Part shown: positions 1-64,000 of the stretch, piece by piece | Numbering within the stretch: the first letter of the stretch is position 1 | How the letters are laid out: each line of letters starts with the position of its first letter | Source: Fontimonas thermophila | GTDB lineage: Bacteria; Pseudomonadota; Gammaproteobacteria; Nevskiales; Nevskiaceae | Direction: 5' to 3' | DNA: 64,000 nt | NCBI RefSeq assembly: GCF_900113085.1 | Contig: NZ_FOOC01000003.1 | Coordinates: forward strand, 1 to 64,000 | Notes under the pieces: model-generated | What the model was told of the DNA's origin: nothing | The model's input: the letters and a program-made list of their open reading frames with translations, nothing else | Databases searched by the model: none | Program-made: the position numbers and the translations under genes

Positions 1-1
1 A

Positions 2-409
2 TTCACGGATCGCTTCATCACACGGGGAGAGCGTACGCCGACCGGCAGGCATCAGTTCGATCAGCTCTGCGAGGAGCTAGGCATTGAGCATCGCCTGACC
101 CGCCCAAAACACCCGCAGACCAACGGCATGGTTGAACGCTTCAACGGGCGCATCGCCGACATCCTGCGCACCCATCACTTCCATTCCGGCGAAGAACTTG
201 AGGCCACCATCCTGCGGTATGTCTGGCTGTACAATCACCAACTGCCACAGAAAGCCTTGGGGCATGTCAGCCCCATCCAGGCCATGAAACAATGGCAGCG
301 ATCACACCCCGAACTGTTCAACAGACGTGTTACCAATCAGCCGGGACACGACACATACTCTCCAATTGGATCGTGGTTGCCAGAACGTCTTCTGGTGCGC
401 CCATCATAA
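2..409 (+). CDS. IS481-type transposase, C-terminal part (runs in from the left edge)
   Basis: This is the tail of a DDE transposase or integrase-core protein, which would cut and join insertion-sequence ends. The frame is already open at base 2. It carries the signature around residue 40, TNGMVERFNGRI, where the Glu is the third acidic catalytic residue, followed by the RYVWLYNHQLPQ block typical of IS481-family transposases. The N-terminal helix-turn-helix and first catalytic Asp lie outside the window. Family members usually end soon after a GCDS/GHDT-like motif. Here the frame runs about 16 residues past GHDT, so the element's end may be altered. I could not identify a terminal inverted repeat. 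Confidence 0.8.
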   Translation, partial: FTDRFITRGERTPTGRHQFDQLCEELGIEHRLTRPKHPQTNGMVERFNGRIADILRTHHFHSGEELEATILRYVWLYNHQLPQKALGHVSPIQAMKQWQRSHPELFNRRVTNQPGHDTYSPIGSWLPERLLVRPS

Positions 410-520
410 GCAGGCTTCGTGCCATCCGGCCAGATCCGCGTTTGGCCTTGGATCGAACAAGGGATGGGGGTGTGGATATCGCGGGGGCTGACGCGATCCG
501 CCTGAAAAAATGTGTCAGTC

Positions 521-3248
<2,728 letters not shown>

Positions 3249-3312
3249 CCATGCCTTCCAAGGTACGACGGTGTGAGCACGACGGCGATCAGTCCATCGA
3301 TGGGGCCGAGCG

Positions 3313-3825
3313 ATGATGCGTGCGCTCGTCATCGGGCTGGTAGCCACGCTCGCCGGCTGTGGCTTTCATCTCGCCGGCATGCGACCGCTGCCAGAGGCCT
3401 TGCGCACGGTCTATATCGAGGTCGTCGCGCCCTACCGGGTCGTGCAGCCGCCGCTGGAGACGGCGCTGCGCGCCGGGTTGCAACGGCGGGGCGCGCAAGT
3501 ACGCGGCAGCAGCGATGCCGGTACGACGGTGATCCGTCTCAGCGGGCTCGACGAAAGACGCGAGGTCCTCTCGATCGGACGCGACGGCAAGGCGCTTGAG
3601 TTCCGGCTGGTGACGCAGGTGGATTATCAGGTGCTGCGCGATGGCCAGATGCTGGTGGAGCCGGGCAGTCTGCGCATGACGCGCGACTATAGCTTTCAGC
3701 CCACGCAGGTGCTCGCCAAGGAGGCTGAGGAAGCGCGCCTGCGCGAGTTCATCCAGGCCGAGATGGCGGAACTGATCCTGCTGCGGCTTGAAGCCCAACT
3801 CGGGCATCGGGTGCCGGCGTCTTGA
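3313..3825 (+). CDS. lptE: LPS-assembly lipoprotein LptE
   Basis: Outer-membrane lipoprotein that plugs the LptD barrel during lipopolysaccharide export. The 170 residues begin with a short lipoprotein signal peptide ending in a lipobox (LAGC, Cys16), followed by GFHLAGMRPLP, typical of the family. The position directly after leuS supports the call. holA, which commonly follows lptE, is absent: the next gene is glcF on the opposite strand, 23 bases away and convergent. Two adjacent ATGs (3313 and 3316) could start the protein. Confidence 0.93.
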   Translation: MMRALVIGLVATLAGCGFHLAGMRPLPEALRTVYIEVVAPYRVVQPPLETALRAGLQRRGAQVRGSSDAGTTVIRLSGLDERREVLSIGRDGKALEFRLVTQVDYQVLRDGQMLVEPGSLRMTRDYSFQPTQVLAKEAEEARLREFIQAEMAELILLRLEAQLGHRVPAS

Positions 3826-3848
3826 GATCGCGCGGGTCCGGATTTTCT

Positions 3849-5093
3849 TCAGTCCTCCGGTAGCTGGCGTGCGACCAGCGTCGCCGGATGCAGGACTTCC
3901 GGGGCTGGGCCGGCGTGTCGGCGCAGTCCGCCGGCGAGGTGTAGCGAGCAGCCGATGTTGGTGCTGATGATGTAATCGGGCCGCAGGCGCGCGACGGCGG
4001 CGAGCTTGCGCTCCAGCAGCGCATCGGCCATCTGTGCCTGGGTCACGAAATACAGCCCCGCCGCGCCGCAGCAGCGCTGCGCCGGATCCAGATCGACGAG
4101 TTCGATCCCGGGAATTTTTCTGAGTAGCGTGTAGATCTGCTCGGCACCGCCGAGCACGTTGCGCTGTGTGCACGGCAGATGCACGGCCACGCGTGCGCGC
4201 AGCGGGCGCAGGTGCAGTTCCGGCGGCCAGCGCGCGAGCAGCGCCGCGCACACATCTTCCAGGCGATCGGCGAAGCGCTGTGCCGGCGCCGAGCCAGGCA
4301 GCAGAAGCGGGTAATCGACCAGCGTCGCGCCACAACCGCTCGCACTGTGCACGATCGACTGCGCGTCGGCGAACGCGTGCAGATTGCGCTCGGCATTACG
4401 ACGGGCCGCATCCGGCAGCCCGCCGTGCGCGTGGATCGCACCGCAGCAGGTCTGCCCGGCAGGACGTTCGACACGATACCCGAAGCGCTCGAACAGACGC
4501 TGGACCGCGCTCAGGGTTTGCGTATCGACGAGGCGGCCGACGCAGCCGGTGAACAGGCTCACCCGACCGCGCAGGTGACGGGATGGCGGTCGCGCCGGCG
4601 CGCGGCGCGGCGTTCGCGGCGGCAGCAGGGATTCCAGCCGCGCCAACCGACCGCGGCCGAGCATCCCGCTGCGGCGCACGAGGTGCTGTGCTCCGCTGGC
4701 ACGGTACAGCCAGAGCAGCGCATCGAGGATGCGCAAGACGGTATTGGATGACAGCAGGGCGCCGATCAGACGGACCAGACGCGTGCGCTGGGGTCGCTGC
4801 GCGGCCATCCACGCGCGGCCTTCGTCGATCAGCCGGCCATACGGCACCTGTGCCGGGCACACACGTTCGCAGGCACGGCAGGCGAGACAGCCGTCGAGAT
4901 GGGACTCGAGACTATCCGTGAGCGGCAATGCGCCGGTCGCCAGGCCCTGGATCAGGGCGATGCGGCCGCGCGGCGAATCGCCCTCGTGGCGTGTCTGCGC
5001 ATAGGTGGGGCAATGCGGCAGACACAGTCCGCATTTCACGCACAAATCCGCGTTGGCGAGCAGCGAGCGGTGTGCGGCGGGAGAGGTCGTCAT
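3849..5093 (-). CDS. glcF: Glycolate oxidase iron-sulfur subunit (GlcF-like)
   Basis: Iron-sulfur electron-transfer subunit expected to pass electrons from a flavin subunit (GlcD/GlcE) oxidising glycolate or a related 2-hydroxy acid. Two 4Fe-4S motifs are visible: Cys18/21/24/28 and Cys69/72/75/79. Two CCG domains follow with their CCGA signatures. Length 414 fits GlcF. The catalytic flavin partner genes are not next to it here, so the exact substrate is inferred. It is convergent with lptE and divergent from the decayed gene at 5197. Possible relatives are the lactate-oxidation protein LutA and other two-CCG proteins. Confidence 0.85.
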   Translation of the reverse strand: MTTSPAAHRSLLANADLCVKCGLCLPHCPTYAQTRHEGDSPRGRIALIQGLATGALPLTDSLESHLDGCLACRACERVCPAQVPYGRLIDEGRAWMAAQRPQRTRLVRLIGALLSSNTVLRILDALLWLYRASGAQHLVRRSGMLGRGRLARLESLLPPRTPRRAPARPPSRHLRGRVSLFTGCVGRLVDTQTLSAVQRLFERFGYRVERPAGQTCCGAIHAHGGLPDAARRNAERNLHAFADAQSIVHSASGCGATLVDYPLLLPGSAPAQRFADRLEDVCAALLARWPPELHLRPLRARVAVHLPCTQRNVLGGAEQIYTLLRKIPGIELVDLDPAQRCCGAAGLYFVTQAQMADALLERKLAAVARLRPDYIISTNIGCSLHLAGGLRRHAGPAPEVLHPATLVARQLPED

Positions 5094-5196
5094 CGCCGCC
5101 TATGATACTGTGCGCGTGCTTGTGCGATCGTCCCGGGTGCGCAGGCATTGCGCGCCGCCACGGATTTTCCCGCACCTCCTGCCCGGGACCCCGCTC

Positions 5197-5890
5197 ATGC
5201 TGCGTCATTGCGGCTGTTTTTTTGTTGTCGTGGCTTGCGATGTCTGGTTCCGGCGTACTGGTCGGGCGAGACCGGCATCGGTTATTTCGCCACCACCGGC
5301 AACACGGCGACCGAGTCGCTCAACGGCAAGCTCGCGCTCGTTTATGACGCCGCTTGCTGGAAGAACGCGCTGCACTTGCAGGGCGTTCATACGACGGATC
5401 AGGGCGAAACCTCGGCGTAACGCTATACCGCGACCGACAAGCTCGACAGGCGCAGCGATCTCTTCGCCGCAGTGGATTGGGAAAAGGACTCGTCCGCGGG
5501 CATCCGCGAGCGGATGTCGGCGGCGGTCGGTTATGGGCGCCGGGTGCTCGTCGGGGCGGGCACGCACCGAATCTTGCGATCGGCGCCGGTGCGCGCCGGA
5601 CCCGGGCGAACGTCACCGGCGAGCAGGCCGACGAATTCGTGTTCCGCGGCCCGGCGGAGTACGGCTGGACGCTGTCGCCGACCAGCCAGTTCGAGCAGTC
5701 GCTCAAGATCGAATCCGGGGCGGCTAATACGTCCGCCGAATCGGCCAGCGCGTTCAAGCTGGCCATCGTCGGCAATCTGTTCGCAACGCTGTTATACACG
5801 GTCAAGCACAATACCGACGTGCCTGCCGGCACCGAGCGTACCGACACCTTCAGTGCCGTCAACCCGTCCTATAGCTTCGGTAAACCATGA
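5197..5890 (+). pseudogene. Decayed DUF481 (YdiY-like) outer-membrane protein gene
   Basis: Conceptual pieces in different frames resemble the DUF481 family of predicted outer-membrane barrels. A signal-peptide-like start at 5197 changes frame at the poly-T run near 5218 and again near 5250 before WSGETGIGYFATTGNT. That frame is cut by a TAA at 5418-5420, continues as RYTATDKLDRRSD, then shifts near 5570 to a frame ending NPSYSFGKP. Three probable frameshifts plus a stop argue against a functional gene, unless the sequence has several errors. The end overlaps the ferredoxin start by four bases (ATGA), so the two were probably cotranscribed. Confidence 0.7.
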
Positions 5891-6201
5891 GCTACTACCG
5901 TCACCACGTATTTTTCTGCTGCAACCAGCGCGCTCCGGGTGAGCGGACCTGTTGCAACGACAAGGGCGCGACGCGCGTGCGCGACTATGCCAAGCAGCGC
6001 GTCAAAGAGCTCGGCTTGAGTGGCCCCGGGCAGGTGCGTATCAATCAGGCCGGCTGTCTTGATCGCTGCGAACAGGGGCCGTGCATCGTCGTCTATCCGG
6101 AGGGTGTCTGGTACACCTATGTCGACGAGGACGACATCGACGAAATCATCGAGCGTCACCTGCAGCAGGGCGAGATCGTCGAGCGCCTGCGCATCCGCTA
6201 G
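5887..6201 (+). CDS. Thioredoxin-like [2Fe-2S] ferredoxin
   Basis: Small soluble electron-transfer protein of 104 residues. Cysteines at 11, 12, 22 and 23 and the later AGCLDRCEQGPC block (Cys57, 61, 66) fit the thioredoxin-fold 2Fe-2S group (COG3411), which uses four of them to bind the cluster. The ATG lies in the TGA of the decayed DUF481 gene, suggesting translational coupling when that gene was intact. It converges on mltF with a 24-base gap. Redox partners cannot be deduced from the neighbours. Confidence 0.88.
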   Translation: MSYYRHHVFFCCNQRAPGERTCCNDKGATRVRDYAKQRVKELGLSGPGQVRINQAGCLDRCEQGPCIVVYPEGVWYTYVDEDDIDEIIERHLQQGEIVERLRIR

Positions 6202-6225
6202 CGGGGGTGCCGCTTAGCCGAATGG

Positions 6226-7713
6226 TCAGAGGATCGGCGAGTCGATTTTCAGCGGATCTTTCTCGCGCTTGTCCTTGGGCGGCTCGACAGGCTGCGGCGA
6301 TGGTTCGGCGGCCATCGCGGGAATGCCGGTCATCCACACGAGCATGTCGTAATAAGTGCGCACGTTGCCGACATAGATGCGCGCCTGGTGGCCACGCGCA
6401 TAACCGTATTTCGTGCGGCTGTGCCATTTGTACTGCGTCAGCAGCGGCAGGCGCTCGCGCACGTCGAGCCAGCGGTTGGGGTCGCCGCCCAGCTCGCGCG
6501 TCAGCTCGCGGGCGTCGAGCAGATGGCCATAGCCCATGTTGTAGGCCGCGAGCGCAAGCCAGGTGCGGTCGGGCTCGGTGATCTCCGGCGGCAGTTTGTC
6601 GAGGAGCTGGCGGAAGTAGCGGGCACCACCGAGAATGCTTTGCGTCGGATCTTCGCGGTCGATTGCGAGCAGCGCCGCGGTGGCCGCAGTCAGCTGCATG
6701 ATGCCGCGCACGCCCGTCGGGCTGGTGGCATCGGCGTCCCAATGCGATTCCTGATAGCCGATCGCCGCCAGCAGCCGCCAGTCCAGGCCGGTTTGTGACG
6801 CCGCGTGCTCGAACGCCTGCCGGTAGCGCGGCAGGCGTGTTTGCACGTGTGTCGCCAGCGTCATCACGCCATAGTCATCGACGTGTTCCACATGGCCGTA
6901 GTAGCGGTCGTGCAGCCGCGCCAGCTCGGCCTCGCCGATCTCTTCGAGATAGCGTTCCGCGGCGTCGAGCAGGCTGCGATCGCGGTCCGCCGGAAAGGCC
7001 CAGGCGAGCGGCTGCGCGTCCCCGACCGGGAAGGCCACGCGTAGCTCGGGGTAATAGCGTTGGTTGAGCGCGATGAGATCGGAATTGGCGATGGTGTAGT
7101 CGATCTCGCCGCTGGCGACGGCGAGTAGCAGCTCTTCGGATTCGGCGTCGGCGGTTTCTTCCCAGGCCAGCTGCGGATAGCGTTCCGCCTTGAGCTGGCG
7201 CAGGCGTTCGGCGTGCACGCCGCCGGCGATGATGCGCAACGTCCCGCGCAGGCTGCCCAGATCCTGTGGGCGGTCGCTGCCTTTGCGGTAAACGAGCATT
7301 GGGGTCACGGTTTGCACTGGACGTGTGAACCGCAGGTGGGCTTTGCGGCTTTCGCTCACGCCGATGCCTGCCGCGGCCAGGTGGGCGGTGCCGGAGCGGA
7401 CCATTTCCGTCGCCTCGGGGGGATTGGCGGCCAGACGCAACTCCAGCTCGACGCCGAGCCACTTCGCGAAACCGGCGACGAGGTCGTATTCGAAACCGGC
7501 CGGTTCACCGGCGGGGCCGATGTAGTAGGTCGTGGGGCTGTTGACGGTGGCCACGCGCAGAACCCCGAGGGTGCGCACTTCCTCGAGCAGCGATGGCCGC
7601 GGTGAACAGGTCGAGATCAGGGTCAACCAGGCACCGACGAGCAGCAGCGGGCCGAGCCGCATCAGGCGGCCCAGCAGCGGGAGCACGGAGGTAGGCGTGG
7701 CGGACGTCTTCAT
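6226..7713 (-). CDS. mltF: Membrane-bound lytic murein transglycosylase F
   Basis: Cleaves the MurNAc-GlcNAc bond of peptidoglycan to give 1,6-anhydromuropeptides at the cell envelope. The 495 residues start with a membrane-anchor or signal segment (about 12-35). A periplasmic solute-binding-like domain (about 45-270) and a lytic transglycosylase domain (about 290-460) follow. The catalytic Glu is E322 in YQESHW; GVRGIMQLT and AAYNMGYGH are the other family motifs. This order is that of MltF. No Shine-Dalgarno sequence is evident before the ATG at 7713. Confidence 0.93.
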   Translation of the reverse strand: MKTSATPTSVLPLLGRLMRLGPLLLVGAWLTLISTCSPRPSLLEEVRTLGVLRVATVNSPTTYYIGPAGEPAGFEYDLVAGFAKWLGVELELRLAANPPEATEMVRSGTAHLAAAGIGVSESRKAHLRFTRPVQTVTPMLVYRKGSDRPQDLGSLRGTLRIIAGGVHAERLRQLKAERYPQLAWEETADAESEELLLAVASGEIDYTIANSDLIALNQRYYPELRVAFPVGDAQPLAWAFPADRDRSLLDAAERYLEEIGEAELARLHDRYYGHVEHVDDYGVMTLATHVQTRLPRYRQAFEHAASQTGLDWRLLAAIGYQESHWDADATSPTGVRGIMQLTAATAALLAIDREDPTQSILGGARYFRQLLDKLPPEITEPDRTWLALAAYNMGYGHLLDARELTRELGGDPNRWLDVRERLPLLTQYKWHSRTKYGYARGHQARIYVGNVRTYYDMLVWMTGIPAMAAEPSPQPVEPPKDKREKDPLKIDSPIL

Positions 7714-7852
7714 TTAGAATGCGCGCCCTGCATCGGCAGGGTCATGGACCACACGCTAGCACACCGGGTTTCCCGGCCTTGTGGCAGGCCCGCACGGCCG
7801 CTTCCATCCGTTTCGGGTGGCGGCGCTCCAGCCAGTCCGATGCGCCCCTCCC

Positions 7853-7942
<90 letters not shown>

Positions 7943-7948
7943 AGTGCA

Positions 7949-7981
7949 GGCAAAAGACCGACGAAGCGTCGGTCTTTTGCC
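7949..7981 (+). terminator. Rho-independent terminator after tRNA-Ser
   Basis: A perfect 15-bp stem (GGCAAAAGACCGACG paired with its complement) with a three-base AAG loop. The 3' arm contains a T4 stretch. It sits immediately after the tRNA-Ser gene. Confidence 0.85.
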
Positions 7982-8085
7982 GTGTGTCTGCCGGCGCGCA
8001 CTGCGGCGGCTAGCCGGCCACGAGCCCTGCAGATCTTGCGTGCCCGGCGCTGCCGGCCGTGCCGACGACCCATGCGCCGGTGGGG

Positions 8086-8847
8086 TCATCGGGGTGGCAT
8101 CCGCAGCGCGCCGTCGAGGCGGATGGTTTCGCCGTTGAGCATGGGGTTGGCGACGATGCTCAACACCATCTGTGCGTACTCTTGCGGCTTGCCGAGACGG
8201 CTGGGGAAGGGCACCTGTTTGGCCAGGGATTCCTGCACCTCTTTTGGCAGGGTGGCCATCATCGGTGTCCAGAAAATGCCGGGCGCGATGGTGACCACGC
8301 GGATGCCCAAGGGTGCGAGGTCGCGCGCGATCGGCAGGGTCATGCCGACCACACCGCCCTTGGACGCCGAATACGCGGCCTGACCGATCTGGCCGTCGAA
8401 GGCCGCCACCGACGCGGTGTTGATGATGACGCCGCGTTCCTCGCCGAGCGGCGGTGCCTGGGACAGCCGTGCAGCCATCTGGGCGATGCAGTTGAAGGTC
8501 CCGATCAGATTGACTTCGACGACCTTGCGGAACGCATCCAGCGGATGGGGGGCTGATTCGCGGCCGACGGTCTTCATGCCGATGGCGATACCGGCGCAGT
8601 TGACCAGCACGCGTGCAACGCCATGGGCGGCTTGCGCTTCGGCGACCGCCTGGGCGACCCCGGCTTCGTCGGTGACGTTGACCTTGGCGAAACGGCCTCC
8701 GATCTTGGCGGCCTGGGCGCGCCCCAATTCCTCGTTCATGTCGAAGAGCGTCACGCGCGCGCCGTGCGCGGCGAGCAGCTCCGCAGTCGCCGCTCCCAGA
8801 CCGGAGGCCCCGCCGGTGACGATTGCACCTACGCCGTTGAGTTCCAT
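8086..8847 (-). CDS. Short-chain dehydrogenase, 3-hydroxyacyl-CoA dehydrogenase type 2-like
   Basis: NAD(P)-dependent oxidoreductase with a Rossmann fold. The cofactor motif TGGASGLG is near residue 12, NCAGI near 90, and the catalytic Ser and YSASK (Tyr/Lys) near 150-165. The overall pattern is closest to the HSD10/3-hydroxyacyl-CoA dehydrogenase group, which acts in fatty-acid or branched-chain acyl-CoA oxidation. Start [12 protein letters not shown] at 8847 is preferred over an upstream ATG because the family begins just before the Rossmann strand and a GGGAG lies about 11 bases upstream. Its location beside alkane-oxidation genes fits acyl-CoA metabolism; this is inference. Confidence 0.85.
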
Positions 8848-9021
8848 GAATCTCTTGCTCCCGTTCGACGAATGAGATGGCCCGCGCATGCCGCGACGTT
8901 CTCACGCCGGTAGCGTCCGCTGGGCCTTTGGCACTATGCCATGCGCGCGGTGTTCACGCTGCCGTGGCGGGGCATGGAGTGGCGCAAGCCCGTTCGCGTG
9001 ATGTGGGCCGTTTGCTGCGGC

Positions 9022-11154
9022 TCATATCAGCCCCCACCGGGCGAGCTGCATTTTCACCAGCAGCCGCAGGTAGTTCCAGAGCGCGCCGAGCTGGGCGGCG
9101 AACGAAGGCTCATAACGTGCGCGTTCGCGGATGTAATGGCGCAGGGCTTCGAGGTCCTGATCGCTCAGCTCCGGGAAGGCCGGCATACCGCGGTTTTCGA
9201 GGGCACCGTCGCGGACGATGGCGGCGAAGGCCGACGCCGATAAAGGCACATGCGAGGCGCGCAGATCGGGGGCGTAGCCGCCGGCGACGACGGCGGTGCC
9301 ATGGCAGATCACGCAGTCCTTGTACACATGCTTGCCTCGCTCCGCGAGGGCGGGATCGACGATGAAGCTCGGATCATCGACCTTTTCAACCGTTGTTGAT
9401 GGCGGCGGCGATGGCGGCAGTTGCGCATGCCCGTCAAGCGCAAAGGTCAGGACGCGGCGCGGATAGGCGCGGCCAACCCAACCGTGCTGCGCCGACAGTG
9501 AGCCGAGCAGCATCGGCGCACCGGCCCAGCCCGCGAGGATGGTCACGTACTGCCTGCCATCGACCGCATAGGTGGCGGGCGGCGCCTGCGTGCCGACGCC
9601 CATGTCGTAACTCCAGAGTTCGGCTCCGGTATCGGCGTCGCGAGCGATAAAGCGGCCGTCCGCCTGGCCCTGGAACACGAGTCCGCCCCTCGTGACCAGC
9701 ACGCCGCCATTGGTCGCGCCCGGCGTCGGCACCCGCCAGGCGGCTTTCTGTGTGACCGGATTCCAGGCAAGCAGCGCGCTGGTGCCCGCGGTCTTGGGGA
9801 TGTCGTCGAAGAAGCCGCGCAGCCCCAAGACGTCGTTCGGCGTCATCTGCCAGGTTTTCGGATCGCGGCCTTCGTCGTTGTAGTAGCCGGCCATCTCGCG
9901 TACGGGGATGTAGGTCAGCCCGGTATCCGGGCTGTAGGCCATCGGATGCCAGTTGTGCACACCACCGGAACCAGGCCAGATCAGCGCCTCGCCGTTTTCG
10001 TAGCGCGCGCCGCGGATCTCGACCGGACGGCCGGTTGCAAGATCGATGCGTTCCGCCCAGGTGACCTTGCCGATTTTCTCCGCCGAGATCAGCTTGCCGG
10101 TCTCGCGGTCGATCACGTAGAAAAAACCATTCTTCGGCGCATGCAGGATCACCTTGCGTGGCGCACCGTCGATCGCGATCGTCGCCAGCACCATGTCCAT
10201 CGACGAGTTGTAGTCCCAGCTCTCGCCCGGTGTGGTCTGGTAATGCCAGACGTATTCGCCGGTGTCGGCATCGAGGGCGACGACCGAGCACAGAAACAGG
10301 TTGTCGCCGCCGCCGGGCGAGCGCAGCTTGTGATTCCACGGCGAACCGTTGCCGGTGCCCAGATAGACGCGGTTGAACTCGGGGTCGTAGGTGATCGCAT
10401 TCCAGACGGTGCCGCCGCCACCGTATTTCCACCACTCGCCGGTCCAGGTCTTGGCGGCCATGGCCATGGCCGCGTTCTCGAAGCCGTCGGCGGGGTTGCC
10501 GGGGACGACGTACCAGCGCCAGAGCTGGGCGCCGGTGTTGGCGTCGTAAGCGGTCACATAGCCGCGCACGTGGCCGAAGTCGGCACCGCCGTGGCCGATG
10601 ATGATCTTGCCGTTGAAGGCACGCGGTGCGCCGGTGATGTAGCGGTTGTCGTCGGCTTCGGTGGTGAGCGTTTCCCAGACCAGTGCGCCAGTCTTGGCAT
10701 CGAGCGCGAACAGCCGGCCGTCCTGGGTGCCGGCATAGACCTTGCCGTCGTAATAGGTCATGCCGCGCGAGCCCCAGGCCATGCGCATCTTGCGGCCGCG
10801 CACCTTGGGGTCGTATTTCCACAGCAGCTCGCCGGTGACGGCGTTGACCGCGTGGATCACGCTGAAGCCGGCGGCGAAATACAGCACGCCATCGACCGCC
10901 ACCGGCTGCGTGGATACGTTCCAGACGTCGTTGAGCTCCAGTGACCAGGCCAGGCCCAGGCGACCGATGGTGCGTTTGTCGATCTGGTTGAGCGGGCTGT
11001 AACGCTGTTCATCGAAACCGCGGCCAAAAGCCGGCCAGTTGGCGCCGTCGTCGCGCAAGGCTGGGTCGGCGAGCACAGCCTGCGCCGCGCCCAATATCAT
11101 CGTCGATGCCAGTATGGTGCGGCCCAGCCGCGCGGCCGATCCGGTGCGTCCCAT
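9022..11154 (-). CDS. PQQ-dependent quinohemoprotein alcohol dehydrogenase
   Basis: Periplasmic dehydrogenase oxidising alcohols with pyrroloquinoline quinone and passing electrons to its own heme c. The 710 residues comprise a signal peptide ending near ALADP, an eight-bladed propeller with tryptophan-docking repeats, and a C-terminal cytochrome with CVICH (614-618) and axial Met657 in GMPAFP. The catalytic Asp is in ESWDYNS; the residue two places later is not Asp, so a calcium rather than lanthanide site is likely. Where relatives carry a vicinal Cys-Cys near PQQ, this protein reads KMRMAWGSRG. Start 11154 has AGGAGG six bases upstream. It lies downstream of alkB on the same strand and probably oxidises the alkanol product. 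Confidence 0.9.
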   Translation of the reverse strand: MGRTGSAARLGRTILASTMILGAAQAVLADPALRDDGANWPAFGRGFDEQRYSPLNQIDKRTIGRLGLAWSLELNDVWNVSTQPVAVDGVLYFAAGFSVIHAVNAVTGELLWKYDPKVRGRKMRMAWGSRGMTYYDGKVYAGTQDGRLFALDAKTGALVWETLTTEADDNRYITGAPRAFNGKIIIGHGGADFGHVRGYVTAYDANTGAQLWRWYVVPGNPADGFENAAMAMAAKTWTGEWWKYGGGGTVWNAITYDPEFNRVYLGTGNGSPWNHKLRSPGGGDNLFLCSVVALDADTGEYVWHYQTTPGESWDYNSSMDMVLATIAIDGAPRKVILHAPKNGFFYVIDRETGKLISAEKIGKVTWAERIDLATGRPVEIRGARYENGEALIWPGSGGVHNWHPMAYSPDTGLTYIPVREMAGYYNDEGRDPKTWQMTPNDVLGLRGFFDDIPKTAGTSALLAWNPVTQKAAWRVPTPGATNGGVLVTRGGLVFQGQADGRFIARDADTGAELWSYDMGVGTQAPPATYAVDGRQYVTILAGWAGAPMLLGSLSAQHGWVGRAYPRRVLTFALDGHAQLPPSPPPSTTVEKVDDPSFIVDPALAERGKHVYKDCVICHGTAVVAGGYAPDLRASHVPLSASAFAAIVRDGALENRGMPAFPELSDQDLEALRHYIRERARYEPSFAAQLGALWNYLRLLVKMQLARWGLI

Positions 11155-11310
11155 ATTGCCTCCTGGTGCGCGCAGCGCGCCCGTGCGGACCTGCGCTGTT
11201 TGCATTGTGGAGATCCATCGCGCGGCGACCATCGGCCGAATGCAGTAGCCCGCAGCAGCGCGCGACAGCCGCAAAGCCGCGGAGCCACTGCCGGGGGTGT
11301 GCGGCTGCCG

Positions 11311-12717
11311 TTATGCCGCCGGCAGCTTGCGGAAATCCACCTTGTCGCGCACGGCGCAATCGGGGCAGGACCAGTCGTCGGGAATTTGCGACCACGGTGT
11401 GCCCGGCGGGAAGCCCTCACGCGGGCAGCCGATGGCCTCGTCGTAGATGTACCCGCAGTCGGTGCACTGATAGCGTCCGCCGGGCGATGCGGCCGCATCG
11501 GCGGGAGTCGCAGTCGCGTCGGTGGGTTGCGTATCCGCACGGCGGGCGTCGGGACGCGGGCGGTGCCAGCGGGCGAGCAGGGCAGCGCGCTTGGGCGGAT
11601 ACAGATTGGCCTTGGTCAGATCCCCGCCGTAGTGTCGGGCGACGAGTGGGTCCATCAGCCGGAACCACAGCCACGGGACGTAGGCTGGAATCAGCATCGA
11701 CGCATAACCCGACGGCAGCTGCGGGCTGTCGTCGAAATGCCGCAGGGCCTGGAACCGACGCGTCGGATTGGCGTGATGATCCGAGTGCCGCTGCAGCTGG
11801 TAGAGGAACAGGTTGGTGACGATGTGGTTGCTGTTCCACGAGTGGCGCGGCTGGCAGCGTTCGTAGCGGCCATCCGGCAGCTTCTGCCGCAAAAGACCAT
11901 AGTGCTCGATGTAGTTGATGACCTCGAGCAGCGAGGCCCCGTAGGCGGCTTGCAGCACGAGGAAAAGCAAGGCCGGCCAGCCGAGACACGCGGTGAGCGC
12001 CCCGAACAGCACGATGGTCATCGCCCAGGCTTGCAGGTTCTCGTTGTCGAGGCTCCACACGCTTTGCTTGTTGCGCTGCAGACGCGCTTTTTCGATGGCC
12101 CAGGCCGAGCGCAGGCTGCCGATCACCGTGCGCGGCAGGAAAGCCCAGAAGCTTTCGCCCATCTTCGAGCTCGCTGGATCTTCCGGCGTGGCGACGTTCT
12201 TGTGATGGCCTCTGTTGTGCTCGACGAAGAAATGACCATAAGCGACCGGCGCCAGCGTCAGCTTGGCGAGCCAGCGGTCCAGGTTCTCGCGCTTGTGGCC
12301 GAGTTCATGGGCAGTGTTGATGCCGATGCCGTTGACCGCGCCCACGCTCAGCACCAGGCCGATGTATTCCCAGATGGCCAGATCGGCGGTCACCGCCACC
12401 CAGGTGCCGAGTACGGTCACGGCATATTGCGTGGGCAAATAGGCATAGACGATGGCGCGGTAGTAGCGGTCGTTCTCGAGCTGTGCGACGGCGGCTTCCG
12501 GCGGGTTGTTGCGGTCCTCGCCGACCAGCCAGTCGAGCAGCGGGATCAGACCATAGATGAGCAATGGCCCGGACCAGGTGAACAGGCCGATGTCGGTGTA
12601 CAGGAATAATCCCAGGCCGATCAGTCCGAGGACCGGAATGAACGGGCTGAGCAGCCAGAGATAGCGTTTGCCGTCGTTCCAGGCGAGCGTGCCTGCGTCG
12701 AGGGTCGGTGTGGACAT
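11311..12717 (-). CDS. alkB: Alkane 1-monooxygenase (AlkB) with fused C-terminal rubredoxin
   Basis: Integral-membrane di-iron enzyme that hydroxylates the terminal carbon of alkanes, here carrying its own electron donor. The 468 residues have six or so membrane helices and the histidine boxes HELGH (137-141), EHNRGHH (166-172), NYIEHYG (268-274) and [11 protein letters not shown] (311-321). After a linker rich in Ala/Thr/Asp (about 385-412) comes a rubredoxin domain with Cys418, 421, 451 and 454. Start 12717 follows GGAGG by six bases. The divergent AraC regulator and its operator probably control it. A separate rubredoxin reductase would still be needed and is not seen in the window. Confidence 0.95.
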
Positions 12718-12782
12718 GTCTGCCTCCATACATCCAGGGATGTGGTGTGCGGTGATTGTTCGCCCGCCCGGCGGCTGTGGCC

Positions 12783-12820
12783 TTGTCATTTCTTGACAGA
12801 TAGTTGTCATTTTCAGACAA
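12783..12820. promoter_or_regulatory. Direct-repeat operator between alkB and its regulator
   Basis: Two 16-base units, TTGTCATTTCTTGACA (12783-12798) and TTGTCATTTTCAGACA (12804-12819), start 21 bases apart, which is two helical turns on the same DNA face. Each unit is also an imperfect inverted repeat TTGTC-N-GACA(A). This arrangement is typical of AraC-family binding sites. It lies 66 bases upstream of alkB and ends eight bases before the regulator's ATG, so autoregulation is plausible. Confidence 0.65.
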
Positions 12821-12827
12821 TGTGCCC

Positions 12828-13856
12828 ATGTCGCTCGCCACCGTCGAAGTCCCCGCCCGCTATTACGCCCGCGCCGGTGAGGTGCTGCTGCGCATGGGCG
12901 TGGACATCACCCGCATCCTCAAGGCGGCGCGCATTTCCCTGGAGCGGATCAACCACCCCGATGCGATGATGCGGCTCGACCAGGTCGAGGCGCTGGTGGC
13001 CGAGGCCTTCGCGCTCACCGGGCGTACCGATCTGGCGCTGGACGTGGGACGTGCACTCAAGCTCAGCTCGCACAGCCTGGTCGGCTACGGGATGCTCAGC
13101 AGCCCCGATGCCGACTACGCGCTGCGTCTGGCCGCGCGTTTCTTCAAGCTGATCATGCCGGCCTTCCGCATGCGCTACCGCACCCGGTCCGGGTTTGCCG
13201 AGATCGCCTTCACGCCGGTGCTGTCGATGAGCCGCTTGTGTTTCCAGTTCCACCTGGAGACGCTCGCGGTGGCCACGCACTGGGAGCTGCGCGAGCTGCT
13301 CGAAGGGCGCATCCCGGACTACGACCTCTATTACTCGATTCCCGAGCCGCCGCATGCCGCGCGCTATGCCGAGATGCCCGAGGCGCGGTGTCATTTCGGC
13401 TGGGAGCCGACACCAGGCCTGCGCATGGTGTTCGCGACCGATTTCCGCGAGCACCCGCTGGCGTTGTCGGATCCCAGCGCGCTGAAGATGGCCGAACAGC
13501 GCTGCAATGCGATGGTGCGCACGGCCCTCGCCCGCGGGCGTGTGTCCGACTGGGTAGGCATGATGCTGCGTGAATCCGGGGAGGGTCTGCCGACGCTGGT
13601 CGAGCTGGCCCACACCCTCAACCTGTCGCCGCGCACGCTCGACCGCTATCTGCGGCGCGAGGGCACGCACTACCGCGAACTGGCCCGGCGCGCCCGGCTC
13701 GACAAGGCCTGCGCCCTGATCGCCACGGGCGACATGAGCCTGACGCAAATCGCCTACGAGCTCGGCTATACCGACGCGGCGAATTTCACCCGGGCGTTCC
13801 GGCGCGAGACGGGCCTGAGTCCGAGCGCCTATCGCCGTCGTCTCCGCACCGCATAG
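12828..13856 (+). CDS. AraC-family transcriptional regulator
   Basis: DNA-binding regulator of 342 residues. The N-terminal half matches the Arabinose_bd-type ligand domain found in OruR/ArgR-like and alkane- or steroid-associated AraC proteins. The C-terminal pair of helix-turn-helix motifs (about 240-338) contains [20 protein letters not shown] and GLSPSAYR, the family signature. Start ATG 12828 was chosen because the earlier in-frame TTG (12804) lies inside the operator. It is divergent from alkB, and the shared intergenic region carries two direct repeats, so activation of alkB by alkanes is the likely role (inference). Confidence 0.9.
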
Positions 13857-14088
13857 CGGCAGCGTCCGTGCGAGGGGATGCGCGGCGGGCGGGCGGGACG
13901 GACCGGCACCGGCGTTTGGCGGGATCGGGGTTTTCTAAGCCCGGCTGGGGGATTTCCCCCGCGTGCGCGCCAGCGCGCCGCCGTAGGATGCTCATCTGCG
14001 CGGACGCACGGGCGGCGCGCGCCGGTTGCCGGACGGCGGCCGTTTCTTCTGGCAGGGACGCCGCATCCATCCTGGGGAGTCGTTGGGT

Positions 14089-17000
14089 ATGAATCCTGTG
14101 TCCGTCGGCATGGCCGCGCTGGTCGCGGTAGGGCTCAGCGTGGCCGGTTCCGCGCGTGCATCCGAACCTGCGTCGCAGGACGTGATTCTGCCGACCACCC
14201 CGGGCCAGACCGTGGTCGTCGAATGGACCGGCACGGCCTTGCCCGGTGTCTCCGGCATCGGCACCACCGGCGGGATCGTCGATGCGCCGATTCCGTGTCT
14301 CGACGGCGGCCCCGATGACAGCCATCTGATCAACCTGACGGTGCCGGACGGAGCCTATGACGCCGTCAACGTCAGCGCCGAATTCAAGATCGAGTGGACG
14401 GCCGGCGAGCCGGATCCGACGGGCACGTTCACCGACCCGGATCTCGTGCTCGCGGTTTACCGTGACGGCGAGATGGTCGGATACAGCGATGGTGGCGCGC
14501 CGCAGGAAGCGGTGGGGGTGAACAACCCCGCATCCGGCGCGTACACCGCGGTCGTCTGCCCGTTCATCGCCAGCATGCCGACCGATTACCGCGCCAAGCT
14601 GACGCTGACGGCCCTGGAGCCGGCGAGCTGTCTGACTGCCGCCAGCGCGGCCAAGGCGCATTCGACGACGATGTCCGGCTTCGGCGCGCACGAGGAGCGC
14701 CCAGGTCTGCTCAACTTTGACGTCTTCCAGCATGAGGTCGCACAGCTGACGTACCCGGTGCTCGACTATGCCGGGCGCCATCAGGCCGCGCTCTACGACC
14801 GTACCCTGGCCAAACCCACGTTCCTGTGGGCGCGCAAGGACGCTCCAGTGTCCGTCGTGGGGCCGCTGACCGGGCGCGAGCTGCTGATCGCACATGCGCG
14901 TGCGCATCTGCACAACGAGGCCAAGGCGCTGCGCCTGACCCCCGCGATGATCGACGAGGCCAAGGTCTATGACGCGCAGTTCAATGGCCAAGGTCCGGCG
15001 GTCGTGCGCTTCCGCCAGCGCGTCGCCGGCATCGAGGTCTATTACCGTTCCCTCAACGTGCTCCTCGATCGCGGTTACCGGCCGATCGCGGTATCCGGTT
15101 ATTTCGCCACCGACTACGATCCGGCCCAGGTTTCCGCCGCGGGTTTCGTACAGTCGCCCGCACAGGCCATCGCCGCCGCCTGGCGCAGCATCGGCGGCGC
15201 GCTCGATCCCTCGGCACTGGTCGAGACGGCCGTGCGCGGAGACTATCTTCTGTTCTCGATTCCGACACTCACCGGCAGCCACGGGTTCGAGCGTGCCCCG
15301 CGGGTCAAGCGGGTGTTCTATCCGCGCCGTGGCCGGCTGGAGCCGGCCTACTACGTGGAATTGTTCGCGCGTGCCCACGCCAACGGCCAGCTGATCGCCT
15401 ATGCCTTCGTGGTCTCGGCCAGCGATCTGCGCATCCTGCATCGCAAGAACCTGAAGTCGGACGCCGCCGTTACTTACCGCGTGTTCGCCGATACCACGGC
15501 GCCATACCAGCCGTTCGACGCCCCATTGGGCAACGGCTATACGCCGTTTCCCGGCAGCCAGCCGAACGATCCAATCATCCGCGTGGGAGCCTCCACGAAC
15601 CTCGTGACCATCGAGCATGCCGGCATCAGCACCGGCGACCCCTGGCTCGCCGACGATGCGACGACCACCATCGGCAACAATGTCGAGGCCTGTCTCGACA
15701 CCGTCGATACGCCGGTGTCCGGCATCATTTCCAACCCGCTCAATACCTGCGTTGCGGCGCTCGGCGATGTCTTTCCGCCGATGACCGGGCCCAACACCTT
15801 CGATTATCCGATCGAGGCCGACTCTGACCCATCCACCGACAATGCGCGTAATGCCGCGGCGGTGAACCTGTTCTACATGAACAACTGGCTGCACGACTGG
15901 TGGTACGACCACGGTTTCAACGAAGCCGCGGGTAACGCCCAGACCAACAACTACGGTCGCGGCGGCGAGGAAGGCGACCCCATCCTGGCCCAGGGACAGG
16001 ATGCATCGGGGCGCAACAACGCCAATATGTCGACGCCGGCCGACGGCAGCTCGCCGACCATGCAGCAGTATCTGTTCGACGGCATCACCGTCGGCGAAGT
16101 GCGGCAGACCGCACCGGTGGACAGCGGCCCGCTGAAGTTCGCACCGGCGGCTTTCGGACCGACCGAATACGATCTCACCGGCGAGCTCGTGCTCGCCTCC
16201 GAGAGCGAGGGTGTGGCACCGGGCGATGGCTGCGGGGCTGCCATTCCCGATCCGGGGCTGCCGGTGCCGCCTCCGGCCGTGCCGGCCGTGCCCGATCCGG
16301 CGCTCACTGGCAAGATCGCCCTGATCGATCGTGGGAACTGCAACTTCACGACCAAGGCCCAGCACGCGCTCGCCTCCGGTGCGGTGGCGATGATCGTCGT
16401 CAACAATGCCGACGGCGATCCGATCGCGATGGGCAATGGCGACATCCCGATCAACGCCGGCGCGAGTCCCACCGATCCGATCTACCAGATTCCGTCGGTG
16501 ATGATCCGCAAGGCCGACGGCGCTGCGCTCAAGGCCCAGCTCGCCGCCGGTACCACGGTGACCATGCATCTTGTGCGCGAGCCCTCGATCGATCTCGACG
16601 GCACGCTCGACAACCAGATCATTGCGCACGAGTTTTTCCACTACGTCCATCACCGCCTGACTGATTCGAGCAACCAGCAGTCCGGCGCGATGAGCGAGGG
16701 CTGGGGCGACATCGACGGTTTCATGATCTCGGCGCGCAGCGACGATCGCGCCGTACCCGGCAACGATCGCTATCAGGGCGCCTATGCCCTTGCCTGGTAC
16801 GTCAGCAACAACTTCTTCAGCGGCATCCGCCGCGCACCGTATTCGACGGACTTTGCGAAGAACGCATTCACCTTCAGGCACATCGCCGATGGCGAACCGA
16901 CGCCGGACGGCGGGCCCGGCACCAGCAATTCGGAAGTGCACAATGCCGGCGAGATCTGGGCCAACGCCGTCTGGGAGTGCTACGCCGGATTGCTCAACCG

Positions 17001-17391
17001 CCATCCATTCGGCGAGGCGCAACGGCGCATGAAGGACTACATCATCGGCGGGCTGAAGATGACGCCCGCGGATGCGACGTACACCGAGGCACGGGATGCC
17101 GTGCTCTCGGTGGTGCTCGCCACGGACTTCGATGACTATGCCGCCTGCTCGCGCGGTTTCGCCAAGCGCGGGATGGGGCTCAATGCCATCGCCCCGGCGC
17201 GGTCGAGTACCGATCTCGTCGGTGTCGTCGAGGATTACACCGAATTCGTCTGCAAAACCGGTGGTGGCGGCGCAAATGGCGGGTCGCTCGAGCGCGAACG
17301 CTTCGGCGGCGCCCTGGGCCTGGGTCTGGTGCTGCCCTTGCTCGGGCTTGCCCTGCTCGCCCGCCGCCGGTGTGGGTGCCCGCGCCGATGA
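14089..17391 (+). CDS. Secreted M36 (fungalysin-type) zinc metalloprotease with inserted PA domain
   Basis: Exported protease of 1100 residues. It has a signal peptide cleaved near ARASEP, then a propeptide-like region with GIEVYYRSLNVLLD. The catalytic motif is HEFFH (His847, Glu848, His851), with the third zinc ligand Glu870 in SEGWGD. A PA (protease-associated) domain at about 740-830 contains GKIALIDRGNCNFTTKA. The C-terminus has a Gly-rich stretch, RFGGALG, one hydrophobic helix and an Arg cluster, resembling GlyGly-CTERM sorting tails. Start 14089 follows GGGGAG by several bases. The 232-base gap before it shows nothing recognisable. tRNA genes follow on the same strand. Confidence 0.87.
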   Translation: MNPVSVGMAALVAVGLSVAGSARASEPASQDVILPTTPGQTVVVEWTGTALPGVSGIGTTGGIVDAPIPCLDGGPDDSHLINLTVPDGAYDAVNVSAEFKIEWTAGEPDPTGTFTDPDLVLAVYRDGEMVGYSDGGAPQEAVGVNNPASGAYTAVVCPFIASMPTDYRAKLTLTALEPASCLTAASAAKAHSTTMSGFGAHEERPGLLNFDVFQHEVAQLTYPVLDYAGRHQAALYDRTLAKPTFLWARKDAPVSVVGPLTGRELLIAHARAHLHNEAKALRLTPAMIDEAKVYDAQFNGQGPAVVRFRQRVAGIEVYYRSLNVLLDRGYRPIAVSGYFATDYDPAQVSAAGFVQSPAQAIAAAWRSIGGALDPSALVETAVRGDYLLFSIPTLTGSHGFERAPRVKRVFYPRRGRLEPAYYVELFARAHANGQLIAYAFVVSASDLRILHRKNLKSDAAVTYRVFADTTAPYQPFDAPLGNGYTPFPGSQPNDPIIRVGASTNLVTIEHAGISTGDPWLADDATTTIGNNVEACLDTVDTPVSGIISNPLNTCVAALGDVFPPMTGPNTFDYPIEADSDPSTDNARNAAAVNLFYMNNWLHDWWYDHGFNEAAGNAQTNNYGRGGEEGDPILAQGQDASGRNNANMSTPADGSSPTMQQYLFDGITVGEVRQTAPVDSGPLKFAPAAFGPTEYDLTGELVLASESEGVAPGDGCGAAIPDPGLPVPPPAVPAVPDPALTGKIALIDRGNCNFTTKAQHALASGAVAMIVVNNADGDPIAMGNGDIPINAGASPTDPIYQIPSVMIRKADGAALKAQLAAGTTVTMHLVREPSIDLDGTLDNQIIAHEFFHYVHHRLTDSSNQQSGAMSEGWGDIDGFMISARSDDRAVPGNDRYQGAYALAWYVSNNFFSGIRRAPYSTDFAKNAFTFRHIADGEPTPDGGPGTSNSEVHNAGEIWANAVWECYAGLLNRHPFGEAQRRMKDYIIGGLKMTPADATYTEARDAVLSVVLATDFDDYAACSRGFAKRGMGLNAIAPARSSTDLVGVVEDYTEFVCKTGGGGANGGSLERERFGGALGLGLVLPLLGLALLARRRCGCPRR

Positions 17392-17493
17392 TCCCGCCGG
17401 CGCGGCCGGTATAGCGGGCGTCGCCGGCTCAGTATTCGCGGGCTGCGCAGGGGACGGTGCGCGCGCCGATTCCGGCTAGAATCGCGTGCTCAT

Positions 17494-17570
<77 letters not shown>

Positions 17571-17649
17571 CGTCGTTCGCTCTCGGTCGGGTGTACGCCC
17601 GTTGCCAGCGAGATCGGGCCGTGGTCCATCACCGAAGTCAATCACCGAT

Positions 17650-17726
17650 GCGCCCGTAGCTCAGTTGGATAGAGCATCTGGCTTCGAACCAGAGGGTCGG
17701 GAGTTCGAGTCTCTCCGGGCGCGCCA
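17650..17726 (+). tRNA. tRNA-Arg (anticodon TCG)
   Basis: A 77-base tRNA nearly identical in its acceptor and D arms to the tRNA-Arg 80 bases upstream. The anticodon loop is CTTCGAA (anticodon TCG, reading CGA) and CCA is encoded. The pair looks like a duplication that diverged in the anticodon arm, and is probably cotranscribed. Confidence 0.95.
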
Positions 17727-17841
17727 GGTGCAGGGGCGGTGGCCCGCGGTCGCGGCGCAGGGTTATTTCTCCTATCGCCCCGGCGCAGTGCAGCGCCTAG
17801 GATTCCAGATCGGATGCAAAGGCACGGGGGAGTGCGTCGTG

Positions 17842-20800
17842 ATGGGTTCGGATCAGCGGTCCGCTACAAGGTGGGGAGCCATCGGCTTCGTCTGTCTGGC
17901 CTTGCTCGCCGCCTGTGGCGGGGGTACATCGGGCGTCGGCAACACGCTAGGAGGTTCCACGGGTGGCGGCACCGGCGGGACGACAGGGGGGACGACCGGC
18001 GGGACCACGGGAGGCACTACCGGCGGGACGACCACTGGCGGCAGCACCGGCGGTGGTGGCGCCATCGGCGGGCGTACCTTCCTGATCCGTCCGGGCGCCG
18101 ATGCCACGCGCGAGATGATCGGCGCGATGATCCAGGCCGCGCCGGGTGACGTGATCCAGTTCGACTGCGGTTATTTCGAGCTGTCCTCGGCGCTGCAGCT
18201 GACCAATACCGAAGACGTGTTGATCAAGGGCTGCGGCAAGGATCGCACGGTACTGTCGTTCAAGACCAGCAACACGCCGGAGGGCATTCTCGCGGTCAAT
18301 GTCCACGGTCTGTGGATCGAGGACCTGACGGTGCTCGACACCGGCGGCAACGGCATCGAGCTGCGCGGCGTCAGTCATGCCCGCATCAGCCGCGTGCGCA
18401 CGATCTGGTCGTCCAACGGCGGGCGTGAGAGCCCGACGCCGATCAATGCGAGCAATGCATTCACGCCCGATCCGGCCACCGGCAAGCCCAAGCTCCTCAA
18501 CGTCCCGTGCACCGATCCGCCGACGCGCAATCCGAACGCGCCCGAAAACCAGTTCCCGGGTGCCGACACTACGTCGCCGGATTACACGGTCAGCCCCAAA
18601 TCCGGGCGCTACGGTATCTACCCGGTGGCCTCCGAAAACATTCTCATCGAGGAGGCCGAGTCGATCGGCGCCAGCGATGCCGGGATTTACGTCGGCCAGA
18701 CCAACAACGCGATCATCCGCAACAGCCGCGCGGCCTACAACGTGTTCGGTTTCGAGATCGAAAACGTGCAGGGCGGCGAGTATGCGTACAACCTCGCCGA
18801 ATGCAATACCGGCGGCTTTTTGATCTACGACCTCGACAATCTGCGCCAGTACGGCGATCGCTCGCGCATGTACGGCAACATCTCGCGCAACAACAACACC
18901 TATAACTTCACCTCGGGCGGCTTCGTCGGCAACGTGCCGCCGGGCAGCGGCATGATCACGCTGTCGTACGACCGCATCGACATCTTCGAAAACCGGTTCG
19001 AGAACAACAACACCGCCGGCATCATCCACACCAGCTACGAGATCTTCCCGGAGGGCGCTGGCCGGCCGAGTGAAAAGCGCATCGACTGGTACAGCGAGGG
19101 GGTGCACATCTTCGGCAACAAGTTCATCAACAATGGCAATGGCCTGCCGCTGCCGACGACATCCGATATCCAGTCGATGGACGTCGCCAAATTCCTGCCG
19201 GCGCTGGTTGGGCTGAAGAACCAGGCGGCCTGCCTGATCCCGACCAATCTGCAGACCTGTTTGTCGCTGGGCATCTACAATTTCCGCGGCGCCCACATCG
19301 TCTGGGATGGTCTGCTCGACCGCTACGACCCCGATTGCCCGTATCCGGTGGATGCCAACGGCGATCCGGTGCCGGCGGATGCGCGCGGCAAGCCGCAGAT
19401 GACCAACGATCATCCCAATCCGTCGTGCCATTACAACGCGTACAAGTTCGACACGCAGGCGCCGGGCAATCCGCGCAAGGTGCCGGATTGGTTTGCCTCG
19501 TGCATCGATGCCAACAACGAATTCAGCGGCGACAGCCTGCCGTTTGCGAACTTTCATGGCACCAAGGGGCTGGAGCCGGTCATCGCGCTGCTGACGGCCA
19601 ATCCGGCGGACGGGCCGGGTGCGCTGGCGACGCTGCTCGCCGGTCTTGCAGCGACCGATCTCGCCAATTTCGCATCGAGCTTTGATCGCACACCGCACGA
19701 TTGCCCGCAGGCATACGGGCGCAATCTGCCGCTGCTGCCGCCGGTCGTGATTCCGCCGTTTGAGCGCAGCGGCGATTACGATCCGGCGCCCAGCGAGCAG
19801 GAGATCGCGGAGTTGTGCGGGGCCGCTGTTCCTGCCGGTGCGGTGAACTTCGCGGCGGCGAAGGTCAACTGCCCGACGCTCGATCAGTACCACCTGTTCG
19901 AAGATCCGCAGGATCCGACCAGCGCGCCGCGCGGCGGCGGTGTGCCGTTCGTGCTCAACACCAAGCTGTTCTCGGATTACGCGGTGAAATACCGCGTGCT
20001 GTACCTGCCGCCGGGAACCAAGGCGACGTATCAGGATGCCGGCGGTCGCACGGAAGGCAGCAATGTCACGATTGCCTTCCCCGTCGGTACGATCATCGCC
20101 AAGACCTTTTCGTTCCCCAACGGCGGCGTGGAGACCCCGGTCGAAACGCGGCTGCTGATCAAGCGCGTCAATTCCAAGGGTCAGGCGCGCTGGGATGGCC
20201 TGCCCTATATCTGGACGACCGAGAACGGCCGGCGCGTCGCCAAGCTCGCGATGGGTGGCGGGCAGGCTGCGGTTGCCTGGGATTACGTCGATGTCGATTC
20301 GGGTGTCACGCACAGGGGTTCGACGGCGAATTACCTCATCCCGCACGCCAACCAGTGCCTGAGCTGTCACGCCAACGAGGATGCAGACACCGGCGCGGCG
20401 CCGATCGGCCCCAAGGTGCGCCATCTCAACCGGCCGTATCTGCCGGAGTCGAGCTTGCCGACCGCACAAGGCATGCACGAGGTGCGCGGGCGGAACCAGA
20501 TCCAGTACTGGTGCGAGCGCGGTCTGCTCGCCGGTTGTCCGCAGGATCTGGGTGTCGATCCGCAGACGCAGATCGCGACCCATCTCGAGCGCGTACCCGT
20601 GTTCAACAAGCCCGGCGATGCGGGATTCCCGGCGAACAGCGCGCAGGACATCGAGGCGCGGGCGCGCGCGTATCTGGAGATCAACTGCCAGCATTGCCAC
20701 AACCCGCGTGGCTTTGCGGCGAGCACCGGGTTGTATCTGGACGTGCTGCGCCGGGTCGATACCAGCTACGGCATCTGCAAGCGACCGACGGCGACCGGGC

Positions 20801-21030
20801 GCGAGGGCAACGGTGGACGCACATTCGACATCCATCCCGGCAACGTCGCCGATTCGATCCTGCCCTTCCGCATCGGTCCGGAGGCGACGACGCCGGCCGC
20901 ACGCATGCCGCCGCTGGCGCGCAGCGTCGTCCACGACGAGGGTCATGCGCTGATCGAGCAGTGGATCGCGCAGGTCGTGGTCAAAGACGAAGCCAAGTAT
21001 CCGGGTTCGACGAGCTGTACGGCGGAGTGA
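17842..21030 (+). CDS. Lipoprotein joining a parallel beta-helix domain to a diheme cytochrome c
   Basis: Exported lipoprotein of 1062 residues (lipobox LAAC near residue 23) with a Gly/Thr-rich linker. A right-handed parallel beta-helix follows (about 80-400), with repeated turns such as ENILIEEAESIG and NAIIRNSRAAYNVFGFEI. The C-terminal part has two heme motifs, CLSCH (839-843) and CQHCH (949-953). The halves resemble two uncharacterised families usually encoded as neighbouring genes (TIGR03805-type beta-helix and TIGR03806/SO2930-type diheme protein), here in one chain. Function is unknown; surface or periplasmic redox chemistry on a polymer is possible. Start ATG 17842 has GGGGGAG upstream. 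Confidence 0.82.
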   Translation: MGSDQRSATRWGAIGFVCLALLAACGGGTSGVGNTLGGSTGGGTGGTTGGTTGGTTGGTTGGTTTGGSTGGGGAIGGRTFLIRPGADATREMIGAMIQAAPGDVIQFDCGYFELSSALQLTNTEDVLIKGCGKDRTVLSFKTSNTPEGILAVNVHGLWIEDLTVLDTGGNGIELRGVSHARISRVRTIWSSNGGRESPTPINASNAFTPDPATGKPKLLNVPCTDPPTRNPNAPENQFPGADTTSPDYTVSPKSGRYGIYPVASENILIEEAESIGASDAGIYVGQTNNAIIRNSRAAYNVFGFEIENVQGGEYAYNLAECNTGGFLIYDLDNLRQYGDRSRMYGNISRNNNTYNFTSGGFVGNVPPGSGMITLSYDRIDIFENRFENNNTAGIIHTSYEIFPEGAGRPSEKRIDWYSEGVHIFGNKFINNGNGLPLPTTSDIQSMDVAKFLPALVGLKNQAACLIPTNLQTCLSLGIYNFRGAHIVWDGLLDRYDPDCPYPVDANGDPVPADARGKPQMTNDHPNPSCHYNAYKFDTQAPGNPRKVPDWFASCIDANNEFSGDSLPFANFHGTKGLEPVIALLTANPADGPGALATLLAGLAATDLANFASSFDRTPHDCPQAYGRNLPLLPPVVIPPFERSGDYDPAPSEQEIAELCGAAVPAGAVNFAAAKVNCPTLDQYHLFEDPQDPTSAPRGGGVPFVLNTKLFSDYAVKYRVLYLPPGTKATYQDAGGRTEGSNVTIAFPVGTIIAKTFSFPNGGVETPVETRLLIKRVNSKGQARWDGLPYIWTTENGRRVAKLAMGGGQAAVAWDYVDVDSGVTHRGSTANYLIPHANQCLSCHANEDADTGAAPIGPKVRHLNRPYLPESSLPTAQGMHEVRGRNQIQYWCERGLLAGCPQDLGVDPQTQIATHLERVPVFNKPGDAGFPANSAQDIEARARAYLEINCQHCHNPRGFAASTGLYLDVLRRVDTSYGICKRPTATGREGNGGRTFDIHPGNVADSILPFRIGPEATTPAARMPPLARSVVHDEGHALIEQWIAQVVVKDEAKYPGSTSCTAE
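17950..18060 (+). repeat. Low-complexity GGT/ACC-rich repeat encoding a Gly-Thr linker
   Basis: Short degenerate units of the type GGCGGGACGACC repeat about ten times inside the beta-helix lipoprotein gene, encoding Gly-Gly-Thr/Ser runs. It forms the flexible spacer between the lipid anchor and the folded domains. Such tracts often vary in copy number. Confidence 0.8.
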
Positions 21031-21078
21031 CCGGTTTGTGGTCCGCCCGGTGTTCCCGCACCGGGCGGATGGCCGCAG

Positions 21079-22335
21079 TCACACCCGGTCGAACGGAAAA
21101 TCGGGTTCCGGTTTGCGTCCGTCGATGATGTCGGCGAGAGCGCGTGCCGAGCCGCAGGCATGCGTCCAGCCCAGCGTCCCGTGCCCGGTGTTGAGGTAGA
21201 GATTCCGATAGCGGCTGCGGCCGATGTACGGCAGATTCGACGGCGTGGCCGGGCGCAGGCCGCACCAGTACTGCGCTTGCGTGTGCTCACCGGCCTCCGG
21301 GAACAAGGTTGCGACGCGGCGCAGCAGCGCCGCGCAGCGCTGGGGGTCGAGGCGGCGGTCATAGCCGCACAGATCGGCCATGCCGGCGATGCGCAGCCGC
21401 TCGCCCAGGCGCGAGAACACCAGCTTGTGTTCGTCATCGGTCAGCGCCAGGTGCCAGGCGGCATCGGCGTTCTTGACCGGCATCGTGATCGAATAACCCT
21501 TGGCCGGCTGGATCGCCAGATGCAATCCCAGTGGCCGCGCCAGCAGCGCACTGTCGCTGCCCAGCGCGAGCACATAGGCATCCGCGCGCAGCGCCGTGTA
21601 CGCGCCATGCGCGTCGATGGCCTCGACATGGTCGATGCGTCCGGCCTGCGCGCGCAGCGCGGTGATGTGGTGATGCATGCGGAACTCGACGCCGGATGCG
21701 CGACACAGCCGCGCGAGTGCCTGCGTGAAGGCATGGGCGTCGCCAGATTCGTCGGCCGGCGTGTAGGTGGCGCCGGCCAGCAGCGGGCGTGCGGCGCGCA
21801 GTGCCGGCTCCAGGGCAACGGCTTCGTCGGCGGAGAGCAGGCGCCGTTCGCAGCCCAGCTCGGACATCAAGCGCGCCGGTGCCTGTGCCCGTTCGAATTC
21901 GCGCGCACTGGTATAGATGTGCAGGATGCCGCGCGTGCGCTGGGCGTAGTCGATGCCGGTTTCGGCACGCAACGCCTGCAGCGCGGCGCGGCTGTACAGC
22001 CCGAGCGCGACGAGGTGGCGGATATTGGCGGCGGTGCGCGCCGGGGTGCATTCACGCAGGAACTGCACGCCCCACAGCCAGCGCCAGATATCCATTCCGG
22101 GATGGAATCTCAGCGGCGATTCGGAGCGCGTGAGCCAGCGCAGCAGCCGGCGCAGGGTCTGCGGATTGGCCCAGGGTTCGGCATGGCTGACGGAAATCTG
22201 GCCGCCGTTGGCGTAACTCGTCTCCGCGGCGACGTCGGCCCGGCGGTCCACGACCGTGACCAGATGGCCCCGCCGGCTCAGGTAGAAAGCCGTCGTCACG
22301 CCGATGACGCCGGCACCCAGAACGAGCACGCGCAT
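21079..22335 (-). CDS. dadA: D-amino-acid dehydrogenase small subunit-like FAD protein
   Basis: FAD oxidoreductase of 418 residues that deaminates D-amino acids and feeds electrons to the respiratory chain. The FAD motif VLGAGVIGVTTAFYLSRRG starts at residue 6. SYANGGQIS near 50 and the C-terminal YIGRSRYRNLYLNTGHGTLG are characteristic of DadA. Start MRVLVLG at 22335 is preferred over upstream ATGs because the dinucleotide fold begins there. An alanine racemase partner is not adjacent. It is divergent from the cyclase gene, 76 bases away. Confidence 0.87.
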   Translation of the reverse strand: MRVLVLGAGVIGVTTAFYLSRRGHLVTVVDRRADVAAETSYANGGQISVSHAEPWANPQTLRRLLRWLTRSESPLRFHPGMDIWRWLWGVQFLRECTPARTAANIRHLVALGLYSRAALQALRAETGIDYAQRTRGILHIYTSAREFERAQAPARLMSELGCERRLLSADEAVALEPALRAARPLLAGATYTPADESGDAHAFTQALARLCRASGVEFRMHHHITALRAQAGRIDHVEAIDAHGAYTALRADAYVLALGSDSALLARPLGLHLAIQPAKGYSITMPVKNADAAWHLALTDDEHKLVFSRLGERLRIAGMADLCGYDRRLDPQRCAALLRRVATLFPEAGEHTQAQYWCGLRPATPSNLPYIGRSRYRNLYLNTGHGTLGWTHACGSARALADIIDGRKPEPDFPFDRV

Positions 22336-22411
22336 GCCTTCGAATCTTCCTGCTGTGTTGCGGTAACGGGGTCGCGAGTGTACGCCGGATGCGGCTGCTA
22401 GGATGTCCGCC

Positions 22412-23716
22412 ATGACCACGGCCGACGCATCGGTGGATGCGCTCAATCACAGTTATCTGCTCGTCGGACTCGTCACCGCGGGCGCCGGATGCTTGTTTCT
22501 GTGGAGCGATCCGCGCAGCCAGACGAGCCGCGCGCAGGCGCTGTGTCTGGTGCTGATCGGTCTGCGTCTGGTCGTCGTGCCATTCGAGGTTGCGCTGCGC
22601 CCGCTGGGCGCCGCGCTTGCCGGCAGCCTGCTGGAAGCGCTGGCGATCCTCGCCGGGATCGAATGGGCGCGCCGCGTCGGCATGACCGCGGCCGGCCGCC
22701 TGCGCGGCGCCGTGCACGTGCTCTTCCGGACGGCACAGGGCCTGGTCGTCGTCTACGGCGTGATGCAACTGGGTTATTTCACCCTCGCGCCCCAGGCGGC
22801 GCTGCGTGACGCCGACCGTCTGATCGCGGTCAGCGGCCTCGAGTGGGCGCTATTGGCCCCGGTGCTGGGCACCGCGGTGCTGCTCAGCGGCCTTGCGATT
22901 CTGCTCCTGCTGTTCGTCCGCACCGATCCGGCGGAATCGATCCGGCTGCGTGCGCTGATGTTCGCGGCCCCGTTTCTGCTCGCCGGACTCGTCATCGGCC
23001 GGCAATGGGTGCCGACGGTGCTGGTCATCGGTCTGATGATCTTCATGGCCGGTACGGTGCGCTATCTCATCGTGCAGGCACGCCGCGCACAGTCGATGAG
23101 CCAGTTTCTGCCACCGGAAGTCGCGCGCCTGGTGAAGCTGCGTGGCCTTGCCCACGTGCTGCGGCAGGACAAGCGCGAGATCAGCGTCGTGGTCTGCGAT
23201 CTGCGCGGGTTCACCGCCTATGCCCGCCGGTGCGAATCGGCAGCCGTCGTCGGGCTGCTGGAGCGCTATTACGCCGCCGTCGGCGCCGTCGCCCAGCGCT
23301 ATGGTGGCACGGTCAAGGATCATGCCGGCGATGGGGTGCTCATCCTCGTCGGCGCGCCGGTGCCATACCAGGATCACGCCCTGCGCGCTGCGCGCCTGGC
23401 ACTGGCGCTGGTGGCGCGCGTGCAGGCCCTGCTGGGCGATATCGATGCGGCGCTGGGCATCGGCGCCGGGGTCGCCGCAGGCGAGGTGACCGTCGGGGCG
23501 ATCCAGGGCAGCGGGCGGCTGGAGTATGTCGCCGTCGGCACGCCGGTGAATCTCGCCGCACGGTTGTGCCAGCGTGCCGCCGCCGGCGAGGTGCTGGCCG
23601 ATGAAGCCGTCTGCCGCGCGGTGGCCGGTGTCCTCAGCGTTGCTCCGCGCACGGGCGAGCCGCTCAAGGGCTTCGATGCACCAGTGCCCGTCGGTGCCCT
23701 CGCTCTTCCGGGCTAA
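22412..23716 (+). CDS. Membrane-anchored class III adenylate/guanylate cyclase
   Basis: Predicted to make a cyclic nucleotide from ATP or GTP. About six hydrophobic helices fill residues 10-210, followed by a catalytic domain (about 250-400). The first metal Asp is in VVCDLRGF and the second in AGDGVL; the transition-state Asn/Arg are in VNLAARL. In YVAVGTPVN a Thr replaces the usual Asp, as in class IIIb cyclases, and at the substrate-selecting Lys position the sequence reads KDHAGDG. The nucleotide specificity is therefore unclear. Start 22412 lies eight bases after AGGA; ATG 22403 is also in frame. The reductase at 39173-41572 has two cyclic-nucleotide domains and could respond to the product. 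Confidence 0.85.
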   Translation: MTTADASVDALNHSYLLVGLVTAGAGCLFLWSDPRSQTSRAQALCLVLIGLRLVVVPFEVALRPLGAALAGSLLEALAILAGIEWARRVGMTAAGRLRGAVHVLFRTAQGLVVVYGVMQLGYFTLAPQAALRDADRLIAVSGLEWALLAPVLGTAVLLSGLAILLLLFVRTDPAESIRLRALMFAAPFLLAGLVIGRQWVPTVLVIGLMIFMAGTVRYLIVQARRAQSMSQFLPPEVARLVKLRGLAHVLRQDKREISVVVCDLRGFTAYARRCESAAVVGLLERYYAAVGAVAQRYGGTVKDHAGDGVLILVGAPVPYQDHALRAARLALALVARVQALLGDIDAALGIGAGVAAGEVTVGAIQGSGRLEYVAVGTPVNLAARLCQRAAAGEVLADEAVCRAVAGVLSVAPRTGEPLKGFDAPVPVGALALPG

Positions 23717-23733
23717 AGACTGCGCGCGGATCG

Positions 23734-24537
23734 TCACAGGCCGTGGATCGTGCCGTCCGGGGCGGCGGCGTTGCGCTGTCGTGCCTGCTCGGCTGCGGCC
23801 GTATGTTCGAGGACGGCTGCGCGCAGCTGCATCAGGTTTTCGCGCAGGACGTCGGCAACCAGTTCGTCGGTGCGCGGATCCTGGAGGATTTGCTCGAAGA
23901 CGCGCAGTCCGGCATCGATGACGGCGCGCACCACGTCGTCGTAGAACGGCAGTCGCGCCAAGCGGCCGACCTGCGCGTCGTGCTTGAGTTTTTCCAGAAT
24001 CATTGCGCGCAGCTCGGTCTGGTTCTCGGCAAGGGCGCGCGAGATGTTCCGGGTGTATGTGCCCTTGGACAGCACCGTGGCGACTTCGTCGAGGACGGCG
24101 ACGGTGACCGCGCCGCTGATCGATTGCACGAGGGTGTCGCGAAAGCGGTTGACGAGCCGGTAGGTGAAATCCTCGCCGAACGCACGGTCGGCCGCCATGC
24201 CGAACCGTGACAACAGCACGACGATGCGGATGATGCGGAACAGGCGAAAGCCGCGGATCGCCGGATGCGATACCGGGATCATGCCCAGGATTTCGTACCA
24301 GTTGCGGATGACGAAGTCGCGGCGCCAGCCTGCGGCGCGCCAGCGCCACAGGAATTCCACGGCGAAGATCGCGCAGATCACGGTGTCGGCGAGGAGGATG
24401 TCCGCCCGCTCGGCCTCCGTGACCGGCCCCCAGGTTTCGTAGGCGAGCAGGCCGATCGAAATCAGCGCGAGGGTGAGCATGATCCAGTCGAGCGTGCTGA
24501 CGCGGGCGAGTCGCGCGATCAACGTCCGGATGTCCAT
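23734..24537 (-). CDS. Voltage-sensor-like membrane protein lacking a pore domain
   Basis: About 267 residues. Four hydrophobic segments (about 15-125) resemble S1-S4 of voltage-gated cation channels; the fourth, FRLFRIIRIVVLLSRF, carries Arg at every third position. After it comes a soluble, probably helical region (about 125-265) instead of S5-pore-S6. No selectivity-filter motif is seen. It would be annotated as an ion transporter by homology, but conduction is not supported; a voltage or redox sensor, or a proton pathway through the sensor, is possible. GTG 24543 is an alternative start. It converges on the cyclase gene. Confidence 0.75.
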   Translation of the reverse strand: MDIRTLIARLARVSTLDWIMLTLALISIGLLAYETWGPVTEAERADILLADTVICAIFAVEFLWRWRAAGWRRDFVIRNWYEILGMIPVSHPAIRGFRLFRIIRIVVLLSRFGMAADRAFGEDFTYRLVNRFRDTLVQSISGAVTVAVLDEVATVLSKGTYTRNISRALAENQTELRAMILEKLKHDAQVGRLARLPFYDDVVRAVIDAGLRVFEQILQDPRTDELVADVLRENLMQLRAAVLEHTAAAEQARQRNAAAPDGTIHGL

Positions 24538-24682
24538 CGGCACAGGATACGCGAAGCTGGAACAGAGTCGAATTTACTAGCAGGTTACTCACCCAGATGG
24601 GGGGAAGCTTGCGCAGAGGATGCGTGCAACACTGCACGGCGAGGACATCCGATGGATTCGACCAGGCTGTTGGGGGGTGGAA

Positions 24683-26020
24683 ATGAAGTTGTCTGACCAG
24701 GGCCTGCCGCCCGGGTACAACTTCATCTTGCCGGCGGTGGACGAGGGGGCCGTCCGCGCCGATCTGTCCGGCACCGTGTCTCTGGTCGGGGGAGAGTTGT
24801 TGTGGAATGTCACGGTCGGCTGCTCGGGGGGGTCGCCGGCCTGCGCGGACTGCGTTGCCAAGCCCTATTGGGAGCGCTGGTCCCGTTCCAACGGCTACTA
24901 TGTCGATGCGGATTCCTGGGGCAATGTCATCGCGTACGACTACGCGGTGCGTGTCGAGCCAGCCCGCTGGCCGCAGCAGCCTCAGCGGATTCTCGTCGCC
25001 CCGGCCGGAGACCTTTTTAACGACAAGGTCCCCGACGCGTTCATCGACCGGGTGCTGCTCGTCATGCAGCAGCATCCGCAGCACACGTTCTATCTCCTCA
25101 CCAAGCGGGCACAGCGCATGAAAGCCTACCTGGCGGCGCGCGCCCGCGGTGTCATCGCCGCGGAAAACCGCAGCGATACGGCATTGCGTGGCCTGAAATG
25201 GCCGCTTTCGAACGTGTGCATCGGCATCTCCTGCGAAAACCAGCTCACTTACATGAGTCGCGTGCGCCATCTGGTGGAAACGCCGGCGTTGCGCCGCTTC
25301 GTCGTCGTCGAGCCGATGCTCGGCCCGGTGCGTCTGGATCAGGTTCCGCTCGAGACGCGTGACATCCTCTGGCCGCTGAAAGGCATCGTCCAGGCCTACC
25401 GGGGCCAGGATGCCCAAGGTCGCTTGCATTGGGAGCCACTGGATCAGCCGCTGCTGGAGGTACCGGCGATCGACTGGGTGGTCGTCGGGGGGTACCGCGG
25501 TGCCGCCGTGCGGCCGATGCATCCCCACTGGGTGCGCACGATCCTGCGATCCTGCCAGCGCGAGAACGTGCCGTTCTTCTTCAAGGGGTGGGGTGACTAT
25601 GCGCCGACCGCGGTGCTGGATCTGAGCGGAGACGAGACGCTGGTGATCGTCTCGCACGACGGCACTTTGCGCGGTCGCGGTGTGGGTTCGAGCACGAATT
25701 TTCTCGCCGTGCAGACCGAGCCGGTTCCCGATGTGCACATGACGCGCAGATCCGATGGCCAGATGCGGGATCTGCTCGACGGCCGACGGTATCGTCAGAT
25801 GATCCGCGACGTTGCCGGCAAGCGCGTACGGCTGGTGGATTGCTCGGATCTGGCGCGCATGCTGCATCGGTTGTCGAACCCGCAGGCCACCGTGTCCGGC
25901 CCCGTCACGGCGACGCCGGCCGTTGCCAATGACAGCGCGATGGATGCATCGGCATCCGCCGAACGGCAGCGTCCCATCGCCGACTGGCTCAGGCACACCA
26001 TCGGCAAGCCGCTGCGCTGA
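24683..26020 (+). CDS. DUF5131 (phage Gp37/Gp68-type) protein, divergent
   Basis: A 445-residue protein of unknown biochemical role. Recognisable blocks are WNVTVGCSGGSPACADC, FYLLTKRAQRM, NVCIGISCENQ, VVVEPMLGPV and VPFFFKGWGDYAP. Typical members read WNPxxGCxxxSxGCxxCY at the first block, so the cysteine signature is altered here. Family members occur in phages and bacterial genomic islands, and their Cys-rich site has suggested an iron-sulfur or metal centre. Start 24683 has GGGGGGTGG upstream; ATG 24620 is also open. The C-terminal ~100 residues are not recognised. Nearby genes are housekeeping, so this may be a single acquired gene. Confidence 0.75.
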   Translation: MKLSDQGLPPGYNFILPAVDEGAVRADLSGTVSLVGGELLWNVTVGCSGGSPACADCVAKPYWERWSRSNGYYVDADSWGNVIAYDYAVRVEPARWPQQPQRILVAPAGDLFNDKVPDAFIDRVLLVMQQHPQHTFYLLTKRAQRMKAYLAARARGVIAAENRSDTALRGLKWPLSNVCIGISCENQLTYMSRVRHLVETPALRRFVVVEPMLGPVRLDQVPLETRDILWPLKGIVQAYRGQDAQGRLHWEPLDQPLLEVPAIDWVVVGGYRGAAVRPMHPHWVRTILRSCQRENVPFFFKGWGDYAPTAVLDLSGDETLVIVSHDGTLRGRGVGSSTNFLAVQTEPVPDVHMTRRSDGQMRDLLDGRRYRQMIRDVAGKRVRLVDCSDLARMLHRLSNPQATVSGPVTATPAVANDSAMDASASAERQRPIADWLRHTIGKPLR

Positions 26021-26151
26021 AAGCCAGCGCGGGTCTGCATCGCCACGATGGCCGGCGCAGCGGTCCATGCAAGCGCGGCCATGATGTGGTTCAATACGCG
26101 CGCCGGAGGAGAGCATAAGGAGAACGTTCACCGTACCCGAGGCTCGCGCGC

Positions 26152-27546
26152 ATGGATGTCGTGCTGCTGTCACGAATCCAGTTCGGATTCACCGTCGGTT
26201 TCCATATCCTGTTCCCGACGCTGACCATTGGTCTGGCCTGGTTCCTGGTTTTCTTCGAGGCGCGCTGGCGGTGCACGCAACGCCAGGCTTATCTGGATCT
26301 ATACCGGTTCTGGGTCAAGATTTTCGCGCTGACCTTCGGCATGGGCGTGGTGTCGGGGCTGGTTTTGTCCTACCAGTTCGGTACCAATTTCTCCCGATTT
26401 TCCGAATTCGCCGGGCCCGTTCTCGGGCCGCTGCTCTCGGTCGAGGTGCTGACCGCCTTCTTCGTCGAGGCGGGTTTTCTCGGCGTGATGCTGTTCGGTT
26501 GGGACAAGGTGGGGCCGCGACTGCATTTCCTGGCGACGCTGCTGGTCGCGATCGGCACCACCAACTCGGCGTTCTGGATTCTGTCGGCGAACAGTTTCAT
26601 GCACACGCCACAGGGCGCGGCCGTCGTCGATGGCGTGCTGGTGCCGCAGGATTGGTGGGCGATCGTCTTCAACCCTTCCTTCCCGTACCGGTTGGCGCAC
26701 ATGCTGCTGGCATCGGCGATCACCACGGCGTTGGTGATCGCCGGTGGCTCGGCCTGGTGTTTGGCGCGCGGTCTGTATCGTGAGGCGAGCCGGGCAGCGC
26801 TCAGGAGCGCGATCGCGGTACTCGCGGTGGCGGCGCCGGCGCAGATCGTCGTCGGTGATCTGCACGGTCTGAACGTCCGTGCGCATCAGCCGATGAAGGT
26901 CGCGGCGATGGAGGCGCTGTGGGAAACCACGCGCGGCGCGCCGCTGGTCGCGTTTGCCTGGCCCGACCAGGACGCACAGACCAATCGCTACGCGATCGAG
27001 ATCCCCAAGCTCGCGAGCCTGATTCTCACGCACGATGCGGATGGCGAGGTGCGCGGCCTCAACGAAGTGCCGCGCGCGGATCAGCCGCCGGTGCTGCCGG
27101 TGTTCTTCGGGTTCCGGTTGATGGTTGGGCTGGGCGTGGTCTTCGTCGTGCTCGCGCTCTGGGGGGTGTGGAGCGCCTGGCGCGGACGGCTCGATGCGGA
27201 TACGCGCCTGCAGCGGGCGTTCATGGCCGCAACCCCGCTGGGTTTCGTCGCCACCGTCGCCGGCTGGATCGTCGCCGAAACCGGCCGCCAGCCCTGGTTG
27301 ATTCACGGCATGATCCGCACGGCGGACGGCATCTCGCCGATCCCGGCCACGAACGTCGCTTTTTCGCTGACCTTGTTCGTCTTGGTCTACGGCTTTTTGT
27401 TCGCCGTCTATCTTTATTTCGTGCTCGCCCTGGTGCGCAAGGGTCCGGTGTTGCCGCAGACACATCTGGAGGCGATCCGCGGCGCGCGGCCGGGCGAACT
27501 GCTGATCGACGCATCCGACGCCCAAGGAGCACGCCGATGGACCTGA
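26152..27546 (+). CDS. cioA: Cytochrome bd-type quinol oxidase subunit I (cyanide-insensitive type)
   Basis: Heme-bearing quinol oxidase subunit that reduces O2 to water at the inner membrane. The 464 residues contain about nine helices. His18 in FTVGFHILFP, MGVVSGLVLSYQFGTNF and GWIVAETGRQPW are family signatures. The short quinol loop, which lacks the long insertion seen in E. coli CydA, indicates the CIO/bd-II-like group. AAGGAG lies upstream (about 26118-26123). The stop overlaps the subunit II start by ten bases. Confidence 0.94.
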   Translation: MDVVLLSRIQFGFTVGFHILFPTLTIGLAWFLVFFEARWRCTQRQAYLDLYRFWVKIFALTFGMGVVSGLVLSYQFGTNFSRFSEFAGPVLGPLLSVEVLTAFFVEAGFLGVMLFGWDKVGPRLHFLATLLVAIGTTNSAFWILSANSFMHTPQGAAVVDGVLVPQDWWAIVFNPSFPYRLAHMLLASAITTALVIAGGSAWCLARGLYREASRAALRSAIAVLAVAAPAQIVVGDLHGLNVRAHQPMKVAAMEALWETTRGAPLVAFAWPDQDAQTNRYAIEIPKLASLILTHDADGEVRGLNEVPRADQPPVLPVFFGFRLMVGLGVVFVVLALWGVWSAWRGRLDADTRLQRAFMAATPLGFVATVAGWIVAETGRQPWLIHGMIRTADGISPIPATNVAFSLTLFVLVYGFLFAVYLYFVLALVRKGPVLPQTHLEAIRGARPGELLIDASDAQGARRWT

Positions 27547-28562
27547 CCTTGATCCTCGCCGGCGTCATCGTCTTCGGTGTCGGCGCTTACGTGATTCTCG
27601 ATGGGTTCGATCTGGGGGTCGGCATCCTGTTTCCGTTCATCCCCGATGATGCGATGCGCGACACCGCGATCAACAGCATCGCGCCGGTCTGGGACGGCAA
27701 CGAAACCTGGCTGATTCTCGGCGGCGCGGTGCTGTTCGCGGCGTTCCCGGTGGCCTACGCAGTGGCGCTGTCGGCGTTCTACATCCCGGTCATGCTGCTG
27801 CTGTTCGCGCTGATTTTCCGCGGCGTGGCTTTCGAATTCCGCTTCAAGTCCAGGCGCAGCAAGCACTGGTGGTCGCGCGCTTTTGCCGGTGGCTCGACGC
27901 TCGCGGCCTTTGCGCAAGGCCTGCTGCTGGGTGGTGTGCTCGAGGGCGTTGTGGCCGTGCCAGGTCCGCCCGGGTCGGGGATCGCGTTCGAATTCGCCGG
28001 CGGTCGTTTCGACTGGCTCACCCCGTTTTCGGTGATCACCGGTCTTGGCGTCGTCGGTGGCTATGCCTTGCTTGGTGCGACCTGGCTCAACATGAAGACC
28101 GAGGGCGGCCTGCGTGACTGGTCGCGTCAGGCGGCGCGGCGCGCGCTGTTCGTGTCGCTGTTCGCGCTCGCCACTGTCAGCGTTTATACGCCGCTGAAGT
28201 TCGATGACATCGCCCAGCGCTGGTTCGCCGACATGCACTGGCTGAGTCTGTCGCCAGTGCCGCTGGCCACCGCGGTCGTTGCGTTTTCGCTCTACCGCGA
28301 ACTCAAGGCCGGTTCGCACTACCCGCCGTTTTTCTACGCGATCGCGCTGTTTTTGCTTGGCTACATCGGCATCGGTATCAGTCTGTGGCCGCATATCCTG
28401 CCGCCGGCGCTCACCGTCTGGAACAGCGCCGCGCCGCCGCAGAGTCAGGCCTTCGTGCTGGTCGCACTCGCGGTGACCCTGCCGATGGTGCTGATCTATA
28501 CCGTCTATGCCTACTGGGTGTTCCGTGGAAAAGTCCAGCCTGGAGCCGGCTACACGCACTGA
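27537..28562 (+). CDS. cioB: Cytochrome bd-type quinol oxidase subunit II
   Basis: Partner subunit of 341 residues with about eight membrane helices. YVILDGFDLGVGIL near residue 17 and WDGNETWLILGGAVLFAAFP near 50 are CydB/CioB signatures. AAGGAG sits nine bases before the ATG, inside the end of cioA. A third small frame starts within its last 38 bases, so the three form one operon. Confidence 0.94.
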   Translation: MDLTLILAGVIVFGVGAYVILDGFDLGVGILFPFIPDDAMRDTAINSIAPVWDGNETWLILGGAVLFAAFPVAYAVALSAFYIPVMLLLFALIFRGVAFEFRFKSRRSKHWWSRAFAGGSTLAAFAQGLLLGGVLEGVVAVPGPPGSGIAFEFAGGRFDWLTPFSVITGLGVVGGYALLGATWLNMKTEGGLRDWSRQAARRALFVSLFALATVSVYTPLKFDDIAQRWFADMHWLSLSPVPLATAVVAFSLYRELKAGSHYPPFFYAIALFLLGYIGIGISLWPHILPPALTVWNSAAPPQSQAFVLVALAVTLPMVLIYTVYAYWVFRGKVQPGAGYTH

Positions 28563-28671
28563 GCGGGCGCGCCGCTGGCAGCAACTGGCCTGGTTCGTCG
28601 GTCTGTGGGCCTTGAGCGTCGGTCTGTTTGGCGCGGTGAGCCATGTGCTGCGCACGCTGCTGATGCCATGA
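28525..28671 (+). CDS. DUF2474-type small membrane protein of the bd oxidase operon
   Basis: A 48-residue protein from GTG 28525 that overlaps the end of cioB by 38 bases. It has a charged, Arg-rich N-terminus (RTERARRW) and one membrane helix, with WFVGLWALSVGLFGAV. The WFVGLW motif and location after cioAB match DUF2474 proteins, probable small accessory subunits comparable with CydX. It is easily missed because of its size, its GTG start and the overlap. Confidence 0.72.
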   Translation: MEKSSLEPATRTERARRWQQLAWFVGLWALSVGLFGAVSHVLRTLLMP

Positions 28672-28696
28672 GGCGGGCGGGCAAGGTCCGCCGTCT

Positions 28697-31600
28697 TTAG
28701 TCGGTGACGAACCAGGGTGTTTTGTCCGGCCGGAGGAACAGGCGCTCCATCTCCGCCCGGTTGAACGGCCGCGAGCCGATGCGGCCGAAGACGGCGATCT
28801 GGCCGCCGGTTTCATCCACCGCGCGGTCGCGGTCCAAACCCTTGCTCAGCGCCAGCGCCGGATCGCCGGTATCGGCCCAGGCGATCCATTGCGGTTTGGG
28901 ATCGGGCGAAAAGCCATAGAACTTGGGCTGCGACTCGGGCGAGGTGAGCTGGAAGACGTGCAGGCCGGTGTCGTCGGCGACGTAGGCGAACAGCGAGGCA
29001 TTGGTCGAGCCGACGATCACGTCATGCGCATACCGCAGGCGGCCGTCGCCGGTGGTGCGCAGATACTCGGTCGGCTTTTCCGGATTCTGGACGTCGACGA
29101 TCACCAGGCCGTCCGCACCGGCGGCGACGTAAGCAAAAGTGCGGGCGACGTACACGCGCTGCGCATCGGCGATCGGCAGCACGGTCACCGGTCGCGGCCG
29201 GCTCATGTCGGTGATGTCGAGCGTCTCCAGGCCACGCGCGCTGGTGGCGAACAGATAGCGGAACTGCACGGCGAGGCTGCGCACGTCTGGCACCGGTGTG
29301 ACCGCGGTCACCACCGGTTGCAGGGGATCGGCGAGGTCGAGCGCGACGATGCCGGCTCTGGCAGCGACATATACCCGACTGCCGGCGATGGCGAGATGGC
29401 GTGCACCATCGAGGACGCCGCCGGGATTGAAGGTGAGCGCGCGTGTGAGCTGGTTGTCACGCGGTTCGCCGTTTTGCAGCGTATCGACAGAGGTGAGGAT
29501 CAGGCCTTCTTCGGCATCGGTGATCAGCGCGTAGTGATAAATCGGCAGGAAAGGCTGCTCCTGATTGACTTCGCGCATGAACGGAGTATTGGCCTTCCAC
29601 GGCGCGATCGGATTGTTGGTCGGCAGCGCGACGCAGGTCGCGTTCCGGCTCGCGATATGGGTGTCGTGGCCGAGCGATGAAAACGGCGCGGTGATCAGTC
29701 TCTGGCTGATGCCCTTGTTGCCGATGCTGGCGACATCGAACACCTGCATGCCGCTTTTGCCCTGGGCGGCGTAGAGATATTCGCCGCGCAGTTGCAGGCA
29801 GGTGGTCGCAGACCCCGCGCGGTTTTTGTGCACGTGTTCGAGCCTGCGTCCGCGTGCCTCGTGCCGCCGATACCAGTCGGGATAGACATAGCGGTGCAGA
29901 TAGGAGCCGATCACCGCCTGCGGCTCGTCCCATTCGGTCACCTGTACGGCGGCGACGCCGTTTGCTGTGCCGGTGTAGGCGTGGTGGCCGACGAAATTGA
30001 CGAAATTGGTGCCCAGGCCGAGCAGCGAGGCCATCCAGGCATTGTTGTCATTGGCCGCCGAGAGGTGACAGTCCGTACAGGTCTTGGTCTCGGTCTTGCG
30101 TTCGGTGTGCGGGTAGTGCGGCGCGAAGGCCTGGCTGGAATGGCCGCTCGCCGCGACCGGGGGTTGCTGGACGTAGATTTTCTCGCGGTTGGCGTTGGTG
30201 GAGGAGAGAATCAGCGCCGAGCTGCTGCGGATCGGCGCGATGCGATGGCCCTTGACCTCGCCATGGCGGCCGAGCATGTAGAAATCGTCGCGGACGACCT
30301 GCGGGTTATAGGTCGCATAGTTGCGGGTCTCGCCGCCTTCGAAGTGCTGGCGCTCGGTTTTCCAGTTGGCCTGGATCGGCAGATGGCAGCCGAAGCAGGA
30401 TGTCGTCCACGAGCTGTGGCAGGTGATGCACATCATCTCGTCATCGCGGTGGGCGCGGTCCTGCGGCTTGACGTCGAGGCCGAATTTGAAATGCTCGGTG
30501 TCGCGGGCCATCAGTTTGGCGCGCGCCGCCTTGGGGTTGTAATGCGGGCTTTTGGGATCGACCGATTCCTTGACCAGCGAGACTTCCCACTCCAGCCCGG
30601 GTGTCAGGCCGGAGCGTTGGAACAGCCTGCCGTTGATCCACTCAAAGCGCAGTCGGCCGTCCTGCACGCGCAGCTTGGACAGATCGGTTCCGCCGGGGGG
30701 CGCGGCCGGCCCGGAGGTGCGCAGGGTGGGCAGCCGGTCGGCCGTGCCGTGACAGTCCTGGCATTCGATTTCCACTGCCTGGGCGACCTCGCCGACGATA
30801 TGCCCATTGCCATGTGCATCCTGGGCAAAGTGGCAGTCCACGCAGTGCATGCCTTTTTCGACGTGGATCGAATAGAGCTGCTGGGCCTTGCTGAACCTGT
30901 GCGGATCGTCGTCCGCCACCGGGTTGCCGGCGGCATCGAGCAGATTGCCCTTCCTGTCGCGCTTGTACACGGCGCGGAAGTTCCAGCCGTGGCCGTGATA
31001 GTCGGCGAACTGGGTGTGCTGCATCTGGTCGTTCATGTCCCAGACGCGGCGCAGGAAATCCAGATCGCCCCAGTTGCCGCGGATCGCGGCTTCCTCCGGG
31101 TTGCGGCGGTTGATTTCGCGGATCTCGCTGTCGGTGGGATATTTCTGCCGCTCCGGGAACATGCGCGGCGCATCCGGCTCGTAGTCCCACATCGTGTAGC
31201 CGAGCATGGAGTTCAAAAAGACGTTGGGCTGGTGCATGTGGCAGACCATGCACTGCGCGGTGGGGATGGCGCGCGTGAATTCATGCCGCAGCGGGTGGCC
31301 CTCTTCATCGCGGGGGATGGTGGGATCGGCGCTGATGCTGGTGCCGCCATGACCGTATCGCGCATACGGGCCGGAGTGGCGCACCTCACGGTCATTGGCA
31401 TAGACCACGTGGCAGGCGCTGCAGCCGGAACTGCGGTAGTCGCCGGGCTGTTCGTTGGTGCCGAGAAACCAGAGCAGAGGGTCGTTGAGGCGGGTCTTGG
31501 TGATGTTGATCAGGGGTACTGCGATGCGCTGGCCAGTGCCGGGCCCGCGGTTGGACTGGCGGAAATCGGGACGGCCCGGTTCTTCCAGGCGCTGGAGCAG

Positions 31601-32581
31601 TCCCAGGGCATTGGGCAGGCCGGTTTCCGGAAACAGGGAGTTGATGTTGCGGCCGCCGCGCTCGAACACGCGGAAAACGTCGGCGGGTGGCGTGACTTCC
31701 CAGGCCGGCAGCGGGTAGAGCACGTCGAGGACGCCTTTGCGTCTCATGTTCTCGTCCGGTGCCACTGGCGCGCGCACGGCGCTTTGGATGTAGGTGAGGT
31801 TTTCGTCCGGCGCAGGGCCATCGTAGAGGGATTCGAGCCAGTCGAACCATCGTGACCGGATCGGCAAGGTCGGTGTTTTCTCAAGCCCGCGCGGGTGGTG
31901 GACCGGGGCGTAGTTCTCGCCGGTGATGTAGCGCTTGAATGGCAGGATGCCGTTGTTGTACGCCGCACCGCCCCAGAGCATGGCGCCGGTGCTCATCAGG
32001 CTGCGACGGCTGGCTTCGATGATCGGCTGGTGGCAGGCCCCGCAGGCGTAGTCGGCGACGCGATAGTCGCCGGGGTTGACGAAGCGGATGAAGGCCGGTG
32101 ATTCGCGGTTGAGCAGGGTGTAGCTCAGTTTCGGATTGGCGCTGGAGAGGCCTTGCGCTGCGCCGGTGGCCGCCGATCGGCGCATCCAGGACTGCGGCCA
32201 GCGCGGCTGGATGTGCGCCTGCTCCATCGCCTCGATGTAGCTACGCTCGACGCGGCTGGCGCCAGCGGGCGCGTGCACCGTCGCATCCCCACCGTGACAA
32301 TCGGTGCAGCCGAGTACCACGCCCGGGTTCTGGTGCATGGTCGGGCGGTCGGTTGCGGTGTGGCAGCTCATGCAGCCGCCCGATTTGGCCTGCATCTGCG
32401 CAAGACTCTGGGTTCGCGGTGCAGGCGGGGCCATTGCATCGTCGTATGTGGTTGACCGGGCGCTGCCGCTTGCCTGCACGGATCCTGCCGCGGCGAGCAT
32501 CAGCATGACGATGGCCAGTCCGCGACCGCCGCGACGGCTGCGGCGCTGGAGGACAGGGCGGGGGGCAGAGGACGGACGCAT
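28697..32581 (-). CDS. Decaheme cytochrome c with C-terminal LVIVD beta-propeller
   Basis: Exported protein of 1294 residues. A signal peptide ends near VQASGSA. Ten CXXCH motifs follow in the N-terminal two thirds: CMSCH, CTDCH, CGACH, CSACH, CMVCH, CVDCH, CQDCH, CITCH, CFGCH and CTDCH. From about residue 880 on, repeats such as IVALDLADPLQP, LETLDITDMSRP and LVIVDVQNPEKP mark LVIVD-type propeller blades. It is the last gene of a minus-strand set and starts five bases after the outer-membrane barrel gene's stop, suggesting a porin-cytochrome partnership at the outer membrane. Substrate or final acceptor is unknown. Start ATG 32581 has only a weak ribosome-binding site. Confidence 0.85.
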   Translation of the reverse strand: MRPSSAPRPVLQRRSRRGGRGLAIVMLMLAAAGSVQASGSARSTTYDDAMAPPAPRTQSLAQMQAKSGGCMSCHTATDRPTMHQNPGVVLGCTDCHGGDATVHAPAGASRVERSYIEAMEQAHIQPRWPQSWMRRSAATGAAQGLSSANPKLSYTLLNRESPAFIRFVNPGDYRVADYACGACHQPIIEASRRSLMSTGAMLWGGAAYNNGILPFKRYITGENYAPVHHPRGLEKTPTLPIRSRWFDWLESLYDGPAPDENLTYIQSAVRAPVAPDENMRRKGVLDVLYPLPAWEVTPPADVFRVFERGGRNINSLFPETGLPNALGLLQRLEEPGRPDFRQSNRGPGTGQRIAVPLINITKTRLNDPLLWFLGTNEQPGDYRSSGCSACHVVYANDREVRHSGPYARYGHGGTSISADPTIPRDEEGHPLRHEFTRAIPTAQCMVCHMHQPNVFLNSMLGYTMWDYEPDAPRMFPERQKYPTDSEIREINRRNPEEAAIRGNWGDLDFLRRVWDMNDQMQHTQFADYHGHGWNFRAVYKRDRKGNLLDAAGNPVADDDPHRFSKAQQLYSIHVEKGMHCVDCHFAQDAHGNGHIVGEVAQAVEIECQDCHGTADRLPTLRTSGPAAPPGGTDLSKLRVQDGRLRFEWINGRLFQRSGLTPGLEWEVSLVKESVDPKSPHYNPKAARAKLMARDTEHFKFGLDVKPQDRAHRDDEMMCITCHSSWTTSCFGCHLPIQANWKTERQHFEGGETRNYATYNPQVVRDDFYMLGRHGEVKGHRIAPIRSSSALILSSTNANREKIYVQQPPVAASGHSSQAFAPHYPHTERKTETKTCTDCHLSAANDNNAWMASLLGLGTNFVNFVGHHAYTGTANGVAAVQVTEWDEPQAVIGSYLHRYVYPDWYRRHEARGRRLEHVHKNRAGSATTCLQLRGEYLYAAQGKSGMQVFDVASIGNKGISQRLITAPFSSLGHDTHIASRNATCVALPTNNPIAPWKANTPFMREVNQEQPFLPIYHYALITDAEEGLILTSVDTLQNGEPRDNQLTRALTFNPGGVLDGARHLAIAGSRVYVAARAGIVALDLADPLQPVVTAVTPVPDVRSLAVQFRYLFATSARGLETLDITDMSRPRPVTVLPIADAQRVYVARTFAYVAAGADGLVIVDVQNPEKPTEYLRTTGDGRLRYAHDVIVGSTNASLFAYVADDTGLHVFQLTSPESQPKFYGFSPDPKPQWIAWADTGDPALALSKGLDRDRAVDETGGQIAVFGRIGSRPFNRAEMERLFLRPDKTPWFVTD

Positions 32582-32585
32582 GGGC

Positions 32586-34424
32586 TCAGTATGTGAGCGT
32601 GAGGTTGGCGAGGACCGAATACGCGCTCTGATCCGGGAACAGTGCCCGAAAACCCGCGCCGGGCAGTAACTCGGCGTACGACAGGCGCAGCACAACGTTC
32701 TGGTTCATCAGCGGTCGCCAGATCAGTGATGCGGAGAGATCCCAGCCGATGGCGCGGTCGATATCGCCCTGGTTGCGCGCCACTTCCAGCACGGTGGTGT
32801 CGCCGAACCAGAGGTGATTGGCATTGGTGGACAGGCGCAGTGTCGGCAGCAGGTCCAGATCGGTGCCGAGCCCGAGCAGTACGACGCCCGGATTGGCGAA
32901 GTTGCTCTGCCCGTGCTGGACCGAGCTGCGCAAGGCATTGAGTACGCCGTTGCGGTTCGACAGCGCAACCACGCCGCCTCCGATCAGCGGCACCGACTGG
33001 CGGATCCAGTAGCTGGTGTCGGCACCGGCGATCAGCGGGTTTTCGACGATGGCATCAAAGCCATTGGCGCTGTCGTCGTAGGGATTGCGGTCGGCACTGC
33101 CCCACAGGGCAGAGGCGCGGATCCGCGTCCAGTTGAAATCCCAGGAGGCCTCGGCGGCGGCAAAACCGGCGCGGATGCGGCGCGGGGCGTCGCTGAACAC
33201 GCCGCGCGATTCGCGTCCAAGCGCGAGGTAGGCGGATACGGTGAGATTGGTGCGGCCGAAGTGACCGTCGCCGTTGTAGCCGAGATAGGTTACCCGGTAG
33301 CGGCGCGGTTTCTCGGTGCCCAGAGAGGCGGGACGTTCGATGAAGCCATTGGTGTTGTAGAACGGTTTTTCGTCCTCGCGGTTGTCATTGAGCGCCAGCA
33401 GCAGCTGGCTGGTGAAGCCGAGCACCGGGAAATCCTGCCGGTAGAGGTTGGCGGCCAGCACGTCGTCTTGCCGCAACGCGCGGTCCAGGGCGTTGAGTCC
33501 GGAGTTGGTGTCTTTTTCCAGACGCCGCGCCCACAGCAGGTTGTATTGCCAGCGGTTGTTGTCGCGGGTGCCGAACAGGCGCACGGCCAGCGGCAGGTCC
33601 TGGAACAGAAAGCCGCGGAAATCGAGCGCAATCGGCTGGATGCCGACGCGCACGGAATCGAAGTCGTAGCGGACGCTGACATCGCGCAGGTGGACGTCGG
33701 CGAACAGCTCTTGTACGCCGGTGAAGGTTTCGCGGCGCAGGCGCGAGTCGCGCCGCGGATCGATGCGCAGCGCACCGGCCTCATCGACGCGCACCTGGTT
33801 GAAGTTGAAAGCCGGCGTGAAGCGCAGCTCGTAATCGGGCGGCCTGAACACGGTATTGCCTTTGAGATAGGCCAGGCCCAGGGTCAGGGTCTGCGCCAGG
33901 ACCTGTTGATCGGGGCCGCCGAAAATGTCGAGCGAACCGGGGCGCGAGGTCGCCTGGTTGCCGACCGGGGTCGGCACCTGCCGTGGTTCCCAGACGGTGT
34001 CGGCGATCAGCGTCAGCACGAAGAACTCGTCGCTGCCACGGACGGGTTTGTCGCCCTTGAGCGTGTTCTGGTTGTAGGGGTCGAACAGGTTCTCCCGCAT
34101 CAGACCAAGGCCGTCGAGGATGCGCCAACGGTCGGGCACCGGCGCATCCCGCGTGGCGGTCCAGGCTTGCACCGGCCTGACCGGCGCCAGGCCGCTTTGG
34201 CGATTGAGGTCGAGCGGCTCGTCACCCTGCGTGTCCTGGCGCAGCGCAGGTTTATCGCCGGGGCGGCGGACCTCACCGAGGCGGGTGCTGTATTGCAGGT
34301 GCAGGGGGCGGGATTTTCCACCCGGTGCGGGGGGATCGGCCGCCGCTGGGCGTGCCGGCGGTGGTGCGGTGGCGACCGCCGCACAAAAGACCAGCAAGAC
34401 CGGCGCCCGCCGCCATCGCCTCAT
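32586..34424 (-). CDS. Predicted outer-membrane beta-barrel protein of the cytochrome operon
   Basis: About 612 residues with a signal peptide (Arg-rich start, hydrophobic APVLLVFCAAVATA) and many alternating strands, ending LANLTLTY with a C-terminal aromatic residue as in barrels inserted by BamA. Asp/Arg/Asn-rich loops alternate with strands such as IRASALWGS and VVLRLSYAELL. I cannot assign a named family with confidence. Lying between a GlcG-type lipoprotein gene and a decaheme cytochrome gene, it may sheathe the cytochrome through the outer membrane, as MtrB-type porins do. The ATG at 34424 overlaps the upstream stop (ATGA); ATG 34436 is also possible. Confidence 0.72.
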   Translation of the reverse strand: MRRWRRAPVLLVFCAAVATAPPPARPAAADPPAPGGKSRPLHLQYSTRLGEVRRPGDKPALRQDTQGDEPLDLNRQSGLAPVRPVQAWTATRDAPVPDRWRILDGLGLMRENLFDPYNQNTLKGDKPVRGSDEFFVLTLIADTVWEPRQVPTPVGNQATSRPGSLDIFGGPDQQVLAQTLTLGLAYLKGNTVFRPPDYELRFTPAFNFNQVRVDEAGALRIDPRRDSRLRRETFTGVQELFADVHLRDVSVRYDFDSVRVGIQPIALDFRGFLFQDLPLAVRLFGTRDNNRWQYNLLWARRLEKDTNSGLNALDRALRQDDVLAANLYRQDFPVLGFTSQLLLALNDNREDEKPFYNTNGFIERPASLGTEKPRRYRVTYLGYNGDGHFGRTNLTVSAYLALGRESRGVFSDAPRRIRAGFAAAEASWDFNWTRIRASALWGSADRNPYDDSANGFDAIVENPLIAGADTSYWIRQSVPLIGGGVVALSNRNGVLNALRSSVQHGQSNFANPGVVLLGLGTDLDLLPTLRLSTNANHLWFGDTTVLEVARNQGDIDRAIGWDLSASLIWRPLMNQNVVLRLSYAELLPGAGFRALFPDQSAYSVLANLTLTY

Positions 34425-36454
34425 TTGCCGTCGCATACGTTCTGCTCGTCGGTATCGAGGAACGGTGCCTGGGGGCATTGCACATAGCGCAAATGGACGG
34501 GCTCACCGACGTCATCGCGGCGGACGATGGTATCGGCGCGCATCGCCGGCGGTGCCGTGGCGAGGCCGCTGCCCAGACGCAGGGCGGCATGATAGGTGCC
34601 GAGGAAAGCGATCATGTCGTCCTGGTCGATGCCGTCGCCGGAGACGCCGATGCCGCCGACCAGCTGGTTGCCCCGGTACAGCGGAATGCCTCCGGCGAAA
34701 ATCTGCAGGCCGTTGGCGAGCCGCGACGGGCCGCTGCCGGACGGCGAGGGTAGGGCGGTACAGCCGCCGGCGGCGACATCCGGGCCGACGCCGAGCACGA
34801 ACAGCAGATGGGTGACGATGGCGGTGTAGTCGAGGTCGAGCTGAAGGCCGACGTTGAACGGACTCCACTGCGCGATCGGTTTGGCGATCGGCCCGTTCGG
34901 GCTGCCGCGGATGCCGTCGGGGAAGTACGGGCGTGCGAAATTGCCGATGCTGCGGCTGGCGAAGCCATAGGCACCGTCGAGGATGTCCGGCAGACCGAAG
35001 AACTGCCGGGTTGCCGGCGCGTAATCGGCGATCGATTGTGTGGCGCCGTTGCCGAGGTAGGTGATGTCCGGGGCGGACTGCAGGTCGCTGGCCGCCGATG
35101 GATGGCTGAAGAACATCGCGCTGCGCGCTTTCTGCAGCGCGACGTCGATGCCGAACACCGGCGCATCGCGACTGCGGACGATACCCAGCACACTGCCGTA
35201 GGTATCGACCACCGCGATGCTGACCCGCGCCGGTGTGGATAGCGGCCGCCGGATCTGGGCGCGCGCGCGGTTGGCGATGCCCAGCGCCTCCTCGAGCAGG
35301 GTTTGCACTTCAACGGCGGTGAGCGCGGCGCTGCCGGTGGCGGCGGCATCGGTGGCCGCGCGGGCGGGGAAGCGGTTCTGATTGGCGGCATCGACCAGCA
35401 CGAAGCCATCGAGCGCGGCCAGCGGTCCGGTCGCAGGCCGGATGCCGGAAGCCGGCTGGCCAAAGGCGAGCCCGGCGACGAGGCCATCATCGCCGGTGTA
35501 GCCGGGGACGGCGAGCCGGCGTCCGGACACGCCGTCGAGGCTGGCGAAAGCCGGCGCATCGGCGGCGCGGGTCAAAAGGTCCGAAGGACGCGCGTCGGAA
35601 TAGCGCAAGGTTTTGCCGGCGACGGTGATGCGGTCCGCACGGCGGTCTTGCGGTGCATCGAAGCCGATGGTCCCGGCGAGCGCGATCAGCTCGTCGAGAT
35701 CCTGGTCGGTGTCGCGCAAGTCGAGATCCAGGCCATAGACGCCGTCGGCGAGCACGCCGATGCCGCCGACGGGCACCCCGTTCTTGTAGAGCGGGAAACC
35801 GCCGGGATCGGCCGACAGGCCCAGCGGACTGCGGTGCGGGCCCGGCGAGGGCCGGCTACCGGTGAAACGCGCCGCCAGATCCGAGCACGGCAGCTGCGAG
35901 AACTGCACGCCGAACAGCGGGCCGCCGGGCTGGTCGAACTCGCCCGGATTGAAGAATTCCTGCACGATCTGGCTCGCCGTGCGCGTGGTGAAGGCATTGC
36001 CTTCGGAGCTCAAGTACGCGCCGGTGATGGCTTTGGCGATGGCCATGAGTGCGGCCACGCCATCGACCCCTGCCTGCACGTCCGGATAGCCGAGGCTGGT
36101 CAGCAGGCTGCGGAATTCGATGCCATCGAGGCCGCCGACGACGGCGCGGCCGGAATCGACCCTCAAGGCTCCCGGGTTGGCCCCGTGCATCGCGAACACC
36201 CCGAGCACGTTGCCGACCCGGTCGACGACGGCGATCGTCGCCTTGGCATTGCGCGCCTGCGCCTCGGCCACGGCCTGGGCGATGACTTTCTGCACGTCGG
36301 CGACGGTGAGATGCTGCGGGGTATCGGTGCCGCACTGGCCGGTGCAAGGCGTGGTTGGGATGGCGCCGCCGCCGCAGGCGCAAAGCATCATCGCCGCAGC
36401 CAGGATTGCCGACAGGGGAGCGACCACGAGGCGTCTGAGGCTCTCCGGCTTCAT
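34421..36454 (-). CDS. Lipoprotein with two GlcG/HbpS (DUF336) domains
   Basis: A 677-residue lipoprotein with a signal peptide and lipobox LCAC (Cys27), then CGGG. Two copies of the GlcG/HbpS fold follow. The first (about 48-270) has ATIAVVDRVGNVLGVFAMHG and the second (about 400-640) has VSIAVVDTYGSVLGIVRSRD; each is followed by GIPLYR/GFPLYK and VGGIGV blocks. HbpS-type domains bind heme or aquo-cobalamin and sense redox in some bacteria. Placement between two multiheme cytochrome genes fits a heme-handling or redox-sensing role (inference). It starts within the stop of the FHA-cytochrome gene (ATGA). Confidence 0.82.
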   Translation of the reverse strand: MKPESLRRLVVAPLSAILAAAMMLCACGGGAIPTTPCTGQCGTDTPQHLTVADVQKVIAQAVAEAQARNAKATIAVVDRVGNVLGVFAMHGANPGALRVDSGRAVVGGLDGIEFRSLLTSLGYPDVQAGVDGVAALMAIAKAITGAYLSSEGNAFTTRTASQIVQEFFNPGEFDQPGGPLFGVQFSQLPCSDLAARFTGSRPSPGPHRSPLGLSADPGGFPLYKNGVPVGGIGVLADGVYGLDLDLRDTDQDLDELIALAGTIGFDAPQDRRADRITVAGKTLRYSDARPSDLLTRAADAPAFASLDGVSGRRLAVPGYTGDDGLVAGLAFGQPASGIRPATGPLAALDGFVLVDAANQNRFPARAATDAAATGSAALTAVEVQTLLEEALGIANRARAQIRRPLSTPARVSIAVVDTYGSVLGIVRSRDAPVFGIDVALQKARSAMFFSHPSAASDLQSAPDITYLGNGATQSIADYAPATRQFFGLPDILDGAYGFASRSIGNFARPYFPDGIRGSPNGPIAKPIAQWSPFNVGLQLDLDYTAIVTHLLFVLGVGPDVAAGGCTALPSPSGSGPSRLANGLQIFAGGIPLYRGNQLVGGIGVSGDGIDQDDMIAFLGTYHAALRLGSGLATAPPAMRADTIVRRDDVGEPVHLRYVQCPQAPFLDTDEQNVCDGK

Positions 36455-38181
36455 GGCATCCCCCGAGCAGTTGACTGCGCGGCAGGCGGCAGCGTGCGCG
36501 AGTCGACCCTCTCCCAATCGACCGCGTGATAGTCGTGGCAGGACTGGCAGGTCGAGGGCGTTTCCTTGAGCGCGCCGGTGTCGCCGTGGCAATCGCGGCA
36601 GCGCTGGATGTCCGGCAGCACCACGTCCTGCGCATGCTGCGAGGTTTCGACGGCATGACAGCTCGTGCACGGCACCGTGCGGTGCTGGTCGTGCGGGAAC
36701 ACGGTGCGGGTGTAGGCCGGCCGGTTCGGCGCCACTGCGGCAATGGTCCAGGGGTGCTCGGCGCTGCCGTCGCCGGTAACGGTGTGGCAGTAAAAGCAGG
36801 TGCGGCGCTCGAAGACATCGCGCAGTGCGATGGCCGCCCGTGCATCCGCCCAGGCGAGCGCGGCCCGGGCCTGGGCCGGCGGCAGGGTTTCGCCCGGCCG
36901 GCGGACCTGTCGCACCACGGCCGGTGCGTCCGGCCAGGGTGCGCCCCCGGCGAGCGCGACCCGCGCGTAATAGTCACGCACGACCTGAACCACTTCCGCC
37001 GGTTTGCCATGCGGCAGCTCGCGGTCTGGCGCCGCCGGATCGAAATCCAGCCGGTGGCATGCGGCGCAGTGGGTGGCCATCGCAATCGGCTGGAAGGAAG
37101 TGCCGTCCGCGGTCGGCGTGTGACAGTCGGCGCAGACCAGAACCCGCTTGCCGCCCGGGGCGTCGATGCCCTGGGGGTCGAGGTGTACGTCGTGCGGGTA
37201 TTTGAGCCCGGTGTCCTCGTGCAGCGCCTCGGGCGTCCCCTGCCGGGCTTCGATCCAGTGAAAGCCTGTTCCCGTGGGATTGCGACGGCTCAGCTGCAGG
37301 CGGAACGGCGGGTGATGCCGCGACCAGTCCGGGACGGCCTCGAGAGTGCCGTGCGCGGTCTGCTGGGGATCGCGGTGGCAGTCGGTGCAGATGCGGTTTG
37401 CGGCGGGGATCAGGGCTGGTCCGTTGTGCTCGCGATGGCAGTCGGTGCAGCGCCAGCCGGCAAACGGCGGTGCTGCAAGGCGGGCGTGATCGGAGGCATG
37501 CTCCTTGAGCGCGGTGTGGCAGCCGCGGCAGGTGTCGTCGCGCACCGCTTCGAAGGGCTTGCGGTGGCAGGCCGCGCAGTCGGTGGTGAGGGCGTGGTGG
37601 GCGGCCGACAGCGGGCCGCTGTTCCAGATCAGGTCGGCTGCCGGCTTATCCGGCGGGATGCGGTCGCGGCTCACCGTCTGTGTGCGCTCTATGGCGTGCA
37701 GATGGGTCACGGCCGGCACGATCAGGCCGCCAATGAGAATCAGCCCGAACAGTACCCAGGCCATGCTGCGGCGCGACCAGGCGACCTGCGAAAGCCGCGT
37801 GCGCAGCTGCACTTTGCGGACGGCGGTTTCATCGTGTTCCGCGTAGCGCTCGGTGAGCGTCAGGCTCAGGTCCTCTCCGGGGGTTGGCTTGCCGACGGTG
37901 AGCCGGAAGCGCCCGAAGTCGAGCACATCCCCTGGCGACAGCTCGGCGCTGAGCTGCGGGCTGCCGTTGACGTACACGCCCAGGCGGGTCTTGGCTTCGA
38001 GCCGCACACCGGACGGACGACTGGTCGAGGGCGACAGCTCGGCATGGGCGAGGGCGACCCGCAGATCGGCGAGGACCAGGGTCTGGTCGGTGCCGCGGCC
38101 GATGCGGATCACCGGTGCATCGAGCACGCGCTCGGTCGCCGGCGCACCGGATCGGGGGCTGGTTTTCAAGCGCACGCGCAT
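36451..38181 (-). CDS. FHA domain fused through one membrane helix to a decaheme cytochrome c
   Basis: A 576-residue fusion. Residues 1-110 form a forkhead-associated fold (IRIGRGTDQTLVL, then GVYVNGSPQLSAELSPGDVLDFGRFRL), which normally binds phosphothreonine peptides in the cytoplasm. One helix near 145-170 (MAWVLFGLILIGGLIVPAV) follows. The rest carries ten CXXCH motifs and would be periplasmic. The topology places a phospho-recognition module on the inside and hemes on the outside. Start MRVRLKTS at 38181 lies seven bases after the upstream gene. Its stop overlaps the next gene (ATGA), so it is cotranscribed with the GlcG-type lipoprotein. Confidence 0.85.
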   Translation of the reverse strand: MRVRLKTSPRSGAPATERVLDAPVIRIGRGTDQTLVLADLRVALAHAELSPSTSRPSGVRLEAKTRLGVYVNGSPQLSAELSPGDVLDFGRFRLTVGKPTPGEDLSLTLTERYAEHDETAVRKVQLRTRLSQVAWSRRSMAWVLFGLILIGGLIVPAVTHLHAIERTQTVSRDRIPPDKPAADLIWNSGPLSAAHHALTTDCAACHRKPFEAVRDDTCRGCHTALKEHASDHARLAAPPFAGWRCTDCHREHNGPALIPAANRICTDCHRDPQQTAHGTLEAVPDWSRHHPPFRLQLSRRNPTGTGFHWIEARQGTPEALHEDTGLKYPHDVHLDPQGIDAPGGKRVLVCADCHTPTADGTSFQPIAMATHCAACHRLDFDPAAPDRELPHGKPAEVVQVVRDYYARVALAGGAPWPDAPAVVRQVRRPGETLPPAQARAALAWADARAAIALRDVFERRTCFYCHTVTGDGSAEHPWTIAAVAPNRPAYTRTVFPHDQHRTVPCTSCHAVETSQHAQDVVLPDIQRCRDCHGDTGALKETPSTCQSCHDYHAVDWERVDSRTLPPAAQSTARGMP

Positions 38182-38188
38182 GGCCGCT

Positions 38189-39160
38189 CTACCAGTAGAA
38201 GAACACGCTGACGATGTGTGCAACGAGCGCTGCCAGCAGGCCGAAGCTGAGCGGGACGTGGATCAGCAGCCACACCTGCAGGCGCGCGTGCAGGGCGATG
38301 TCGCGGTTGATGCGTGCGATCAGGGCATTGCGTCGCGACAGCACATCCAGCAGTTGCTGCAGGCGCTGGGCTTCTTTTTCGTCCTTGCCGGCGGCGACCA
38401 GCTGCCCGGCCATGAACATCACCGTGTTTTGTGCCGTGGCATTGGGATCGAATCCTTTGGTAAGCCGCGCCTTCACCGCATCCAGACGCTCGGTGAGAAA
38501 TTCGGTGATGCCGGCATCAGCGTCGGCGGCGGTCTTGGGAGTTTTGGGGCCGTAGAGCTGGGCGCGCAGTCCGCCGCCGATGCGGATGTTCTCGGCGGAG
38601 CGCACGATTTTGCGATGGACTTCCGGACCGAGCAGGTCGGCGATTCGGATCGCCTGCGCGTTGAGCTCGAAGACCTCGTCGATCCAGGCCTCGCGCTGGC
38701 TGCCGTCGCGCAGGCGGGTGATCGCCGACGGCAGACGCGTATAGACGACGACGCCGTAAAGCCCGGAGGCGATGACCGCCATCATCAGGGCATAGGCGGC
38801 GGTATGGATGTTCCAGCCGAACTGGAAACCGCAGTGCAGGGTCGCGATGACGACCAGCGCAAGGCCGAGGTAGACGTGTGCGGAGGTCCAGCCTTTCACG
38901 CTGCCCAGACGCGAGTGATAGCGCCGTTTGCGTACGCCGAGCCAGGTCAGCCACAGGATGAGAACGGCGCCGAGCGTGCCGAGCGTATAGCCCAGCCAGG
39001 TACCCCCGTTGGGGCCGTCGACCGGATCGTGCCAGAGATAGGCCGCGATGCTCAGCGCGCACAGCAGGATCGCCAGTTTCGCCCAGCGGTAGCCGGCATA
39101 CTGCAGAAAACCGCTGTGGATCGGTTCGTCGATTCGCTTGGATGGGGCTGCCGTGCGCAT
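38189..39160 (-). CDS. Four-helix membrane protein with possible heme b ligands
   Basis: A 323-residue inner-membrane protein with helices near 28-45, 55-75, 92-110 and 118-140 and a last helix at the C-terminus. A soluble region of about 150 residues lies between the fourth and last helices. Histidines sit at helix positions typical of b-type hemes (TSAHVYLGL, IATLHCGF, NIHTAAY, LLIHVPLSF, VAHIVSVFFYW). Between a ferredoxin-flavin reductase gene and a membrane-bound decaheme cytochrome gene, it could carry electrons across the membrane. No named family was recognised. Confidence 0.7.
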   Translation of the reverse strand: MRTAAPSKRIDEPIHSGFLQYAGYRWAKLAILLCALSIAAYLWHDPVDGPNGGTWLGYTLGTLGAVLILWLTWLGVRKRRYHSRLGSVKGWTSAHVYLGLALVVIATLHCGFQFGWNIHTAAYALMMAVIASGLYGVVVYTRLPSAITRLRDGSQREAWIDEVFELNAQAIRIADLLGPEVHRKIVRSAENIRIGGGLRAQLYGPKTPKTAADADAGITEFLTERLDAVKARLTKGFDPNATAQNTVMFMAGQLVAAGKDEKEAQRLQQLLDVLSRRNALIARINRDIALHARLQVWLLIHVPLSFGLLAALVAHIVSVFFYW

Positions 39161-39172
39161 GGACGGAGTCTT

Positions 39173-41572
39173 TCACGCAGAACCCTGGATGATGCGGATG
39201 AAGCGCTCGGGCGAGACGCGCAAGGCGGCGCCGGTCGGACAGGCGCGTACGCAGGCTGGCCCTCCGGGCAGGTCCTTGCACATGTCGCACTTTACGGCTT
39301 TCTTGGGCGCCGATGGGTCGTGGACCGGCGTGTGCGCCCCCGGCTCCTCGCCGCCAAACAGCAGCCAGCGCCAGAGGCTGGGGCGATGCGGCTGGGGGGC
39401 GCCCATCTGGATCACGCCATAGGGACAGTTGCGCACGCAGTTGCCGCAGCCGATGCAGGCATCGGAGATGAACACCTCGCCGCTGGGCGAGCGGTGGATG
39501 GCATCGGGCGGGCAGTCCTTCATGCAGTGTGGATGCTCGCAGTGCCGGCAGGACGTCGGCACGTGCAGGTTATGGACGGTCGGGCCGGCTTCGCGGTCCA
39601 GCCGCGAGATGCCACCGTGGGTGTCGGCGCAGGCTTTCTCGCAGTGATCGCAGCGCACGCACAGCGACTCGTCGATCAACAGAACGTCAGTGGCCTCGCC
39701 GAGGCCTTGTGCCATCAGGAACTGCACCAGACTGCCGCTGCCGGCTGCCGCGGTGGCATTGACGTTGGCCATCACGCGCTGACGGTAGGTTTCCTCCAGA
39801 CGCGCGCGCAGCTCGGGCCGCGTCGCGAGCAGGGCCTTGAACGCACCGCCTTCCAGCTCGATCGTTTCGGTGGCGACTGCCGCCCTGACCGTGGCAGTGC
39901 GCGGTGTATCCGAGAGCAGCGCCATCTCGCCGACGTACTGTCCGGCCGGTACGTAGGCGAGCACGACTTCGCGCCCGCCGATGATGCGTGAGACCGTGAC
40001 CGAACCTTTGCGGATCAGGTGCAGGCCGCCGGGAGCATCGCCCTCCCGGAATACCGTTTCGCCGGCCTTGAAGCGCCGCACCGTCGCGCTGGCCACGACG
40101 TCCTTCAGCGCATCGGCGTCGATGCCGGGCGCGATGTGTGCCTGGATCGCGCGCAGCAGGAAGGTTTCGTCGAGCACGCGTTTGACGCTGGGCACGCTGG
40201 CGATGAGCTTGTTCATCGAGCGCCGCGGGGTTTCGATCAGCACGCAGCCGGCGCCGGCGCGCACCGTGGCGCTGCGGCGGCGGCCGGAGATCAGGCTCAT
40301 CTCGCCGAAGAACTGGCCGCTGCCCAGGGTGAGGGTGCGGGTGTCATCGACCGGGTCGATCGCGATCTCCACCGAGCCGTCGAGGATCGAGAAAAAGCTG
40401 TTGCTGTAATCGTTGCGCCGGAAAATGATCTCGCCCGGTTGTGGCGTGCGGATTTCCGAATCGAGCAGGAACTCGCGCAGTTGCAAGGGCGTCAGCGGAG
40501 ACAGGATCGGGATGCGTGCGCGGATGCGCTCGAGCGTGGCATCGATGCTGCGAAAACCGGGGATGCGCGCGAACTTGGCCTTGAGCAGGGGGGCGTCGGC
40601 GGGTTCCGGCCTGCGCCCTTCGATGAATTCGACGACCTCATAGCCCTGATTCATCGCCTGCTTGATCAGTGGAAAGCCGGCGAGCGCACCGATGATATAC
40701 AGCCCCGGCACGTTGGACTCGTACTGCGGCGAGACCGCGGGCACCGCGCCGGGATCCTTGCCCGGAAACATCACGCCGCAGCGCTCGACGAATTCGCGCG
40801 GCGGCGTGGCGCCCAGACGGGCGATCACGCGATCCACCGGGATTACGGCTTCCCCCTGCGCGGTGTTGAGGATGACCGCGCCGGGTTTGGCTGCGCCCGG
40901 GGTGGGGCGGACCGATGCCACCGTGGCGTTGTAAACGCAGGCGAGCTTGCCGTCCTCGATGGCCTTGAGGATCAGCGCATTGTTGCCGTCCTTGGCACGG
41001 TCGAATTCATCCCGCCGGTTGACGATCGTGACCTTGTTGCGGGCAGCGAGCGCGACGGCGTTCTCGATCGCGGCGTCTCCGGCGCCGACGACGACGATGG
41101 TTTCGTTCTGGTAGGCGTCGGGATCGTCGAGCTGGTACTGGACGAATTCGAGATCCTCGCCCTCGCAGCCGAGCTTGCGGATGTTGCCCTGCACGCCGAT
41201 CGCGAGCACCACGTACTCGGCCCGCACCGTACTGCCATCGGCGATGACGATCGTGAAATTGCCCTTGCTGCCGTGGATCGCGGTGACGTTCGCGCGGTAG
41301 CGGACGTTGACTCCGAGTTGCGCGACACGCGCGTTCCAGGCCTCGAGGATGGCCTCGCGCTTGCCGGCCTCGAACGGAATCGAGGCGCGCAGCGGCAGCA
41401 CGCCCGGCTCCGCCATCACATGCTTGCCCTTCTGGTAGCGGAAGATGGTGTGGGCGAGATGCGCCTCGGCTTCCAGCAACAGGTGCGGGATTCCGAGCTC
41501 GGCGGCGCGGCACGCGGCGGCAAGACCGGCGGGACCCGAGCCGATGATCCCGACTCTGACTGCGTCGCCCAT
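39173..41572 (-). CDS. FAD reductase with two cyclic-nucleotide domains and four 4Fe-4S motifs
   Basis: A 799-residue cytoplasmic protein in three parts. Residues 1-310 form a thioredoxin-reductase/YpdA-like flavoprotein with GIIGSGPAGLAAA and a second nucleotide site, VVVGAGDAAIENA; the CXXC redox pair of true thioredoxin reductase is absent. Two cNMP-binding domains follow (about 330-450 and 455-570), with phosphate cassettes FGEMSLIS...RRSATV and VGEMALLSDTPRTATV, both keeping the phosphate-binding Arg. The C-terminal part (about 615-799) has 16 cysteines in four CX2CX2-4CX3C-like groups, as in NrfC/DmsB ferredoxins. It would move electrons from NAD(P)H to the membrane partner, gated by cAMP or cGMP (inference). 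Start MGDAVRVGII at 41572 fits the fold. Confidence 0.85.
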   Translation of the reverse strand: MGDAVRVGIIGSGPAGLAAACRAAELGIPHLLLEAEAHLAHTIFRYQKGKHVMAEPGVLPLRASIPFEAGKREAILEAWNARVAQLGVNVRYRANVTAIHGSKGNFTIVIADGSTVRAEYVVLAIGVQGNIRKLGCEGEDLEFVQYQLDDPDAYQNETIVVVGAGDAAIENAVALAARNKVTIVNRRDEFDRAKDGNNALILKAIEDGKLACVYNATVASVRPTPGAAKPGAVILNTAQGEAVIPVDRVIARLGATPPREFVERCGVMFPGKDPGAVPAVSPQYESNVPGLYIIGALAGFPLIKQAMNQGYEVVEFIEGRRPEPADAPLLKAKFARIPGFRSIDATLERIRARIPILSPLTPLQLREFLLDSEIRTPQPGEIIFRRNDYSNSFFSILDGSVEIAIDPVDDTRTLTLGSGQFFGEMSLISGRRRSATVRAGAGCVLIETPRRSMNKLIASVPSVKRVLDETFLLRAIQAHIAPGIDADALKDVVASATVRRFKAGETVFREGDAPGGLHLIRKGSVTVSRIIGGREVVLAYVPAGQYVGEMALLSDTPRTATVRAAVATETIELEGGAFKALLATRPELRARLEETYRQRVMANVNATAAAGSGSLVQFLMAQGLGEATDVLLIDESLCVRCDHCEKACADTHGGISRLDREAGPTVHNLHVPTSCRHCEHPHCMKDCPPDAIHRSPSGEVFISDACIGCGNCVRNCPYGVIQMGAPQPHRPSLWRWLLFGGEEPGAHTPVHDPSAPKKAVKCDMCKDLPGGPACVRACPTGAALRVSPERFIRIIQGSA

Positions 41573-41672
41573 GACCGCCGTTATCTCCCTGATGGCTCGC
41601 CTTGTGGCTGGCTGGGACCCAAACCTAGAATGGCCCGCAGCAAAGGGCAAGCCCACTCGGGGAGTCCAGGCC

Positions 41673-42986
41673 GTGTGTCCACCTCGTTTCCGCTTCGTCC
41701 GGATGCTGGGCTGTTTCGTTGCGGTGTGTGCGCTGACCTTCGCCCAGGGTCTGGTATCGGCCGGTGACCGGCACGAGGGTGTCGCCAGTTGCGCCGGCAG
41801 CACCTGTCACGGCGCCACGCGGCCATTCGGCGATGTGCCCATCCGGCAGGATGAGTATTTCATCTGGCAGCAAAAAGATGCGCACGCACGCGCCTACGCC
41901 GTGCTGCTCGGCGAGCGCGCGCAGCGCATCGGCCGTCATCTCGGGATCAGGCCACACGAGGCGCCGCAGTGTCTGGTATGCCATGCCGATTATCCCGCGC
42001 CGGAGTTGCGCGGCGAACGCTATCTGGTCAGCGACGGGGTCGGCTGTGAGGCCTGTCACGGTGGCGCCGGGCGATGGCTCGCCGAGCATACGCGTGCGGG
42101 CATCAGCGCCGAGGAAAAACAGCAACGGGGAATGACGCCGCTGTGGAAACCAGAAGTTCGATCCCGCGTCTGCCTGCAATGCCACCAGGGCGATGCACAG
42201 CATCCGATCACGCACGCGATGATGGCCGCCGGCCATCCGCCGCTGCTGTTCGAGCTGTACACCTTCACCGGACTTTCCCCGCCGCATTACGACTGGGATG
42301 ACGATTACGCGCGCCGGAAATCTGCTCCGGATGCAGTGCGCGACTGGGCCGTCGGCCAGATGGTTGCGGCGCAGGTGTTCCTGACCGAACTGGCCTCCGG
42401 CCGGCTCGGTCAGGGCGGGGTGTTCCCGGAGCTGATGTACTTCGATTGCAACACCTGCCATCACAGCCTCGATGCCGGGCGCTGGACGCCGGGGCGGACC
42501 GGCCCGCTGCCACCGGGTGCACCGCCCCTGGCCGACACCCATCTGCACTGGGTCGGGGTTTGGCTCGACGTTGTCGCACCCGCGCTCGCCGATCGCTGGC
42601 ACCGGCATTGGCTCGGGCTGCAGTCGGCGATGGCGTCGGGGCCGGCGGCGGTGCGCGCAGCGGCGGCGGCCATGCTCGGCCTGCTCGAGCGCGAGATCCT
42701 GCCCCTGGGTCTTGATCGGAGGCTCGATGCCGGTCAGCTCAGGGCCTTGCTGCAGGCGATCGCAGCGCTGCCCCATACGCCTCGCGCGCGCGACTTCAGC
42801 TCGGCAGAACAGGCGGCCATGGCCGCGCTGGTGTTTGCCGGTGCGCTCCAGGCGCGCGGCGAGCGCCCTGGGCCCACTCTCGACCGGGCCATCGATGCAC
42901 TGTATGCCGCGGTGCGTTCGCGCGACCGCTTCGACCCGGCGCAGTACCACGCCGCCCTGGCCGAACTCCAGCGCGCCCTGCGTTGA
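41673..42986 (+). CDS. Pentaheme cytochrome c, c554-like
   Basis: An exported protein of about 437 residues. The signal peptide is MLGCFVAVCALTFAQGLVSAG, cleaved near AGD. Heme motifs are one unusual CX4CH (CAGSTCH), then CLVCH, CEACH, CLQCH and CNTCHH. This pattern resembles cytochrome c554-type proteins of nitrogen and sulfur metabolism. The C-terminal ~200 residues have no heme motif and look helical. Start GTG 41673 follows GGGGAG by eight bases; ATG 41703 is an alternative. It is divergent from the reductase gene 100 bases away and probably shares its regulatory region. Confidence 0.83.
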   Translation: MCPPRFRFVRMLGCFVAVCALTFAQGLVSAGDRHEGVASCAGSTCHGATRPFGDVPIRQDEYFIWQQKDAHARAYAVLLGERAQRIGRHLGIRPHEAPQCLVCHADYPAPELRGERYLVSDGVGCEACHGGAGRWLAEHTRAGISAEEKQQRGMTPLWKPEVRSRVCLQCHQGDAQHPITHAMMAAGHPPLLFELYTFTGLSPPHYDWDDDYARRKSAPDAVRDWAVGQMVAAQVFLTELASGRLGQGGVFPELMYFDCNTCHHSLDAGRWTPGRTGPLPPGAPPLADTHLHWVGVWLDVVAPALADRWHRHWLGLQSAMASGPAAVRAAAAAMLGLLEREILPLGLDRRLDAGQLRALLQAIAALPHTPRARDFSSAEQAAMAALVFAGALQARGERPGPTLDRAIDALYAAVRSRDRFDPAQYHAALAELQRALR

Positions 42987-43380
42987 GGAGTGGCTCGCCC
43001 GCGGCGTGCCGTGATGCGCGGCGGCGTGGGCCTCTCAGGGCTGTTGGTCGGCAAGAGGGTTTTGATGGGATGGACCAGACCCAGACTGTCCTGCGATCGC
43101 GGCCGTTCCGGCAGGGTGCTGGCGATGGACAGGGTGCGGAGGCTGCGCATGATGCGCGTGAGCGTATCGGTTCCGGTCCCGGTTTGCGCGCAGTTGCCGA
43201 CGCAGGGCAGGCGCCGGCGATACACCACACCGAGGCTGCCGATTGCGCCGGGCTTGCCCTCGACGATGACGCTTTCCAGCTCGGTTGCGTGTGTCTCATC
43301 GGCCGCGGCCACACGGATGAAGCACGCTGCCGGCAGTCGCGCGAGAGCCGCAGTGCGGGTTTTCATGGCGCAGCCTGTGC
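42987..43380 (-). other. Gap without a firm gene; possible degraded exported protein
   Basis: A minus-strand frame opening at ATG 43366 reads MKTRTAALARLPAACF, then ESVIVEGKPGAIGSLGVV and CVGNCAQTGTG, which looks protein-like for about 115 residues. It then continues antisense into the pentaheme cytochrome gene for another 250 bases, which is implausible. It may be a short gene that has lost its stop, or chance. No frame on the plus strand looks better. I see no RNA, repeat or strong terminator. Confidence 0.3.
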
Positions 43381-44892
43381 TCAGGACGAGCAGCTCACCA
43401 CGATGTGGCGCGCCTCGGCGGGCGGTTCCTCGGCATAGGCGGCGTGCTCGGGCTGTTCGTCGTAGGGATGCGCAAGAATCTCGAGTAGGCGCTCGATTTC
43501 AGCGGCACTGCCGGCTTCTGCAGCCGCGATCGCGCGCTGTGCCAGATGGTTGCGCAGCACATACTTGGGATTGACTGCGTTCATCGCCGCACGGCGTGCG
43601 GCATCGTCGCTCTGTTCGCTGCGCAGGCGCGCGCGGTAGTCGGACAACCAAGCGTCGAGCGCGGCGGCGTCAGGGATGCGCGCGCGCAGGGCCTCGGCGG
43701 TGTCGTCATCGGCGCTGCGCACGCTGGCGAGCGCGCGGAACGAGAGCGTGAAATCCGCATGCCCACGATGCAGCAGGGTCAGGAAGCGGTTCATCAGCTC
43801 CGGATCACCGGCGCGCGCCTCGCGCAAACCGAATTTCGCGCGCCACAGATCGGTCATTGCTTTCGCATAGACAGCCGGATAGCGATCGACGATGGCTTGC
43901 CCGATCTCGGCGGCCTGCTGGACATCCGCCGCAAGCAGCGGCAGACAGGCCTGGACCAGCCGCACGCAGTTCCAGTGACCGATCGCCGGCTGGCGGTCGT
44001 AGGCATAGCGGCCGCCCTCGTCGGAATGGTTGCAGACGTGATGGGCGTCAAAGCCGTCGAGAAAGCCGTACGGCCCGTAATCCAGGGTCAGGCCCAGCAC
44101 CGACATGTTGTCGGTGTTCATGACGCCGTGGCAGAAACCCACCGACTGCCATTGCGCGATCAGACGCGCAGTGCGTTCGACGACGCATTCCAGCCAGCGG
44201 ATGTAGCGGTCCGGCTGGCCGGACAGTTCAGGGAAATGCTCGTCGATGACGTGGTCGGCCAGCGCTGCGAGCCGTGCGCACTGACCGCGCGCATAGAACA
44301 GCTCGAAATGCCCGAAGCGCACATGGCTGGGCGCGACGCGACAGATCACGGCGGCGCGTTCGACCGTCTCGCGCTGCACGGGATCGTCGGCGACGACGAG
44401 ACTCAAGGCGCGCGTGGTCGGGATGCCGAGGTGATGCAGGGCTTCGCCGCAGAGATATTCCCGCACCGATGAGCGTACGACGGCGCGACCGTCGCCAAAG
44501 CGCGAATACGGTGTCCGGCCTGCGCCCTTGAGTTGCAGGTCCCAGCTCTCGCCGCGTGCGTTGCGCAATTGCCCGAGCAGGATCGCGCGGCCGTCGCCGA
44601 GCTGCGGAACCCAGACGCCGAACTGATGCCCGGCGTAGACCGTCGCGATCGGATCGGCGCCCGGCGGCACGCGGTTGCCGGAGAAGATCTGCACGAATTC
44701 CGGCGTGTGCAGCACCTCATGGTCGAGATCGAGCAGATCGGCGACCCGGGTATTGGCATGCAACAGGCGCGGGTTGGTCAGCGGTGTCGGCAAAACGCGG
44801 GTGAAGTAATCCTCTCCCAACCGTGCGAAGCGGTTGTCGAACGGCAGCGTATCAAGACGCTGTCTTGGGGTGGGGAGGCTGGCATTGGCCAT
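43381..44892 (-). CDS. selO: Protein adenylyltransferase SelO (YdiU)
   Basis: Pseudokinase-fold enzyme that transfers AMP from ATP to protein Ser/Thr/Tyr residues, linked to oxidative-stress control. The 503 residues include YAGHQFGVWVPQLGDGRA, LQLKGAGRTPYSR and GFCHGVMNTDNMS, which are signatures of the family. The C-terminus ends VSCSS, where animal SelO has selenocysteine; here a normal Cys codon is used. Its start codon overlaps, on the other strand, an in-frame ATG of the next gene. Confidence 0.95.
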   Translation of the reverse strand: MANASLPTPRQRLDTLPFDNRFARLGEDYFTRVLPTPLTNPRLLHANTRVADLLDLDHEVLHTPEFVQIFSGNRVPPGADPIATVYAGHQFGVWVPQLGDGRAILLGQLRNARGESWDLQLKGAGRTPYSRFGDGRAVVRSSVREYLCGEALHHLGIPTTRALSLVVADDPVQRETVERAAVICRVAPSHVRFGHFELFYARGQCARLAALADHVIDEHFPELSGQPDRYIRWLECVVERTARLIAQWQSVGFCHGVMNTDNMSVLGLTLDYGPYGFLDGFDAHHVCNHSDEGGRYAYDRQPAIGHWNCVRLVQACLPLLAADVQQAAEIGQAIVDRYPAVYAKAMTDLWRAKFGLREARAGDPELMNRFLTLLHRGHADFTLSFRALASVRSADDDTAEALRARIPDAAALDAWLSDYRARLRSEQSDDAARRAAMNAVNPKYVLRNHLAQRAIAAAEAGSAAEIERLLEILAHPYDEQPEHAAYAEEPPAEARHIVVSCSS

Positions 44893-44923
44893 GGCCGTGA
44901 GTGTGACCGATTACACTGCGCAA

Positions 44924-46168
44924 ATGTGTGATACCCAGGTGTTGATCGCCGCTGACGCGGTCTGGTTCGCCAAGAATTCGGACCGCGAGCCTTCGGAGCC
45001 ACAGCCGGTCGTGCGCTATCCGGCGGTGCGCGGCGATGGTACGGCGCGCGTGCGCGTCTCGCATATTGAGATCGGCCAGGTGCCGGACCGGCATGCGACG
45101 ATTCTTTCGCAGCCGGCCTGGTGCTGGGGCGCGGAAATGGGCGTCAACGACGCTGGCGTTGCCATCGGCAACGAGGCGATTTTCTCGCGGCGGGCGACGC
45201 TCGCCCCCGGCTTGCTGGGCATGGATCTGGTGCGGCTGGGTCTGGAGCGGGCCGACAGCGCCCGGCGCGCCGTCGAGGTGATGACTGCGCTGCTCGAGTG
45301 CTACGGTCAAGGTGGCCCGGCCGGTTATCAGGACCGCCGGTTTTGCTATGACAACAGCTTTCTGATCGCCGACGGGCGCGAGGCCTGGGTGCTGGAAACC
45401 GCCGGGCGCAGCTGGGCGGCGCGCCGGGTGGGAGATTGCTATGCGATCTCCAATGCCTTGACCCTGGATGATGAAGCCGACGCGGTATCGTCCGATCTGG
45501 ATACGACGAAGCCCCACTTCCGGAGCCGGTTCGACACCCGTCTGATGCCGTTTTTCGCGCGCGCACACGCGCGCCGGCAGCTGGCGCTGCAAGGCTTGTC
45601 GCGCATCCGCACCCCCAGTTGGATGGCGATGGCCGCGCAGTTGCGTGCGCATCGCCACACCGATTCCGACCCATCTGCCGGCAGCAACGGGGATGTCTGC
45701 ATGCACGCCGCGGGTTTCATCCGCCGGCACCAGACCACCGGTTCGATGCTCGTGCGGCTGAAACCGGATCGCATCGATGCGTTGTTCACCGGAACCTCGG
45801 CGCCCTGTCTGTCGATTTTCCGGCCTGCGGCTTTCGAGGGAGAGTGGAGTGTGCTCACGCCGCAGACGCTGCGGATCGAGGCGCCCTTGTGGCGGCGGCA
45901 CGAGTGGCTGCACCGCTGGGCGCTGGCCGATGCCGGGTTGCGCGAGCGTCTGCGCGCGACGCGGGAGGTAGTCGAGCGGCAGATTTTCACGCTGGTCGAT
46001 GACGGCGGCGACGATGCACTGCGCCGCGCCGACCGTCTGGCCGCGGCCTGGCACAAGGTGATGTGGGAATCGCTCGCAACGCTGGCGCCACCGCGCCTGC
46101 CGCGGCACTGGCGGCGCATCGCCGCGCGCGACGGGATCGATCCCGCGCGCCGTGCGCAGCGGCGTTGA
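44924..46168 (+). CDS. Secernin/C69-family N-terminal-nucleophile hydrolase
   Basis: Probable dipeptidase or amidase of 414 residues. The start MCDTQVL at 44924 places Cys2 as the N-terminal nucleophile once Met is removed. FAKNSDREPSEPQ follows, the conserved C69/secernin block, with GVNDAGVAIGNEAIF and CYDNSFLIAD further on. An upstream in-frame ATG (44891) would bury the Cys and require processing, so 44924 is preferred. It is divergent from selO with almost no intergenic space. Substrate unknown. Confidence 0.83.
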   Translation: MCDTQVLIAADAVWFAKNSDREPSEPQPVVRYPAVRGDGTARVRVSHIEIGQVPDRHATILSQPAWCWGAEMGVNDAGVAIGNEAIFSRRATLAPGLLGMDLVRLGLERADSARRAVEVMTALLECYGQGGPAGYQDRRFCYDNSFLIADGREAWVLETAGRSWAARRVGDCYAISNALTLDDEADAVSSDLDTTKPHFRSRFDTRLMPFFARAHARRQLALQGLSRIRTPSWMAMAAQLRAHRHTDSDPSAGSNGDVCMHAAGFIRRHQTTGSMLVRLKPDRIDALFTGTSAPCLSIFRPAAFEGEWSVLTPQTLRIEAPLWRRHEWLHRWALADAGLRERLRATREVVERQIFTLVDDGGDDALRRADRLAAAWHKVMWESLATLAPPRLPRHWRRIAARDGIDPARRAQRR

Positions 46169-46197
46169 CCGCTGGCGGCACGGATCGGCTGCGCCGG

Positions 46198-46449
46198 TCA
46201 GATGCCGCGCGATGCCGGCTGCAATTGCTGCAGATCTTCGATGCCGTCGCGGCATCCGCGCTCGAAATCCTCGGTGTAGCCCGCGCAGGCGCGCGGATCG
46301 CTGAGGCGGCCGCGCTGGGCCCACTCATACCCATCGGTGTGGGTGCTGCAGTGCCCACGGCACGGCGGGAGCGAGGTGATCGCGTCGGGGTCGGTGGCGC
46401 AGGCGCTGAGCCACAGCGCAGCGCAGATACCAGCGAGTCGTCTGCTCAT
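46198..46449 (-). CDS. Small cysteine-rich lipoprotein
   Basis: An 83-residue protein with a lipoprotein signal peptide and lipobox LSAC (about Cys17). The mature part has five Cys residues, with PCRGHCSTHTDGYEWAQ and DFERGCRDGIEDL. The pattern recurs in short uncharacterised gammaproteobacterial proteins in my memory, but I cannot name a family. It starts five bases after the SDR stop on the same strand, so it may be cotranscribed with that gene. Confidence 0.65.
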   Translation of the reverse strand: MSRRLAGICAALWLSACATDPDAITSLPPCRGHCSTHTDGYEWAQRGRLSDPRACAGYTEDFERGCRDGIEDLQQLQPASRGI

Positions 46450-46453
46450 CGGG

Positions 46454-47392
46454 TCATGCCGACAGATAGCGCACGCCGGTCGCCTGCTCGGACAGCGCCC
46501 ACAGCCGCGCGCCGAGTTTGGGGTCGCGGGCGCTGCGACGGCATCCGACTTTGCGCGGATAGCCGCGCAGCTCGCGCCAGCCATCCGGTCCGATGTAGTC
46601 GCCGCTGCGCACATCGGCGGCGGTGGCCGCATAGAGAATCGGCAGTGCGCCCATCGCTGCGCTCTGGCTGAACAGCGCATTGCCGATCCGCATGACCAGG
46701 CGCCCCAGCGCGGAGCGTTCCTGCGCCGGCCCGACGAACATCAGATTGGTCGCCGAATAGCCCGGATGTGCGGCGACCGCGACGATGTCGATGCCGGCGG
46801 CGCGCAGCCGCCGGTCCAGTTCGAAGGTGAACACCAGGTTGGCGAGCTTGCTCTTGCTATAGGCATCCCACTTGTTATAGGGGCGGCGGGTGAAATGCGG
46901 ATCGTCGAGATCGAGCCCCCGTGTCCAGCGGTGCGCAAGGCTGGCGACGGTGACGATGCGCGACTGCGGCGTCGCCCGCAGGCATTCGAACAACAGCCCG
47001 GTCAGCGCGAAATGTCCGAAATGGTTGGTACCGATCTGCATCTCGAAGCCGTCGCGGGTTTTCTGGAACGGCAGTGCCATCACCCCGGCGTTGTTGATCA
47101 AGCCGTCGAGCCGGTTGTGCTCGCGCAGGTATGCCTCGGCAAAGGCGCGTACTGAAGCGAGGTCGGCCAGATCCAGCGGCATGAACGCCACCTGCGCCTG
47201 CGGTACCCGGCGACGCACTTCGGCGAGCGCCGGTTCGGCGCGCGATGGCGTGCGGCAGGCCATGATCACCTGCGCGCCGGATGCGGCCAGGGCGATGGTC
47301 GTCTCCAGCCCCAGCCCGCTGTTGGCGCCGGTGACGATGTAGCGTTTGCCGTGTTGCGGCGTGATCGCCGCCGCAGTCCAGCGTTCGGCCAT
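46454..47392 (-). CDS. Short-chain dehydrogenase, protochlorophyllide-reductase/retinol-dehydrogenase-like
   Basis: NAD(P)H-dependent oxidoreductase of 312 residues. The cofactor site is TGANSGLGLET near residue 21, NNAGVM is near 100, and the catalytic YSKSKLAN is near 170. The C-terminal SGDYIGPDGWRELRGYP block is typical of the RDH/POR-like group. Substrate cannot be deduced. Start MAERWTAAAITP at 47392 was chosen by homology. It is divergent from dinB. Confidence 0.85.
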   Translation of the reverse strand: MAERWTAAAITPQHGKRYIVTGANSGLGLETTIALAASGAQVIMACRTPSRAEPALAEVRRRVPQAQVAFMPLDLADLASVRAFAEAYLREHNRLDGLINNAGVMALPFQKTRDGFEMQIGTNHFGHFALTGLLFECLRATPQSRIVTVASLAHRWTRGLDLDDPHFTRRPYNKWDAYSKSKLANLVFTFELDRRLRAAGIDIVAVAAHPGYSATNLMFVGPAQERSALGRLVMRIGNALFSQSAAMGALPILYAATAADVRSGDYIGPDGWRELRGYPRKVGCRRSARDPKLGARLWALSEQATGVRYLSA

Positions 47393-47452
47393 GGAGTGTT
47401 CCCGGTGACGCCCGGCAATCCCGGGCCGGCGACATCCTACAATCTGTGGGCG

Positions 47453-48544
47453 ATGCGCAAAATCATCCACGTCGACATGGACGCGTTTTATGCGTCGGTG
47501 GAGCAGCGCGATGATCCGGCGCTGCGCGGCCGGCCGGTGATCGTGGCCTGGCGTGGCCCGCGATCCGTGGTTTGCGCCGCGTCTTACGAAGCGCGTCGCT
47601 ACGGTGTGCGCTCGGCGATGCCGGCCCTGCGTGCCGAGCGGCTGTGCCCGGATGCGGTCTTCGTGGCCCCCGATTTTGCGCGTTACCGTGCAGTGTCGCG
47701 CCAGGTGCGCGAGATCCTGATGCGGCATACCGACCTGGTCGAGCCGCTGTCGCTGGACGAAGCCTATCTCGACGTGACCACACCCAAGAGTGCGCTGCCC
47801 AGCGCCACTGCCATCGCCGAGTCGATCCGCGCATCGATCCGCGACGAGCTGCGCCTCACCGCATCCGCTGGCGTTGCGCCGAACAAGTTTCTGGCCAAGA
47901 TCGCCTCGGACTGGCGCAAGCCCGACGGCCTGTTCGTCATCCGGCCACGCGAGGTGCAGGCGTTTCTCGATCCGCTGCCGGTGACGCGTATCCCCGGCGT
48001 CGGCAAAGTCATGGACGCAAAACTCCAGCGCCTGGGCATCCGCACCATCGCGCAGCTACGCCTGTACGACCCGCTCGCGCTGGAGCGATGCCTGGGTCGT
48101 TATGGGCGGCGCCTCCATGAGCTTGCGCAGGGCATCGATCCGCAGCCGGTTGTTCCGGATCGGCCGGTACAGTCAGTCTCGGCGGAGGACACGCTCGCCT
48201 GCGATCTGCCGCTCGCCGAGCTGGCGCCTCACGTGCGGCGCATGGCGCACAAGGCCTGGCAGGCGTCACGCAAGACCGCGCGCATCGCCCGCACCGTCGT
48301 GCTCAAGCTCAAGACCGCGGACTTTCGCATCCTCACGCGCAGCGTGACGCCCGGCGTGCCCCCAGCGTCGGAAAACGAACTCGCGGAACTGGCGCTGGGT
48401 TTGCTCGCGCGCGTCGGCGACGATGGGCATGTGCGCTACCGGCTCGTCGGCGTGGGCCTGGGCAATTTCCAGGCGCCCGATGATCCGCGCCTGCAGCCGG
48501 ATCTGTTCGCCGCGCCGGTGGCGGTCAGCCACGCGCCGCGTTGA
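47453..48544 (+). CDS. dinB: DNA polymerase IV
   Basis: Y-family translesion polymerase of 363 residues. HVDMDAFYASVE (residues 5-16) carries the first catalytic Asp, and SLDEAYLDVT near 105 has the second acidic pair. GVAPNKFLAKIASD and the helix-hairpin-helix RIPGVGKVMDAKL follow. The C-terminus has QPDLF, a beta-clamp-binding motif. Start MRKIIHVD at 47453. Its last 20 bases overlap the convergent TM2 gene. No LexA box is evident in the short upstream region. Confidence 0.94.
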   Translation: MRKIIHVDMDAFYASVEQRDDPALRGRPVIVAWRGPRSVVCAASYEARRYGVRSAMPALRAERLCPDAVFVAPDFARYRAVSRQVREILMRHTDLVEPLSLDEAYLDVTTPKSALPSATAIAESIRASIRDELRLTASAGVAPNKFLAKIASDWRKPDGLFVIRPREVQAFLDPLPVTRIPGVGKVMDAKLQRLGIRTIAQLRLYDPLALERCLGRYGRRLHELAQGIDPQPVVPDRPVQSVSAEDTLACDLPLAELAPHVRRMAHKAWQASRKTARIARTVVLKLKTADFRILTRSVTPGVPPASENELAELALGLLARVGDDGHVRYRLVGVGLGNFQAPDDPRLQPDLFAAPVAVSHAPR

Positions 48545-48926
48545 GCTCGTCGATCTGGCCGTTGAGCGTCCAGTAGTCGTAGAGCACGCCGAGCAGGAAC
48601 AGCCCACCGCTGAACAGGTAGATCAGTCCGGTGATCCACTTGCCCATGTAGAAGCGGTGGATGCCGAAGATGCCGAGAAACGTCAGCAGCACCCAGGCCA
48701 CCGAGTAATTGACGGGACCGGCGCGGTACTTGATATCGGCGGCGCGGTCCATCGACGGGATCAGGAACAGGTCGATGATCCAGCCGATGAACAACAGCCC
48801 CAGCGTGAAGAACCAGATCGTGCCCGTGATCTGGCGGCCGTAGTAAAAGCGGTGCGCGCCCATGAATCCGAAAATCCACAGCGCGTAGCCAACAAGGAGA
48901 TGATGTGAGTTGCCGGTGCGGGTCAT
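48525..48926 (-). CDS. Double TM2-domain membrane protein
   Basis: A 133-residue protein with two TM2 units, each a pair of helices joined by a short turn. Signatures are GFMGAHRFYYGRQITG and GIFGIHRFYMGKWITG; a DYW/DLF-type acidic residue ends each second helix. Function of bacterial TM2 proteins is unknown. It converges with dinB, overlapping by 20 bases. Confidence 0.8.
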   Translation of the reverse strand: MTRTGNSHHLLVGYALWIFGFMGAHRFYYGRQITGTIWFFTLGLLFIGWIIDLFLIPSMDRAADIKYRAGPVNYSVAWVLLTFLGIFGIHRFYMGKWITGLIYLFSGGLFLLGVLYDYWTLNGQIDELNAARG

Positions 48927-49020
48927 GGCCAAGCCTCGTACAGTGTCCGTGCCTATGCTAACCGCACGCCGCACGCGGGTTCGACGGGATGGGCACGCAA
49001 AAGCCTGCTGCCTCGGTGCG

Positions 49021-50223
49021 TTACTCGTGGCGCAGTGCCTCGATCGGATCGAGCCGCGCCGCACGCAGCGCCGGGAAATAACCGAAGATCACGCCAATCG
49101 CGCCAGAGAACAGAAACGCGATCAGGTTGATCGACGGGCTGAACAGGAATGGCACCTGCATTGCGCCAGCCAGCGTCACCGAAGCCACGGCCGCCAACAC
49201 GATGCCGATCAGTCCGCCCAGACACGAGAGTACGACCGCTTCGACCAGAAATTGCAGCATCACCTCGCGTTCGAGCGCACCGATCGCAAGCCGGATGCCG
49301 ATTTCACGCGTGCGCTCGGTGACCGAGACCAGCATGATGTTCATGATGCCGATCCCGCCGACCAGCAGACTCACCGCGGCCACGGCGCCGAGCAGCATGG
49401 TCAGCACGCGGGTGGTTCCGGTGAGCGTCTCGGCGATCTGCCGTGTGTCCATCACCCGGAAATTGTCGTCCTCGCTATCGCCGATCCGGCGCCGCTCGCG
49501 TAGCAGCGACTCGATCTGGGCCTTGACTGCGTCGATCGATTCGGGCGTGGTCACCGACACCATGATCAGGTTGACGTCCAGGCTGCCGCTCAAACGGCGC
49601 TGCACGGTGCGCAGCGGCATCACGATCACATCGTCCTGGTCCGAGCCCATCGCCGACTGCCCCTTGGTGCGGAGCAGACCAATCACTTCGCAGGCGAACT
49701 GCTTGACGCGGATCTCGGAACCGAGCGGATTTTCTGCCTCGAACAGCTTTTCGCGGACGGTGCTGCCGAGTATGCAGACAGCCTTGCCGGCGCGCTGTTC
49801 GGCGTCGGTGAACTCACGGCCCGAGGCCAGCGTCCAGTTCCCCGCGGCGAAGTAGTCATTGCTCGTGCCGGTGACCGTCGTGGCCCAGTTGCGGGCCTGA
49901 TGGACGGCGGTGACCGCGGTGTTGACGACCGGTGCAACGGCAGCAATGGATGCGATCTGCGTGCGTATGGCTTCTACGTCCGCGATCCTGAATTTGGGTG
50001 CATCGGCCGCACCGGGACCCATACGCTGCCCGGGGCGCACCATCAGCAGGTTGCTGCCCATGCTCGCGATCTGATCGGAGACCGAACGCGTCGCGCCATT
50101 GCCCAGGGTCACCATCGTGATGACGGCGGCGACCCCGATGACCACGCCCAATACGGTCAACATCGAGCGCAGCAGATTGCGGCGGATCGCGCGCATCGAC
50201 AGCAGCAGCGCATTGCCGATCAT
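49021..50223 (-). CDS. MacB-type ABC exporter permease (FtsX fold)
   Basis: Inner-membrane subunit of 400 residues with one N-terminal helix, a periplasmic domain (about 45-270) and three C-terminal helices. Signatures are [17 protein letters not shown] and [21 protein letters not shown]. It works as a dimer that converts ATP hydrolysis by the adjacent ATPase into periplasmic movements that push substrates into an outer-membrane channel. Unlike E. coli MacB, the ATPase is a separate protein. Its start overlaps the ATPase stop by four bases. Substrate unknown. Confidence 0.9.
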
Positions 50224-50927
50224 GATGCGGGCTCGGCGTAGCGGTCACTCTCGACGCGGCCATCGACGAAACGGACGATGCGCCGGGCATACCGCGCCAT
50301 CTCCGGTTCATGGGTGACCATCAGCACGGTGATGCCGTGCTCGCGGTTGAGCGCGGTGATCAGGTCCATGATTTCGGCGCTGGTGCGGGTGTCGAGGTTG
50401 CCGGTGGGTTCATCAGCGAGCAAAACCTTGGGGCCGGTGACGATCGCACGCGCGATGGCGACGCGCTGTTGCTGGCCGCCGGAGAGCTCGGCCGGGGTGT
50501 GGTGTTCCCAGTTGTCCAGACCGACCCGGCGCAGGGCGGCGCGCGCAGCGGCGCGGCGCTCGGCGGCGGGGTGGCCGCGATAAATCAGCGGCAGCTCGAC
50601 GTTCTCCAGTGCCGTCGTGCGCGGCAGCAGATTGAAACCCTGGAAGACGAAGCCGATGAAGTGCCGGCGCAGCAGCGCGCGCTGATCCCGCGACATCGTC
50701 TCCACCGGCATGCCCCGGAACAGGTATTGCCCATCGCTGGGGGTATCCAGGCAGCCGATGATGTTCATCACCGTCGATTTTCCCGAACCGCTCGGTCCCA
50801 TCACGGCGACGAATTCACCCTCGTGGATGCTGAGATCGATGCCCTTGAGTGCATGGTACGAGGCTCCTCCGCGCCCGTAGATCTTGTGCAGCCCGATGAG
50901 GCGGATCAGCGGCGTGCTTTCGTTCAT
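50220..50927 (-). CDS. MacB/LolD-type ABC transporter ATPase
   Basis: Nucleotide-binding subunit of 235 residues. Walker A is GPSGSGKST near 44, the signature LSGGQQQR near 147, and Walker B VLLADEP near 168, with the switch His in VTHEPE. It powers the permease encoded immediately downstream and overlaps both neighbours by four bases, so the subunits are probably made in balance. Confidence 0.93.
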
Positions 50928-52219
50928 CGGTTGACGGAAACTTCGGTGATGACCTGCATGCCGGCCTCGAGCTCGCCGCCGGTGATTTCGGTGACGCGTC
51001 CGTTGGTCGCACCGGTTTGCACGGACAGCGCCACCGGCCGGCCTTCACGCAGCACCCAGACCTGTTTGGGGGCCCCATCGTCGGTGCTGGCGGTCGTCTT
51101 GACCGCGCGCGGTTGGCGGGGCGGGCGTGGCATCAGCACCGAGAGCAGATTTTGCCGGCGCTGTGGCTGCGAGTCCGCCGCCGGTGGGTTGAAGCGCAAT
51201 GCGGCGTTGGGGACGAGCAGGACGTTGTCCCGCGTCAGCGTGATGATGTCGGCGGTGCCGGTCATGCCGGGGCGCAGGCTGAGATCGTCGTTGGCGACTT
51301 GCAGGACCGCCGGGTAGGAAATCACGCCGCCGTTGTCGGTGGCGTTGAATCCGACGCGCAGGATGCGGGCGTGAAAGCGCCGGCCCGGCCAGGCATCCAC
51401 GGTGAAGGATGCCTCCATGCCGGCCTTGACCTGGCCGACGTCGGCTTCGTCGATGTCCACCTTGAGTTCCATCTTCGACAAATCCTCGGCGATCGTGAAC
51501 AGCGTGACGGCCTGCAACGAGGCGGCGACGGCCTGGCCGGGGTCCACGGCGCGTTGCAGCACGACACCGTCGATCGGCGAGCGGATGCGGGCCTTGGCCA
51601 GATTGGTCTGGCTCGTGCGCAGCGTGGCTTGTGCCTGGGCGACGGCTGCCCTGGCGCTGGCCACATTGGCACGCGCACGGGCATGTTCGGCTTCGGCCGT
51701 GTCGAGTTCGGCCTTCGCCGGGACCTTGCCACCAGACAGCCGGGCGACCTCGCGGTAACGGTTCAGCCTGGTCTCGGTCTCGGCAAGCGTGGCCCGTGCC
51801 TGCTCGAGTCCGGCCTGCGCCGCAGCGAGCGCAGCGCGTGCCTGGGTGACGGCATCCTCGAACTTGGAGAGGTCGAGCTGCGCGAGGATCTGGCCCTTGG
51901 TCACGTGATCGTCGTCATCGACGAAGACCGCGGCGACCGTCCCCGACAGCTCGCTGCCGACCGCGACCTGGTGGGTCGGCTGTAGCCGACCGGTGGCCGA
52001 GACCTTGACGACCAGGGTGCCGCGTTCGACGGGGTGCGTGATCCACTGCGGCGCATTGGATGCACCGTCGCGCGCCAGCAGCATGGCGATCGCCGCAGCG
52101 GCAGCCAGCGCGATGACGACCAGAACGGCGGTGCGCCAGCGCCGGCGTCCGTGGCCGCGCACGGCGATCCGGTCGATGGAAACCGTGGTGGAACCGTCGG
52201 ATGGAGGGACAGGGGTCAT
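50924..52219 (-). CDS. MacA-type periplasmic adaptor of the efflux operon
   Basis: Membrane-fusion protein of 431 residues with an N-terminal anchor helix (about 28-48), a lipoyl half-motif, and a long alpha-helical hairpin (about 100-190) rich in Ala, Gln and Arg. The second lipoyl half (ARIRSPIDGVVLQR) and a beta-barrel domain follow. It bridges the permease and the NodT-type outer-membrane channel encoded just upstream. Four-base ATGA overlaps join it to both neighbours. Confidence 0.9.
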   Translation of the reverse strand: MTPVPPSDGSTTVSIDRIAVRGHGRRRWRTAVLVVIALAAAAAIAMLLARDGASNAPQWITHPVERGTLVVKVSATGRLQPTHQVAVGSELSGTVAAVFVDDDDHVTKGQILAQLDLSKFEDAVTQARAALAAAQAGLEQARATLAETETRLNRYREVARLSGGKVPAKAELDTAEAEHARARANVASARAAVAQAQATLRTSQTNLAKARIRSPIDGVVLQRAVDPGQAVAASLQAVTLFTIAEDLSKMELKVDIDEADVGQVKAGMEASFTVDAWPGRRFHARILRVGFNATDNGGVISYPAVLQVANDDLSLRPGMTGTADIITLTRDNVLLVPNAALRFNPPAADSQPQRRQNLLSVLMPRPPRQPRAVKTTASTDDGAPKQVWVLREGRPVALSVQTGATNGRVTEITGGELEAGMQVITEVSVNR

Positions 52220-53664
52220 GAAGCAGGTTTTGCAGTGTCGGTGGGATCGGTCATCGTCCAGCCGCCGCCCAATGCCTTGTAGAGCTGGATTTGTGCGCTG
52301 GCCAGTTCTCCAGTGGTGACGGCGAGCTGATCCTGCAGATCGAGGAAGGTGCGCTGACTGTCGAGTACGGTCAGAAAATCGACCAGGCCGCTGGCATAAC
52401 GCTGCTCGGTGAGCTGCCGGGTTTCGCGGGCTGTGGCCACGGCCTGTTCCAGGCGCTCACGCCGTTCGGCACGGCTTGCGAGCGACACCAGGGCATCCTC
52501 CACCTCTCGTAGCGCCGTCAGCACGGCGGCCTGGTAGGCCAGACGCGCCTGTTCAAGGCGCGCGTCTTCGACGGCGATGGTGGCGCGGATGCGGCCTGCA
52601 TCGAAGATCGGCGCGGTGACCGCAGCCAGCAGTGAACGGCTGGCCGGCGCACTGCCGAGCCCGCCGATCGCCAGGGCTTCCAGGCCGATGCTGCCGGACA
52701 GTCTCAGGCTCGGATAGCGGGCTGCCTGGGCTTGACCCAGACGTGCCACCTGCGCGACGACCCGGCGCTCGGCTGCGCGCACGTCCGGCCGCTGCCGCAG
52801 CGTATCGGCCGGGATGCCGGTGGCGATCGCGACTGTGGCCAGCGGAATCTGCGCCGTCGCCGCCAGGCGCGTGCCGAGCTCGCCAGGCGCGCGCCCGAGC
52901 AGGACGGCCAGGCGGTTCTGCGCCTGCGCGATGGTGTTGCGCAGCGATGGCAGCGCGGCCGAGGCGGCTTCGAGCTGGGTCCGCGCCTGGGCGGCGTCGA
53001 GCTCCGAGACCAGGCCGGCCTCACGCCGCCAGCGTGCGAGGTCGTAGCCGTCGCGCAGCACCCGCAGGCTGTCCTCGGCGAGCGCGAGGCGCTGCTCGGC
53101 CGTGCGTAGCTCGACGTATGCGAGGGCGACCTCGGCCGTGAGCGAGACCTGTACTGTGCGCAAATCCTCGAGGCTGGCCTCGGCCTCGGCTTGTGCGGCC
53201 TCGACGCCTTGACGCAGACCGCCGAAGAGGTCGATTTCCCAGCTCGCGTCGAAGCCGGTGCTGTAGAGCGTGCGGCTGCGTTGGGCACTGCCGGTCTCTC
53301 CGCTGGTCGATGCGTGCGACGCCGATGCGGAAACGTCCACCGTGGGGCCGAGGGCCGCACCGGACAGGCGGCGTTGGGCGCGCGCGGCCCGCAGCTGGGC
53401 CCGTGCGGCGGCCAGATCGAGATTCTCATCGAGTGCGTCGGCGATCAGCGCCGAGAGCACAGGGTCCGCGAATTGCTGCCACCATCGGGACAGGATCGCG
53501 GCCTGCGTCGGATGAAGATCGACCAAACCATCGGCTGAACCCTCGACCGACCATTGTGCCGGCAGCGTGGGCTGGAGCGTGCGATCGCCCTCTCCGGTGA
53601 GCGCGCAGCCGGCCAGCAGCCACGCCGAGACGAGCAGTGAGATCAAAAGGGTGTGCGCTGGCAT
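52216..53664 (-). CDS. NodT-family outer-membrane efflux lipoprotein
   Basis: TolC-like channel of 482 residues. The start MPAHTLLISLL at 53664 gives a signal peptide with lipobox LAGC. Motifs GFDASWEIDLFGGLR and DVRAAERRVVAQVARLGQAQ are typical of NodT/RND-partner channels. It is the first gene of the four-gene efflux operon. The 134 bases upstream contain a G-rich stretch but no clear promoter. Confidence 0.9.
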   Translation of the reverse strand: MPAHTLLISLLVSAWLLAGCALTGEGDRTLQPTLPAQWSVEGSADGLVDLHPTQAAILSRWWQQFADPVLSALIADALDENLDLAAARAQLRAARAQRRLSGAALGPTVDVSASASHASTSGETGSAQRSRTLYSTGFDASWEIDLFGGLRQGVEAAQAEAEASLEDLRTVQVSLTAEVALAYVELRTAEQRLALAEDSLRVLRDGYDLARWRREAGLVSELDAAQARTQLEAASAALPSLRNTIAQAQNRLAVLLGRAPGELGTRLAATAQIPLATVAIATGIPADTLRQRPDVRAAERRVVAQVARLGQAQAARYPSLRLSGSIGLEALAIGGLGSAPASRSLLAAVTAPIFDAGRIRATIAVEDARLEQARLAYQAAVLTALREVEDALVSLASRAERRERLEQAVATARETRQLTEQRYASGLVDFLTVLDSQRTFLDLQDQLAVTTGELASAQIQLYKALGGGWTMTDPTDTAKPAS

Positions 53665-53798
53665 TTTTCCGGAATCGTCGATGGCGGGCTCGCCATGCAA
53701 GCCACGCGGTCTGCGATCCTGCCACGCGAAGGTGTCGCCGGCGTGGTGGGAATGTGGGGATTTTGTGGGTTTGGAGAAACCGGTCTGTGTGCCGGACA

Positions 53799-54416
53799 TC
53801 AGCCTGGTATGGCGTGCCCGGAATACACATAGGTCATCGGTCGGGGACCACGCAGATAGCGCGCGGTCAGCGCCTCGATGCAAAAGCCGCCGGCCTCGAT
53901 CAGGGCCGGAATGTCGCGATTGAGGTGGCAGCCACCGGCCAGCGGTTTCCAGATCGGGGTGAGCCGGTCCTGCCAGCGCCGTACGTCGCTATCGGGGGCG
54001 ATGCCGTGTTCGCAAAAAAGCAGTTGTCCGCCGACTTTGAGCACGCGGCGCATCTCGCGTAGCGCAGGGATGGGTTGCGCAATCGTGCACAGCGTGAAGG
54101 TGACGACCACGGTATCGAAGCTCGCGTCGTCGGCACCGATGTGCTCGACGACCAGCGGCACCATCTCGACCGGAATCGCAATCCGGGATGCGCGGCGGCG
54201 TGCCTTTGCCTGCATTGCGGCCGACGGATCGACGCCGACGATACACTGAACGCGGGCAGGATCGTAGAACTGCAGGTTGAGCCCGGAGCCGATGCCGATC
54301 TCGAGCACGCGCCTGCGCGCCTGCGGCACGATGCCGGCGCGCGCCTGCATCACCTCGGCCATGCCGCAGGCGCAATCGATCAGATGCGGGAGCACGTATC
54401 GGTCGTAAAAGCCCAT
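53799..54416 (-). CDS. SAM-dependent methyltransferase, class I
   Basis: A 205-residue methyltransferase. The SAM motif is VLEIGIGSGLNL near 37, VGVDPS near 62 holds the ribose-binding acidic residue, and TFTLCTI/LKVGGQLLFCEHG complete the fold. The LFCEHG pattern is common in the UbiE/METTL7-like group. Start MGFYDRYVLPHL at 54416 fits the family. Substrate unknown. It lies between the efflux operon and the ACT protein on the same strand. Confidence 0.85.
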   Translation of the reverse strand: MGFYDRYVLPHLIDCACGMAEVMQARAGIVPQARRRVLEIGIGSGLNLQFYDPARVQCIVGVDPSAAMQAKARRRASRIAIPVEMVPLVVEHIGADDASFDTVVVTFTLCTIAQPIPALREMRRVLKVGGQLLFCEHGIAPDSDVRRWQDRLTPIWKPLAGGCHLNRDIPALIEAGGFCIEALTARYLRGPRPMTYVYSGHAIPG

Positions 54417-54499
54417 CGCACGTCGTCCTGGAACGGGGAACGTCCGCAAGCCTGTCTGGCACCTGGCGGTGAGGTCCGGGGACAGGACAGGTGGCGTCT

Positions 54500-54916
54500 T
54501 TACCGTGCGCCGATCACAGCCGCGGCCCGATCGACGTCCTTGGGGCGTACCCAGAACACCGCGCCATAGCGTTCCGCTCCGGCGGCGATGGCGTCGATCG
54601 CGGTGATATTGATGCCGGCGCGGCCGAGTTTCTCGGCGAGTTTCACCAGCGCACCGGCGCGGTCCTTGCCCTGGGCGAGAAAGCCGGTTTTTTTCTTGGA
54701 CAGCTTCCAGCCGTATTTGCGCGCGATCTCCTCGAGATGCTGCGAGTCCTCGGGGATGAGTTCGACCTGCGAGGTGCCGGAGGCCGCCGGAAATGCGGTC
54801 AGCGCGAGCAGGTTCACTCCATGTTTCTTCAGGGTCTTGAGCAGATGCGCGCCCTCACCGGGCAGATCGTTGGCGTGCAGCACGTAGTTGTTCACCTTGC
54901 GGATGCCCTTGGCCAT
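54500..54916 (-). CDS. Small protein with two ACT domains
   Basis: A 138-residue protein with two ACT-like units. The first is NNYVLHANDLPGEGAHLLKTL and the second GFLAQGKDRAGALVKLAEKL, with GINITAIDAIAA. ACT domains bind amino acids or other small ligands for allosteric control. No catalytic domain is attached. A Lys-rich linker (KKHG, SKKK) joins the parts. Start ATG 54916 has GGGAG nine bases upstream. Confidence 0.78.
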   Translation of the reverse strand: MAKGIRKVNNYVLHANDLPGEGAHLLKTLKKHGVNLLALTAFPAASGTSQVELIPEDSQHLEEIARKYGWKLSKKKTGFLAQGKDRAGALVKLAEKLGRAGINITAIDAIAAGAERYGAVFWVRPKDVDRAAAVIGAR

Positions 54917-55030
54917 CGTCTCGCTCCCTTTGTCCGGTCCACGATGCGGTCTTCCGAGCATACTCCGGTCGCCGGGCGCCGTGTTCCCCCCTCGCCTTGC
55001 TGGGGTTTTACGCGAGCAAGGTCTCAGAAC

Positions 55031-55044
55031 TAGCCATTTGGCTA
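55031..55044. promoter_or_regulatory. Perfect 14-base palindrome upstream of the hybrid kinase
   Basis: TAGCCA-TT-TGGCTA is an exact inverted repeat with a two-base spacer, 78 bases before the kinase ATG in a 205-base divergent intergenic region. Its size suits a dimeric regulator such as the LuxR-type protein encoded at 62606. No second copy was found nearby by eye. Confidence 0.45.
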
Positions 55045-55121
55045 ATACTCGGCGGCAGGTGCAGGGCGTTATCGTGTGGCGCACACGGATTACAAGACAC
55101 GACCGAGAGGTGGCGGTTTAG

Positions 55122-56903
55122 ATGCCGCAGGCACAGAGCTTCGATCGACCGGAAAAAGAGCCGCCGGATGCACCGGAGGACGGGCTGCGCTCGCTGCAGG
55201 GCGAGCTGATTCTGCTGATCGCCGATCAGGCGCGGCGGGTGCCGTTCCTGGTCGTGTTTTCGGCAGGCCTGGTCGCTCTGCTCGTCGCTGCGCATGTGCC
55301 GCCGATGTATCCGGCGGCATGGTGGGTGCTGACGGCGCTCGCCACCTGGGTGCATTCGCGGATCGTCGGCGGTTTGCCGTCCGACGGCGCGCGCAGCGAG
55401 GCCGCACGGCTGCGCCTTGCCGCCTTGAGTTTTACTGGTCATGCCATGGTGCTGGCGGCGGTGTTCGCGTTTTTCCCTTTCGTTCCGGTGACCACGGGGG
55501 CGGTGATCACGATCTACAGCGTCGCACTGTGTGCGGCAACCTTGCCGGCCACGGCGGGATACCGACCGATTTTTCTGCCGTACGCCGTGGTGACGCTCGG
55601 TCCGATCGCACCGCTGTGGGCGCTGACGCCGGGCATCGCCGCGAGCGGCTTCGACCGCCTGGTGTTCGTGGTCATGACCGCCGTTTATTTCGCCGCCATG
55701 CTCGGCCACGCCAAGGGGGCCTATCGGGTGTTCACCGAGTCTTATGCGATCCGCCAGCAGCGGCTCGATCTGAACCGGCAGCTGCGCAGGGCGCTCGAGC
55801 AGGCGCAATCGGCGAGCCGCGCCAAGACGCGTTTTCTGGCCTCGGCGAGCCATGATCTGCGCCAGCCGATCCATGCGCTGTCGCTGTTCACCGGATCGTT
55901 GTTAATGCGTCCGCTCGATCCGCGCACGAGCGCGATCGCCGAGCAGATCGACAAATCGGTCAAGACGCTGGCATCCCAGCTCGATGCGCTGCTCGACGTG
56001 TCGCGCCTGGATGCCGGGGTCATCGACCGTGCGATCGAGACGGTCGATCTCAAAGTCCTGTTGACGCAGCTTGGCGAGGAATTCGCGCCGCAGGCGCAGA
56101 AAAAAGGCCTGCGCCTACACGTGCATTGTCCGCAGAGCGTGCTGGTCAGCACCGATCCGCTGCTGTTCCAGCGCATCCTGCGCAACCTGCTCTCCAACGC
56201 CATCAAATACACCGAGCACGGTCATGTCGAACTGCGCGCGCAAGCACTCGGCGACAAGGTGCGGGTCAGCGTCGCCGACACCGGTCCCGGCATCCCGGCG
56301 GAGGAACAGGAGCGCGTTTTCGAAGAGTTCTACCAGCTCAACAATCCGGAGCGGGATCGCAGCAAGGGCCTGGGCCTGGGTCTTGCGATCGTGCGCAGGC
56401 TCACCGCGCTTCTGGATCTGGAGCTCAGGCTCGAATCGGCGGTCGGGCAGGGCAGTTGTTTTTCGGTCGATGTCCCGGCCGCAGCCCAACGGGAGACTTC
56501 GATGCTGGACACACAAGCGGCTCAGGTGACGGCGGAGGCTTCCCGCATCCAGGTGCTGGTCGTCGATGATGAGGAGACGATCCGGCTGGGCATGAAGACC
56601 TTGCTCGAGGAGATGGGCTTTGGCGTCGAGGCCGTATCGTCCACCGAGGCGGCGATCGAGTGCTCCCGCCGCTTCTGCCCGTCGGTGGTGCTGGCCGATT
56701 TCCGGCTGCGCGGCAGCGACAGCGGCATTCGCACGATCCAGGCACTGCGCGCGGTCTGGCCCGACCTGCCGGCCTTGCTGATCAGCGGGGATACCGCGCC
56801 CGACCGCCTGCGCGAGGCGCACGATGCCGGCGTCAAGCTGTTGCACAAGCCGGTGGCGGCGAGCGCGCTGCGCGACGCGATCATCGAAGCGGTGCAGGCT
56901 TAA
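55122..56903 (+). CDS. Hybrid sensor histidine kinase with C-terminal receiver
   Basis: Membrane kinase of 593 residues. About six helices (40-205) form the sensor, and a coiled coil joins it to the HisKA domain with His244 in SHDLRQP. The ATPase domain has NLLSNAIKYTEHG, DTGPGIP and GLGLGLAIV. A receiver domain (about 480-593) carries the acidic pair DDEE and the phospho-acceptor Asp526 in LADFRLRG. A GMC fusion gene starts three bases after its stop, and a LuxR-type regulator follows on the other strand. Confidence 0.93.
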   Translation: MPQAQSFDRPEKEPPDAPEDGLRSLQGELILLIADQARRVPFLVVFSAGLVALLVAAHVPPMYPAAWWVLTALATWVHSRIVGGLPSDGARSEAARLRLAALSFTGHAMVLAAVFAFFPFVPVTTGAVITIYSVALCAATLPATAGYRPIFLPYAVVTLGPIAPLWALTPGIAASGFDRLVFVVMTAVYFAAMLGHAKGAYRVFTESYAIRQQRLDLNRQLRRALEQAQSASRAKTRFLASASHDLRQPIHALSLFTGSLLMRPLDPRTSAIAEQIDKSVKTLASQLDALLDVSRLDAGVIDRAIETVDLKVLLTQLGEEFAPQAQKKGLRLHVHCPQSVLVSTDPLLFQRILRNLLSNAIKYTEHGHVELRAQALGDKVRVSVADTGPGIPAEEQERVFEEFYQLNNPERDRSKGLGLGLAIVRRLTALLDLELRLESAVGQGSCFSVDVPAAAQRETSMLDTQAAQVTAEASRIQVLVVDDEETIRLGMKTLLEEMGFGVEAVSSTEAAIECSRRFCPSVVLADFRLRGSDSGIRTIQALRAVWPDLPALLISGDTAPDRLREAHDAGVKLLHKPVAASALRDAIIEAVQA

Positions 56904-56906
56904 AAA

Positions 56907-59900
56907 GTGCATGCGGCAATGACCGCGGACGGCCGCACCGTAGCCGACGAGGCCGGCGGCGGACGTTGCGAGCGCCATCTGTCGGCCGATGTCGTCGAGC
57001 TGTTTGCCGATGGCTCGAAATGGCAGGAGCGTCCGGATGCGGTGCAGCCGGCCTTTGATGTGATCATCGTCGGCAGCGGATATGGCGGCGCCATTGCCGC
57101 AGCCGGATTCGCCGGTTGTCTCGAAACCTCTGCGCAGGGCGCGCCGCGGCCCATCCGTGTCTGCGTCCTGGAGCGCGGGCGCGAGTACTTGCCCGGTGCA
57201 TTCCCATCCCGCATGTCTGAGCTGCCGCGCCATCTGCGCGGCCAGTTCTTCGGGCGGCGTGTTGATGGCGAGGGTCTGTTCGATGTGCGCATCGGTCCGG
57301 ACGTGAGCGTCGTCGTCGCCAACGGCCTGGGCGGTGGCTCGCTGATCAATGCCGGTGTCATGGAGACACCGGATGACGCCGTGCTCGACCGTTTCTGGCC
57401 GGCGCAGACACCGGGTTTGCCACCGCGCGCGCACTATTTCCGCGAGGCGCGACGGCGGCTCGGCGCGAGCCGTCCGGATCCGGACGATCCCTCGCGCGAT
57501 CGCGACAACACCATCCTCGACCATGCCGGACATCGGGCGCGCCGTCTTGACAAGTTCGAGGTGCTGCGGCGGCTGGCTCCGGACCGGGCGTTCCGCCCGG
57601 CGGCGTTGACGATCGCATTGCGCGAAGGACATACCACGTCGGCCGGGGTACGTCTGGCTCCCTGCACCTTGTGCGGTGATTGCGCGACGGGGTGCAACCA
57701 GAACGCCAAGGAATCCCTGGACACCAATCTACTGGTCACCGCGCGCCAGCGCGGAGCCGTGATTTACTGCGGTGCGACGGTGCTGCGCCTGCAGCGCTCC
57801 GAGCGCGAACCGAGCTTGTGGTGCCTGCAGGTCGCGCATACCGATCCGCACCTGCGCGCCCGCGAGGGTCCACCGCGCTGGATCGCCGCGCGAAAGGTCG
57901 TGCTCGCCGCCGGCGCGCTCGGCTCGACCGAGATTCTGCTGCGCTCGCAGTGCGCCGAAGCGGGGCCGGCGCTGTCGCTGCAGCTCGGCCGGCGGTTTTC
58001 GACCAATGGCGATCTGCTGCTGTTCGGCCATGACTACCGCGCCGCGGATGGCGGCGGCATCGCCAACGCGATGGCCGACGAGAACCGTCGCCCGGGCGAG
58101 CGTCATATCGGTCCGACGATCACCGGTGTCATCGATCCGCGCATGACCGACGCAGCGCTGCGTCCGTCTCAACCGATGCTGATCGAGGAAATGGCGGTGC
58201 CCGGTGCGCTGCGGCGTTTCGCCGAGGAGATGGTGACGACGGCTGCCGCGCTGTATGCGCTGGAGCGGCGCGATGGATCGCAGCATGCGCAGGGGCATCC
58301 GCCGGACGATCCTTGCGCGGTCGATCCGCAGCGCATGCTGCGCACCTCGGTGTTTGCGGCGATGGGCGACGACGGCGCCGCCGGCGAGCTGCGGCTGTGC
58401 ATCGATGCCGCCAGCGATCGGGACGGCCAGATCGACGTGGTCTGGCCGGATCTGCGTCGGCACCCGTTGTTCGATGCGCAGACCGATTATCTGTGCAAGC
58501 GCGCGGCTGTTTTCGGCGGCCTGACCATTCCCAATCCGATGTGGCGTTTTGTTCCGGAAAAGGTCGAGGCGATGACCGGCATCGGCCGCGGTCCGCAGCT
58601 CACCGTGCATCCCCTCGGCGGGTGCGCGATCGGTGCGGATGTCACACAAGGCGTGGTCGATCGCTATGGCCGTGTTTACGATGCCCGTGCGCCAGGGGCC
58701 GTGCACGACGGCCTGGTCGTGCTCGACGGCTCCATCGTGCCCTGTGCGCTAGGCGCCAATCCGGCGCTGACGATTGCGGCGCTGGCGCTGCAGGCGGTGG
58801 ATTACCTGCGCGCCGAATGGGGTCTGCAAGCGCCGCCCGCGCAGACGGTGGCGCCACTGGAACGACCCTTGCTGCGCACGCGCGCCGAGATCGATGCCGA
58901 CATCGACGCGCAGGCGGCAAAGCCGGTGGCGCGTGCATCGGTCAGTGAACGGCTCGCCGGCGTCGTGGCGCTGCGCGATGCCAGTGGCCGGGTGCGCGAC
59001 TGCTGGGTCGAGCTGACCTTGAACTACGCTCCGTTCGCCCCATCGGCGCTGTTCCGCCCTGATTGCGAAGGGCGCTTGCGCGACGCGGTGCTCGAGGTGC
59101 CGGTGTCGGCCGATCCATCCCCGCCGGGACGGCTGCGCATCTTTCTGCTCGACGAGTGGCGGCGCATCCGCGATCTGCCGGAGGATGAGACGCGGCGCCG
59201 TCTGGAGGACGCGGCCGCGCGGAGCTGGGCCCTGGACGGGCGCCTGACCGTGTTCGAACGCGAGGCCAGCCGACCGCTGCAGCGCAGTGCGCGCGCGTTT
59301 TTCGCCTGGGTACTCAACCGCGGTCTGCGCGATGCCGACCAGGCGCTGCGGCGCGACGGCTGGCGTGTGCTGCTCGGCGCGGGGCCGCTTCTCCGTGATG
59401 CCTGGCGCCTGGCGAGTCAGGCCGGCGCCGTGCGCACCTTCCGTTACGCCCTGACCATCGGTCGCGCGCTGCCTGATGCACCGCCGCCCGAGGGTGATGC
59501 GCCGCAGCGCTTCGATCCGCCGGCGCATTTCAGCGGCCTGCCGCTCGCAGGATGCAAGCGCATCACCTATGCACGGCCCTCCAATCCCTGGCGGCAGTTG
59601 CAGGAGCTGACCCTCAGTCGCGTCGGTGATGCGCTGGTGCCCGGCCGCCCGGCGGTACTCGCGCTCGACCAGCAGTATCTCGCGGCGCGGGCGCAGGCCC
59701 TGTTGCGGCTCGAGTCCCAGCGTGATCATTTCGAGGCGCTGGTCGATCTCGCCGGACTTGCGCTGACGCTGCTGCGCGGACTGCTGCCGATCCATTTGTG
59801 GAATACGCGCAAGCCCGATGCGCCGGGCCCGCGCGTTCCCGTGCGTCTGCCCGGTCCTTTGCCGGGCCTGCCGGCCCCAGAGATCCACACCGTGGCGGTC

Positions 59901-62594
59901 GATCACTGCGATGGCGCAGCGGTCATCGCGCGTCTGACCCGCTACCGTGGTCCGCAGCCACGTCCGGCGCTGCCGCCGGTGCTGATGATCCACGGTTACA
60001 GCGCGAGCGGCACCACGTTTGCGCATCCGGCGCTGCGGCCGGGCCTCGCGCGCGCCCTGGCGCTCGCCGGGCGCGACGTCTGGGTCGCCGATCTGCGCAG
60101 CAGCTGTGGCATGCCGGGGGCGACCCGGCCATGGACCTTCGAGCGCATCGCGCTCTCCGACATCCCGGCCCTCGTCGATCACGTCTGCCGGGTGACCGGT
60201 TGCGCCCAGCTCGATGTCATCGCCCACTGCATGGGGGCGGCGATGCTGAGCATGGCCGTGCTCTCCGCCGATTTACCCGCGCACGGCAGCGGTGTGCTCA
60301 GTGCGCGCGACGGGGATTTCGTCGATCGCTTCCGGAGCGCACGCCAGGCCTTGCCCGGGCGCATTCGCCGCCTCGTGCTGTCGCAGGTCGGGCCGGCCGT
60401 CGTGCTCAGCCAGCGCAATATCTTCCGCGCTTTCGTGATGTCGTTCGCCGAGCAGTTGTTCGGACCGTTCACGTACAGCTTCCGTCCCGAACCGGATCAG
60501 GGAATGGCGCTCGACCTGTTGGACCGGCTGCTCGCCAGCGTGCCCTATGACGACGAGGAGCTGCGCGCGGAACAGCCATGGCAGTTCTGGCGCAAGACCG
60601 GCTATGTCGGCACCCGGCACCGCATGGATGCGCTCTACGGCTGCACCTTCAAGCTGGCCAATCTCGATTCCGCCGTGCTCGAACACATCGACGACTTCTT
60701 CGGCCCGCTGTCGATGGATACCCTGGCCCAGGTGATTCATCTCGCGCGGCTGCGCCGGCTCGCCAACCGCATCGGTCGCAACCGTTTCGTCAGTCCACAG
60801 CGGCTGGCTGCGCTGTGGAGATTTCCGACGATGAGCATTCATGGCGAGGACAACGGTCTTGCCGACATCGCGACGCTCGCGCACATGGCGCGGCTGATGC
60901 AGCAGGCCGGCTGCGACTTCACGCCGGTGCCGGTGCCGGGCTACGGCCATCAGGACTGCCTGATCGGCAAGCACCTCGATCCCCTGTTCGAGCGCATCCG
61001 TGCTTTTCTGGATGAACCGCCGCGCGGGCGCGGGGCACGGCCGGTGTCCGAGCCGGCGCTGTTGGCGCAGGCTCCGTGGATGGGGCCGATGCTGTTGCCG
61101 GATCCAGCAGGCGGTGCATACGTGCTGGGTGCCGGTGCCGATCCGGGGCGGGGGTTTCCGCTGGCATTCGTGCTCGTTGCCGTCGAACGCACACAGGCGG
61201 GTTTCCGGCGCCGCGCCGGGTGGCCGGTGCAGCGCCGTTATCTCGATACGACGCCGGTCGGCGACTGGCTGACCGAGCCCTTGCCGGCGTGGGCGGATGA
61301 TTTCGCGGTGACCCATCTGGCCGCACTGTTCGTTTATGCCGGCACCGCGCAGGCGGATGTGCCGGATGCCGATGCCGTCGATGCCGCGGTGGACCGTGCG
61401 CTCGCTGGCATGGACGCAATGGCCGATGCCCTGCCGCCGGGCATTGTCGATCTGGGATGGCGGCAGGCAGACGGCGCTGCTCTGCGTCTTGCGCTCGGTA
61501 GTTGCCAATATCCGGCTGGCATTTTCGACGACGTGCCCGCTTATGCGGCCTGGCAGCGTCTCGTCACACGCTGCGCAGACCCGCGGCGGCGGCCACACGC
61601 GCTGATCCTCACCGGCGATCAGGTTTATGTCGATGCCACCGCCGGGCTGCTCGATCCATCACAGCGCGACGAGCGCTACCGCAAACCCTACGAACACTGG
61701 CTGCATCAGCGCCACGTGCGTGACGCACTGCGCCGTCTGCCGGTTTATACGATGCTCGACGATCACGAGATCGACAACGACTGGGCGCCATTGCCGCAGA
61801 CGGCGCCTGCTGCGCTGCGCGCGCGCAACGCCGAGTATCGGCGATTCGGCGTCGAGGCCTTCCAGCGCTATCAGCGCGCTCGTGCGACGACGCCGCTGTG
61901 GTTCGAGACCCGCCTGCACGAGGTGGAAGTGTTTTTCGCCGATACGCGCAGCGAGCGCGGATGCCGCGACAGCAGGACGGCCGCACTCGCGCCGATCATG
62001 GATCCAGCGCAGCACGCCGCCTTGCTGGACTGGATCGACCGCGGTGCGCAGCACGACCGTCCCAAGCTGTTGGTCGCCCCTGCGGCGATGCTGCCGCGCC
62101 ACCGCTACGCTCTTTGCGCAACCGGCGGCCCGGGTACCGCTGCAGCGGCCGTGCAGTCGGATGGCTGGGATGGCTGGCCGGCGAGCTGGCAGGCCGTGCT
62201 CGCGCGTATCGCCGACAGCGGCATCTGTGGGCTGGTGCTGCTCTCGGGCGATGAGCATCTGGGCCTGTGGGTGCAGGCGCGTGTGCAGCGCATGCAGCAT
62301 GACATCGTCGATCGTGACGTGCGTTTCGAGTCGGTGCACACCGCCGGGCTTTACACACCTTACCGTTTCGCCAATGCCCAGCGATCCGACTTCGTGCTGG
62401 CCGACGATTTTGCGTTCGCCTCCGCCGATGGGCGCTACCGGTATCGTTGTACGCTGCACACGCGCGTATTCGAGGGTGCGGGTTTTACCTTTCTCGAACT
62501 GGCGCGCAGCGCCGGATCGTCCTGGAAGCTACGCGTGGAATACGACGACGGCAGTGATGCCCCGCAGCGCTGCGGCGAAGCCGAGCTGTCCTGA
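56907..62594 (+). CDS. Three-part fusion: GMC oxidoreductase, alpha/beta hydrolase, PhoD-like phosphatase
   Basis: A 1895-residue protein. Residues ~45-640 form a GMC/cholesterol-oxidase-type flavoprotein with VGSGYGGAIAA and VANGLGGGSLINAG; CTLCGDCATGC (Cys253, 256, 259, 263) has ferredoxin-like spacing. A linker of ~330 residues follows. An alpha/beta hydrolase (~1000-1370) has HGYSASG (1029) and, at the nucleophile elbow, HCMGA with Cys1108 where Ser is usual; a late GHQD gives His. A PhoD-like metallophosphatase (~1450-1890) has GSCQYPAG (1531), TGDQVYVDA (1569) and DDHEIDNDW (1618-1626). No signal peptide is seen. Start GTG 56907 or ATG 56919. A role in sterol or polyester metabolism is possible but unproven. 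Confidence 0.85.
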   Translation: MHAAMTADGRTVADEAGGGRCERHLSADVVELFADGSKWQERPDAVQPAFDVIIVGSGYGGAIAAAGFAGCLETSAQGAPRPIRVCVLERGREYLPGAFPSRMSELPRHLRGQFFGRRVDGEGLFDVRIGPDVSVVVANGLGGGSLINAGVMETPDDAVLDRFWPAQTPGLPPRAHYFREARRRLGASRPDPDDPSRDRDNTILDHAGHRARRLDKFEVLRRLAPDRAFRPAALTIALREGHTTSAGVRLAPCTLCGDCATGCNQNAKESLDTNLLVTARQRGAVIYCGATVLRLQRSEREPSLWCLQVAHTDPHLRAREGPPRWIAARKVVLAAGALGSTEILLRSQCAEAGPALSLQLGRRFSTNGDLLLFGHDYRAADGGGIANAMADENRRPGERHIGPTITGVIDPRMTDAALRPSQPMLIEEMAVPGALRRFAEEMVTTAAALYALERRDGSQHAQGHPPDDPCAVDPQRMLRTSVFAAMGDDGAAGELRLCIDAASDRDGQIDVVWPDLRRHPLFDAQTDYLCKRAAVFGGLTIPNPMWRFVPEKVEAMTGIGRGPQLTVHPLGGCAIGADVTQGVVDRYGRVYDARAPGAVHDGLVVLDGSIVPCALGANPALTIAALALQAVDYLRAEWGLQAPPAQTVAPLERPLLRTRAEIDADIDAQAAKPVARASVSERLAGVVALRDASGRVRDCWVELTLNYAPFAPSALFRPDCEGRLRDAVLEVPVSADPSPPGRLRIFLLDEWRRIRDLPEDETRRRLEDAAARSWALDGRLTVFEREASRPLQRSARAFFAWVLNRGLRDADQALRRDGWRVLLGAGPLLRDAWRLASQAGAVRTFRYALTIGRALPDAPPPEGDAPQRFDPPAHFSGLPLAGCKRITYARPSNPWRQLQELTLSRVGDALVPGRPAVLALDQQYLAARAQALLRLESQRDHFEALVDLAGLALTLLRGLLPIHLWNTRKPDAPGPRVPVRLPGPLPGLPAPEIHTVAVDHCDGAAVIARLTRYRGPQPRPALPPVLMIHGYSASGTTFAHPALRPGLARALALAGRDVWVADLRSSCGMPGATRPWTFERIALSDIPALVDHVCRVTGCAQLDVIAHCMGAAMLSMAVLSADLPAHGSGVLSARDGDFVDRFRSARQALPGRIRRLVLSQVGPAVVLSQRNIFRAFVMSFAEQLFGPFTYSFRPEPDQGMALDLLDRLLASVPYDDEELRAEQPWQFWRKTGYVGTRHRMDALYGCTFKLANLDSAVLEHIDDFFGPLSMDTLAQVIHLARLRRLANRIGRNRFVSPQRLAALWRFPTMSIHGEDNGLADIATLAHMARLMQQAGCDFTPVPVPGYGHQDCLIGKHLDPLFERIRAFLDEPPRGRGARPVSEPALLAQAPWMGPMLLPDPAGGAYVLGAGADPGRGFPLAFVLVAVERTQAGFRRRAGWPVQRRYLDTTPVGDWLTEPLPAWADDFAVTHLAALFVYAGTAQADVPDADAVDAAVDRALAGMDAMADALPPGIVDLGWRQADGAALRLALGSCQYPAGIFDDVPAYAAWQRLVTRCADPRRRPHALILTGDQVYVDATAGLLDPSQRDERYRKPYEHWLHQRHVRDALRRLPVYTMLDDHEIDNDWAPLPQTAPAALRARNAEYRRFGVEAFQRYQRARATTPLWFETRLHEVEVFFADTRSERGCRDSRTAALAPIMDPAQHAALLDWIDRGAQHDRPKLLVAPAAMLPRHRYALCATGGPGTAAAAVQSDGWDGWPASWQAVLARIADSGICGLVLLSGDEHLGLWVQARVQRMQHDIVDRDVRFESVHTAGLYTPYRFANAQRSDFVLADDFAFASADGRYRYRCTLHTRVFEGAGFTFLELARSAGSSWKLRVEYDDGSDAPQRCGEAELS

Positions 62595-62605
62595 CGTGCG
62601 CTGTT

Positions 62606-63259
62606 TCAGGCCATGCCTTCGATCAGCAGGCCGGTTCTGGCGCAGGCAAATACGGCCTCAGTGCGGTTTTTCACACCGAGCACGCGGAACGCAGCAGCCA
62701 GATGCGCCTTGATGGTCGCCTCGGAAACCCCTACTTCCTGGGCGATGATCTTGTTGGATTTGCCTTGCATCACCAGACGCAGGACGTGCCGCTGGCGCGC
62801 GGTCAGCTGTTCGAGCGCGCGCCGGTCATAGACCGGCGGCGCTGGCATGAACGGGTCTTCGGCAGGCGCGTTCAGTGCGTGTGGCGGCAGATAAGTGCCA
62901 CCGGCGAGGATCAGGCGCAGTGCCGCCATCATCACCGCGTGGCTCGACGCCTTGGGGATGAAGCCGGCGGCACCGGCATCGATGACCCGGCGGATCAAGG
63001 TCGGGCTGTCCTCGGCCGAGAGCACGACGATGGCCGCGGTCTGCGCTTTCTCGCGCAATGCCTGCAATGCATCCAGGCCGCAGGTACCGGGCAGGCGGAA
63101 ATCGAGCAGGATGACATCGAAGGCTTGCTGCTCGGCCAGGCCGAGCGCCGCAGCGCAGTCCGCCGCCTCGGCGAACGACAGCCGATCGGCGAGATCGGCG
63201 AGCAGCAGCTTCAGCCCGGCCCGGAACAGTTCGTGATCGTCGACCAGCAGGATGTTCAA
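62606..63259 (-). CDS. LuxR/NarL-type response regulator
   Basis: A two-domain regulator of about 217 residues. The receiver has ILLVDDHELF and phospho-acceptor Asp53 in LLDFRLPG, and the C-terminal HTH (about 150-215) has LTARQRHVLRLVMQGKSNK and VSEATIKAHLAAAF. TTG 63259 fits the family start and follows GGGGGGTG; ATG 63331 is also open and would add 24 unlikely residues. With the hybrid kinase at the other end of the GMC fusion gene it may form a signalling pair. Confidence 0.87.
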   Translation of the reverse strand: MNILLVDDHELFRAGLKLLLADLADRLSFAEAADCAAALGLAEQQAFDVILLDFRLPGTCGLDALQALREKAQTAAIVVLSAEDSPTLIRRVIDAGAAGFIPKASSHAVMMAALRLILAGGTYLPPHALNAPAEDPFMPAPPVYDRRALEQLTARQRHVLRLVMQGKSNKIIAQEVGVSEATIKAHLAAAFRVLGVKNRTEAVFACARTGLLIEGMA

Positions 63260-63394
63260 GGCACCCCCCCACAAGGCACTCCCCGTCGGATCGCGCCGGC
63301 CATGGAACGGCAGGGTAGGCGTGTCGCCCATTGACCTGCGCCACGCTGTTTTCCCGCGGCGGCACCGCGATCCTTCGCAGCGCATACTATAGCG

Positions 63395-64000
63395 ATGCAC
63401 AGCATCTGCCGATCCACCTTGCGCATGGTCATGGCCGCGCTCGCCCTGATCGTCGCCGGCTGCGGGCCCAGGCCGTCGTCCACGCCAAGCGGCGAGCTTG
63501 CCACCGCACTCGAGGCCGCCCGCGTGCGCAACGCGGCCGTGATCATCGATTTCCACGCGCCGTGGTGTTACTCGTGTTACTACATGGCGCGCAATGTCCT
63601 CAATGGGCCGGAATGGGAGGCCGTGCTGCGCCGTGCCGTCGTCCTTGAGCAGGATGTCGATTCGCCGCAAGGCCGCGCGCTCCAGCAGCAATGGCGGGTC
63701 AAGGCGCTGCCGACGTATCTGGTGCTCGACGCCCAGGGGCGCGAGCTGGGCCGCATTCTCGGTGAGCAGACACGCAAGGATTTCTACGCCCGTCTCGATG
63801 CGCTGCTCGATCGCGGCAGCACGCTGGAGGCGCTCGCTGCACGGGTCACGGGACGCGATCCGGAATCGGTGTCGGCCGCGCGCCAGGTGCTGGCCGCCTA
63901 TCACGCCCGCCAGGACGGTGCCGGCGCGCTCTCCTGGTATGCGCGATTGTCGCCGGATGCGCACGATGCCCTTGCATCCGACATGGTGGCTGCGCAGTGG
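63395..64000 (+). CDS. Thioredoxin-like lipoprotein (runs off the right edge)
   Basis: The first 202 residues of an exported protein. A signal peptide with lipobox LIVAGC (Cys23) is followed by a thioredoxin fold, VIIDFHAPWCYSCYYM, with redox cysteines 58 and 61, and the cis-Pro block VKALPTYLVLD. The CYSC motif resembles DsbD-gamma/DUF255-type proteins. A helical region follows to the window edge. It is divergent from the response regulator. TACTAT nine bases upstream of the start could be a -10 box. Confidence 0.8.
   Translation, partial: MHSICRSTLRMVMAALALIVAGCGPRPSSTPSGELATALEAARVRNAAVIIDFHAPWCYSCYYMARNVLNGPEWEAVLRRAVVLEQDVDSPQGRALQQQWRVKALPTYLVLDAQGRELGRILGEQTRKDFYARLDALLDRGSTLEALAARVTGRDPESVSAARQVLAAYHARQDGAGALSWYARLSPDAHDALASDMVAAQW

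Follow-up and report, generated by a model that had tools for sequence, protein, structure and literature searches.

A seven-gene cluster partly homologous to a putative porin-cytochrome complex

The described system closest to the locus analysed here is PCC4, a putative iron-oxidation porin-cytochrome complex predicted in 2017, for which inward electron flow, with Fe(II) as donor and quinones as acceptor, has been proposed and which was found in genomes of iron oxidisers (He et al. 2017, PMC5566968). The ext cluster of Geobacter sulfurreducens, extHIJKLMNOPQS, offers a second comparison; as outlined by Jahan et al. (2018, PMC5877670), it has a barrel, a pentaheme, a decaheme and a (here probable) heme b membrane protein in common with our locus, but also a Rieske protein for which we see no equivalent. 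Further comparable systems are MtrCAB and MtoAB, in which, as here, decaheme cytochromes are paired with an outer-membrane barrel; PCC3, whose inner-membrane protein motifs, as outlined in 2017 (He et al. 2017, PMC5566968), recur at this locus; and the Uet complex of Tenderiales (undecaheme UetJ, triheme UetDEG, NHL proteins), which differs in heme counts when compared by its summary description. None of the literature consulted was recognised as describing the cluster or a tested substrate for it, and the 440 novel multiheme clusters of one survey (PMC11475568), as excerpted, may include it.

The window, by which we mean the whole 64,000-nucleotide stretch of DNA that was analysed, contains at 28697-42986 six closely packed minus-strand genes (g1 to g6) and a divergent pentaheme cytochrome gene (g7), whose presence was confirmed. 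Gene starts were chosen by us among candidate start codons; with these, gaps of 12, 7 and 4 bases separate g1/g2, g2/g3 and g5/g6, while g3 and g4 overlap by 4 bases and g4 and g5 by 16 (4 if the ATG at 34424 is used). Heme-binding motifs total 25, with ten CXXCH each in g3 and g6 and four CXXCH plus one CX4CH in g7. Coordinates and motif counts thus agree with the preliminary description of this DNA, which had reported the packed operon with its divergent neighbour and about 25 hemes (10+10+5).

We next consider how far this arrangement is conserved, referring to g1-g2-g3 as module A and to g4-g7 as module B. Relatives of g6 were found in at least 593 genome stretches, and the best 80 of these constitute our named loci; the hosts include the isolates Duganella radicis, Steroidobacter agaridevorans, Parahaliea mediterranea and Limnobacter alexandrii. 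The order g1-g6 is kept in 14/14 relatives' loci uncut by a contig end, and the order g2-g6 in 53 of the 60 named loci (from the best 80 of at least 593) with at least 7.5 kb upstream. In 13 of those best 80, g1 lies downstream of g7 rather than, as in the window, directly upstream of g2. In a 398-genome phylum sample, a g2-type protein occurs in all 11 g6-bearing genomes versus 19/398 overall; the modules are unlinked in three of the 11, with g1-g2-g3 intact in each. Across the large number of Proteobacteria that were examined, the seven genes mostly stay together, and because their order is conserved, a chance arrangement is untenable. This co-occurrence, the check across genomes that the preliminary description had called for, supports its proposal of a dedicated electron-transfer system.

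Four proteins homologous to a PCC4-type cluster

Motif counts among homologs refer to full-length rows, after removal of those with no stop, no start or less than 70% of the length (for g1, 81 were found and 65 kept). g1 (41572-39173, minus strand) has Pfam matches above cut-off to Pyr_redox_2/3, to cNMP_binding in two stretches, and to several Fer4 models including PF13247 (E 9.8e-10). Its FAD-NAD(P) domain is of the TrxR/YpdA type, and the CxxC of thioredoxin reductase is absent from the first 340 residues in 66/66 rows; judged by these motifs, it would be an NAD(P)H-reductase-type domain that lacks this CxxC. The last 200 residues hold 16 cysteines in 65/65 homologs, predicted to be the ligands for four 4Fe-4S clusters. 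The tandem cyclic-nucleotide domains resemble the PKA regulatory subunit, and their phosphate-binding arginines are conserved (R433 in 66/66 rows, R558 in 65/66). A role in anti-phage defence was considered and rejected, as the PADLOC matches were Pycsar models confined to the cyclic-nucleotide region of g1.

The inner-membrane protein g2 (39160-38189, minus strand) has no Pfam domain over cut-off and only unconvincing matches to solved structures (E of at least 0.13). Two WX3HX13H motifs and [ST]GXXG are nonetheless each present in 64/64 homologs, those of the window protein being read by eye as two WX3HX13H and SGXXG; they match the motifs given for the PCC3/PCC4 inner-membrane protein in the corresponding section of He et al. 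(2017, PMC5566968), and g2 probably carries two hemes b. g3 (38181-36451, minus strand) combines an FHA domain (E 3.9e-7) with cytochrome c7/c3 matches, all above the Pfam cut-off, and a probable membrane helix read by eye; ten hemes are found in 76/77 homologs. The FHA domain is missing or gapped in 7/78 rows and the serine expected for phosphothreonine binding is mostly alanine, so phospho-regulation through it is doubtful. Divergent from g1, the c554-type pentaheme g7 (41673 or 41703 to 42986, plus strand) matches Cytochrome_C554 above cut-off (E 1.2e-9) and carries five hemes in 70/70 homologs; it matched no solved structure. These Pfam domains and invariant motifs back the chain from FAD through 4Fe-4S and probable heme b to a decaheme that had been proposed at the outset, and the signalling domains named there were found in g1 (PKA-like, with conserved arginines) and in g3 (FHA).

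As a PCC4 reference for hhalign we used two loci, L180 and L183, assigned to PCC4 by description. Against these, the C-terminal part of g1 aligned with E 4e-50, g2 with the membrane protein (98.6%, E 5.1e-16), the C-terminal part of g3 with the decaheme (E 1.5e-18) and g7 with the tetraheme (E 5.1e-20). Likeness extends to architecture, since PCC4 as excerpted likewise has a PF13247 iron-sulfur gene preceding a membrane protein with two WX3HX13H and SGXXG (its Subgroup II), together with a decaheme, a c554-type cytochrome and a barrel; tandem cyclic-nucleotide domains, too, are present in L180 and L183 as in g1. Differences are nevertheless substantial. Heme counts are 5, 10 and 10 here versus 4, 5 and 10 in the PCC4 outline, and the FAD domain is fused within g1 and of another type, whereas the same outline puts a separate FAD/2Fe-2S reductase upstream of the PCC4 tetraheme gene. 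No PCC4-type counterpart was detected for the FAD domain of g1, the FHA domain of g3, the HbpS-like g4 or the ExtM-like decaheme/LVIVD protein g6, with g4 and g6 finding none in L180/L183 by hhalign; g5 could not be aligned with the L180 barrel (probability 0.6%), although a single sequence makes for a weak test.

Because g1, g2, g3 and g7, four proteins out of seven, have homologs in a cluster that corresponds to PCC4 as described, the labels "undescribed" and "unlike Pcc" in the preliminary description were too strong. The latter had been argued from the signalling domains, of which the cyclic-nucleotide pair is shared with L180 and L183 and the FHA domain is indeed without counterpart there. 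By these comparisons the cluster appears only partly new, about half of it resembling PCC4 and half not.

A distinct, predicted outer-membrane side

The lipoprotein-like g4 (36454-34421, minus strand) matches the HbpS-like family PF03928 in three stretches (E 9e-25), and 61/80 homologs have a lipobox pattern. g5 (34436-32586, minus strand), a predicted outer-membrane beta-barrel, has no Pfam domain over cut-off and no NCBIfam match whatsoever; Alginate_exp is matched by 4/45 homologs and is absent from the window protein. Its AlphaFold2 model (pLDDT 80.8, pTM 0.77) has about 18 strands by our own count, and in Foldseek the top match was AlgE (E 8.5e-16), with Occ substrate channels also among the matches. 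An MtrB-type porin (about 26-28 strands) was rejected on this strand number and on the absence of MtrB from the 50 listed of 785 Foldseek matches. A barrel of about 18 strands does not appear wide enough to enclose a decaheme in the manner of MtrB. Since the g5 model is AlgE-like and of this size, an MtrAB-like arrangement with a decaheme inside the barrel is not supported. Membership in the MtrA/DmsE family (TIGR03508, cut-off 192.2 bits) was likewise rejected for g3, g6 and g7, which scored 14.8, 14.2 and 20.0 bits.

g6 (32581-28697, minus strand) is a decaheme cytochrome with C-terminal LVIVD repeats, matching LVIVD (E 9.2e-11) and cytochrome c3 above the Pfam cut-off and carrying ten hemes in 92/93 homologs. 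No lipobox was seen by eye, its profile matched no solved structure, and the AlphaFold model of the decaheme part (pLDDT only 40.9) was left out of the fold search. The NCBIfam ExtM model (NF040943) distantly matches g6 in 26/26 homologs, and weak ExtN and ExtO matches occur in g6 of seven; the window protein, which scores 80.6 bits where the cut-off is 800, was rejected as an ExtM equivalog and has ten hemes versus the 12 given for ExtM in the excerpted account of the ext cluster. The NCBIfam Ext models found no match in g2, g5 or g7 at E 0.1. The HbpS-like domains of g4 and the LVIVD repeats of g6 had not figured in the preliminary description.

Weak profile matches also linked g2 to two loci with PCC3-like neighbours, whose cytochromes in that comparison have 21 to 27 motifs versus 10 and 10 here. 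PCC3 membership was rejected, as the excerpted definition leads one to expect many-heme cytochromes (median 34 and 21) where g3 and g6 have ten each.

Proposed direction and destination of electron flow

Our preferred reading, to which we give roughly even chances, is a two-module electron relay that is linked to NAD(P)H, senses cyclic nucleotides and spans the envelope, with an exit to an outside acceptor. In module A, the FAD of g1 would accept electrons from NAD(P)H and the four predicted 4Fe-4S clusters would pass them to g2. The pair of hemes b that g2 probably carries would then bridge the inner membrane, as hemes do in NADPH oxidases and ferric reductases, and deliver the electrons to g3, the decaheme with a membrane anchor. 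In module B, g7 and g6 would carry them on to the outer membrane, where the barrel g5, the lipoprotein g4 and g6 may form an exit to a metal, humic or other redox compound. Activity could be tied to cell signals by the cyclic-nucleotide domains of g1 and perhaps by the FHA domain of g3.

We consider delivery to the outside likelier than a purely periplasmic reductase, in which g5 would admit a small solute (an oxyanion, iron chelate or organic acceptor) to be reduced or bound by g6, g7 and g4 with electrons from g1-g2-g3, none crossing the outer membrane. Although the match of the g5 model to AlgE and Occ substrate channels suits such a reductase, as does the distant kinship of g6 to ExtM of the Geobacter selenite/tellurite cluster, whose ExtI porin is suggested in the excerpted text to be a selenite/tellurite channel (PMC5877670), the ExtM match falls far under cut-off, g5 without any NCBIfam match shows no ExtI kinship, and type II secretion genes adjoin the cluster in some alphaproteobacterial loci; we regard this alternative as rather unlikely.

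An inward, PCC4-like conduit, leading from an outside donor (Fe(II), Mn(II) or other) through g6/g5/g7, g3 and g2 to quinones or, via g1, to NAD(P)+, draws on the PCC4-type homologs of g2, g3, g7 and the C-terminal part of g1 and on the iron-oxidiser genomes in which PCC4 is placed (PMC5566968, as excerpted). NAD(P)+ reduction, however, demands a low-potential donor. Many named hosts, among them Duganella, Steroidobacter, Parahaliea and Limnobacter, are also not known to be iron oxidisers, and we judge inward flow improbable. A further alternative is that NAD(P)H electrons serve assimilation or redox balance at the cell surface rather than respiration, through reductive iron or heme acquisition or by generating extracellular superoxide; it would accommodate the HbpS-like lipoprotein, the cyclic-nucleotide domains and the heme-ligand spacing of g2, which the excerpted text likens to ferric reductases and NADPH oxidases (PMC5566968). 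Fur-like sequences with at most six mismatches precede g1 in 4/63 loci versus 3/630 shuffles, but 59/63 loci have none, and we do not claim Fur control on so few; TonB and siderophore genes were not found among the recurrent neighbours inspected, which leaves this last alternative very improbable.

Within the relay reading, we tentatively entertain a broader possibility, namely an NAD(P)H oxidase that spans the envelope, is widespread and has so far no name. In it, the cytosolic, cyclic-nucleotide-sensing flavo-Fe-S protein would drive electrons through the di-heme-b membrane protein, the two decahemes and the pentaheme to the cell surface, by a novel type of exit (AlgE-like barrel, HbpS-like lipoprotein, decaheme-beta-propeller), in hosts not known to be electroactive. 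To our knowledge, hosts of the cluster have seldom been studied for envelope electron transfer. If the relay is real, many Proteobacteria of soil, freshwater and sea would carry a dedicated cyclic-nucleotide-gated envelope relay, and the PCC4 core would be a module combined with differing outer-membrane exits.

Regulatory and genomic context

FNR-, CRP-, sigma54- and NsrR-like sites upstream of g1 did not exceed two-base-block shuffles across 63 loci. Full-length narG was no commoner in cluster holders (2/17) than in non-holders (5/44) among relatives, an 18th genome (G039) that matches just 70 residues of the LVIVD part being left out of the holders. Anaerobic control and nitrate respiration were accordingly rejected, as neither the site counts nor narG gave any sign of an anaerobic respiratory context. 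Recurrent neighbours in the 107-locus set, which includes at least three genomes twice (L023/L088, L024/L069 with identical g6, and L036/L067), are Ccm cytochrome-maturation genes (13 loci), a PP2C phosphatase (12) and an FHA protein (7). These neighbours and the adjoining type II secretion genes fit export and assembly of the system.

Gene content and cofactor motifs

The seven genes lie where the preliminary description had placed them (window 28697-42986), and the tight packing it reported for the six minus-strand genes, g1 to g6 (28697-41572), was borne out, with gaps of 12, 7 and 4 bases and overlaps of 4 and 16. Its heme count likewise holds, with 25 motifs divided among g3 (10), g6 (10) and the divergent plus-strand g7 (5, one of them CX4CH). 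Pfam assigned pyridine-nucleotide oxidoreductase, cyclic-nucleotide and 4Fe-4S domains to g1, FHA and cytochrome c7/c3 domains to g3, HbpS-like domains to the lipoprotein-like g4, LVIVD repeats and cytochrome c3 to g6, and cytochrome c554 to g7; no domain exceeded the cut-off in the inner-membrane protein g2 or the barrel g5. Among full-length homologs, ten heme motifs were present in 76/77 g3 and 92/93 g6 proteins, five in 70/70 g7 proteins, two WX3HX13H motifs in 64/64 g2 proteins, and 16 cysteines within the last 200 residues in 65/65 g1 proteins.

The FAD part of g1 contained no CxxC in any of 66 rows and is therefore not a thioredoxin reductase; it is consistent with a ferredoxin-NAD(P) reductase of thioredoxin-reductase fold. 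Its tandem cyclic-nucleotide domains resemble protein kinase A regulatory subunits, and their phosphate-binding Arg was found in 66/66 and 65/66 rows, respectively. The FHA Arg of g3 was found in 60/78 rows, and the position occupied by Ser in canonical FHA domains was mostly Ala (7/78 rows gapped). In one close relative (L027, 7255-8559), the g3 ORF of 434 residues lacks the FHA part and keeps ten hemes.

Conservation of gene order

Searching 61 genomes (the cluster's own and 60 relatives) with the g6 protein gave matches in 18, or 17 after leaving out G039, where the match covered just 70 residues of the repeat part. We compared the surroundings of 16, two of which are cut by a contig end; g1-g6 occurred in identical order in all 14 uncut loci, and g7 was found in 12 of them, adjoining g1 divergently in nine and beyond g6 in three. 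A scan of named genomes yielded at least 593 stretches coding for a g6 relative. Among the best 80 of these, g5 directly preceded g6 in 73/73 loci whose upstream flank was 1.3 kb or longer, g2-g3-g4-g5-g6 was kept in 53/60 loci in which the flank upstream of g6 reached 7.5 kb or more, and 13/80 had the order g2-g3-g4-g5-g6-g7-g1. The seven exceptions among the 60 comprised two without a recognised g4, three with just the second of two modules, g4-g5-g6 (one with g7), and two with the first, g1-g2-g3, on the opposite strand beyond g6.

In 398 evenly drawn Pseudomonadota genomes, g6 occurred in 11 and a g2-type protein in 19, including all 11 g6 genomes. In G274, G409 and G456, g2 was either on a different contig from g6 or over 600 kb distant, with g1-g2-g3 still together. 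The eight genomes with g2 and no g6 carried g1-g5 (G214) or g1-g3 (G061) running into a contig end, g1-g3 only with g1 and g2 fused (G094, G213), a PCC4-like porin-cytochrome cluster (G082, G192), or PCC3-like neighbours carrying 21 to 27 heme motifs (G102, G207). At locus L176 (122-11656), a fused g1-g2 ORF of 1118 residues is followed by an FHA-decaheme gene, and g4-g6 are missing; two adjoining sulfite-reductase-type ORFs and a Fer4/Pyr_redox protein resemble dsrAB-dsrL.

Relation to PCC4

The cluster, which had been put forward as an undescribed conduit, is a variant of an already known kind, that kind itself being only predicted. He et al. 2017 (PMC5566968) describe PCC4 as a porin together with cytochromes of 4, 5 and 10 hemes and an inner-membrane protein with two WX3HX13H motifs and SGXXG; a redox gene lies upstream of the tetraheme gene and, in Subgroup II, a pfam13247 Fe-S gene upstream of the inner-membrane protein. 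Because its gene set fits this description, we took L180 as PCC4-type: its genes encode, in order, a barrel, a FAD/2Fe-2S reductase, a tetraheme, a cyclic-nucleotide/Fe-S protein with PF13247, a membrane protein and a decaheme. In L183 the set is the same except that no barrel was recognised, and the c554 gene has three heme motifs. Neither locus showed a pentaheme gene. The cyclic-nucleotide domains in these loci are a result of the present analysis, not of PMC5566968.

In profile comparisons with L180/L183, the C-terminal part of g1 matched the Fe-S protein (E 4e-50), g2 the membrane protein (E 5e-16), g3 the decaheme (E 1.5e-18) and g7 the tetraheme (E 5e-20). The likeness of g6 to the tetraheme (76%, E 2e-5) is at the heme-motif level only, and g4 and g5 had no match in these loci.

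Proposed function

The cluster most likely encodes an NAD(P)H-linked electron relay sensed by cyclic nucleotides, in which electrons would cross the inner membrane by way of g1, g2 and g3 in turn and then move through g7/g6 in the direction of the outer membrane, where g5/g4 would lie. That they are delivered outward, to the cell exterior, has about an even chance of being right. The g5 structure model (pLDDT 80.8, pTM 0.77) has about 18 strands by our own count, and among 50 matches listed of 785 its best was AlgE (E 8.5e-16), followed by Occ porins. This speaks against a barrel that wraps a decaheme in the manner of MtrB, and it keeps alive a different reading, a periplasmic reductase with its own substrate channel, which we consider possible though rather unlikely. 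An inward conduit like PCC4 appears improbable, as does, slightly more so, a role in iron/heme acquisition or superoxide. In 26/26 homologs g6 matched ExtM, from the selenite/tellurite cluster of Geobacter, but far under the cut-off (80.6 of 800 bits for the window's g6).

Distribution and neighbouring genes

A tree of 64 g6 proteins requires 8 changes of the gamma label, 6 of the beta label and 2 of the alpha label, against shuffled means of 21.7, 15.0 and 13.7, which indicates descent within lineages together with some transfer; the window's g6 groups with Nevskiaceae. Within its own genus g6 occurs in 3/11 genomes and is therefore an accessory trait. The cluster was also seen in bins or genomes labelled Marinimicrobia, Mycobacteriaceae, Vicinamibacteria and Bordetella parapertussis (L089, L091, L100, L102, L112), labels that may be wrong; L102 groups with betaproteobacterial bins.

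Among relatives no link with nitrate reductase was seen, and no anaerobic regulator sites were enriched upstream of g1 in 63 loci. In the same regions the 7-mer GCCGAGC occurred in 16/63, where two-base-block shuffles predict 1.8, and L084, L096, L102 and L107 have Fur-like sites.

Across 107 loci, some duplicates and many with short flanks, recurrent neighbours included CcmI (13 loci) and CcmB (7), a PP2C phosphatase (12) and an FHA protein (7), and a prepilin peptidase (7) and a GspE-like ATPase (6), with one or two representatives of each kind confirmed by Pfam. In L122, peptidase, GspE and GspF genes directly follow the cluster, with more pseudopilin-like ORFs recognised by eye. These neighbours fit cytochrome maturation, surface export and Ser/Thr signalling, each confined to some lineages.

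In the window, Pfam identified cytochrome bd oxidase subunits I and II (26152-28562, plus strand) convergent to g6, a pair not recurrent in the neighbour clusters inspected from other loci; a DUF5131 protein (24620-26020, plus strand) is also encoded, and the SelO protein adenylyltransferase gene (43381-44892, minus strand) adjoins g7. In 12 alphaproteobacterial-type loci a 159-residue protein with no Pfam match (L122, 5798-6277) is encoded on the strand of g6 and upstream of it, in L122 between g3 and g4, and a DUF4331-type ORF (L035, 857-1606) lies downstream of g6 in six loci, mostly Nevskiaceae-like.
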